Part shown: in pieces, positions 1 through 34,672 of the stretch
Layout of the letters: the number at the start of each line of letters is the position of its first letter
How positions within the stretch are numbered: position 1 is the first letter of the stretch
The notes under the pieces: generated by a model
What the model was told of the DNA's origin: nothing
Seen by the model: only the letters and a program-made list of their open reading frames with translations
Databases searched by the model: none
Source: an uncultured Methylococcaceae bacterium
GTDB lineage: Bacteria; Pseudomonadota; Gammaproteobacteria; Methylococcales; Methylomonadaceae
Length of the DNA: 34,672 nt
Assembly (NCBI GenBank): GCA_903839855.1
Contig: CAIMEB010000291.1
Coordinates: forward strand, 1 to 34,672
Direction of reading: 5' to 3'
Position numbers and translations under genes: made by a program

Positions 1-10
1 AATGCCGTTT

Positions 11-301
11 TCAAAATACCTGTTTGGGCGAGATGGTAATATCCCACCCTTTCAAAGCTGTTGAACGCTCCAGTCTTGCTTCAAGTTCACAAATCTGGTC
101 GACGGCTAATTTAACGCCCTTTTCATAGACGCCTGCCATCATCGTTACGATTGCCCACTTTCCTTTCCAGACAAAATTTCCCGCCGGCCCGCACGCTTCA
201 AAACTGTTTCTTGAGAATCCAACAAATAACCATTCCAGGATTTCTCCAGTCCCGCCAAATATCCTTGAAGCAATTATCGACAATCGGTTAGAAATGGACA
301 A
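11..301 (-). CDS. Short hypothetical ORF, unrecognised
   Basis: I do not recognise this 96-residue protein. It would start at a TTG with no convincing ribosome-binding site and stops close to the left edge of the window. The N-terminal half is hydrophobic and glycine-rich, and the C-terminal half (about residues 60-90) is helical and charged. The ORF ends just before a 40-bp perfect palindrome and lies among broken accessory genes, so it may be a remnant or spurious. No function is proposed. Confidence 0.3.
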   Translation of the reverse strand: MSISNRLSIIASRIFGGTGEILEWLFVGFSRNSFEACGPAGNFVWKGKWAIVTMMAGVYEKGVKLAVDQICELEARLERSTALKGWDITISPKQVF

Positions 302-313
302 TACAATAGCCTT

Positions 314-353
314 ATGTTACGTTACTGAGTAAATTTACTCAGTAACGTAACAT
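314..353. repeat. 40-bp perfect palindrome
   Basis: Positions 314-333 are the exact reverse complement of 334-353, with no spacer (half-site ATGTTACGTTACTGAGTAAA). There is no T-run on either side, so a simple intrinsic terminator is unlikely. It lies between the 11-301 ORF and the tail of a broken ATPase gene. It could be a mobile-element end, a miniature repeat or a dimeric protein site. Confidence 0.85.
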
Positions 354-363
354 GACCTTATGA

Positions 364-543
364 AATACCACAGACCGCAAGAAGAGTTACATAGAAGTAA
401 AAAGCGCACCAAATACAGTATTGTCAAAAGACCTAGACCTATTCGGCCAAAAGTACAGCCATGCTAGAAAGATTTTAGTAGGAAATGGCGGCGTAGCATT
501 GGCAGAATTTTTATCTCACCCCGCTGAATACTGGCTGGCTTAA
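364..543 (+). pseudogene. C-terminal remnant of a DUF4143-type ATP-binding protein
   Basis: An open frame with no start codon runs from just after a TGA at 361-363 to a TAA at 541-543, giving about 59 residues. It contains YIEVKSAPN, DLDLFGQKY, ARKILVGNGG and LAEFLSHP. The pattern of a restriction-nuclease-like strand (E-V-K), a helix and a second strand (ILVG) matches the C-terminal DUF4143 domain of AAA+ ATP-binding proteins of unknown or defence-associated function. The ATPase domain is missing, and the frame is cut off 10 bp after the palindrome at 314-353. I read it as a deletion remnant. The family call rests on motif shape only. Confidence 0.45.
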
Positions 544-546
544 CTC

Positions 547-1113
547 ATGTTTATTGTACCCCGCACCTGTAGAGAGAAAGTCGACGAACGAGACGAACAG
601 TACGACATAAGCCATCCTATCGATTATTTTCGTGAGCGGTCGGCTTATGTATTACTGGGTGAACCAGGTGCTGGAAAATCAAGCTTGTTTGAAGTAGAAG
701 CGAACAATACACCTGATGGACTTTGTATTTCCGCACGTGACTTCATTGCCCTTGACTATGAGGAATGGCGAGATAAAACCCTGTTTATAGATGGTTTAGA
801 TGAAACCAGAGCAGGCAATGGCGATGCTCGAACGCCATTAGACGCTATTCGCGGCAAACTGAATAAATTAGGCTGCAAACGCTTTCGAATTTCCTGCCGT
901 GCTGCTGATTGGCTGGGCTCTCTCGATACCAAGGATATTAAGAAAGTAAGCCCGGATCATAATATAACCATATTGTATCTAGACCCACTTAGCAGTAATG
1001 ATATTAAAACGGATAGGCGTTAAAACATTCAAACTGATCCAGCCTGAAGGGCTTTACTTTGAAGGTGTAGGCTTCGATGGCGTCGTCATGTGCATGCCAA
1101 TACAGTAACTCGA
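547..1113 (+). pseudogene. N-terminal fragment of a STAND/NACHT-like NTPase, frameshifted
   Basis: An ATG at 547 opens a 158-codon frame ending at 1023. It has a Walker A motif GEPGAGKSS (residues about 37-45) and a Walker B followed by an acidic tail, TLFIDGLDE (about 78-86). Further on come RISCRAADW (sensor-1-like) and LYLDPLSSNDI, features of STAND/NACHT P-loop NTPases that are usually far longer and often found in defence islands. The frame stops soon after the NTPase core. A second frame continues from about 1000 (KRIGVKTFKLIQPEGLYFEG) to a TAA at 1111-1113, which suggests a junction or frameshift with another coding remnant. It lies 3 bp after the DUF4143 remnant and beside tRNA-Ser. 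It is not expected to be functional. Confidence 0.6.
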
Positions 1114-1143
1114 CGAGTACGAGAACCCCTCAAAAGGGCATGG

Positions 1144-1163
1144 GTTGCGGAACGTTCCGCAAC
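1144..1163. repeat. 20-bp perfect palindrome
   Basis: GTTGCGGAACGTTCCGCAAC is identical to its own reverse complement. It sits between the broken NTPase and the terminator of tRNA-Ser, with no T-run after it. It could be an extragenic repeat or an element end. No second copy was seen in this window. Confidence 0.75.
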
Positions 1164-1182
1164 TAGGCAAATTTTAGGCAAT

Positions 1183-1207
1183 AAAAAACCGGCTCTAAAA
1201 CCGGTTT
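1183..1207 (-). terminator. Intrinsic terminator of tRNA-Ser
   Basis: Read on the minus strand this is AAACCGG (1207-1201), an 8-nt loop and CCGGTTT (1192-1186), running into a stretch of six T residues. It lies 24 bp beyond the 3' end of the tRNA gene, where a terminator for that transcript should be. Confidence 0.75.
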
Positions 1208-1231
1208 AGTAGGGTATAAGCGTTGATTCTA

Positions 1232-1321
1232 TGGCGGAGAGGCAGGGATTCGAACCCTGGGAGGGGATCAACCCTCAACGGTTTTCAAGACCGCCGCTTT
1301 CGGCCGCTCAGCCACCTCTCC
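1232..1321 (-). tRNA. serT: tRNA-Ser(UGA)
   Basis: The 90-nt minus-strand sequence starts GGAGAGG and ends CCTCTCC-G-CCA, a perfect 7-bp acceptor stem with the CCA encoded. The anticodon loop CTTGAAA gives anticodon UGA, which reads UCA-type serine codons. There is a long variable arm, as expected for tRNA-Ser, and a T-arm containing GGTTCGAATCC. Its 3' end faces the decayed accessory DNA at 1-1231, the orientation expected if mobile DNA once entered at the tRNA 3' end. The symbol follows the E. coli equivalent. Confidence 0.96.
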
Positions 1322-1410
1322 ACAAGCCCTATATTCTAACTCATTAAGATATTAAAGCAACTGATTTATTCATTTTTACAGTATTAATTGTTCTAGTTAT
1401 CCAAAAATAA

Positions 1411-1761
1411 TCATTCATCTAACTTGGCTGTAAAACTATGAACCCAAACCAGACTATCAGGATTCCAGGTCATCCCTGCGTGCATACTTAAAATAATCTG
1501 TTTATAGACTTCCAGGTTGGGATAGCCCTCCGCATGAGCATGTTCATCGGTCATATCACCAATACGTTGACGCGATAAATCAGTTACTACAAAAGTTTCA
1601 CCTTCCAGGTCAAAGGTTTCTCCCGGAAAACCATAAATGCCATCACGACGTTGCTGGGTTTTAGTGCCAGCTTTAGTAGCCGCTACTAATTTTGGATGGG
1701 TGACTAAACGTTCTATTGAGCAGGTTCTTTCAGGATAAGTTGTAGCCACAGTAAACTCCAT
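1411..1761 (-). CDS. Conserved ASCH/PUA-like domain protein
   Basis: A 116-residue protein. It opens with a beta-strand region and LVTHPKLVAATKAGTKTQQRRDGIYGFPGETFDLEGETFVV-type sequence (residues about 19-60, quoted here only as key segments: THPKL, AGTKTQQRR, PGETF). This resembles the ASCH/PUA-like fold, where a strand, a K-T-x-x-R turn and a 'PGE/G-D' turn form an RNA- or nucleotide-binding pocket. The C-terminal part has an AHAEGYPNLEVYKQ helix like the E-G(F/Y)-x-S/N segment of ASCH proteins, then VWVHSF. A role in RNA or nucleotide binding is only inferred. It is probably monocistronic, with no clear ribosome-binding site before the ATG. Confidence 0.6.
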   Translation of the reverse strand: MEFTVATTYPERTCSIERLVTHPKLVAATKAGTKTQQRRDGIYGFPGETFDLEGETFVVTDLSRQRIGDMTDEHAHAEGYPNLEVYKQIILSMHAGMTWNPDSLVWVHSFTAKLDE

Positions 1762-1836
1762 CTAAAGAAAAAAATGACTATTGTACACTACTAAAAAACC
1801 TAAAAACCCTGCCTCATTGCAAACCAACTAAAAAGC

Positions 1837-2406
1837 TTAAATTGATTTATGATCAAGTAATGCATCAGGCGATAGCTTGACTAGCTTGACAGCAACCAAA
1901 CCTATCACCCCATAAATTAACGCGGCACCCACATAAGCAACATAATACTGCTCAATGGCTGCAACATAATTAAAGAAGGTCATTGCATCGAATTTACCCG
2001 AAAATAAATAAAAACTGACATTTGAGATAACAAAAGCCATAGAAGATGCCAACGTTAATAATCCCACAGCCTTTACCATCTCTAGTAACTGCAGAGACTT
2101 AAAAGTCGCCACATACCGCCCGGCTAACCACATCACCGCATAAGTAGGAATCAAAAAAACATAAGCAGGAGAAACACACCAAGCGCTGGTTCCGGTATTA
2201 ATCGCAACAGCATCTATCAAAGCAGCCAAAACCAATAAGAACCCCAATAACGCTTTTTTACGGTAAAACCCGGCAAAGAAAAAGACGGCTAATGAAGCAT
2301 CCGGCAGATGTAATACATCACCAAAATGATGAAAACGGGTTAATACCATCGATGCAATCAAAATGATAGGCAAAGACTCCGCTTGTAACCATCGTTTAAT
2401 GTTCAT
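1837..2406 (-). CDS. Integral membrane protein in the btuB unit, possibly cobalamin-related
   Basis: A 189-residue, strongly hydrophobic protein with about five membrane segments (residues about 10-25, 38-65, 78-98, 112-135, 150-178). It starts at an ATG with a good GGAG ribosome-binding site. It lies 84 bp downstream of btuB on the same strand and so is probably under the same cobalamin riboswitch. Its layout resembles small DUF6580-type or ECF S-component-like membrane proteins, with an early H-L-P-D-A-S-L-A-V-F-F-F-A-G segment like their 'P-x-x-A-(I/L)-x-x-(F/L)-x-(G/A)-G' signature. That similarity is by eye. A role in moving cobalamin or a precursor (cobinamide, cobalt, dimethylbenzimidazole) across the inner membrane is inferred from position only. 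Confidence 0.65.
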   Translation of the reverse strand: MNIKRWLQAESLPIILIASMVLTRFHHFGDVLHLPDASLAVFFFAGFYRKKALLGFLLVLAALIDAVAINTGTSAWCVSPAYVFLIPTYAVMWLAGRYVATFKSLQLLEMVKAVGLLTLASSMAFVISNVSFYLFSGKFDAMTFFNYVAAIEQYYVAYVGAALIYGVIGLVAVKLVKLSPDALLDHKSI

Positions 2407-2490
2407 TTTTTCTCCGAAGTAAAATATAAATTAAAGTATAAAATTCATGCCGTTTATTATAATCGACTATCACATAAAACAAGTAAACTC

Positions 2491-4398
2491 TTAATAGTTC
2501 ACTTTAACCCCACCATAACCCGCCACACCTGACGTACCATAACCATACACTTCTTCGTACTGTTTATTAAGTACATTATCAATACGCGCAAAAAGCTGCA
2601 CATTTTTATGGACATCATAACTCCCTGCAAAGTTAAGCATCGCGTAACCCGCTACCGTACTGGCGTAATCTGATTTTTTTCCCACCATCAGCAGGTTGAC
2701 ATGAAAATGGGCTTTTTCAAGAAACCGATAATCCGTATCAAAACTGGCTTTATCTCTGGGCCTACGTAACAATTGAGTACCCGTATCCAGGTTTTGGGTT
2801 TGTTGATAGGTATAACTCCCTCTCAATGTTAAATCGGTCAAAGGACGCACTTCTACAAATGACTCTATGCCATTGGCTTTAGCTTTACTCACATTTTGAT
2901 TCACATACGGGGCACTATTAGCCACTATCAGATTATTAAAGGCATTATCAAAATAACTAATCCCTAGGGTACTGAGTTTTTTGAATACATCCTGCTCAAC
3001 CCCCACATCCCAACCGTGACTCGTTTCAGGTTTTAAATTAACATTACCTGTTCCATAAATGGTGTCATACAATTGGTTTAACGTCGGCGCTTTAAATCCA
3101 GTACCATAACTGCCCCTTAAACGGGTGCCCGTCTCTTTAATGGTATAAAGTTCATTGGCTCGCCAGGTTTCATGACCACCGAACCGATTGTTATCATCAT
3201 ATCTAACACCCAGGGTTGTAAATGACCGATCAAATAAGTTAATCTGATCCTGTAAATAATAGCCTAGGGTATTCATAGTCTTTAACGGAATTGAAGCACT
3301 CGACGAATAACTCCAGGCTGGATAATCCGAACTTGCAGAGCTACTTAAGCTGTCAGCTTCTTCTTCAACACCCACCAGGACAGTATTGGATTTATGTACA
3401 TGAAATATATTCTGATAATCCAGCTTTACTTTTTGGCCTAAATTAGTGGCCGCCGAACTAAAATTATTGAGCGAATCAACGCCATTCACATTATTTCGAT
3501 CGGTACGACTGTAAGCAACACCGACTGTTTGCTCCCAAAACCCGTCAAACAGCTTAAGATGTCCAAAACCACGCGTAAACAACTCATTAAACGTCCCATA
3601 GAAATTCGGATCATCAGCACCCTTGCCGCCGCCATTATCTAATGATGATTTTCCTTCACCATATCGCAAGGTGACGCCAAAGTCTAAAGCCTCATTCACC
3701 TTAAAGCCCGTGCGACCACTGATTGTGGTATTTCTATAGCCATTGGGCATCAAGTTACCAAGATTCTTATCCGCCGCTGAAAAACCAGCCGTCTCTAAGC
3801 GTGAGGCATCAAAACTATAATTGATCCGTTCAGTGCCCCCTGAAATATTACCCCCTGTTTTCCAGGTCCCATAAGATCCCCCTTCTGCGACGCCTGTGAA
3901 CTTGAGCTTACCGGCTCCTTTTTTGGTAATGACATTAATCACCCCACCAATGGCATCAGAACCAAACGCGGCACTGGCTGCACCACGCACTACTTCTATC
4001 CGTTCAATATTATCGGTTTGTAAGAAAGCGAAATCAAAAGCTCCAGTAGGACTGGAGGGATCGTTCATTTCCACGCCATCAACCAGAACCAAGGTATGAT
4101 TTGAATTGGCTCCCCGCAGAAAAACCGACGTTTGTTGCCCTAAACCGCCTGTACGCACCACATCTAATCCGGGCACTGTACGCAAAGCATCTGCGACATT
4201 GCTGATGTGTCTGTCGGCAATATCCTTCGCCGTAATGACGGTCATAGCACTTGCTACTTCATTTTCAGGGGTCTCCGTTCGAGTGGCTGTCACCACCATA
4301 TTAGGAAGTTCTAAGGTATTATCGGATGAGTTAACTTGAGCTTGTAACGGGTTACTAAAACCCACAAGCAATAGTGAGCTAGTGATTATTTTTTGCAT
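2491..4398 (-). CDS. btuB: TonB-dependent vitamin B12 outer-membrane receptor BtuB
   Basis: A 635-residue outer-membrane receptor, close in length to E. coli BtuB (614). It has a signal peptide of about 20 residues ending LQA, a TonB box within NMVVTATR (about 33-40), and a plug domain with LRTVPGLDVVRTGG, SVFLRGANSNHTLVLVDGVEMNDP and IERIEVVRGAASAAFGSDAIGGVINV. A 22-strand-type barrel with typical aromatic girdles follows, closing in a terminal aromatic residue. Specificity for cobalamin is supported by the cobalamin riboswitch directly upstream, and the plug resembles BtuB rather than siderophore receptors. Translation starts at the ATG 4396-4398 with an AGAGGA ribosome-binding site that can be masked by the riboswitch hairpin. 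It is probably co-transcribed with the membrane protein at 1837-2406. Confidence 0.92.
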   Translation of the reverse strand: MQKIITSSLLLVGFSNPLQAQVNSSDNTLELPNMVVTATRTETPENEVASAMTVITAKDIADRHISNVADALRTVPGLDVVRTGGLGQQTSVFLRGANSNHTLVLVDGVEMNDPSSPTGAFDFAFLQTDNIERIEVVRGAASAAFGSDAIGGVINVITKKGAGKLKFTGVAEGGSYGTWKTGGNISGGTERINYSFDASRLETAGFSAADKNLGNLMPNGYRNTTISGRTGFKVNEALDFGVTLRYGEGKSSLDNGGGKGADDPNFYGTFNELFTRGFGHLKLFDGFWEQTVGVAYSRTDRNNVNGVDSLNNFSSAATNLGQKVKLDYQNIFHVHKSNTVLVGVEEEADSLSSSASSDYPAWSYSSSASIPLKTMNTLGYYLQDQINLFDRSFTTLGVRYDDNNRFGGHETWRANELYTIKETGTRLRGSYGTGFKAPTLNQLYDTIYGTGNVNLKPETSHGWDVGVEQDVFKKLSTLGISYFDNAFNNLIVANSAPYVNQNVSKAKANGIESFVEVRPLTDLTLRGSYTYQQTQNLDTGTQLLRRPRDKASFDTDYRFLEKAHFHVNLLMVGKKSDYASTVAGYAMLNFAGSYDVHKNVQLFARIDNVLNKQYEEVYGYGTSGVAGYGGVKVNY

Positions 4399-4401
4399 GC
4401 T

Positions 4402-4450
4402 GTCCTCTGCGCCGCCCGCGCATAGAGTTTAAGTAATAACAGCAGAGGAC
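4402..4450 (-). promoter_or_regulatory. Expression-platform hairpin that can mask the btuB ribosome-binding site
   Basis: GTCCTCTGC on the RNA (4450-4442) is perfectly complementary to GCAGAGGAC (4410-4402). The second arm holds the Shine-Dalgarno AGAGGA just before the btuB ATG, so pairing would block initiation. This points to translational control by the upstream cobalamin aptamer. Confidence 0.7.
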
Positions 4451-4514
4451 ACTAGAAGATGAAACGCACGAGCGCACGCAAACACACCGCCAAACAGCCC
4501 TCCGCTGTTGCGAA

Positions 4515-4705
4515 TATGCTGACGGGCCGGTCTCCGGGCTTATAAGTGGCGTTAACCTGAATCATCACCTTCCCATGTTTAAAACACAGTGGCGTAACGA
4601 TGATCCTTTACTTATATACCGTTGCGGGGGCAGCGTCGGAATTGGTATTAACCTTACCGACTTCCCGTTTAACCATTAGATTTAACTATCTGATGGAACC
4701 TGAAA
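4515..4705 (-). ncRNA. Cobalamin riboswitch (AdoCbl/B12 aptamer)
   Basis: The minus strand carries the conserved blocks of the cobalamin riboswitch in order: GGTTCC near 4700-4695, then AACGGGAA, then GACGCTGCCCCCGCAACGGTA (B12-box area, about 4615-4640), GCCACTGTG, GGGAAGGTGATGA, and AAGCCCGGAGACCGGCC near 4525-4541. It lies about 115 nt upstream of the btuB start on the same strand. When B12 is plentiful it should repress btuB, and probably the membrane protein gene behind it. Boundaries are approximate. Confidence 0.95.
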
Positions 4706-4744
4706 GCAGCCCAAAATTATAGGGCCTTAGAATGATAAAGCAAG

Positions 4745-4778
4745 TAAGAATAAACCACTGAACCGGCGCTTATTCTTA
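4745..4778 (-). terminator. Possible hairpin terminator after the nitrilase gene
   Basis: Perfect 9-bp arms TAAGAATAA (4745-4753) and TTATTCTTA (4770-4778) flank a GC-rich 16-nt loop, 10 bp beyond the end of the nitrilase gene. There is no clear U-run, so this is weakly supported. Confidence 0.35.
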
Positions 4779-4787
4779 ACCCGTTGT

Positions 4788-5654
4788 TTAACTGACTAAT
4801 TTTTTCTGCAATGGCCAATCGCGATAATTAAAAACCTGACCAGTTTCTCTGACCGTTTGACACGATTCAGGGGAGATTTCTGCAAACACCCATTGCACTG
4901 CATTAAATTCACCGACCGTCAGAAGACCATCACTTGGAAATCCTCTGTCAACCGGGGTATAAACACCCGCCGCACCCACGTTGATGTCAACCGCTTCGGA
5001 CCATTCGGCATTACCCACCAAGGAAGATTGCACCACATAACACTGGTTTTCTAAAGCTCTCGCCTGACAGCCAATCTTAACCCGATTGTAACCCGCAACA
5101 CCGTCTGTACAACTAGGCACTAAAATCAATACACAACCGTCTTCAACCTGTTTTCTGGCCAGCAACGGAAATTCACTGTCATAACAAATATTGATAGCGA
5201 TTTTTCCGTACTCTGTATCGAAGCACTTTAATTCATTACCCGCTGTAATCAGCCATTGTTCATTCTCAAAACGGGTCATCATCAGCTTCTCCTGATAGTC
5301 ATAACGCCCATCCGGCATAAAGAGATAGGCCCGATTCTTATAGACATCCGCTTCGGTTAAAACCGGAAACGTTCCCGCTTGAATAATACAGTGATGCTGA
5401 ATAGCCAAGCGCTTAAACAACGCCAGAAAGTCAGCATACAGCGATTGCATGGCCTCTAATTGTTTACTTAAACAGGAATAAACCGGCTGACCAAACAACG
5501 AGGCCAACTCCATGCTGAAGTATTCAGGAAATACCAGAATCCTGGCTTGCTGTGCTGCCGCTTCTGCTACCCAACGTTCAATCTTTTGTTCATAACTCTG
5601 CCAATTATCCAGAAAACTAATATCATACTGGGCAGATGCAATTTTAACGGTCAT
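4788..5654 (-). CDS. Carbon-nitrogen hydrolase (nitrilase superfamily)
   Basis: A 288-residue amidase/nitrilase-fold enzyme with the full Glu-Lys-Cys triad: E44 in FPEYFS, K123 in QEKLMMTRFE and C157 in INICYDSEFP. Such enzymes hydrolyse amide or nitrile C-N bonds through a cysteine thioester. The substrate here is unknown. I chose the ATG at 5654 because it overlaps the stop of the upstream acetyltransferase as ATGA. A TTG four codons earlier is possible but would lengthen the overlap. The pair GNAT plus nitrilase is found fused into one polypeptide in some bacteria (for example the YhcX type of Bacillus), so the two products probably act together on one amine or amide substrate. Confidence 0.88.
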   Translation of the reverse strand: MTVKIASAQYDISFLDNWQSYEQKIERWVAEAAAQQARILVFPEYFSMELASLFGQPVYSCLSKQLEAMQSLYADFLALFKRLAIQHHCIIQAGTFPVLTEADVYKNRAYLFMPDGRYDYQEKLMMTRFENEQWLITAGNELKCFDTEYGKIAINICYDSEFPLLARKQVEDGCVLILVPSCTDGVAGYNRVKIGCQARALENQCYVVQSSLVGNAEWSEAVDINVGAAGVYTPVDRGFPSDGLLTVGEFNAVQWVFAEISPESCQTVRETGQVFNYRDWPLQKKLVS

Positions 5655-6244
5655 TCTTTCAGCCAAAAGGTCATGGATTTAGGAGTTTCATCACTGTCAT
5701 CAAGATCTTTCCAGGAGAAACTGGTATGAAGCTCTGGATGTTTAACATAACCACGCTTATTCCAGAACTGATCTAAGGGCACATAACTGGCCGGTCTGCG
5801 TGGATGATCTATGGGCCGTTCTACACAACAGAAAGTAATATGTTTAAAGCCTCCAAGATAATCCGCATGCGCTTCTCTTTGCTCAAAAAACTTCACACCT
5901 AAACCTAATCCTCGATATTCCTTATTCAAAACAGATTCACTGCAATAAAAAACATCATCCAGATGGTAACCCTGCTCAATAAAAGGGCGCTTAAGCTCTT
6001 CCGTTTCAAACGTCATCGGCAATGCAGTAGAAGCCCCCACCACTTTATCGCCATCCAATGCTAAAACGATTACACTTTCGGGCGTATTGACATAAGTCTG
6101 AAGGTATTTTTCTTCATAATGATAATCCCCATCATACAAATAGGGAAAGTCACGAAATACTTCTATTCTTAAACGTGCAAGCTCTGGAATATATTGCACG
6201 AGCTCAGCACCACTGCATCTTTCAATGCGAATTTCTTTGGACAT
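5651..6244 (-). CDS. GNAT-family N-acetyltransferase
   Basis: A 197-residue GNAT acetyltransferase. The acetyl-CoA-binding motif A is visible as ESVLNKEYRGLGLGVKFFEQRE (key part RGLGLG, residues about 117-122), preceded by a beta-strand VIVLALDGDKVVGAST and followed by HITFCCVERP. It should transfer acetyl groups to an amine, and the acceptor is not known. Its stop codon overlaps the start of the nitrilase gene by four bases, which indicates translational coupling. A palindrome lies just upstream of its start (6265-6280). No strong ribosome-binding site is seen. Confidence 0.85.
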   Translation of the reverse strand: MSKEIRIERCSGAELVQYIPELARLRIEVFRDFPYLYDGDYHYEEKYLQTYVNTPESVIVLALDGDKVVGASTALPMTFETEELKRPFIEQGYHLDDVFYCSESVLNKEYRGLGLGVKFFEQREAHADYLGGFKHITFCCVERPIDHPRRPASYVPLDQFWNKRGYVKHPELHTSFSWKDLDDSDETPKSMTFWLKE

Positions 6245-6264
6245 GGATTTATATCGGGCTAAAT

Positions 6265-6280
6265 TAAAATGATCATTTTA
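6265..6280. promoter_or_regulatory. Palindrome upstream of the GNAT-nitrilase unit
   Basis: TAAAATGATCATTTTA is a perfect 16-bp palindrome 21 bp before the GNAT start codon, in the expected promoter region. It could be an operator for a dimeric regulator, but AT-rich palindromes also arise by chance. Confidence 0.35.
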
Positions 6281-6325
6281 GTTTAAGTGATAAATGAGAC
6301 ACAAGGCAAAATATACCTAAAAGGT

Positions 6326-6712
6326 TTATATTAACTCTTTCTTCTTAGTTATCCTGCTCAGGAAAGTAAGAAACAGCATAGCCAATGTTGCCCCCACAGT
6401 ATCTGCAACCCAATCAAGAATATCTGGACTACGACCAACAACAAACGTTTGGTGCCATTCATCAGATAGGCCATATAAACTGCAAAAAATAATACTGGCA
6501 AAAACGACTATAATAGGCGTTCTAAAATAATGCCTAATAGCACGCCATATTAACAAAGCCATGATGAAATAAGCGCCAGCATGATAAAGCTTATCCTGAT
6601 ATTCAAACCATATTGGAGCAGGTAATGATGATTGATCAGAAAGAAAAAAAATAAACAAAAAATAGAGTCCCAGTATTAGAAAGTCTAGTGCTTTAATCAT
6701 AGTGTAAGTCAT
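6326..6712 (-). CDS. VanZ-like membrane protein
   Basis: A 128-residue protein with about four membrane segments. It carries the VanZ-family pattern: DKLYHAGAYFIMALL (residues about 40-54), then GLSDEWHQTFVVGRSPDILDWVADTVGA (about 81-108), with the conserved D/E-W-H-Q, G-R and D-x-x-D-x-x-x-D-x-x-G positions. The biochemical role of chromosomal VanZ-like proteins is poorly known. Its annotated ATG overlaps the divergent ATG of the DUF455 gene by two bases, which leaves no room for a promoter. Starting at the internal ATG at 6700 (MIKALDFL) would relieve this and is equally plausible. Confidence 0.8.
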   Translation of the reverse strand: MTYTMIKALDFLILGLYFLFIFFLSDQSSLPAPIWFEYQDKLYHAGAYFIMALLIWRAIRHYFRTPIIVVFASIIFCSLYGLSDEWHQTFVVGRSPDILDWVADTVGATLAMLFLTFLSRITKKKELI

Positions 6713-7514
6713 GAAAAATATATTTGAATTCGCCGAAGCGTGTTTACATAATCCTGGTATTAACGAAAAACTAATCTGGACTCATCAAGCTTGGCAAGCA
6801 ATGACGACAGGCAATTTAAATTTGCTATCAGAACACCCCGTGGCACCGATTGATCAAGTCTGCTTTCCTGACCTGCCGATTCTCTTAGCCCCGCGTGACA
6901 TGCCAAAACGCAAGCTGGGCAGTCCTGAAGGCATTGCTGCTTTCTTTCACGCGATTGCTCACGTCGAGTTCGTAGCCATTTACTTAGCTTGGGATATACT
7001 TTATCGATTTAGAAAAATGCCGGATCAATTCTATCAGGATTGGCTACAAATTGCTGATGAAGAAGCGCAGCACTTTGAATTGATTAGATTACACTTGAAA
7101 GCCATGGGAATGAACTACGGTGACCTGCCGGCTCATCATGGCTTGTGGGATCATGCTAAAGATACCGCCGATGATTTATTAGCACGCTTAGCTATAGTGC
7201 CCCGCTGTATGGAGGCGCGTGGACTGGATGTTACTCCAGCCATTATTAAAAAATTTGAAAACATCAATGACACCGCGAGTGTCAAGCTATTAACCCGAAT
7301 CCTTACCGATGAAGTGGGGCATGTAGAACGCGGTTCTTACTGGTTTAAAACTCTCTGTGCCCAGCAAGGTATCGAGCCTGAAGCAAAGTATCGTGATTTA
7401 ATCAAACAATTTTATCTGGGTGGCAAGCCAAAAGGCCCTTTTAATAGAGAAATGCGTATAATTGCAGGCTTTTCTGCTGCTGAGTTAGACTGGTTGGAAA
7501 ACACACACTTATGA
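6711..7514 (+). CDS. DUF455 ferritin-like protein
   Basis: A 267-residue helical protein of the DUF455 family. Candidate di-iron ligands are spread as in ferritin-like four-helix bundles: H84/E86 in AHVEF, E118 and H121 in DEEAQHFEL, E169 in MEARGLD, and E201/H204 in TDEVGHVERG. This implies a non-haem diiron oxidase, hydroxylase or oxygen-handling enzyme of undefined substrate. Its stop overlaps the nnrS start as ATGA, so the two are co-translated. That tie to an NO-response gene suggests, but does not prove, a role in oxidative or nitrosative stress. No clear ribosome-binding site is visible before the ATG. Confidence 0.85.
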   Translation: MKNIFEFAEACLHNPGINEKLIWTHQAWQAMTTGNLNLLSEHPVAPIDQVCFPDLPILLAPRDMPKRKLGSPEGIAAFFHAIAHVEFVAIYLAWDILYRFRKMPDQFYQDWLQIADEEAQHFELIRLHLKAMGMNYGDLPAHHGLWDHAKDTADDLLARLAIVPRCMEARGLDVTPAIIKKFENINDTASVKLLTRILTDEVGHVERGSYWFKTLCAQQGIEPEAKYRDLIKQFYLGGKPKGPFNREMRIIAGFSAAELDWLENTHL

Positions 7515-8686
7515 ACACACAAAAAATTTTTAATACGCCTCTTTTCAACTTGGGCTTCAGGGTTTTCTTTGCTTTAGCCGGGTTATCTGCGCTGATTTTA
7601 ATCGTGCTGTGGAATGCCATTTTTAAAGGCACCCTAAGCATCGATAATTATTATGGTTCAACCTATTGGCATGCCCATGAAATGCTACTGGGTTATGCGG
7701 TTGCAGTGATTGCTGGTTTTTTATTAACAGCCGTTAAAAACTGGACAAACCAACCCACTTTACGTGATGATAAATTAGCTGGACTTGCACTCTTATGGTT
7801 GTATGGTCGTATCTTACCCTTTTATGCCGGTTTATTGCCTGATGCACTCATTGCTTTAGTTGAGTTTGCTTTCTTACCCGTCCTTGCCTATCAAATCAGT
7901 AAACCCATTATCCAGACCCAACATACTAAAAGTTTTATTTTTATAGGGTTTTTAGCTGTGTTAAGCATTGGTAATGGTTTAATTCATGCGCAATTATTAG
8001 GACTGTATGAAAACACCGCATGGACGGGGGTTCAATTGGTTGTGAGTACGATCATCCTAATGATTCTAGTGCTTGCAGGGCGCTTATTGCCGTTTTTTAT
8101 AGAACGTGGACTATCCGGTGTACTCCTCATCAAAAATCCGTTACTCGATACTTTATCCATTGGCTCTGCTGCGATTGTTTTTGCTTTACAGATTAGTTCA
8201 CTCTCAGGAACATTTTTAGCACTTGTAGCCCTTTTTGCTGCGATCATTAATGGCGCCCGACTATTCGGATGGTATGTGCAACGAATTTGGTACGTGCCTT
8301 TATTGTGGATACTGTATGTGGGTTACGGCTGGATTATCCTTGGCTTTCTGCTAACAGCTTTAGCGGCTTTCCACTTATTATCAAGCGTCTTGGCAATGCA
8401 TGCCTTTACGATTGGCGGAATAGGTACATTAACCTTGGGTATGATGTCTAGAGTTTCATTAGGTCATACTGGCAGAACCCTAAAAGCCTCTAATGCAATT
8501 GCCATTGCCTTTGTATTAATTAATATCACGGCTTTAATCAGAGTACTGATACCCTTAGCCCTGCCTAACGGGTACGACACCTTAATCTACGCTTCTACAT
8601 TAACCTGGTTGGCTGCCTTTGCGCTATTCATGTTTGTTAATGCACCTATTTTGACCCGCCCAAGGATTGATGGGCAAGATGGTTAA
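7511..8686 (+). CDS. nnrS: NnrS-family haem-copper membrane protein
   Basis: A 391-residue protein with about twelve membrane segments that matches NnrS. The N-terminal NLGFRVFFALAGLSAL is followed by STYWHAHEMLLGYAVAVIAGFLLTAVKNWTNQPT (residues about 50-83), the family's most conserved block with the W-H-A-H-E-M motif. A later MHAFTIGGIGTLTLGMMSRVSLGHTGR block adds further conserved histidines. NnrS proteins respond to nitric oxide and protect cells against nitrosative stress. Translation is coupled to the DUF455 gene by a four-base overlap. Lying beside the nif operon, it may help shield nitrogenase metalloclusters from NO, which is inference. Confidence 0.92.
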   Translation: MNTQKIFNTPLFNLGFRVFFALAGLSALILIVLWNAIFKGTLSIDNYYGSTYWHAHEMLLGYAVAVIAGFLLTAVKNWTNQPTLRDDKLAGLALLWLYGRILPFYAGLLPDALIALVEFAFLPVLAYQISKPIIQTQHTKSFIFIGFLAVLSIGNGLIHAQLLGLYENTAWTGVQLVVSTIILMILVLAGRLLPFFIERGLSGVLLIKNPLLDTLSIGSAAIVFALQISSLSGTFLALVALFAAIINGARLFGWYVQRIWYVPLLWILYVGYGWIILGFLLTALAAFHLLSSVLAMHAFTIGGIGTLTLGMMSRVSLGHTGRTLKASNAIAIAFVLINITALIRVLIPLALPNGYDTLIYASTLTWLAAFALFMFVNAPILTRPRIDGQDG

Positions 8687-8758
8687 GAAATGAACCGACT
8701 GATTAGCGTTTTAAATTCAGTCATCTGATTTCTTGTTGTTTTACAAATTGAGTTATTT

Positions 8759-8938
8759 ATGTTCATCTATTATTCACATCATAGTGTTGACATTGGTCAC
8801 ATGATCGCATCACGCCTTGTTCACGGTCTTATATACGGTGTCATTTCTAAAACTTTTCATAGTTTATCTTTACCTGTGGTTATGATGATTTCCATTACCG
8901 CTATAGCTGCAATTTATTGGTTTTTTAAAAGGCGATAG
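8759..8938 (+). CDS. Small single-span membrane protein upstream of nifB
   Basis: A 59-residue ORF starting at an ATG six bases after a weak GAG ribosome-binding site. The N-terminal half is histidine-rich (YYSHHSVDIGH, LVHGLIYG). The C-terminal half is one membrane helix, VVMMISITAIAAIYWFF (residues about 40-56), ending in KRR, which suggests an outside-in or N-out topology by the positive-inside rule. I do not recognise a family. It ends 30 bp before the first NifA site of nifB and follows nnrS by 72 bp, so it could be the last gene of that unit. It is too short to be certain. Confidence 0.5.
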   Translation: MFIYYSHHSVDIGHMIASRLVHGLIYGVISKTFHSLSLPVVMMISITAIAAIYWFFKRR

Positions 8939-8968
8939 TGTTTTGTCTACTAATCAGCATAATATTCT

Positions 8969-8984
8969 TGTGCTGTTAATAACA
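8969..8984. promoter_or_regulatory. NifA upstream activating site 1
   Basis: An exact TGT-N10-ACA match (TGTGCTGTTAATAACA), the established NifA-binding consensus. It is the farthest of three sites before the nifB sigma-54 promoter, about 112 bp from the -24 GG. Confidence 0.8.
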
Positions 8985-9001
8985 AAACAGCCAATAAACA
9001 C

Positions 9002-9017
9002 TGTTATGTTTGCTACA
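9002..9017. promoter_or_regulatory. NifA upstream activating site 2
   Basis: An exact TGT-N10-ACA match (TGTTATGTTTGCTACA), 33 bp from site 1, about three helical turns, so both face the same side of the DNA. Confidence 0.8.
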
Positions 9018-9023
9018 ATTGGG

Positions 9024-9039
9024 TGTTTAATAAATAACA
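9024..9039. promoter_or_regulatory. NifA upstream activating site 3
   Basis: An exact TGT-N10-ACA match (TGTTTAATAAATAACA), 22 bp from site 2, about two helical turns, and 57 bp before the -24 element. Confidence 0.75.
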
Positions 9040-9078
9040 ATTCAATTTAAAATCATAAAGATATATAAGATTCATTAC

Positions 9079-9095
9079 TTGGCACGACCTGTGCT
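9079..9095 (+). promoter_or_regulatory. Sigma-54 (-24/-12) promoter of the nif operon
   Basis: TTGGCACGACCTGTGCT has the invariant GG (9081-9082) and GC (9093-9094) separated by exactly ten bases, matching the RpoN consensus TGGCAC-N5-TTGC. Transcription would start near 9105, about 29 bp before nifB. Together with the three NifA sites it predicts NifA-dependent expression under nitrogen limitation. Confidence 0.88.
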
Positions 9096-9133
9096 TTTAC
9101 TTAAAGTAAACATAACTTTAAGAGGTCAAAGCC

Positions 9134-10639
9134 ATGCAATTGCCAGTATTAAACAATACCCCAAGCCAAGCAGAGCATGGGGCAAAGGGTGGATGTTCAG
9201 CCAGTTCTTGTGGAACAACAGACAATCAGATGGATTCCTTACCCGATTCAATTCGGGAAAAAGTTCAAAACCATCCCTGTTATTCTGAAGATGCTCATCA
9301 TTACTTTGCGCGCATGCATGTGGCAGTGGCTCCAGCGTGTAATATTCAATGTCATTACTGTAACCGAAAATACGACTGCGCCAACGAATCTCGTCCTGGT
9401 GTCGTTTCTGAACTTTTAACCCCAGATCAAGCGGTTAAGAAAACTATGGCCGTCGCGGCTACCATTCCACAAATGACCGTACTGGGTATTGCAGGCCCGG
9501 GTGACCCATTAGCTAATCCAGAACGCACGTTTGAAACCTTCCGCCGATTAAGTCAAGAAGCCCCCGACATTAAGCTTTGTGTGTCGACTAATGGCCTTGC
9601 TTTACCTGATGCCGTTGAAGAACTTTCTAAACATAATATTGACCACGTTACCATTACCATTAATACCGTTGACCCTGAGATTGGTGCCAAGATCTATCCT
9701 TGGATATTCTGGAATAACAAACGTATCAAAGGTGTTAAGGGCGCGAAGATCCTGATTGAACAACAACAAAAAGGCTTGGAAATGCTCATAGCAAAAGGCA
9801 TTTTAGTTAAAGTCAATTCGGTGATGATTCCGGGTGTTAATGATCAGCACTTAGCCGAAGTCAGTAAGGTAGTTAAATCCAAAGGCGCTTTCTTGCACAA
9901 TGTGATGCCATTAATTGCTGAAGCCGAACACGGTACTTTCTATGGCGTCATGGGACAACGTGGCCCTACTCCAGAGGAATTACAAGATTTACAGGATAGC
10001 TGTTCTGGTGATATGAACATGATGCGTCATTGCCGTCAATGCCGCGCAGATGCAGTGGGCTTACTCGGTGAAGATCGCGGTGATGAGTTTACCTTGGACA
10101 AGATTGAAGAAATGGATATCGATTATCAGGCCGCCATGGAAAAACGTAAAGTCATCCATCAAGCCATTCAAGAAGAAATGGACAGTAAACGTCTCGAAAA
10201 AGCTGTCAAAGCACAGCAACATCAACAGGAACCTAAACTTACCACCCGTCCGGTATTAATGGCTGTGGCGACCAGTGGTCAAGGGGTTATCAACGTGCAT
10301 TTTGGTCATGCTAAAGAGTTCCTGATTTATGAAGCCTCACCTGAAGGCGTTCGCTTCATCAGTCATCGTAAAGCGGATCAATATTGTGGCGGAGATACCA
10401 GCTGTGGTGATGGTGAAAGTGTCTTACAACTAACAATCAGAGCGCTCGCAGGTTGTGAAGCGGTATTGTGTTCAAAAGTGGGTTATGAACCTTGGGAAAT
10501 GCTTGAAGCAGCGGGCATTGCACCAAATGGTGAACACGCTATGGAGCCGATTGAAGATGCTGTCTTGGCTGTATATAAAGAAATGGCTGCTGCCGGAAAA
10601 CTGGATGAAAAGAACGAAGCCGTCCGCGCAAACGCATAA
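9134..10639 (+). CDS. nifB: NifB, FeMo-cofactor biosynthesis radical SAM enzyme
   Basis: A 501-residue NifB of the usual two-domain type. The radical SAM domain carries the CxxxCxxC motif at C69, C73 and C76 (ACNIQCHYC), and then GIAGPGDPLANPE, a typical SAM-binding segment. From about residue 375 (RPVLMAVATSGQGVINVHFGHAKEF) a NifX/NafY-like cofactor-carrier domain follows. NifB fuses two [4Fe-4S] clusters with a SAM-derived carbide to make NifB-co, the precursor of all nitrogenase active-site cofactors. The ATG at 9134 has an AGAGG ribosome-binding site eight bases away. It is the first gene of the operon under the NifA/sigma-54 promoter. Confidence 0.97.
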   Translation: MQLPVLNNTPSQAEHGAKGGCSASSCGTTDNQMDSLPDSIREKVQNHPCYSEDAHHYFARMHVAVAPACNIQCHYCNRKYDCANESRPGVVSELLTPDQAVKKTMAVAATIPQMTVLGIAGPGDPLANPERTFETFRRLSQEAPDIKLCVSTNGLALPDAVEELSKHNIDHVTITINTVDPEIGAKIYPWIFWNNKRIKGVKGAKILIEQQQKGLEMLIAKGILVKVNSVMIPGVNDQHLAEVSKVVKSKGAFLHNVMPLIAEAEHGTFYGVMGQRGPTPEELQDLQDSCSGDMNMMRHCRQCRADAVGLLGEDRGDEFTLDKIEEMDIDYQAAMEKRKVIHQAIQEEMDSKRLEKAVKAQQHQQEPKLTTRPVLMAVATSGQGVINVHFGHAKEFLIYEASPEGVRFISHRKADQYCGGDTSCGDGESVLQLTIRALAGCEAVLCSKVGYEPWEMLEAAGIAPNGEHAMEPIEDAVLAVYKEMAAAGKLDEKNEAVRANA

Positions 10640-10677
10640 CTAAACCCGGGGATTGGGTTAGTACTTAGCTAACCCAA
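10640..10677 (+). promoter_or_regulatory. Alternative hairpins between nifB and the ferredoxin gene
   Basis: TTGGGTTAG (10653-10661) and CTAACCCAA (10669-10677) form a perfect 9-bp stem with a 7-nt loop. The first arm can instead pair with CTAAACCC at 10640-10647. No U-run follows, so it may be a processing or attenuation structure that lowers downstream expression relative to nifB. Confidence 0.4.
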
Positions 10678-10747
10678 GTCAAAACTAACAGTCTGGATTA
10701 TTAGGTAATGCTTATGCTAAACCAATCAACGATTATAGGAGTCCACT

Positions 10748-11026
10748 ATGGCAGTATCTATTATTGATTTATGCGTCAATTGTTTTGCCTGTGAACCGGT
10801 ATGTCCCAGCCATGCAATTTCTGAAGCAAAACCGCATTTCTTGGTTGACCCCAAAAAATGTACTGAATGTGAAGGTGATTTTCCAGTGTTTCAATGCGCT
10901 AGTATTTGCCCTATAGAAGGCGCAATTTTAGATTCTTTTGGTGTTGCTATTAATCCGCCAGGCTCTTTAACGGGCATTCCACCCGAAAAAATGGCTGAAG
11001 CGATGGCAGAATTACAATCCCACTAA
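10748..11026 (+). CDS. fdxN: [4Fe-4S] ferredoxin of the nif cluster (FdxN type)
   Basis: A 92-residue bacterial-type ferredoxin. The first cluster motif is C9-x2-C12-x2-C15-x3-C19-P. The second is C38-x2-C41-x8-C50-x3-C54-P, with the enlarged eight-residue spacing common in nif-linked ferredoxins. It probably delivers electrons to NifB or to nitrogenase assembly, as shown for FdxN of Azotobacter, where the gene also follows nifB. A strong AGGAG ribosome-binding site precedes the ATG. Confidence 0.92.
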   Translation: MAVSIIDLCVNCFACEPVCPSHAISEAKPHFLVDPKKCTECEGDFPVFQCASICPIEGAILDSFGVAINPPGSLTGIPPEKMAEAMAELQSH

Positions 11027-11041
11027 TTCAGGAGTTATCTA

Positions 11042-11464
11042 ATGGTCACTATCACATTCTATGAAAAGCCCGGTTGTGCTAACAATACTCGGCAAAAGAA
11101 ACTGTTGGTGGCCGCCGCTCATCAGGTTATTCCTAAAAACATCTTAACTGAAGAGTGGACTGAGCAACGCTTACGTCCTTTCTTTGGTGATTTACCGGTT
11201 AAAGACTGGTTTAACTACAGTGCGCCGGATATTAAATACGGTGAAATTGATCCTCATGAGCAGACCGAAGCTCAAGCACTTGCATTAATGCTACAAAATC
11301 CATTATTAATTCGTCGACCTTTAATGCAAATAGATGATGTCTTTATCGCTGGATTTGATCAGGAACTGATTGATAACCGGATCGGCTTACACGCTGTAGA
11401 TATTACTTCTGATTTAGAACGCTGCCCCAAAACACAGTCTCAATCAAGTTGCAGCCATGAGTAA
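11042..11464 (+). CDS. nifO: Nitrogenase-associated ArsC-like protein NifO
   Basis: A 140-residue protein of the ArsC/Spx thioredoxin-like fold. It has one N-terminal cysteine in KPGCANNTRQKKLL (C12, the arsenate-reductase position) and the helix-strand block NPLLIRRPLMQIDDVFIAGFD (about residues 87-107), the typical ArsC substrate-side segment. NifO follows nifB-fdxN in Azotobacter too and has been linked to molybdenum partitioning between nitrogenase and nitrate reductase. It has a GGAG ribosome-binding site 16 bp after the ferredoxin and overlaps the next gene by eight bases. Confidence 0.9.
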   Translation: MVTITFYEKPGCANNTRQKKLLVAAAHQVIPKNILTEEWTEQRLRPFFGDLPVKDWFNYSAPDIKYGEIDPHEQTEAQALALMLQNPLLIRRPLMQIDDVFIAGFDQELIDNRIGLHAVDITSDLERCPKTQSQSSCSHE

Positions 11465-12737
11465 AGTACCCGTATTAAGTATTGGTAATATACCCCAAGC
11501 CGTTGCTTTATCGGAGCGCGTCCATTGGGTGGGCGCTTTAGACCCTAACTTACGTAACTTTGACATCATTTTAAAAACAGCCAATGGGACTTCTTATAAT
11601 GCCTATATCGTAAGAGGCAGCGAAGGTGTTGCCATTATTGACACCGTTAAGGAGAACTTTGCCGATGATTTCTTTACTCGATTAGAGTCAGTGACTCGTT
11701 ATGATGAGATTAAAGTCATTGTCTTAAATCATTTAGAGCCTGACCATACAGGTGCTTTACCTGAACTCATGCGCCGCGCACCCCAAGCTCGGGTGTATAT
11801 TTCACAAAAAGCGCAGTCTATGCTTAAAGCGCTATTAAAGCAGGATGATTTTGAATTTACTCCGGTTATAACAGGTGACAGCGTATCCCTAGGTGATAGA
11901 ACCTTACAGTTCTTTCATACGCCCTATTTACATTGGCCAGACACTCAATGTACCTATCTACCGGAAGAAGCTATCTTGTTTTCTGGGGATGTGTTTGGCT
12001 GTCATTTCTGTGACTCGCGCTTATTTAACGATGTGGTTGGCGATTTTAGGTTTTCCTTTGAATACTACTACGCACACATCATGCGACCTTTTAAAGATTA
12101 TGTTAATCGGGCATTGACTCTATTAGAGCCGTTAATATTAACCACTATTTTACCCGCCCACGGCCCTTTATTGCGTGATCAACCGCAGCGCTATGTGCAA
12201 CGCTATAAAGAACTGTCTCACTCGGCCTTACAAAGTGAGATCAGTGTCGGTGAAAAGACCCTGTTAATCTTTTATATCAGCTCTTATGGCAATACGAGGC
12301 GTATGGCCGAAGCCATTTATGAGGGTGCTATGTCTGTTGAACATGTACGGGTTTCTTTATACGACCTAGAAGGCAGCGAGATCTCACCCTTTGTTGATTT
12401 AATCGAAGGAGCCGATGGCATTATTTTTGGAACGCCTACGATTAATGGTGACGCAGTAAAACCGGTATGGGACTTACTCTCCTCACTCACCGTCATTAAT
12501 CTTAAATCAAAGTTAGGCGGCGTCTTTGGCTCTTATGGGTGGACAGGTGAAGGTGTCAAAATGGTAGAAGACCGCTTACGTGGACTTAAGTTGCGTGTAC
12601 CTATTCCGGGTATCCGTATCAAGTTAATTCCGACAGAAGAAGAAACCCAACTCTGTCGTGAATTTGGGCATGAAATGGCCCTGGATCTAATGGGTTTAAG
12701 GCAAGCGAAAGTAATTGATATTGCTGATCTTGCTTAA
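11457..12737 (+). CDS. fprA: Flavodiiron protein (A-type flavoprotein, FprA-like)
   Basis: A 426-residue two-domain protein. The metallo-beta-lactamase-like half carries all the diiron ligands: H92-x-E94-x-D96-H97 (NHLEPDHTG), H159 (LHWPD), D178 (GDVFG) and H235 (LPAHGP). From about residue 252 comes a flavodoxin domain with the FMN phosphate loop ISSYGNTRRMAE and the GTPTINGD and GSYGWTGEG loops. There is no C-terminal rubredoxin, so a separate ferredoxin must donate electrons. The family reduces O2 to water and/or NO to N2O. Inside a nif operon it probably protects nitrogenase or its assembly from oxygen or NO. An FprA is also nif-linked in Rhodobacter capsulatus. Its start overlaps nifO. 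Confidence 0.93.
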   Translation: MSKVPVLSIGNIPQAVALSERVHWVGALDPNLRNFDIILKTANGTSYNAYIVRGSEGVAIIDTVKENFADDFFTRLESVTRYDEIKVIVLNHLEPDHTGALPELMRRAPQARVYISQKAQSMLKALLKQDDFEFTPVITGDSVSLGDRTLQFFHTPYLHWPDTQCTYLPEEAILFSGDVFGCHFCDSRLFNDVVGDFRFSFEYYYAHIMRPFKDYVNRALTLLEPLILTTILPAHGPLLRDQPQRYVQRYKELSHSALQSEISVGEKTLLIFYISSYGNTRRMAEAIYEGAMSVEHVRVSLYDLEGSEISPFVDLIEGADGIIFGTPTINGDAVKPVWDLLSSLTVINLKSKLGGVFGSYGWTGEGVKMVEDRLRGLKLRVPIPGIRIKLIPTEEETQLCREFGHEMALDLMGLRQAKVIDIADLA

Positions 12738-12752
12738 TGATTTTTAATATAA

Positions 12753-13052
<300 letters not shown>

Positions 13053-13098
13053 GAACAAGCACTTATTCCCCATACATCACATCATTAAGGAGTCAATC

Positions 13099-13452
13099 AT
13101 GGCTTTAATTACCTTTTCAAGTCCTGAATATCGGGACAAAACCGTTTATGCTGTTGCTGGCAGTCATACTGAAACATTATTAAAAATTGCTAGAGAAAAC
13201 AAAATCCCCATCAATTATGAATGTGAAGATGGCGAATGTGGCACATGCCTGATCAAAGTGACCAGTGTCGATGATAAAAAACGTCAACGTATGGGTGGTC
13301 CTTTAACAGAGAAAGAAAAAGAAGTTTTAAGAACGACTGGCAAAATCACTCAAGAAGAAATGGAGAAAATGATTGTCGATGATTTACCTTGTCCTTGGCG
13401 TCTGGCGTGTCAGATGATTGTCAGGGATGAAGATATACTGGTCGAATACTAG
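13099..13452 (+). CDS. Plant-type [2Fe-2S] ferredoxin 2
   Basis: A 117-residue [2Fe-2S] ferredoxin with ligands C42, C47, C50 (CEDGECGTC) and C104 (LACQMIV). Compared with the preceding paralogue it has an insert rich in K, E and M (residues about 55-95, KKRQRMGGPLTEKEKE, EEMEKMI) before the last cysteine, plus an extra C98. The frame is open further upstream, but the ATG at 13099 has AAGGAG seven bases before it and matches the ferredoxin fold, so I reject the longer start. The insert may set its partner choice apart from ferredoxin 1. Confidence 0.92.
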   Translation: MALITFSSPEYRDKTVYAVAGSHTETLLKIARENKIPINYECEDGECGTCLIKVTSVDDKKRQRMGGPLTEKEKEVLRTTGKITQEEMEKMIVDDLPCPWRLACQMIVRDEDILVEY

Positions 13453-13454
13453 TC

Positions 13455-14030
13455 ATGTCTGCCGTGCTCCAACGCCAAACCGCCTTAGAACAGGCGTATA
13501 GTCGTTTAAAAACTGCCCCCCTCATGTCACCTAATCATGAATGGTTAGCTTGTATGACAGCCAGTTGGTGTGTTGGGCAAAGTGTCTTACCTGATTATAT
13601 GGGGTTGGAGCCGGATCAATTTGAAAAATTAAAAGACCATTACTTCCACGATGATGGTCTTCCTGAGCAAGCTCCTTCAGGTAGTCAAATAGATTTTGAC
13701 AGGATGTTAGAAAAAGAAGATCTGGTTAATTTACTCAAGCGTTACAGCCGAGCCGATACCCTGGAAATAAGCTGGGTCATTGACATCATCGTTGCTGGCT
13801 GTTTGGGTAATGATCATTTATGGCAAGACCTTGGCCTTTGGTCACGATTACAACTTACTGCGCTACTACATTATAATTTTCCAGAGTTGGCTGCCAAGAA
13901 CACTAAAGATATGAAGTGGAAAAAGTTCTTATATAAACAGCTTTGTGAAGAAGAAGGCCTGTATCTATGTCGTGCCCCTTCATGTAGTGTTTGCATTGAT
14001 TATCAAAAATGTTATGGGCCTGAGAATTAA
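13455..14030 (+). CDS. nifQ: NifQ, molybdenum donor for FeMo-co
   Basis: A 191-residue NifQ. The diagnostic C-terminal motif C172-x4-C177-x2-C180-x5-C186 (LCRAPSCSVCIDYQKCYGPE) is intact and holds a [Mo-3Fe-4S]-type cluster that passes molybdenum to NifEN/NifH during FeMo-co synthesis. The start ATG is two bases after the ferredoxin stop, with no own ribosome-binding site, which suggests translational coupling. It is the last gene of the nif operon seen here. A 60-bp repeat begins six bases after its stop codon. Confidence 0.95.
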   Translation: MSAVLQRQTALEQAYSRLKTAPLMSPNHEWLACMTASWCVGQSVLPDYMGLEPDQFEKLKDHYFHDDGLPEQAPSGSQIDFDRMLEKEDLVNLLKRYSRADTLEISWVIDIIVAGCLGNDHLWQDLGLWSRLQLTALLHYNFPELAAKNTKDMKWKKFLYKQLCEEEGLYLCRAPSCSVCIDYQKCYGPEN

Positions 14031-14035
14031 CCTAT

Positions 14036-14095
14036 AACACCCTATCGCTTGTATTTTTCGCGGACATCATTTTTCTGCATCCTGCGGATTGGATC
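14036..14095 (+). repeat. 60-bp direct repeat, copy 1
   Basis: It matches 15331-15390 at 58 of 60 positions, and the last 49 bases (14047-14095) are identical. It starts right after nifQ. The pair brackets a YefM/YoeB module and gene remnants. Confidence 0.9.
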
Positions 14096-14126
14096 TTTGT
14101 CGTTTTCTTTCGCCATCTTTGCTTAG

Positions 14127-14275
14127 TTAGATTCTTGTTTCGAAGAACTCATTCCAGCCTGCTTGGGTCTTCATGGAAATATGCATGTCTTGAACAAAAT
14201 CCAGTATATTATTCAAGACAACTTCAAATTCTTCGTCACTTAAGATTGCGAAGATGGCACAGCAAAAGTTGTAAA
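14127..14275 (-). pseudogene. Gene remnant, C-terminal part of an unknown protein
   Basis: On the minus strand a start-less open frame ends at TAA 14127-14129 and reads like a real protein: AILSDEEFEVVLNNILDFVQ then DMHISMKTQAGWNEFF. Another frame just upstream reads RPVFAFKFTTFAVPSSQ, suggesting a frameshift. Upstream again, about 14350-14470, a third minus-strand stretch reads ALVTVTSNVDQVARQIHDNF before a stop. I recognise no family. The plus-strand ORF over the same bases looks like a shadow. Confidence 0.35.
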
Positions 14276-14529
14276 CTTAAATGCAAAGACAGGTCGCCAC
14301 CTATCTCTACATGCATTAATTCACATTTAAACGTGATGATAGGATGAAGAGCGTTTAGAAATCGATCAGGGCTGAAATAAAGTTATCATGAATTTGTCTT
14401 GCAACTTGATCAACGTTCGACGTTACGGTAACAAGAGCAATCGAGGAGATTAATCTGTGAAGTACCAGAGTATGGTATTAGTTTCATGCTTTGGAGTTTC
14501 AGTAGGGATTATGGATGCGCCTTTAAATA

Positions 14530-14826
14530 TCAATAATGGTAACGACAGAACACTACATAAATAGCACCGTCTTCTGGCAAATAAACCAAACGATGTACTT
14601 TAGTAATTCGCCTAGACCAGAATCCAGTAAGATCCCCCTTGAGAGGCTCAGGTTTACCTGTTCCCTTAAAGGGATTGCGTCGGCATTCCTCTATTAGGTT
14701 GTTAATTTCATCAACGATCTTTGGATCTTCTTTTTGCCACAAAAGGTAATCATCCCATGCGATGGGAGTCCATGAAACTGCGACGTTTTTAGCTTGTTTC
14801 TTGTTTGGGTTCTTCTTGTTTTTCAT
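14530..14826 (-). CDS. yoeB: YoeB-family mRNA interferase toxin
   Basis: A 98-residue RelE-superfamily toxin of the YoeB type, which cuts mRNA on the ribosome. It aligns to E. coli YoeB with a constant offset of 14: the catalytic residues E46, R65 and H83 correspond here to E60, R79 and H97, all present (KPEPLKGDL, HRLVY, CRYHY). The SRRIT block is also kept. The extra 14 N-terminal residues are unusually lysine-rich (MKNKKNPNKKQAKN). No ATG, GTG or TTG lies at the canonical start, so the extension seems real. It overlaps the antitoxin gene by 38 bases, the normal coupled arrangement. Confidence 0.93.
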   Translation of the reverse strand: MKNKKNPNKKQAKNVAVSWTPIAWDDYLLWQKEDPKIVDEINNLIEECRRNPFKGTGKPEPLKGDLTGFWSRRITKVHRLVYLPEDGAIYVVFCRYHY

Positions 14827-15076
14827 TGCGTATTAGGTCGCGTTGTTGAGCCTTACCGGCTTTAAGCTGGGCAATGGATTCCATTAAACGGCTGGCATTA
14901 TTCGTAGAACCAAGGAGATATAAGGTTTCCTCAATACTATTGAAATCTTCCAGAGACAGCATCACAACGTGCTCACCATTTACACGGGTAACGACGCTAG
15001 GCGTGTGGTCTTTGCAAACATCATCCATCACTGTCTTCAAGCTGGCTCTAGCTTCGCTAAAAGTTAAAATGTTCAT
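14789..15076 (-). CDS. yefM: YefM-family antitoxin
   Basis: A 95-residue Phd/YefM antitoxin. The N-terminal DNA-binding fold begins NILTFSEARASLKTVMDDVC and continues TPSVVTRVNGEHVVMLSLEDFNSIEETLYLL (key positions: SEAR, V-T-R, V-M-L-S). The acidic/polar C-terminal tail from about residue 65 should wrap and block YoeB. It lies first in the operon, as usual for antitoxins, and with YoeB should repress its own promoter. Candidate operator repeats lie about 160-210 bp upstream. Confidence 0.92.
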   Translation of the reverse strand: MNILTFSEARASLKTVMDDVCKDHTPSVVTRVNGEHVVMLSLEDFNSIEETLYLLGSTNNASRLMESIAQLKAGKAQQRDLIRNEKQEEPKQETS

Positions 15077-15233
15077 AATTTTTATCTCTATATGAATCCC
15101 TTAAATGGGTTAATATTTCGAATTCCCTATCGACCCCTATATTATATATGAGCAACAGTGTTGAGTGCTCTTCTCTACCGTTCTGTATGGAATATGACTA
15201 CATATCAATTCCCCTTTATTTACCAATAGCGTT

Positions 15234-15285
15234 ATTGTACCATATATTGTACACAAATCTATCGGCTTTTCAGTTTGTATGTACC
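15234..15285 (-). promoter_or_regulatory. Candidate YefM-YoeB operator and promoter
   Basis: TGTACC (15236-15241) and TGTACA (15248-15253) have centres exactly 12 bp apart, like the TGTACA cores of the E. coli yefM operator, and a further TGTACC lies at 15280-15285. On the minus strand they overlap an extended -10 (TGGTACAAT, -10 at 15239-15234). The distance to yefM (about 160 bp) is longer than usual. Confidence 0.5.
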
Positions 15286-15330
15286 AAAAATCAAAAGTTA
15301 AATTAATTTTACATACGTACTTAACACCGT

Positions 15331-15390
15331 AACACACTATAGCTTGTATTTTTCGCGGACATCATTTTTCTGCATCCTGCGGATTGGATC
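15331..15390 (+). repeat. 60-bp direct repeat, copy 2
   Basis: The partner of 14036-14095, with differences only at 15336 and 15341. The sequences beyond its right end differ from copy 1, so the shared block is sharply bounded there. Confidence 0.9.
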
Positions 15391-15553
15391 GGGTGCAGGC
15401 TTCCTTCACCCAGAGCAGACGACTCGCATAGAAAACAAACTGCCCGCGTATACCGTCGGTAGCCTGCAAAAGGCACCGACTTTAAACGTGCAATATGGAA
15501 ATATCCCCCACCTGAGCATCCTTACATCCCCGGTCTAAAGAGACGAGGTTTTT
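15391..15553 (+). mobile_element. Possible IS200/IS605 (TnpB) end remnant with terminator hairpin
   Basis: This GC-richer stretch holds two folded blocks. GTCGGT-A-GCCT (15455-15464) pairs with AGGCACCGAC (15471-15480). CCCCGGTCT-AAAG-AGACGAGG (15528-15548) is an imperfect hairpin followed by five T residues. A C/G-rich hairpin with a central TCTAAAGAGA-like core and a T-run resembles the subterminal hairpin and omega-RNA region at the right end of TnpB elements. No tnpA or tnpB gene is present, so at most this is a solo end. Independently of origin, the second hairpin would work as a plus-strand terminator. Confidence 0.3.
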
Positions 15554-15814
15554 CGGACAAAATGGGTAAAAAACTAATAATTTCCGCTTTGGCTATAGCG
15601 AATGACGAGATATTATTTTGTAATATGGTAGAATTGCCCTCCATCGGAGCTCAGAATCAAAATTGTTAGATAGGACTCTCAGCCGTCAAGTAGTGTCAAC
15701 CTTGACTGATTCATGGATGTTTTGAGTTTTGGAGCAGCACGATACAGTAAAGGATACAGTGAAGTTTCCTGTATCCCATTTCTTACCTTTTTAAATTCAT
15801 ACTTTACAAATCTT
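15554..15814 (+). promoter_or_regulatory. Leader region of pfp
   Basis: A gene-free stretch before pfp. It holds a possible extended -10 (TGGTAGAAT, 15626-15634) without a clear -35. A perfect hairpin GGATACAG/CTGTATCC (15752-15776, 9-nt loop) lies 39 bp before the pfp ATG. No ribosome-binding site is visible next to that ATG, so the hairpin may influence initiation. This is weak evidence. Confidence 0.3.
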
Positions 15815-17044
15815 ATGAACAAACCCAAAAAAGTTGCAATATTAACAGCAGGCGGTTTAGCCCCCTGCTTAAACTCAGCTATCGGTAGCCTTATCGAACG
15901 TTATACTGAGATAGATCCTTCTATTGAAATTATTTGTTACCGTAGTGGTTATAAAGGTTTGCTGTTGGGTGATTATTATACCGTTACGCCTAAAATCCGT
16001 GAGAAAGCGGGTCTTTTACATCGTTTCGGTGGCTCATTGATTGGTAATAGCCGCGTAAAACTGACTAACGTTAAGGATTGCGTAAAACGTGGTTTGGTTC
16101 AGGAAGGCCAAGACCCTCAAAAAGTGGCTGCCGACCAATTAGTTAAAGATGGTGTTGATATTCTGCATACCATCGGTGGCGATGACACTAATACCGCTGC
16201 TGCCGACTTAGCTGCTTTCCTAGCGAACAATGATTACGGCTTAACAGTGATTGGCCTACCAAAAACAGTAGATAACGACGTATTCCCTATTAAGCAATCG
16301 TTAGGTGCCTGGACTGCTGCAGAGCAAGGCGCACGTTATTTCTGGAATGTGGTTGCAGAAAATAATGCGAATCCTCGTATGTTAATCGTTCATGAAGTCA
16401 TGGGACGTAGTTGTGGTTGGTTAACTGCGGCGACCGCGAAGGAATATCGTAAATTACTTGACGGTGCAGAATGGTTGCCAGAATTAGGTCTTGATCGTAA
16501 TGCCTTTGAAGTTCATGGTGTATTTATTCCAGAAATGACTATTGATATCGCAGCAGAAGCTAAACGTCTACGTGCAGTGATGGATAAATATGATGCAGTT
16601 AACATCTTCGTTTCTGAAGGTGCAGGCGTTGAGTCAATCGTTGCCGAAATGCAAGCAAAAGGCCAGGAAGTGCCACGTGATGCATTTGGTCACGTTAAAC
16701 TGGATGCCGTTAACCCTGGTAAATGGTTTGGTGAACAATTCGCAGACATGTTAGGCGCAGAAAAAACCCTGGTTCAAAAATCAGGTTACTTCGCCAGAGC
16801 AGCAGCATCAAACGTTGAAGATATCCGTTTGATCAAGTCTTGTGCTGACCTTGCTGTTGAATGTGCATTCCGTCGTGAATCAGGTGTTATCGGTCATGAT
16901 GAAGATCGTGGCAATGTTCTGCGTGCTATCGAATTCCCACGTATTAAAGGTGGAAAACCCTTTGATCTTGAGTCTCCCTGGTTTAATGACACACTAGCGG
17001 CAATTGGTCAAACTAAAGGCGATAAGGTTGAAATCGGTCATTAA
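15815..17044 (+). CDS. pfp: Pyrophosphate-dependent 6-phosphofructokinase
   Basis: A 409-residue phosphofructokinase that interconverts fructose-6-phosphate and fructose-1,6-bisphosphate in the cytosol. The motif GGDDT (121-125) has Asp where ATP-dependent enzymes have Gly (GGDGS), the hallmark of PPi use. PKTVDND (149-155) carries the catalytic Asp and the PPi-selective Lys, and MGRSCGW (196-202) and ESP-type sugar-phosphate residues follow. Reversible PPi enzymes replace ATP-PFK in RuMP-pathway methanotrophs. The frame is open 34 codons further upstream, but only the ATG at 15815 gives the family-typical start MNKPKKVAILTAGG. No Shine-Dalgarno is visible. Confidence 0.94.
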   Translation: MNKPKKVAILTAGGLAPCLNSAIGSLIERYTEIDPSIEIICYRSGYKGLLLGDYYTVTPKIREKAGLLHRFGGSLIGNSRVKLTNVKDCVKRGLVQEGQDPQKVAADQLVKDGVDILHTIGGDDTNTAAADLAAFLANNDYGLTVIGLPKTVDNDVFPIKQSLGAWTAAEQGARYFWNVVAENNANPRMLIVHEVMGRSCGWLTAATAKEYRKLLDGAEWLPELGLDRNAFEVHGVFIPEMTIDIAAEAKRLRAVMDKYDAVNIFVSEGAGVESIVAEMQAKGQEVPRDAFGHVKLDAVNPGKWFGEQFADMLGAEKTLVQKSGYFARAAASNVEDIRLIKSCADLAVECAFRRESGVIGHDEDRGNVLRAIEFPRIKGGKPFDLESPWFNDTLAAIGQTKGDKVEIGH

Positions 17045-17068
17045 GCAATAAGCTCAAAAGGCTACTTA

Positions 17069-17133
17069 CTTAAAGCGGGGCACGGTTAAGTCTTTATTAA
17101 CAACGACTTAACTTTTAGCTGTCCCGTCTTAAG
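17069..17133. repeat. Large imperfect hairpin between pfp and the dynamin-like gene
   Basis: GGTTAAGTC/GACTTAAC (17084-17092 with 17105-17112) forms a core stem. It is extended outward by CTTAAAGCGGGGCA (17069-17082) against TGTCCCGTCTTAAG (17120-17133) with a few mismatches. There is no T-run in either direction, so it is more likely a processing site, an extragenic repeat or a bidirectional structure than a standard terminator. Confidence 0.55.
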
Positions 17134-17179
17134 ACCTCTGATAGACGATTTAAAAATATTTAATAACTCTGGAACATCT

Positions 17180-19537
17180 ATGGCTACCTGGTTAGAAACT
17201 TGTCAAGAACAACTTGCGCGTTTAGAAATAACGTCTGTACTGGCTGATAAGCTTGTTAATTTGTGCAGTAAAACGACTGAAGATATTGCGCCTGAATGGC
17301 TACAAAAACTGACTGTCGAACATGCCCGTTTAAATCGTCAACTAGAACGGTTACATGCTAATCGTTTTGAGGTAGCGGTTATCGGCTTGGAAAAAGCCGG
17401 TAAGAGTGCATTATTAAACGCCTGGCTAGGACAAGAGATTCTACCTTCCGCACGAGAAAGATGTACGTTTACCAGTACCGAAATCTGGTCAGCGCAGACA
17501 GAGCAAGATCAGCTACTGTCTATTCAATACTATAGCAAGGAAGAAATTAGTACGCTACAACAGCAAAGAAAGGAGGCGCTTGAGAAAACGCTAAATGATA
17601 AAGAGCGTAAAGAAATACAAGAAGACTATGATGATACCGAAAAACATTTGAGTGCGATTCATGAGTTTACTAAACAAAAAAATGGCTATTCACAAAGCTT
17701 TATTGATATTAGTGAAGTGAGTGACCAACTCCAATCGGCGATTTTTAAGAATCGTGCACAGGCTTTAGCGATAAAGCGTATTCAACTTAAAACCATTCGC
17801 TTAAGAAGTGATCGGGATATTGTATTTCATGATGTACCGGGTTTTAACTCAGGCATTCAAATGCATTCAGATCAAGCGATTGACCGCTTAAAAGGCTGTG
17901 ATGCGATCATTTATGCTAAGGAAATGAAGCAGCCCTCAATTACCGGTCCTGAAAAAGATATTCTGGTCATTGCCGATTCTGAAGATCCTAGTATCAAAGT
18001 GTCCGATAAGATTTTTGTGGTATTAACGCAAGCGGATGCCCTGGATGATCAGATAGATTTTAAAGAAACCTTAGATAAGCATAGAAAATACTGGCCGGCT
18101 GTGCCAGAACGCCGCATGATTCCCGTTTGCGCCAGAGCTCATTTGGTTGAGTTTGGTATTCCTTCGGAAGATACCTTAAGACGGACTAAAAACGCTGACG
18201 ATCGCTTAAAGTTAAAAAAGCTAGGTATCCCTGATGGTATTGCGCTATTAAAAGACATGGTTAATCATTATATTGATCATGAAAGAGCCGAAGTCTTAAA
18301 AAAGCGCTGCGATGCCTTAGTGGCTAACATAAGACTCTACGCGGGTGATGTATTGGTTAGGCTTGAACCCATTTATGGCGAAGTCGATACCTCAGATATA
18401 GAAGAAGATGATTTACTGGGCAGTGAATTTAATCAGTGGTGGGGACGTGAATGGCAGCGTATCAAAAAAGATTTTGATGTCTGGTATGCTGAAAGTATTC
18501 AAGGCCGTAAAGAAGCGGATGCTATCGGTGCAGAGCACCAGGAATTATTAACCTTACATACGGCTTATGAAGCCAAGATAGATGATTTACTATCTAATCT
18601 GACCACTGGACAAATAGAAGAGTTAAAACGAATTTATACATCTGGCAGAACGATTTCCATGCCTGACCCACGAGAGGGTAACTATAAGATTCGTGAAGAA
18701 TTATTTAGAGAGATTCAAAAAAAGTTTGAAACAGAATTAACGGATGAGTTGGCTCAATCATTACAAGTATTGATTGACCAAATTGTTGCAAAGACACAGT
18801 CGTTACTCTGGGAAATCGACGATGTCCGTAAGTCTTTACTGAATACCGATGAAAGCGTTGAGCAAGCGCGTATCCGACATGGTTTTCAAGTGCTGTTCTT
18901 ACGATTTGGACGAGTTGCAGTCGAAGCCTTTATCGCTAAACCGTTACAGGCACGGGAACGGTTGTTGAATGAACGCTCGGCTGAGATCAGAACATTAGAA
19001 GCCTTTTATCAGGGCGTGGATGTAAATAAACAGGATGTGACGCATTATTTACGCTATGGCTTATGGGCGAATCATGTTAAACAGGCACCGATTGCTGCGA
19101 TTGGCAGAAATGTTAAAGCAGCTGTTAAAGCCTCAATCGGTCAGGACGTTGTTCAAGCACAAGCACCGATCACAACTCAAAGTAAAAAAGTAGTAGAAGA
19201 GCCAGAAAGATTGCCAGAACCGATTAACTTTGAGCAGGTTGTTGAGGAAATTAATAGCGACTTGATCGCTTTAAAAGATTATCTTAAAAACAGTGTCTTT
19301 TATGCCGCTGGCTTTGTAACGTATTGTAATCAGGAATTAGAGCGTATTCGTAATCGTTTTAAAGAAATGGAAGATAATGACCGGCAGTGGATTGGACTGG
19401 TGCGTACCGCCGTTAAGTACGAGAAGAATTCAAAAATCCCTTATAGTATCGCGCACTCTCGACGTGATTTTAGAATGCGTAGAGAAATAGCCATAGAGCT
19501 TAAAGAAGTCAGAGAAACCTATTCACAAGTGTATTGA
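17180..19537 (+). CDS. Bacterial dynamin-like GTPase
   Basis: A 785-residue dynamin-superfamily protein. The GTPase domain shows G1 GLEKAGKS (69-76), G2 with T98/T100 in CTFTSTE, G3 DVPGF (218-222) and a G4 variant TQAD (283-286) instead of NKxD, as common in bacterial dynamins. An insert of about 100 residues between G2 and G3 is strongly charged and coiled-coil-like (about 122-165). A long helical stalk follows (about 370-780) with no clear transmembrane helix, so membrane binding would be through a paddle or a partner. Bacterial dynamins remodel or protect membranes, and some act in phage defence. It stands alone between pfp and a 2OG oxygenase, so its job here is open. The ribosome-binding site is weak. 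Confidence 0.85.
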   Translation: MATWLETCQEQLARLEITSVLADKLVNLCSKTTEDIAPEWLQKLTVEHARLNRQLERLHANRFEVAVIGLEKAGKSALLNAWLGQEILPSARERCTFTSTEIWSAQTEQDQLLSIQYYSKEEISTLQQQRKEALEKTLNDKERKEIQEDYDDTEKHLSAIHEFTKQKNGYSQSFIDISEVSDQLQSAIFKNRAQALAIKRIQLKTIRLRSDRDIVFHDVPGFNSGIQMHSDQAIDRLKGCDAIIYAKEMKQPSITGPEKDILVIADSEDPSIKVSDKIFVVLTQADALDDQIDFKETLDKHRKYWPAVPERRMIPVCARAHLVEFGIPSEDTLRRTKNADDRLKLKKLGIPDGIALLKDMVNHYIDHERAEVLKKRCDALVANIRLYAGDVLVRLEPIYGEVDTSDIEEDDLLGSEFNQWWGREWQRIKKDFDVWYAESIQGRKEADAIGAEHQELLTLHTAYEAKIDDLLSNLTTGQIEELKRIYTSGRTISMPDPREGNYKIREELFREIQKKFETELTDELAQSLQVLIDQIVAKTQSLLWEIDDVRKSLLNTDESVEQARIRHGFQVLFLRFGRVAVEAFIAKPLQARERLLNERSAEIRTLEAFYQGVDVNKQDVTHYLRYGLWANHVKQAPIAAIGRNVKAAVKASIGQDVVQAQAPITTQSKKVVEEPERLPEPINFEQVVEEINSDLIALKDYLKNSVFYAAGFVTYCNQELERIRNRFKEMEDNDRQWIGLVRTAVKYEKNSKIPYSIAHSRRDFRMRREIAIELKEVRETYSQVY

Positions 19538-19706
19538 GCTGTTACAAAGGCTAGTGGATGTCAGTAGTGTCCATACACGCTGGCACCGCCTCTATAAAAT
19601 ACTACTTATTGATATCGCGTATCCAAATTAGGCGTTTTGATATTAAATCTTAAGAATTTCTAAATTAATACACTGTCCGCATATTACTTATGCAGGAGTT
19701 TAGTCG

Positions 19707-20636
19707 TTGCTCTCGCAGCCGCACCACCACGATAATCCGTTCCCCTTTTTTTATGTTAATTCTGCATTTTCTAAGGAGCAGTGTACTGCGCTTGAGGGTT
19801 TATTTTTTCTAGACGGTGAATGGCAGCATCGGGATGGTGCTTTTTATCGATGTTCTCTTCGGGACGTTACCGAAAATATTCCAGTATCGTTTCAGATGGA
19901 AGTACTCGGTAGAATGCGCGAGATAACCGGATTGCCACTCACGAATCGTGTGTTAGTCACGGCTCAACGAATGCTACCAGGACAAGTCATTGGTATACAC
20001 AGCGACCGGCCACTATTGGGCTATGAACTTGTTCGTCTGGTCGTGCAACTTAATAAGGAATGGCAAACTGATCATGGCGGTGTTTTGGAATTATTCTCAT
20101 CGCCGGCGAGTGAAGTCATTTTCAGTGTTAATCCTGAATATAACAAAGCCTTTGGCTTTATACTTCACGTCGATTCATATCATGGCGTCACTGAGGTTAC
20201 TCAACCGAGACAATCACTGGTCTTTAATTTCTGGCATGCGGCAAATACACCAGAACTTGCTGCACACGTTCAGGACTTGTTTACCAACGTTAAATTCTCC
20301 GAGTTGCCGACAGCACTCGATGCTGTTGCTTCGGCTACAGAATTGAGTCTACCCGAAGATACTACATTACTTGCTGGCACAGCAGCAGTTGCATTGCATC
20401 GCTGGGGTTATGATGAGACAACCATTGAAGCTGGGTATTTGCACAGTGCCGGTCTTTCTATCTGTGATTCTAATGATGCTGAGACTTATGCCGCAGTGCT
20501 CCTGGCGAATTGGGTTGCATTTTTGTATCGAGATTCGTTTGATCTGTCACGGTGGAAAATCTTGCGTCGCGAACTTGAAGGAATAGACGTTTTTACACGC
20601 CTGAAGTCCACCTGGCAGCTTTGTCTGCCAGATTAG
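19707..20636 (+). CDS. 2OG-Fe(II) oxygenase
   Basis: A 309-residue protein whose first about 180 residues form a prolyl-4-hydroxylase-like double-stranded beta-helix. It shows the iron ligands H98-x-D100 (GIHSDRP) and H159 (SYHGVTEV) and the 2-oxoglutarate-binding R168 (QPRQSLVFNFW). The C-terminal about 120 residues are helical and unassigned. It should hydroxylate or desaturate a protein, peptide or small molecule. Similar oxygenases serve cyclophane-type RiPP clusters, but no radical SAM partner or precursor peptide was seen nearby. The TTG start is supported by AGGAG nine bases before it and no nearby ATG with better context. Confidence 0.82.
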   Translation: MLSQPHHHDNPFPFFYVNSAFSKEQCTALEGLFFLDGEWQHRDGAFYRCSLRDVTENIPVSFQMEVLGRMREITGLPLTNRVLVTAQRMLPGQVIGIHSDRPLLGYELVRLVVQLNKEWQTDHGGVLELFSSPASEVIFSVNPEYNKAFGFILHVDSYHGVTEVTQPRQSLVFNFWHAANTPELAAHVQDLFTNVKFSELPTALDAVASATELSLPEDTTLLAGTAAVALHRWGYDETTIEAGYLHSAGLSICDSNDAETYAAVLLANWVAFLYRDSFDLSRWKILRRELEGIDVFTRLKSTWQLCLPD

Positions 20637-20707
20637 TTTTCACTGCAAATGCGAGTATATTGTTAATTTTGCTTATAAGTACTATTAACAGCTTGATCCT
20701 GTAAAAC

Positions 20708-21772
20708 CTATTCTTGCAACCGCATAACAGCAAAAACGGTCAAGGTTAACACGATTAAACTAGGCATGAAGGCCATCAGTGGTGGACTTAAGTTATAAAT
20801 CAAACCCAGATGACCAATAATTTTATCGATGATATTAAAGCTCATACCGATCACAATCCCTACCATCATCCGTTCGCCAACACTGACACCCCGTTTAACA
20901 CCTATAACAAAAGGTGTTGATAACAGCAGCATAATAAATGTAACCAAAGGATTAACAATACGTCCCCATAATGCTAATTCAAACGTATGAGACTCTTGAT
21001 GGTTTTGCTTTAAGAAACTAACGTAATCCGCCAAATCGTATAACGATAGATTATTCGGTGTTACGGCGATAATTTTTAGCAAATTAGGTGCAATCGTTGA
21101 AGTCCATAATTGGCTGTCCAGTGAACTTGCCTTAGTTTGTCGAGTTGAAATATCAGACTGCTCAATATGATCCATACGCCATTGATGATCGCCTATAAAG
21201 ACAGCTTGATCGGCATGTTGTACCCGACGCAAATGTGACCCATCAACTTCATAAATCCTCAAATCGGCCAAATGACCATCATCAATCACTTGGCGAACAT
21301 TAATAAATAAATTACCTTCACGTAACCACAACCCATATTTCGCATTTATATGAATTTGTTCATTTTGAGCTGAAAGCCTGAGTGTTTGAGCCATTTTTTG
21401 GGTAACAGGTGCAACAAATTCACCAACAAGTAACGATATAATCACCAAAACACTGCCTGCGATCATCACCGCTCGAATAATACCAAATACCGACAAGCCC
21501 GCCGCACGCATGGCAATCAGTTCACGATTGTTACCCATAGCACCCAGTATAAAAAGACTGCCTAATAAAGCTGATGCAGGGACTAATTCATAGAACACAC
21601 TTGGAGAAGTCAGCGCAACATAAGAGATTATTTGCTTTAAGCCATACCCTGCGCTGATATCTTTTAACTCATCACTAAAAGTAAACAGGTCAAACAGCGT
21701 CAATAAAAATAGCAATGCGACAAAAGAACCTTTTAAAACTTCTTTAGCAATATAAAGGGTTAATACTCGCAC
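20708..21772 (-). CDS. lptG: LPS export permease LptG
   Basis: A 354-residue inner-membrane permease of the LptF/LptG (YjgP/YjgQ) family with three N-terminal and three C-terminal membrane helices flanking a periplasmic beta-jellyroll. The start RVLTLYIAKEVLKG, ALLGSLFILGAMGNNRELIAMRAAG (residues about 62-86) and RIVNPLVTFIMLLLSTPFV are family hallmarks. With LptB2, LptF and LptC it extracts lipopolysaccharide from the inner membrane. It starts at a GTG immediately after the lptF TAA, with AAGGAGG inside the end of lptF as its ribosome-binding site, so translation is coupled. Confidence 0.95.
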   Translation of the reverse strand: MRVLTLYIAKEVLKGSFVALLFLLTLFDLFTFSDELKDISAGYGLKQIISYVALTSPSVFYELVPASALLGSLFILGAMGNNRELIAMRAAGLSVFGIIRAVMIAGSVLVIISLLVGEFVAPVTQKMAQTLRLSAQNEQIHINAKYGLWLREGNLFINVRQVIDDGHLADLRIYEVDGSHLRRVQHADQAVFIGDHQWRMDHIEQSDISTRQTKASSLDSQLWTSTIAPNLLKIIAVTPNNLSLYDLADYVSFLKQNHQESHTFELALWGRIVNPLVTFIMLLLSTPFVIGVKRGVSVGERMMVGIVIGMSFNIIDKIIGHLGLIYNLSPPLMAFMPSLIVLTLTVFAVMRLQE

Positions 21773-22843
21773 TTAAAACGCCTCCTTCCCTGCCGCCCTC
21801 AATAACAACCATTTCCAGCCATACAAACGCCCTAATAATATCACCCCAACGATTAACAACAACACATTAACACCTATACCACCTAACCAAGGTGGAATGG
21901 TTTGATTGATAACCCAGCCCTCACTCGCACGCAGCAGATTTCCATAGGTAAAATAGATTAAAAACCCTAAAAATACATTGCCATACACGCCCCCCCTCGG
22001 TGAGATTTGTGCCAAGGGCACAGCAATAAAACTTAATAACAGTAGACCTAAGGGAGTTGAAAGTCGGTGCTGTAATTCAGCAATGTAAACATTATCTTCA
22101 GATCCCCACAGCAATCCAACGTCAACTGATTGTCTGTGAATGATGTTAGCAGTTGCCTTAGCATCTACCCTGACTGCATACTCATCAAATTGTTCAATCA
22201 CGTAATTTAATGACCCCGGCAGTCCTTTAACTTGTTCCCCTTGTTTAAAAATCAGATAGCGCCCATCAGACAAATCCCTAAACTGAGCAGATTCAGCATT
22301 AATAACTGCCATATCACCGTGCTGACTGTTTTGTACAAATACATTGTACATATTTCCCTCTGCATCAATTTTTTCCACATAAAAAATGAGATCGCCTTGA
22401 CTAAATTCAGTAAATTTTCCTTCAGCAATGCCTCTTTGATCAGCCGATGCTTCACCTTGCTGCATTAAGTGATCCACTTGTGATTCTGCCCAAGGCGCGA
22501 CATAAAGAGATAAACCAGCGGCCAATAGGCTCAAAGGTAAAACCAATACACATAAAGCCCGATAAAGTGTTCCAGCCCCCCCACCCGCTGAAGAAATTCC
22601 AGTCATTTCATGGTCTCTGTACATTCGCCCCATCACCATTAACACGGCCATGAATAAAGCAACGGGTAAAAATTCTACTGCGGCAACAATTGTCTTTAAG
22701 CCTAAAATACTGAGCAACGTATCGTTGGACACTTGACCTGAAATCGCATCATCAAGAATTCTAATAAATTTTCGACTTACAATAATAACAACGATCACTA
22801 CCAATACTGACAACACAGTCATGAATAAATCTTTTACGATCAT
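21773..22843 (-). CDS. lptF: LPS export permease LptF
   Basis: A 356-residue partner of LptG with the same six-helix plus jellyroll design. MIVKDLFMTVLSVLVV, RKFIRILDDAISGQVS, PVALFMAVLMVMGRMYRDHEM and the late HRLSTPLGLLLLSFIAVPLAQ are typical LptF segments. I place the start at the ATG 22843 because LptF proteins normally begin at this helix. A TTG at 22909, preceded by an AAGGGGGG-like ribosome-binding site, would add 22 mostly basic residues and cannot be excluded. It is the first gene of an lptF-lptG operon, standing apart from lptA-C. Confidence 0.93.
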   Translation of the reverse strand: MIVKDLFMTVLSVLVVIVVIIVSRKFIRILDDAISGQVSNDTLLSILGLKTIVAAVEFLPVALFMAVLMVMGRMYRDHEMTGISSAGGGAGTLYRALCVLVLPLSLLAAGLSLYVAPWAESQVDHLMQQGEASADQRGIAEGKFTEFSQGDLIFYVEKIDAEGNMYNVFVQNSQHGDMAVINAESAQFRDLSDGRYLIFKQGEQVKGLPGSLNYVIEQFDEYAVRVDAKATANIIHRQSVDVGLLWGSEDNVYIAELQHRLSTPLGLLLLSFIAVPLAQISPRGGVYGNVFLGFLIYFTYGNLLRASEGWVINQTIPPWLGGIGVNVLLLIVGVILLGRLYGWKWLLLRAAGKEAF

Positions 22844-23182
22844 TTTATCCAGGACTGTTATCAATTTACGTGGTCTTATTTTATAACCTTTTGGCCAATC
22901 AGCGTCCAAGCGCCCCCCTTACTGATGTATTAAGTCAATTGATTTTATATGTCGTTATCGAACCTTATATCTACTTAAAGATTTTATCACAACCCTAAAA
23001 AGCAAAACTGGCTCGTTCAGATACTTTCATTGACTGTTTTTGGAAACTAATGCCTACGTCACGGTGCAAATAAACCGGCTACAGGTTCTTTTACACCAGT
23101 CACTACCCTTAAAAACTCAGCTTAAATATCAATAACTTTAATCTATGATAATGAAATCAGTATATTATAAACAATACTTTTA

Positions 23183-23199
23183 TTGGCATAATAATTGCT
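23183..23199 (+). promoter_or_regulatory. Candidate sigma-54 promoter of the SulP-hyf operon
   Basis: TTGGCATAATAATTGCT has GG (23185-23186) and GC (23197-23198) exactly ten bases apart and fits TTGGCA-N6-TTGC. It lies about 50 bp before the SulP start. No TGT-N10-ACA NifA site was found in the gene-free stretch 22910-23247, so another enhancer-binding protein would be needed. I saw nothing else in that stretch. Confidence 0.6.
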
Positions 23200-23247
23200 T
23201 TTTAAATATATTATTTATAAATACTACTGTCATAACCGAGGATTTTT

Positions 23248-24894
23248 ATGAGTACAGCTTCATTGTCTACGTTGCCAAAAACTGGCTTAGCAGGATTAAA
23301 AGAAAATTGGCAAAGTGACTTATTGTCAGGATTTTTAGTCTTTTTAATCGCTTTACCTCTATGTCTCGGCATATCAATGGCATCAGGTTTTCCGCCATCT
23401 GCAGGCATTATCACTGCCATTATTGGAGGCGTTTTAGTTTCTCGTCTTAACGGTTCATTTGTCACCATCAATGGCCCCGCAGCAGGTTTAATTGTAGTCG
23501 TCCTAGGCGCGGTTCAGGAGCTTGGAGAAGGTGATGCCATGGCGGGATACCGTTATGCCTTAGCTGCTATTGTCGTTGCGAGTGCGATACAAGTCTTGAT
23601 GGGTGTATTTAAAGCTGGTCGCTTGAGTTCTTATTTTCCTGCCTCTGTTGTCCATGGTATGTTAGCAGCCATTGGCATCATCATCATGGCCAAGCAAATT
23701 CATGTCATGCTAGGAACAATACCAGAAAAAGGTAGCAGTTTATTTTCCACAATCGCTCAGATTCCACACAGCTTACTAAACCCTAATTATGAAATTGCAA
23801 TTATTGGCTTCACTGGTCTGGCGATTTTAATTGTTTGGTCTTGCATAAAAAATCCACTATTGAAGATGATTCCAGCTCCATTAGTTGTAGTTTTAGTAGG
23901 TATAGGTCTCGCTAAATATTTCGACTTAGACCATGAACACATGTACTTATTTCTACCCGATGCTGCAATTCTGCCCCATCATGAACAAACAGTTGGTCCC
24001 AAGTTTTTAGTGGCTATTTCTGATAACTTTATGTCCAGCTTTTATTTTCCTGATTTTTCAAAACTGCCAACTATTGAATTCTGGGAAGCCGTCATCAGCA
24101 TCAGTCTTGTAGGTAGCTTAGAAAGCTTACTGAGTGCCATGGCTGTCGATAAACTGGATACTTACAAACGTCACTCCAATTTAGACCGTGATTTAACAGC
24201 TGTGGGTGTTGGTAACTTAGTATCTGGATTAATCGGTGGCTTACCTATGATCGCTGAAATTGTCCGTAGTTCAGCAAACGTCAATAACGGCGCAAAGACC
24301 CAATGGGCTAATTTCTTCCACGGTACTTTTTTGCTGTTGTTTGTTGTATTATTTCCTCGCCTTATCCACAGTATTCCTTTAGCTGCTCTTGCCGCTCTAT
24401 TAGTTTTTACTGGTTTTCGTTTAGCATCGCCCTCGTCATTTGCTCATGTGATGGGCATTGGTAAAGAACAATTATTTATGTTTATTCTAACCATTGTCGG
24501 GGTATTGGCAACAGATCTGTTAGTAGGTGTTGCTATTGGTATCATAGCCAAATTAATCATCCATATTATTCGTGGTGTTAAATTAAGCAATCTGTTTAAA
24601 ATTAGTTTTGTAATAGAAAATAAAGACCCAAATACTATTGTCGTCAGCATCGATGGTGCGGCTGTTTTTTCAAATTTTCTGGCGCTCAAAACTGGTTTAG
24701 CCGGTGTAGAACAAGGTAAGGCAATCATATTTCAAATGAATAATGCTTATCTGATTGATCACACTGTTATGGAGTATTTCCATGACTTTCAGCATAATTA
24801 TGAAGATAATGGTGGCTCAGTCACTTTTGTTGGATTAGATCAACTCGAAGCATTTTCAGAGCATCCTTTGGCTGTTCGTAGAATAAAAGCCTAA
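23248..24894 (+). CDS. SulP-family inorganic anion transporter
   Basis: A 548-residue SulP/SLC26 transporter. The membrane core has the family's opening FLVFLIALPLCLGISMASGFPPSAGI and the substrate-site blocks GSFVTINGPAAGL, SLVGSLESLLSAMAVDK and RDLTAVGVGNLVSGLIGGLP. A C-terminal STAS domain follows (about 445-548, NTIVVSIDGAAVFSNF to VTFVGLDQLEAF). Substrates of the family include bicarbonate, sulfate and other oxyanions, and sequence alone does not settle this one. It is preceded by a GAGGA ribosome-binding site and a candidate sigma-54 promoter. It lies 71 bp before hyfB on the same strand, which makes bicarbonate uptake coupled to the membrane complex an attractive inference. Confidence 0.9.
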   Translation: MSTASLSTLPKTGLAGLKENWQSDLLSGFLVFLIALPLCLGISMASGFPPSAGIITAIIGGVLVSRLNGSFVTINGPAAGLIVVVLGAVQELGEGDAMAGYRYALAAIVVASAIQVLMGVFKAGRLSSYFPASVVHGMLAAIGIIIMAKQIHVMLGTIPEKGSSLFSTIAQIPHSLLNPNYEIAIIGFTGLAILIVWSCIKNPLLKMIPAPLVVVLVGIGLAKYFDLDHEHMYLFLPDAAILPHHEQTVGPKFLVAISDNFMSSFYFPDFSKLPTIEFWEAVISISLVGSLESLLSAMAVDKLDTYKRHSNLDRDLTAVGVGNLVSGLIGGLPMIAEIVRSSANVNNGAKTQWANFFHGTFLLLFVVLFPRLIHSIPLAALAALLVFTGFRLASPSSFAHVMGIGKEQLFMFILTIVGVLATDLLVGVAIGIIAKLIIHIIRGVKLSNLFKISFVIENKDPNTIVVSIDGAAVFSNFLALKTGLAGVEQGKAIIFQMNNAYLIDHTVMEYFHDFQHNYEDNGGSVTFVGLDQLEAFSEHPLAVRRIKA

Positions 24895-24965
24895 CACGTA
24901 TTATTTATCCACCTAAACAGGTATGTCCTTAATTTTCTTAGATTTAATAACGTAATGAGGCAATC

Positions 24966-27092
24966 ATGATTTTATTTTCAGCTTATCTTGCAGTACTATT
25001 AAGCTTTGCCTCAGGTTTGTTAGCTCTAACAGTTAATCAAAGGCACCTGTTGCAGACCTTATGTAATTATAGCTTTAGCACATTATTTAAAAACCAGTCT
25101 CAACATAAAGCCTGGATTGATAAAAACCTTGAACTACAGCGTTTTCCTGCCTTTCTTAGACAAGGGGTCTTTATTCTGCTGGGCTTATCAGGGTTATTTG
25201 CCGTTATTGCAGGACTGACTGTCTTAATCAGTAAACAAGTAATTACGGATCAACTGCCCTTAGGTTTACCTTGGCTGCCCTGGCATATCCGTTTTGACTG
25301 TTTGTCTGGCTTCTTCTTTCTGATTATTGGCATTGGGGTTTTTGCAGTCAGTCTTTATGGTCCAGGTTATGTACGCACCTATAAAGAACACCAACATCCC
25401 TTTGCCAGTCTGGGCTTATTTACCGGTCTGTTTGTCGCTGGTATGTTATTAGTTCTGTTATCAGATGATGCTTTCATGTTCATGATTGCGTGGGAACTTA
25501 TGTCAGTAGCCAGTTATTTTCTGGTTGCTTTTCAACATGAGAACTCCGCTAATCGCCGCGCCGCCTTCCTGTATTTATTAATGGCTGAAGTTGGTGCCTT
25601 AGCGATTATTCTGGCTTTTGGCGTATTAGCCAGTTTTTCTGATGGCTTCACTTTTAATGCCTTACGAGAATCCAAGTTATCTGTAACCTGGTCTAGCATT
25701 GCGTTCGTACTTGCTCTTCTAGGATTTGGCATGAAGGCCGGTATAGCTCCTATTCATGTCTGGTTACCTGAAGCACATCCCGTCGCACCGTCTCATATTT
25801 CAGCGTTAATGAGCGGTGTTATGCTCAAAGTAGCTGTCTACGGTTTAATTCGTTTTTGCTTTGATTTACTCAGTGAAGTACAGTGGCAATGGGGGGTTGT
25901 GTTATTGATACTGGGCAGTCTCTCAGCACTGGCAGGTATTCTGTATGCCATGATGCAACCCAATCTTAAACGGCTATTAGCTTACAGTTCAGTAGAAAAT
26001 ATTGGCATTATTTTTATGGTACTAGGCTTAACCATGATTTTTATGGCAACCGGCCATCCTCAATTAGGAGTCTTAGGTTTACTGGCTGCTTTATTTCATG
26101 CGTTTAATCATGCTCTATTTAAGAACTTACTGTTTTTAGGCGCTGGCATTCTGCAACACCAAACCCATGAACTCAATATTGACATGATGGGTGGCTTAAT
26201 TAAAAAAATGCCACAAACCAGCCTATTGTTTTTAGTCGGCTGTATGAGTATTTCATCATTACCGCTATTTAACGGCTTTGTCTCCGAATGGTTAGCTTTT
26301 CAGACAGCGCTCCAGGTTGATGTCCTGGATAACGGGGTATTACGCAGTTTAATTCCAGTAGCTGCAGCTGCTTTGGCCTTAACAGCGGCCTTGGCTGCCG
26401 CCTGCTTTGTCAAAGTCTTTGGACTTATTTTTCTGGGTCAACCACGTTCTCACCATAGTGAAAAAGCCCATGAGGTGCAAAATAAATTCATGTTAGCAGG
26501 TCCTGCCTTACTCGCAGGCTTATGTTTCTTTATCGGCATATTTCCCAGTACCATCATTCATCTCATCAATAATACGTCGGAGCAATTACTTGGACAAACC
26601 TTACCGAATGTCAACGCACTCAGTTGGCTATGGCTTGCACCCGTTTCAGCTCAACAAGCCTCTTATTCCCCACCCTTAGTGCTTATCGCTGCACTTATCG
26701 CTGCGGGTATTTGCTATAGCTATTTCCGCCGCAACCCTTTAACGACTGTCCGTACAGCACCCACCTGGGACTGTGGCTTTGGCGGACTCACACCCCGTAT
26801 GCAATATACATCGAGTTCTTTTACGATGCCATTTCGTCGAATTTTCGCAAAGGTATGGATAGTTGACGAACAAATCAGCAAAGAAACAAAAGGCGCCATG
26901 AATCAGGAAGTAGCCTCCGTACATTATCAACTTCAGGTTCATGACCACAGTTGGCCGCACATATACACCCCCATTGCTCAGGGAGTCAATGATCTGGCAA
27001 GACAAGTAGGCAGAATTCAGACTGGGAATATCCGAACTTACCTGGGTTATTCATTTGTTACACTCATTCTTTTGTTATGGTTGATTAGCTGA
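24966..27092 (+). CDS. hyfB: Hydrogenase-4-like antiporter subunit HyfB
   Basis: A 708-residue Mrp/NuoL-type antiporter-like membrane subunit of the HyfB branch (E. coli HyfB 672). The proton-channel signatures are present: E177 in AWELMSVASYFLVAF, then KAGIAPIHVWLPEAHPVAPSHISALMSGVMLK (about 257-288), LLAYSSVENIGII and HAFNHALFKNLLFLGAG. It should translocate H+ or Na+ as part of a complex related to formate hydrogenlyase and complex I. The start ATG has a GAGGC ribosome-binding site, and its stop overlaps the ATG of a 36-codon ORF (TGATG). Confidence 0.94.
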   Translation: MILFSAYLAVLLSFASGLLALTVNQRHLLQTLCNYSFSTLFKNQSQHKAWIDKNLELQRFPAFLRQGVFILLGLSGLFAVIAGLTVLISKQVITDQLPLGLPWLPWHIRFDCLSGFFFLIIGIGVFAVSLYGPGYVRTYKEHQHPFASLGLFTGLFVAGMLLVLLSDDAFMFMIAWELMSVASYFLVAFQHENSANRRAAFLYLLMAEVGALAIILAFGVLASFSDGFTFNALRESKLSVTWSSIAFVLALLGFGMKAGIAPIHVWLPEAHPVAPSHISALMSGVMLKVAVYGLIRFCFDLLSEVQWQWGVVLLILGSLSALAGILYAMMQPNLKRLLAYSSVENIGIIFMVLGLTMIFMATGHPQLGVLGLLAALFHAFNHALFKNLLFLGAGILQHQTHELNIDMMGGLIKKMPQTSLLFLVGCMSISSLPLFNGFVSEWLAFQTALQVDVLDNGVLRSLIPVAAAALALTAALAAACFVKVFGLIFLGQPRSHHSEKAHEVQNKFMLAGPALLAGLCFFIGIFPSTIIHLINNTSEQLLGQTLPNVNALSWLWLAPVSAQQASYSPPLVLIAALIAAGICYSYFRRNPLTTVRTAPTWDCGFGGLTPRMQYTSSSFTMPFRRIFAKVWIVDEQISKETKGAMNQEVASVHYQLQVHDHSWPHIYTPIAQGVNDLARQVGRIQTGNIRTYLGYSFVTLILLLWLIS

Positions 27093-27202
27093 TGAATAAC
27101 AAAACACAAATAACCGTACCTGCTTCAAAAATATCGAGCCGTTATTATCTGGTTTACCCAAAGCTTATCAAAATCACCCTAACGGCGGAAGACACAGAAT
27201 GA
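27092..27202 (+). CDS. Small coupled ORF between hyfB and hyfC
   Basis: A 36-residue ORF that starts inside the hyfB stop (TGATG) and ends inside the hyfC start (ATGA), so it fills the gap exactly and would be translated by coupled ribosomes. The peptide is polar at both ends (MNNKTQITVPASK at the start, LTAEDTE at the end) with a basic-aromatic middle (SSRYYLVYPKLIK) and no membrane helix. I recognise no homologue. It could be a true small subunit, a coupling leader, or chance, and the double overlap favours a real gene. Confidence 0.5.
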   Translation: MNNKTQITVPASKISSRYYLVYPKLIKITLTAEDTE

Positions 27203-28143
27203 ACTGGTTAATAGCCATTTTACAAAGCGCATTATTTATTATCCTCGCGCCATTACTGGCAGGTTGGCTCAAATACTGTAAATGTCGTTTACAAAACCGT
27301 AAAGCACCCTCATTGCTGCAACCTTATCAAGATTTGCTTAAGTTATCAAACAAGCAACCTGTGGTTTCAGAACAGGCATCCTGGCTGTTTATAACAGCAC
27401 CTTATCTCATCTTCTCTGCCACCGCGTTGGCAGCCTCAGTTGTTCCGTTGATCGTTGTTGATCTACCCACCTCAGCCAGTGCGGATGTGATTGTGATGGT
27501 GGGTTTCTTTGCCTTCGCCCGTTTTTTTCTGACCTTAGCCGGATTAGATATCGGTACTGCATTTGGTGGTATGGGTTCTTCTAGAGAAATGACTATCTCT
27601 TCATTGGCAGAACCTGCTATGTTAATGGCTATTTTTACGCTGACCATGACTGCGTCTACCACTAATCTGTCGGGAGCTATTGCTCATGTACTAGATGAAG
27701 GCCTGGTGTTGCGACCCTCGTTCGTATTTGCTTTATTTGCTCTTGTCTTAGTCGCAATCGCTGAAACCGGACGTATTCCTGTCGATAATCCAACTACGCA
27801 TCTAGAATTAACCATGATCCATGAGGCGATGATTTTAGAGTACAGCGGTCGGTATTTAGCGCTTATTGAATGGGCAAGCCAACTAAAGCTCATGCTATAT
27901 GGTGTATTAATCGCTAATATCTTTTTTCCTTGGGGCATTGCAGAAACCTTTGCACTTAAAGATCTTGGCTATGGCTTACTCGCAATTTTAGGAAAACTGG
28001 CCTTACTCGCTATCTTTCTCGCTATTGCAGAAACCCTGGTTGCAAAAATGCGTTTATTTCGAGTACAGGAGTATCTAAGCTTTGCCTACTTATTAGGATT
28101 AATAGGTATGTTAAGTCACATCATTTTAGAGGCATCTCGTTAA
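27199..28143 (+). CDS. hyfC: Hydrogenase-4-like membrane subunit HyfC (NuoH-like)
   Basis: A 314-residue membrane protein matching HyfC/HycD (E. coli HyfC 315), homologous to complex I NuoH, which anchors the peripheral arm to the membrane. The conserved acidic-basic cytoplasmic loop is present: LQPYQDLLKLSNKQ (about 41-54) and ETGRIPVDNPTTHLELTMIHEAMILEYSG (about 189-217), the most diagnostic block of the family. GGMGSSREM also matches. A GGAAG ribosome-binding site lies inside the preceding small ORF. Its stop overlaps the hyfE start (TAATG). Confidence 0.95.
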   Translation: MNWLIAILQSALFIILAPLLAGWLKYCKCRLQNRKAPSLLQPYQDLLKLSNKQPVVSEQASWLFITAPYLIFSATALAASVVPLIVVDLPTSASADVIVMVGFFAFARFFLTLAGLDIGTAFGGMGSSREMTISSLAEPAMLMAIFTLTMTASTTNLSGAIAHVLDEGLVLRPSFVFALFALVLVAIAETGRIPVDNPTTHLELTMIHEAMILEYSGRYLALIEWASQLKLMLYGVLIANIFFPWGIAETFALKDLGYGLLAILGKLALLAIFLAIAETLVAKMRLFRVQEYLSFAYLLGLIGMLSHIILEASR

Positions 28144-28820
28144 TGAATATTGGACAAACCGACTTTTATACGCAAGCGATTTTATCTTTGGCTGCCTTAG
28201 TGGGACTGACATCATTTCTGATGCTAGGTCAAAGCAGGTTGTTACGATTAATCTTTGTGTTTGCTTTACAAGGTTTTTTATTAACCTTAACCACTTCATT
28301 AGCTGCTTATAGCTTGGGAAATCCTCATCTGTATATTTCAGCCGCACTCACTTTATTACTAAAAGTCATTTTTATACCGTGGATGTTAAGACGAGAAGTG
28401 TTACAGATGAACATACATCGAGATATTCAAACCTTAAAAAATAAAACCATGATAATGCTCGGTGGTGCCAGTTTGATGGTCTTTAGCTATTATGTATTAC
28501 ACCCGATAGTACAGAACACAGCGCCAGTCATGTTAAATGCATTGGCCGTTAGTCTATCCGTAGTCTTACTCGGTATGTTATTAATGATCTCACATCGGCA
28601 GGCAGTAGCCCATGTCGTTGGTTTTATGTCTATTGAGAATGGCTTATTTTTTGCGGCAATCGTTGCCACTAAAGGTATGCCAATGGTTGTTGAGTTAGGC
28701 ATTGCCTTTGATGTTTTAGTTGCCGCCGTACTGTTTGGTATCTTTTTCTTGCATATAAGAAGCAGCATCGACTCGTTAGATGTCGACTTACTAAACCGAT
28801 TAAACGAGATTGAAAAATGA
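28143..28820 (+). CDS. hyfE: Hydrogenase-4-like membrane subunit HyfE
   Basis: A 225-residue membrane protein similar to HyfE (E. coli 216), with a NuoK-like region in its second half: GFMSIENGLFFAAIVATKGMPMVVELGIAFDVLVAAVLFGIF (about 160-201; the buried E in SIENG and in VELG are the expected proton-path residues). It has about seven membrane helices. It overlaps hyfC upstream and hyfF downstream (ATGA), so stoichiometric co-translation is likely. Confidence 0.92.
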   Translation: MNIGQTDFYTQAILSLAALVGLTSFLMLGQSRLLRLIFVFALQGFLLTLTTSLAAYSLGNPHLYISAALTLLLKVIFIPWMLRREVLQMNIHRDIQTLKNKTMIMLGGASLMVFSYYVLHPIVQNTAPVMLNALAVSLSVVLLGMLLMISHRQAVAHVVGFMSIENGLFFAAIVATKGMPMVVELGIAFDVLVAAVLFGIFFLHIRSSIDSLDVDLLNRLNEIEK

Positions 28821-30280
28821 TTGCCGCCTATTTTGTGCTATTAATCCCCTTCGCTGGGATTATTTTTTTTGCTATAGCAGATTCCAGATCCGATATGGGC
28901 AGAATCAATGTCTATTTCAACGCTGTCTGTTTATTGGCAACACTGTGGCTAGCTGTTAATGTAGTTAATCACGGCACTATTTTATCGGCTAATAAAGCTT
29001 ATATAGTTGATCCTTTTAATGTCTACTTAATTGTACTTACCGCTTTTGTCGGACTCACCACCTCAATATTCTCTGCACCCTATATGGCGCATGAAAACGA
29101 AATCGGTAAGTTAACAGCAGGACGTTTAAAGCTTTATTACACCATGTATCAAGGCTTTATGTTAGCAATGTACCTCGTATTAACCACCAATAACCTAGGA
29201 ATCATGTGGGTTGCTATGGAAGGTGCGACCCTAGCGACTGTATTATTAGTCAGTTTATATCGCACCCCGGAATCGATTGAAGCCGCCTGGAAATATTTTA
29301 TTCTTTGTGGAGTCGGTATCGCACAAGCCTTGTTCGGTACTATCCTGCTATATTACGCAGCTATGCAAATCGGGGATGGTAGCAATGCTTTACTGTGGTC
29401 GGTTCTTTATGAAAACGCCACAAAATTAAACCCTGAAATACTTGAAATTGCGTTTGTGTTTATGCTGATTGGCTATGGCACAAAAATCGGTCTGGTGCCA
29501 CTACATAACTGGTTACCTGACGCCCATTCAGAAGGTCCAACACCCATGTCGGCTGTTCTCTCAGGTCTGTTATTAAATGACGCTTTATATGCAGTAGTAA
29601 GAAATAAAATGCTGGTTGATGGTACTACTCACAGCAACATTGCAGGCTATTTAATGATGGGCTTTGGCTTACTGTCATTTCTGGTCGGTGCTTTATTTCT
29701 ACATCGACAAAAGGATATTAAACGCCTATTCAGTTATTCTTCAATTGAACACATGGGTATGATGACATTTGCTTTTGGCATCGGTGGTTCGCTTGCAACC
29801 TACGCAGCATTACTGCACATGACAGTGCATTCTTTAACAAAATCGGCTATTTTTGTAACTGTTGGTCATGCGGCACAAATTGCAGGCACCCAACGGATTG
29901 AAAAAATCCGTGGACTTATAAGAACTCAACCCCAAGTTGGCTGGGGCTTATTAATAGGTACGCTTGCCATTGCAGGCTTCCCACCCTTTGGCGTATTTAC
30001 CAGTGAATTCCTGGTACTGCTTGCAACTATGCATAGTTATCCGTGGTTAGCACCTTTAGTACTATTAGGTATCGGTATTGCTTTCGCTGGACTCTTCAGA
30101 CATATACAACCCATTGTTTATGGAGAAAAGCCAGAAGGACAATTACCTGTTAAAGCCAACCTGTGGCCAGTCATCATTCATTTAGGTCTGGTATTATGGT
30201 TAGGTCTTTCAATACCTGGATTTCTAGCTCACTGGTTTTCTCAGGCGACCGTGTTAATTTCAGGGAGTACGCCTTTATGA
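28817..30280 (+). CDS. hyfF: Hydrogenase-4-like antiporter subunit HyfF
   Basis: A 487-residue second antiporter-like subunit (E. coli HyfF 526). The channel residues include E135 in MWVAMEGATLATVLLVSLY and the block GTKIGLVPLHNWLPDAHSEGPTPMSAVLSGLLLN (about 222-255), with K, H and D at the usual sites. DIKRLFSYSSIEHMGMM and HSLTKSAIFVTVGHAAQ follow. With HyfB it gives two ion channels. HyfD, the third antiporter-like subunit of E. coli Hyf, is absent. It overlaps hyfG by ATGA. Confidence 0.94.
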   Translation: MIAAYFVLLIPFAGIIFFAIADSRSDMGRINVYFNAVCLLATLWLAVNVVNHGTILSANKAYIVDPFNVYLIVLTAFVGLTTSIFSAPYMAHENEIGKLTAGRLKLYYTMYQGFMLAMYLVLTTNNLGIMWVAMEGATLATVLLVSLYRTPESIEAAWKYFILCGVGIAQALFGTILLYYAAMQIGDGSNALLWSVLYENATKLNPEILEIAFVFMLIGYGTKIGLVPLHNWLPDAHSEGPTPMSAVLSGLLLNDALYAVVRNKMLVDGTTHSNIAGYLMMGFGLLSFLVGALFLHRQKDIKRLFSYSSIEHMGMMTFAFGIGGSLATYAALLHMTVHSLTKSAIFVTVGHAAQIAGTQRIEKIRGLIRTQPQVGWGLLIGTLAIAGFPPFGVFTSEFLVLLATMHSYPWLAPLVLLGIGIAFAGLFRHIQPIVYGEKPEGQLPVKANLWPVIIHLGLVLWLGLSIPGFLAHWFSQATVLISGSTPL

Positions 30281-31863
30281 GTTCTTCAAATTGGACACTG
30301 GCCTTTTTAAGTCAGTTAAATAACACTAGTCTATCTATTGTTACCTCGCCTATAAATCAAAAAAGTAGCAGTGAAAAATGGCAAATCAACAGCTCACATT
30401 GGCACGAATTTAGTCGACTAGCTATCGAACAGCAGTTACGTTGGGTTTCTGGTTGGGCAGAACACAAAGATGCGCAGTTTATAGTAAATGCCTGTTTTGA
30501 AAAAGCCGGTATTTATATCCTCTTACGTACTCAAATTAGTGTTGATAACCCCGAATTACCTTCACAAGCCAGTGTCTATCCAGCCGCTAATCGTAGCGAA
30601 CGCCACACTCAAGACATGTTCGGCATTCGCTTTATTGGACACACTGATAACCGTCGCTGGACGCGACATCAGGCTTGGGACAAATACAGTTATCCTTTAC
30701 GTAAAGACTTTTCCGTAGACGGTGAGCCAGAAGCAATTACGCCAGCCGACAAAGACTACCCTTTCATTAAAGCTCAAGGAGCCGGTGTTTATGAAATTCC
30801 TGTCGGTCCCGTTCATGCGGGCATTATCGAGCCTGGACACTTTCGCTTTTTAGCCGTCGGCGAACTGATCTTAAATTTAGAAGAGCGGCTAGGCTATGTC
30901 CATAAAGGCATTGAAAAAATTGCTGAAGGTCGCTCACCTGAATCTTTAGCGCGTTTAGCAGGTCGAATTTCAGGTGATACAACCGTTGGACATACCTGGG
31001 CGGCCTGTATGGCAATGGAACAGGCCGCCACTATTGAAATCCCCCTACGTGCGGCATTAATCCGTGGCGTTTTAGCAGAACGTGAACGCATAGCCAATCA
31101 TTTAGGTGATATGGGCGCCATCTGTAATGACGTTGCCTTTGTATTTGCACAAATGCAATTTACCCGCTTACGTGAAGACTGGTTGCGCTCGAATGTGCTG
31201 GTCTTTGGTCATCGTCTATTAATGGACATTATTGTACCGGGCGGTGTCAAAATTGACCTGTCCGCAGATTCGGTCACGGTCATTAAAAAAGATATTACCC
31301 GATTGAAAAAAGAGCTTTCTGAAATTATGCCCATCATAGACCTTAACTCATCTCTTGAAGATCGACTGTATACGGCAGGTTATTTATCCCCTGAGATTGC
31401 CGCTGCTTTTGGCACCTTAGGCTATGTCGGCAGGGCTAGCGACCAGGATTATGATGTACGTCGTGATGCTGCTTATTTCCCTTATGACCAAGTAGAATTT
31501 AAAGTTGCCCTAGAAAATCAAGGTGATATTGCCTCACGCTTCTGGGTGCGTTATAAAGAAATCCAATCTTCTTTAAAGCTGATAGATCAATTTATAAATC
31601 AGCTAAGCGATGGCGATATCTTGACTGAATGGCAAGTGCCCCAACAGGATTCAGAAGGCTTGGGTATTGTTGAAGGCTGGCGGGGTGAAATTACCAGCTT
31701 TGTTCGATTTGACACTGATAATAAAATTGCCCGATTTTATCCAAGAGACCCCAGTATTATCAACTGGCCTGCTTTGGAAAAACTTACGCTTAATAATATT
31801 GTCCCAGATTTCCCTGTCTGTAATAAATCTGTAAATGGCTCTTACTCAGGCAACGATTTATAG
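30277..31863 (+). CDS. hyfG: Hydrogenase-4-like large subunit HyfG lacking NiFe ligands
   Basis: A 528-residue NuoC-NuoD-like fusion (E. coli HyfG 555). The N-terminal about 150 residues are the NuoC-like part (SERHTQDMFGIRF, YSYPLRKDF). From about 176 the large-subunit fold follows, with GPVHAGIIEPGHFRF, YVHKGIEK and LGDMGAICNDVAF. Where [NiFe] hydrogenases have RxCGxCxxxH this protein has R230-ISGDTTVG-H239, with no cysteine. The C-terminal DPCxxC is replaced by PDFPVCNKS with a single Cys (C515). It therefore cannot bind a normal NiFe centre and resembles NuoD or Ehr-type subunits. The frame is open further upstream, but the ATG at 30277 overlaps the hyfF stop and starts the conserved protein. 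Confidence 0.93.
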   Translation: MSSSNWTLAFLSQLNNTSLSIVTSPINQKSSSEKWQINSSHWHEFSRLAIEQQLRWVSGWAEHKDAQFIVNACFEKAGIYILLRTQISVDNPELPSQASVYPAANRSERHTQDMFGIRFIGHTDNRRWTRHQAWDKYSYPLRKDFSVDGEPEAITPADKDYPFIKAQGAGVYEIPVGPVHAGIIEPGHFRFLAVGELILNLEERLGYVHKGIEKIAEGRSPESLARLAGRISGDTTVGHTWAACMAMEQAATIEIPLRAALIRGVLAERERIANHLGDMGAICNDVAFVFAQMQFTRLREDWLRSNVLVFGHRLLMDIIVPGGVKIDLSADSVTVIKKDITRLKKELSEIMPIIDLNSSLEDRLYTAGYLSPEIAAAFGTLGYVGRASDQDYDVRRDAAYFPYDQVEFKVALENQGDIASRFWVRYKEIQSSLKLIDQFINQLSDGDILTEWQVPQQDSEGLGIVEGWRGEITSFVRFDTDNKIARFYPRDPSIINWPALEKLTLNNIVPDFPVCNKSVNGSYSGNDL

Positions 31864-31872
31864 GATTCTGAC

Positions 31873-32397
31873 ATGCTAAAACTTTTACTTAAAACCCTAA
31901 AAACAGGCATTGCTACAGAACGTTGTAAAACACCTAAAGATAATGAACTGGAAACATTGGGCATAGAAATTAAACGCTATATCGATAAAAAGTTTTCTGG
32001 CAGCATTGCTATCAGACAAGTTGATGCGGGGTCATGCAATGGCTGTGAACTTGAAATACATGCTCTCAATAACCCTTATTATGATATTGAGCGCTTTGGT
32101 ATTCATTTTGTAGCCTCACCTCGGCATGCTGATGTTTTATTGGTCACTGGCCCCGTGTCTCGGCACATGCAAACGGCTCTATTACGTACTTATGAATCAA
32201 CACCTGATCCTAAATGGGTTATTGCTGTGGGTGATTGTGCGACCTGCGGTGGAGAATTTGGTGTTTCTTACGCTAGTTGCGGTGCTGTTTCCAATGTCAT
32301 TCCGGTTGATATGACCATTGCCGGTTGTCCGCCAACTCCAATAGCATTAATGAAAGGATTACTTGGATTGATTAACTTGCCAAAAGGAAACGTTTAA
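31873..32397 (+). CDS. hyfI: Hydrogenase-4-like small subunit HyfI (NuoB-like)
   Basis: A 174-residue NuoB-like subunit, shorter than E. coli HyfI (about 250). It keeps the four ligands of the proximal [4Fe-4S] cluster: C55-x2-C58 (GSCNGCELE), C122 (GDCATCGG) and C152 (AGCPPTP). So the last cluster facing the former active site is intact although the large subunit has lost its metal ligands. It follows hyfG by nine bases. No ferredoxin-like HyfA or HyfH gene accompanies it, so the electron entry route, if any, must come from elsewhere. It is the last gene of the operon. Confidence 0.93.
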   Translation: MLKLLLKTLKTGIATERCKTPKDNELETLGIEIKRYIDKKFSGSIAIRQVDAGSCNGCELEIHALNNPYYDIERFGIHFVASPRHADVLLVTGPVSRHMQTALLRTYESTPDPKWVIAVGDCATCGGEFGVSYASCGAVSNVIPVDMTIAGCPPTPIALMKGLLGLINLPKGNV

Positions 32398-32444
32398 AGT
32401 AAAACTATCAGCCTAAATTTTTTGTTTCAGGCGGGCATCAATTA

Positions 32445-33386
32445 ATGGCTTATCATCACCACTCACATTGTGAACATCACCACCCTACTCCTCATCAGCA
32501 AGGACGAACCTTTGTCATCGCCATTTTTCTAAATCTTAGCTATGTCGTCGTTGAATTTAGCTATGGTTTTATAATTAATTCGACTGCGCTCATAGCCGAT
32601 GCAGGCCATAATATCTCTGATGTTTTAGGTTTACTACTATCTTGGGGAGCAATTGTTTTAGCACGTAAGAAGCCTAGCCAACGCTATACCTATGGCTTAC
32701 GCAGTACGTCTATTCTGGCAGCGCTCGCCAATGCCATGTTATTACTGGTTGCCTGCGGTGCTATTGCCTGGGAAGCGGCACACCGTTTCGCAGCGCCTCC
32801 TGAAATAGCCGGATTAAGCGTATCAATCATTGCTGGTATAGGTATTTTTATCAATGGACTGTCTGCTCTACTATTAATGAAAGGCAGCAAAAGTGATTTA
32901 AACCTGCGCAGTGCTTATTTGCACATGGCGACCGATACCGCAGTATCCGCCTCTGTTGTAATCGCGGGGTTCGCCATGTTATACGGCAACTGGTATTGGT
33001 TAGATCCGGTGATGAGCTTGATCATTGTGACTGTTATTGTCATAGGTACTTGGAGCTTATTACGTGAAGCCTTAAAGCTCGCCTTAAGTGCAGTCCCCAC
33101 ACACATTAATTTTTCTGAAATTAATGCGTATTTAAGTCAATTAACAGGGGTCACCGAGGTTCATGACTTACATATCTGGGGGTTAAGCACCACAGAAAAT
33201 GCGCTCACTGCCCACCTGGTTATCCCCAGTGGCCACCCAGGTGATCAATTTCTTGATGAAATTGTCTCAACCTTAAAAGACCATTACGCCGTTCATCACA
33301 GCACCTTACAAATTGAACTGGAGTCAACAAACCACGCTTGTGCACTGACTCAGAGCCACCCTAGAGCACATCACCACCACCATTAG
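32445..33386 (+). CDS. CDF-family Zn/Co/Cd efflux transporter
   Basis: A 313-residue cation diffusion facilitator with six membrane helices. The metal site is formed by H55-x3-D59 in helix 2 (DAGHNISD) and H160-x3-D164 in helix 5 (LHMATD), the HD-HD pattern of zinc transporters of the ZitB/CzcD type. Both ends are histidine-rich (HHHSHCEHHHPTPH at the start, RAHHHHH at the end), as in metal sensors or chelating tails. A C-terminal cytoplasmic domain (about 215-295, VHDLHIWGLS) matches the family. It exports Zn2+ or similar ions in exchange for protons. It lies 47 bp after hyfI and may be read through from it. Confidence 0.93.
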   Translation: MAYHHHSHCEHHHPTPHQQGRTFVIAIFLNLSYVVVEFSYGFIINSTALIADAGHNISDVLGLLLSWGAIVLARKKPSQRYTYGLRSTSILAALANAMLLLVACGAIAWEAAHRFAAPPEIAGLSVSIIAGIGIFINGLSALLLMKGSKSDLNLRSAYLHMATDTAVSASVVIAGFAMLYGNWYWLDPVMSLIIVTVIVIGTWSLLREALKLALSAVPTHINFSEINAYLSQLTGVTEVHDLHIWGLSTTENALTAHLVIPSGHPGDQFLDEIVSTLKDHYAVHHSTLQIELESTNHACALTQSHPRAHHHHH

Positions 33387-33397
33387 TATTTAAACTC

Positions 33398-33640
33398 ATG
33401 TCACGATATGGCAATACCTTAAGCCAAATTCCAAAGAGTATTTGGGTATTAGGCTTTGTTAGCTTATTAATGGATATCTCTTCCGAGATGATTCATAGTT
33501 TACTACCCTTATTTAGGGTAACCACTTTGGGCACCTTACGGGGCACCGCTTATGGCTTGGATAATTGCCGCGCTGGACATCTTGTATAGAATGAGTTCTA
33601 TTATGCGAATGGAGGGCTTTGGCGTATTGAACTGTTATTG
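33398..33640 (+). pseudogene. MFS transporter remnant with internal deletion
   Basis: The first about 45 codons (IPKSIWVLGFVSLLMDISSE, MIHSLLPLF-VTTLG) are the N-terminal helix of a well-known MFS family. The frame then jumps from VTTLG straight to LRGTAYGL, a motif that normally lies about 100 residues later (HLRGxAYGLRQxLDT). A frameshift follows, because AALDI, matching the family's 'QALDT', is read in the next frame. The gene is thus internally deleted and frameshifted and should be dead. Confidence 0.75.
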
Positions 33641-33711
33641 TCGTTAACTACGTCTTCCCACACTGAATACTTCCTGACTACTTTTTAATCAAATCAAAAC
33701 TGTCCGAAGGA

Positions 33712-34548
33712 TTGTTAACAGACAGACGTAATTTAACCACACTTATGATATCGAATTTTTTTGGTAATTTGGCTCTCGCCATTACTCTTTTTGCAGGTGG
33801 TTGGTTAGGCATGGAAATGGCTGTACCACCGGGTTATGCGAGTCCGTTGTGGCCTCCAGCCGGCATTGCACTAACAGCCTTATTGATCTGGGGTCGTCGA
33901 TTGTGGCCAGGGGTGTTGAGTGGAGCCATTGCTAATCAAGTATTGGCAATTAACGAATATACCGAGCATATAACCACTGTTATGCTCTGCTCCTCTTTCC
34001 TGATTGCCTGTGCTAGTACTTTACAGGCTATGACTGCAACCTGGCTACTCTCAAAATGGTTACAGCCCGGTTTGCCAAAATTAGACACCCCCCCCTCAAT
34101 ATTGATCTTTTTTATGACTGCTGGTCCATTGTCTTGCTTGATAGCATCGACTATCGGCATCAGCTGCTTGCTATTGTTTGATTTGATACCGTTAACCTCG
34201 GTACTTTCATCCTGGAGAAACTGGTGGATCGGCGACAGTCTGGGCGTTTTAATTATTACCCCCCTTTCTTTTTGTCTGTTTGGCAAGCCCAGCGAATTGT
34301 GGCGACCACGACGCATTACCGTTGCTTTGCCACTTTTTGGCACTTTATTAACATTGGTTGGTATTTTTACAACCGTGTTTCAGATCGAACAGTCACGGGT
34401 GCAAATGGTATTCGATAACGAAGCTGACAACCTTAGAATGCACCTCGTCGATTATGCGGACAAAATAATCGATAATGCCTTCGTTCTTCAGGACTTTTAC
34501 AAAGTGTCTAGTGCGGTAAAAAGAGATAAATTCGGGCATCCTTCATAG
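33712..34548 (+). pseudogene. Truncated MASE1-domain sensor protein
   Basis: A 278-codon frame. Residues about 12-215 form an eight-helix MASE1 membrane sensor: WLGMEMAVPPGYASPLWPPAGIALTALLIWGRRLWPGVLSGA (key part PLWPPAGIA) and SWRNWWIGDSLGVLIITPL are hallmarks. A CHASE-like periplasmic segment begins at about 245 (VLQDFYKVSSAVKRDKF) and is cut off at a TAG after only about 35 residues. The expected histidine-kinase or GGDEF/EAL output domains are missing. The start is uncertain: a TTG at 33712 (a GAAGGA lies too close) or an ATG at 33745. It probably sensed a small signal and controlled a kinase or c-di-GMP. It may have been broken by an insertion just right of 34548. Confidence 0.7.
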
Positions 34549-34562
34549 CAGCCTAAAAGTAG

Positions 34563-34581
34563 TTGACACTTTTGATGTCAA
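34563..34581. repeat. Short inverted repeat after the MASE1 stop
   Basis: TTGACA (34563-34568) and TGTCAA (34576-34581) flank a 7-nt spacer, just beyond the point where the MASE1 gene is truncated. It could be an element end or a regulator site. Support is weak. Confidence 0.3.
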
Positions 34582-34653
34582 TAAAAAATTAACAACAAGC
34601 TACCGTAGCCATTAAAAAACGGCCAGTGACTTTAAAGATAAACGGCTTAGCTG

Positions 34654-34671
34654 TTTCTTAAATTTAAGAAA
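34654..34671. repeat. 18-bp perfect palindrome at the window edge
   Basis: TTTCTTAAATTTAAGAAA equals its reverse complement. It is AT-rich and could continue beyond the window as part of a longer repeat. Its meaning is unknown. Confidence 0.45.
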
Positions 34672-34672
34672 T

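Follow-up and report, generated by a model that had tools for sequence, protein, structure and literature searches.

A SulP transporter gene linked to an Ehr-type complex without NiFe ligands in Methylococcales

Introduction

Ehr complexes combine a large subunit akin to that of group 4 hydrogenases with Mrp/NuoL-like antiporter subunits that retain pump residues, and they carry no NiFe cysteine ligands. Complexes of this kind are already known, and a hyfBCEFGI set with antiporter-like subunits and a large subunit without CxxC is in print for Nitrospira, where, in the accessible portions of that work, it is described as Ehr or hyf-like and its function is given as unknown. Related systems include the group 4 NiFe hydrogenases with their two large-subunit CxxC motifs, E. 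coli formate hydrogenlyase (FHL) and hydrogenase-4 (Hyc, Hyf), respiratory complex I, the DAB/DAC systems (DabA with the NuoL-like DabB), and SulP bicarbonate transporters such as BicA and the SulP-carbonic anhydrase fusions.

Here we analysed a window of 34,672 nucleotides (contig CAIMEB010000291.1, assembly GCA_903839855.1) from an uncultured Methylococcaceae bacterium. Its operon encodes the same six-gene set as that of Nitrospira; as in Ehr, its HyfG resembles HycE most closely, falls in a clade beside HycE/HyfG and has neither CxxC motif, and its HyfB and HyfF keep pump residues. It differs from published Ehr loci, as far as their accessible descriptions go, in its SulP gene and sigma-54-type promoter and in the absence of the formate dehydrogenase or CO dehydrogenase neighbour proposed for some others. 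E. coli FHL/hydrogenase-4 provides the best solved-structure sequence match for HyfG, HyfI, HyfB and HyfC, but the window complex is without NiFe ligands, HyfA, HyfD, HyfH and a cleavable C-terminus. NuoCD-, B-, H- and L/M/N-type subunits are shared with complex I, whereas NuoE, F, G and I are not encoded in the operon and HyfG lacks the quinone-ligand His/Tyr. Antiporter-like subunits are common to DAB/DAC, and in relatives DabA has this SulP clade and the kinase described below as neighbours, yet no DabA homologue (PF10070) is among the operon proteins. The SulP belongs to the family of BicA and the fusions, although it carries no fused enzyme. What is new here is the tie of an Ehr-type complex to SulP and a sigma-54-type promoter; within the portions of the literature that our search reached, no paper on a SulP-hyf operon was found.

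Operon layout and proposed function

Protein families were assigned with Pfam and NCBIfam (Table 1), and the Ehr letters (EhrA, B, C, D, L and S for HyfB, C, E, F, G and I) are equivalences that we assume. The gene order SulP-hyfB-hyfC-hyfE-hyfF-hyfG-hyfI on one strand, as given in the preliminary description of the locus, was confirmed, and all operon reading frames in the window are intact. The tight overlaps it reported hold from hyfC onward, where genes overlap or almost abut, but not upstream, where gaps of 71 nt (SulP-hyfB) and 106 nt (hyfB-hyfC) occur. The small ORF that it had counted as a member, 36 aa long between hyfB and hyfC, showed no sequence conservation in 8 relatives and is therefore treated as spacer. 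The probable hyfG start is the ATG at 30277, with a 4-base overlap with hyfF; the mechanical GTG at 30163 is less likely. As had been stated, no ORF for HyfA, HyfD or HyfH lies within the operon, nor does a ferredoxin-like (HyfH/HycF) ORF of at least 70 aa, and no electron donor subunit is encoded there. Maturation genes are indeed missing at the operon, but HypD is encoded elsewhere in the window's own genome (G000:C134), so their absence from the operon says little, and a lack of HypD was discarded as proof of a non-hydrogenase.

Table 1. Features of the SulP-hyf operon, in window coordinates
Feature	Position	Strand	Basis
Sigma-54-type -24/-12 promoter-like site TGGCAT-N5-TTGCT	23184..23199	+	motif match
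SulP family anion transporter, 548 aa	23248..24894	+	Pfam PF00916, E 1e-62
HyfB (EhrA-like), NuoL/M-type antiporter-like subunit, 708 aa	24966..27092	+	NCBIfam PRK06521
HyfC (EhrB-like), NuoH-type subunit, 314 aa	27199..28143	+	PF00146
HyfE (EhrC-like) membrane subunit, 225 aa	28143..28820	+	NCBIfam PRK11492
HyfF (EhrD-like), NuoN/M-type antiporter-like subunit, 487 aa	28817..30280	+	NCBIfam PRK06458.1-5
HyfG (EhrL-like), NuoCD/HycE-type subunit without NiFe ligands, 528 aa	30277..31863	+	HycE, 226 bits
HyfI (EhrS-like), NuoB-type [4Fe-4S] subunit, 174 aa	31873..32397	+	FHL subunit 7 (HycG), 131 bits

Our best explanation as a whole, which falls just short of an even bet, is that the operon is a SulP-Ehr unit for bicarbonate uptake in a methanotroph. 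The sigma-54-type promoter would drive SulP and the Ehr-type complex (HyfBCEFGI) together, and SulP would import bicarbonate for anaplerotic carboxylation or, in some relatives, for RuBisCO. A reaction at the remodelled HyfG pocket, with electrons passing in or out via the HyfI cluster, would be converted to H+ or Na+ movement, which may in turn support bicarbonate uptake, cytoplasmic pH and charge balance. An NtrC-type two-component system may turn the set on along with DabAB and further SulPs, which are likewise inorganic-carbon genes. That the complex energises or balances SulP transport is a proposal we make tentatively, and the preliminary interpretation of the locus, taken as a whole, is partly supported. 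The conserved operon offers a concrete partner, a probable bicarbonate transporter, and a testable condition (low CO2), giving a lead on the role of a widespread complex type whose hosts matter for methane release. In a bolder and improbable version, the operon would be a third complex-I-derived inorganic-carbon machine beside DAC and the cyanobacterial NDH-1MS, with the emptied HyfG pocket as a new catalytic site that, by its turnover or its redox state, powers ion movement and bicarbonate loading with SulP. Were this true, the reaction might be hydration of CO2 or some other step that releases protons, and in SulP-less clusters elsewhere this site would work with different partners.

SulP linkage and a putative sigma-54-type promoter

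Of 29 Methylococcales loci, 23 have SulP immediately 5' of hyfB, and these span several families; the counts are not independent, given the relatedness of the genomes and the probable duplication of G genomes by some named contigs. The two genes overlap by 4 nt at L042, L043 and L060, and in Methylocaldum L081 SulP lies within the operon. Outside Methylococcales, SulP was found near the hyf cluster at 4 of 65 loci in one set and 1 of 19 in another (L063, L064, L073, L091 and L220, all with other SulP types), and in the Geobacteraceae MAG L091 it sits between hyfG and hyfI. For 50 loci chosen by hand from the 65, including L063 whose SulP was already known, 4 had SulP nearby against 0.25 expected (3 of 49 without L063), the expectation being a rough Poisson figure computed after the pattern was seen and from hand-merged per-genome SulP numbers.

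These arrangements speak against the reading that best survives beside ours, in which the Ehr complex acts as a respiratory coupling site in its own right and SulP is an old chromosomal neighbour in Methylococcales, sharing a promoter and not functionally coupled. We regard it as a genuine, if somewhat doubtful, possibility. In its favour, the other 61 of the 65 clusters have no nearby SulP by similarity to the window SulP, a search that may miss distant SulPs; HyfG is not associated with RuBisCO or DabA (see below); and the same SulP persists in the 13 hyf-less relatives examined, where lptF adjoins it in 9 and a CDF gene comes next in 8, so SulP does not need the complex. The recurrence of the SulP linkage, which the preliminary description named as a test, is real but restricted to the Methylococcales lineage, and SulP is not part of the family at large.

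The promoter bears on whether the two are expressed together. Its consensus, which we take to be sigma-54-type -24/-12, has its sole exact match in the window 64 nt 5' of the SulP ATG; allowing one mismatch at most yields 6 matches in the window, no excess over chance. Among the 29 Methylococcales loci, 21 have a site of this type ahead of the operon's first gene, and in 20 it falls within the control range of 20-230 nt, compared with 11 of 946 other genes; the remaining site, at L081, lies at 241 nt. In L049, where SulP is not upstream, an exact site stands ahead of hyfB itself. No such site was found ahead of hyfB outside Methylococcales, the 3 cases among 75 first-gene hyfB being L041, L049 and L050. 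The promoter-like site also occurs at 13 of 24 SulPs without hyfB next and at 10 of 11 SulPs that have another SulP next, and it often precedes the SulP of hyf-less relatives, so that it belongs to SulP first.

Of 42 genomes, 20 have a sigma-54 two-component system, made up of a histidine kinase and an NtrC-type regulator, no more than 10 kb from HyfG, SulP or DabA (HyfG 7; SulP 7, with G046 also near DabA; DabA 6), against about 1 expected by a rough post hoc Poisson estimate, which takes some four modules for each genome of 3.3 Mb and uses coordinates picked by eye. In the other 22 genomes the kinase is near none of the three, and in the window's own genome it is on a different contig from the operon. 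Overall, SulP and the Ehr complex very probably form one regulated unit.

SulP substrate and inorganic-carbon context

The best PDB match of SulP was 6ki1 (E 6e-23), presumably BicA, although against the BicA equivalog it scored 124 bits, far under the cut-off of 880. In a SulP tree of 66 tips (one G046 gene is entered twice, and the more distant Methylococcales SulPs are represented by just five, picked by hand), the window clade is sister to the SulP-carbonic anhydrase (SulP-Pro_CA) fusions, which makes bicarbonate the likeliest substrate. A same-clade SulP adjoins a DabA cluster in the hyf-less G017, and in G046 another stands some 3 kb away from rbcL. Tree and neighbours together suggest bicarbonate with a modest degree of confidence. 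They count against a substrate such as formate, sulfate or a C4-dicarboxylate with a complex using formate-derived electrons, as does the lack of a formate dehydrogenase gene among the operon ORFs. We consider this alternative unlikely, even though the top NCBIfam score of SulP is DauA-like (193 bits, far under the cut-off of 614), the E. coli hyf operon is followed by the formate channel gene focB, and formate is a normal intermediate in methane oxidation.

The bicarbonate reading was also examined at the level of genomes. This HyfG was found in 52 of 370 sampled Gammaproteobacteria, and no genome-level association was observed there with RuBisCO (29/52 vs 168/318, p 0.77) or DabA (16/52 vs 80/318, p 0.40); co-occurrence with either was consequently rejected as proof of an inorganic-carbon role. 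Outside Methylococcales, DabA and RuBisCO were each near hyf at 1 of 65 loci (L110 and L103, respectively). The window's own genome gave no RuBisCO match and has DabA on contig C145; mutual exclusion of DabA and hyf was considered and dropped, the pattern not being seen across genomes. Outside Methylococcales the only recurring partner gene was a small HTH regulator at 12 loci (HTH_3 in two), with other neighbours compared by first residues only. Locus genes were taken from codon-based calling, as greedy longest-ORF calling misreads GC-rich loci.

HyfG without a NiFe site and a predicted ion-pumping arm

Alignment with HycE places S232, T235, S522 and G525 of HyfG at the four NiFe ligand positions, so that all four cysteines are replaced, in agreement with the CxxC loss first described. 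Within a motif table of 127 rows, a cysteine at any of these positions was found in only 1 of 121 family rows (L232). C515, previously placed at the C-terminal motif, is present but is not a ligand position: it stands seven residues ahead of the first C-terminal one, and its column is variable (C 94, I 22, N 3 in the 119 rows reaching it), and with 25 of these rows holding I or N it was rejected as a key residue. Invariant pocket residues are H180, E185, H188, D234, N516, K517 and Y523, and motif residues are preserved across very divergent members. At the columns that we take to be the His and Tyr quinone ligands of the complex-I 49 kDa subunit, HyfG has I184 and G233, and a complex-I-like quinone reductase is accordingly not favoured. 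The protein ends in a conserved ...SYSGNDL with no cleavable extension, so that a maturation protease would find no piece to cut off.

The best solved-structure sequence match of HyfG was HycE of E. coli FHL, and its AlphaFold model (pLDDT 84) had the same subunit as best PDB match (TM 0.89). The tree that the preliminary description called for, with 6 references (2 hydrogenase, 4 complex I), places HyfG in a cysteine-less clade adjoining E. coli HycE/HyfG and separate from NuoD. Nitrospirae loci fall in this clade, making placement inside the published Ehr tree likely. The complex is almost certainly Ehr-type and not a hydrogenase, as originally proposed.

An ion-pumping role was likewise proposed, and the membrane-arm sequences agree. 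HyfB scored 828 bits (cut-off 667) and HyfF 769 bits (cut-off 543) against their NCBIfam families, and HyfC 147 bits against FHL subunit 4 (HycD); HyfE matched its family at E 5e-22, under the family cut-off, and a Pfam search gave no match for it. Charged residues are each at least 90% conserved in HyfB (E177, K257, K335, K386, K483; 96 members), HyfC (E138, D196, E203, E209, E214; 100 members) and HyfF (E135, K223, K302, K342; 111 members). These are pump-type residues, and ion pumping is predicted on this basis. HyfI keeps its four cluster cysteines as reported, with C55, C58, C122 and C152 aligned to those of NuoB, HyfI and HycG and each at least 90% conserved (103 members).

The HycE structure match and HypD in the genome might point to a working group 4 NiFe hydrogenase whose ligands are unusual, be it hydrogenase-4 or formate hydrogenlyase. 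This is exceedingly improbable given the four altered cysteine positions and the missing C-terminal piece, and the NiFe reading was rejected on the ligand positions. Equally improbable is a pseudo-complex in decay, with the vanished NiFe site and loci G035 and G055 in its favour, since the window frames are intact, motif residues are kept over very divergent members and the operon is retained in the Bathymodiolus methanotrophic endosymbiont L057.

No second Complex1_49kDa match was found in the window's own genome. Several hyf-bearing relatives also carry NuoD-like matches, so the Ehr-type complex is no general substitute for a missing complex I. With regard to individual relatives, G035 carries SulP fragments 5' of hyfB, and in G055, where HyfG is absent, an integrase-type ORF is fused to a piece of hyfI.

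Large subunit and pump modules

The complex encoded in the window is of the Ehr type, a kind already known, and its putative function is most likely ion pumping that supports anion (bicarbonate) supply. SulP, a SulP family anion transporter gene, and hyfB, hyfC, hyfE, hyfF, hyfG, and hyfI form open reading frames on one strand (34,672 bases of contig CAIMEB010000291.1; genome 3.4 Mb, 99.98% complete), preceded by two opposite-strand frames that we take to be lptF and lptG and followed by genes for cation efflux (CDF) and for a MASE1 protein. Among the papers listed by our literature search, none was found to describe an Ehr-type complex that shares an operon and a sigma-54-type promoter with a probable bicarbonate transporter.

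Among solved structures, the best sequence match of the large subunit HyfG was formate hydrogenlyase HycE (226 bits), which was also the top match of its predicted model (TM 0.89; mean pLDDT 84, unsure at residues 166-197 and the C-terminus, i.e., around the old active site). In the alignment, the E. coli HycE/HyfG ligand motifs RVCGIC...H and DPCYSC are replaced by RISGDT...H and NGSYSG, after which the protein stops, and all four NiFe ligand positions are altered. Across the family set of 121 rows (127 minus three from E. coli and three NuoD-like), a cysteine at any of these positions was found in one row (L232), with two rows not reaching the C-terminal motif. D234 is present in 121/121 and G233 in 120/121 rows, and G525 in all 119 extending to that motif, while I184 and G233 occupy complex I columns that we take to hold quinone ligands. 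In the HyfG tree, the window protein falls inside the 121-tip family clade (support 0.97), whose sister group is E. coli HycE/HyfG; NuoD lies apart.

The four cluster cysteines of HyfI are retained in at least 90% of 103 members. Charged columns of NuoL/M/N and NuoH line proton paths, and the glutamates, lysines, and histidines of HyfB, HyfF, and HyfC in the shared columns are likewise kept in at least 90% of 96, 111, and 100 members, respectively, which indicates that cluster and pump parts are maintained. Judged by sequence, the catalytic site of HyfG thus differs from that of a hydrogenase, while the predicted cluster and pump parts persist. No electron-input subunit gene was found among the open reading frames of the operon, nor a second 49 kDa-type subunit besides HyfG in the genome, which encodes HypD outside the operon.

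Linkage of SulP and hyf

SulP was the next same-strand gene upstream of hyfB in 23 of the 29 Methylococcales loci whose DNA extends 2 kb or more beyond hyfB on that side, seven of them with a tandem SulP pair, and the window SulP groups with the outer copy of these pairs in the SulP tree. The two genes overlap by 4 nt in L042, L043, and L060. Of the six remaining loci, L037 has a SulP of 63% identity a little further from hyfB, L081 (Methylocaldum) has one between hyfF and hyfG, L040 has SulP fragments, and L044, L049, and L050 have none at the upstream position. The methanotrophic endosymbiont of Bathymodiolus puteoserpentis (L057) retains the set of SulP, hyf, kinase, and regulator.

Beyond Methylococcales, SulP occurred in the DNA examined around hyf in 4/65 loci (L063, L064, L073, and L091, where it lies between hyfG and hyfI) and adjoined hyfI in 1 of 19 further gammaproteobacterial regions (L220). 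The chance expectation is 0.25 in 50 loci, based on genome-wide SulP counts and including L063, whose SulP was already known. These counts indicate that the adjacency is commoner than chance and involves SulP types of other lineages; SulP is not a general partner of hyf.

Promoter-like site and two-component system

With at most one mismatch, a sigma-54-type site precedes the first operon gene in 21/29 Methylococcales loci, at 47-82 nt in 19 of the 21 and at 226 and 241 nt in L050 and L081. Within the range used for the control, the count is 20/29 operon first genes, compared with 11 among 946 further genes in these loci. Because SulPs without hyf behind them also have the site (13/24), it would primarily be a SulP promoter that hyf shares. 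It also precedes the gene of DabA, an inorganic-carbon DAC subunit, in six of 22 hand-chosen loci.

A histidine kinase and/or an NtrC-type regulator, which contains a sigma-54 interaction domain, occurs in 13/34 Methylococcales hyf loci; L042 and L046 show a single-strand run of SulP-hyfBCEFGI-DUF2490-PhnA-type zinc ribbon-kinase-regulator. By coordinates in 61 relatives, 42 of them kinase-bearing, the kinase lies within 10 kb of HyfG in seven genomes, of SulP in seven (G046 also DabA), and of DabA in six, i.e., 20/42 against a roughly estimated one expected; in 22/42, including the window's own genome, it is near none of the three.

Transporter substrate and inorganic carbon

In the SulP tree, the window protein sits in a clade of 56 tips (support 0.993; one gene is represented twice). 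Some members of this clade adjoin hyf and some the kinase; in G046 one is roughly 3 kb away from rbcL, and in hyf-less G017 one stands beside a DabA cluster. The sister clade (five tips, support 0.984) holds SulP-carbonic anhydrase (Pro_CA) fusions (L262, L264, and L265) and SulPs near DabA (L264, L265, and L270). These neighbours and fusions make bicarbonate our best guess for the substrate. A report on Methylococcus capsulatus describes an operon of a SulP and a beta-carbonic anhydrase with a proposed bicarbonate role (PMC11423575).

Against a coupling of hyf to inorganic carbon, a survey of 370 Gammaproteobacteria showed no association of HyfG with either RuBisCO or DabA, and the window's own genome encodes DabA and has no RuBisCO match. 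The window-type SulP is kept in 13 hyf-less relatives examined, beside lptF in nine and with the CDF gene next in eight, so hyf either disappeared from this site or was inserted there while SulP stayed. One frame of G055, a genome lacking a HyfG match, has integrase core domains joined to a hyfI piece and to DUF2490, and it adjoins the kinase and a broken regulator; it is probably what remains of a lost hyf operon, suggesting loss via a mobile element.

Distribution

HyfG of this type occurs in 52/370 sampled Gammaproteobacteria (E 1e-60 or better), and the best 80 of 582 relatives in the genome scan include Nitrospirae, Zetaproteobacteria, and Delta-, Alpha-, and Betaproteobacteria. Among the matches listed, the named records with a HyfG of at least 57% identity belong to Methylobacter and other Methylococcales, so a Methylobacter-type methanotroph is the most likely host. 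The hyfBCEFGI order is mostly kept where the DNA spans the genes; a SulP interrupts it in L081 and L091, and L084 gave no match to hyfB or hyfC. The same set appears in Nitrospira, for which published reports give a hyf-like operon of unclear role (PMC5596200), a large subunit without the CxxCH motif (PMC12542776), the name Ehr (PMC10284858), and a gene-table label of formate hydrogenase (PMC6131200). The large subunit of a second, more distant cluster adjoining the first in L078 and L091 likewise lacks the first CxxC (AGDT motif), ending in SYCGFDL in L078 and cut off in L091.

Coordinates of features in the window and in compared loci
Locus	Feature	Coordinates	Remark
Window	Sigma-54-type site (exact)	23184-23199	64 nt before SulP start; sole exact match in window
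Window	SulP	23248-24894 (+)	First gene of operon
Window	Radical SAM protein with FeMo-cofactor-type domain (NifB-like), then flavodoxin/ODP beta-lactamase-fold protein	9134-12737	
L078	Second hyf cluster	1-3926	
L091	Second hyf cluster	15101-21378	
L082	HTH regulator (~80-94 aa) directly upstream of hyfB	4421-4690	One of 12 such non-Methylococcales loci
L220	HTH regulator, as in L082	12805-13050	One of the same 12
L270	Methylococcales DabA-long/NuoL-like cluster	1764-9895	SulP is neighbour or first gene; also L264, L265
L181	Fused frame of G055	9691-11652	
L110	Accumulibacter hyf cluster, then DabA-long cluster	13496-21491	Single case among 65 loci
L103	Thiomonas hyf cluster, then rbcL, CbbQ, VWA protein, LysR regulator	6407-11851	Single case among 65 loci
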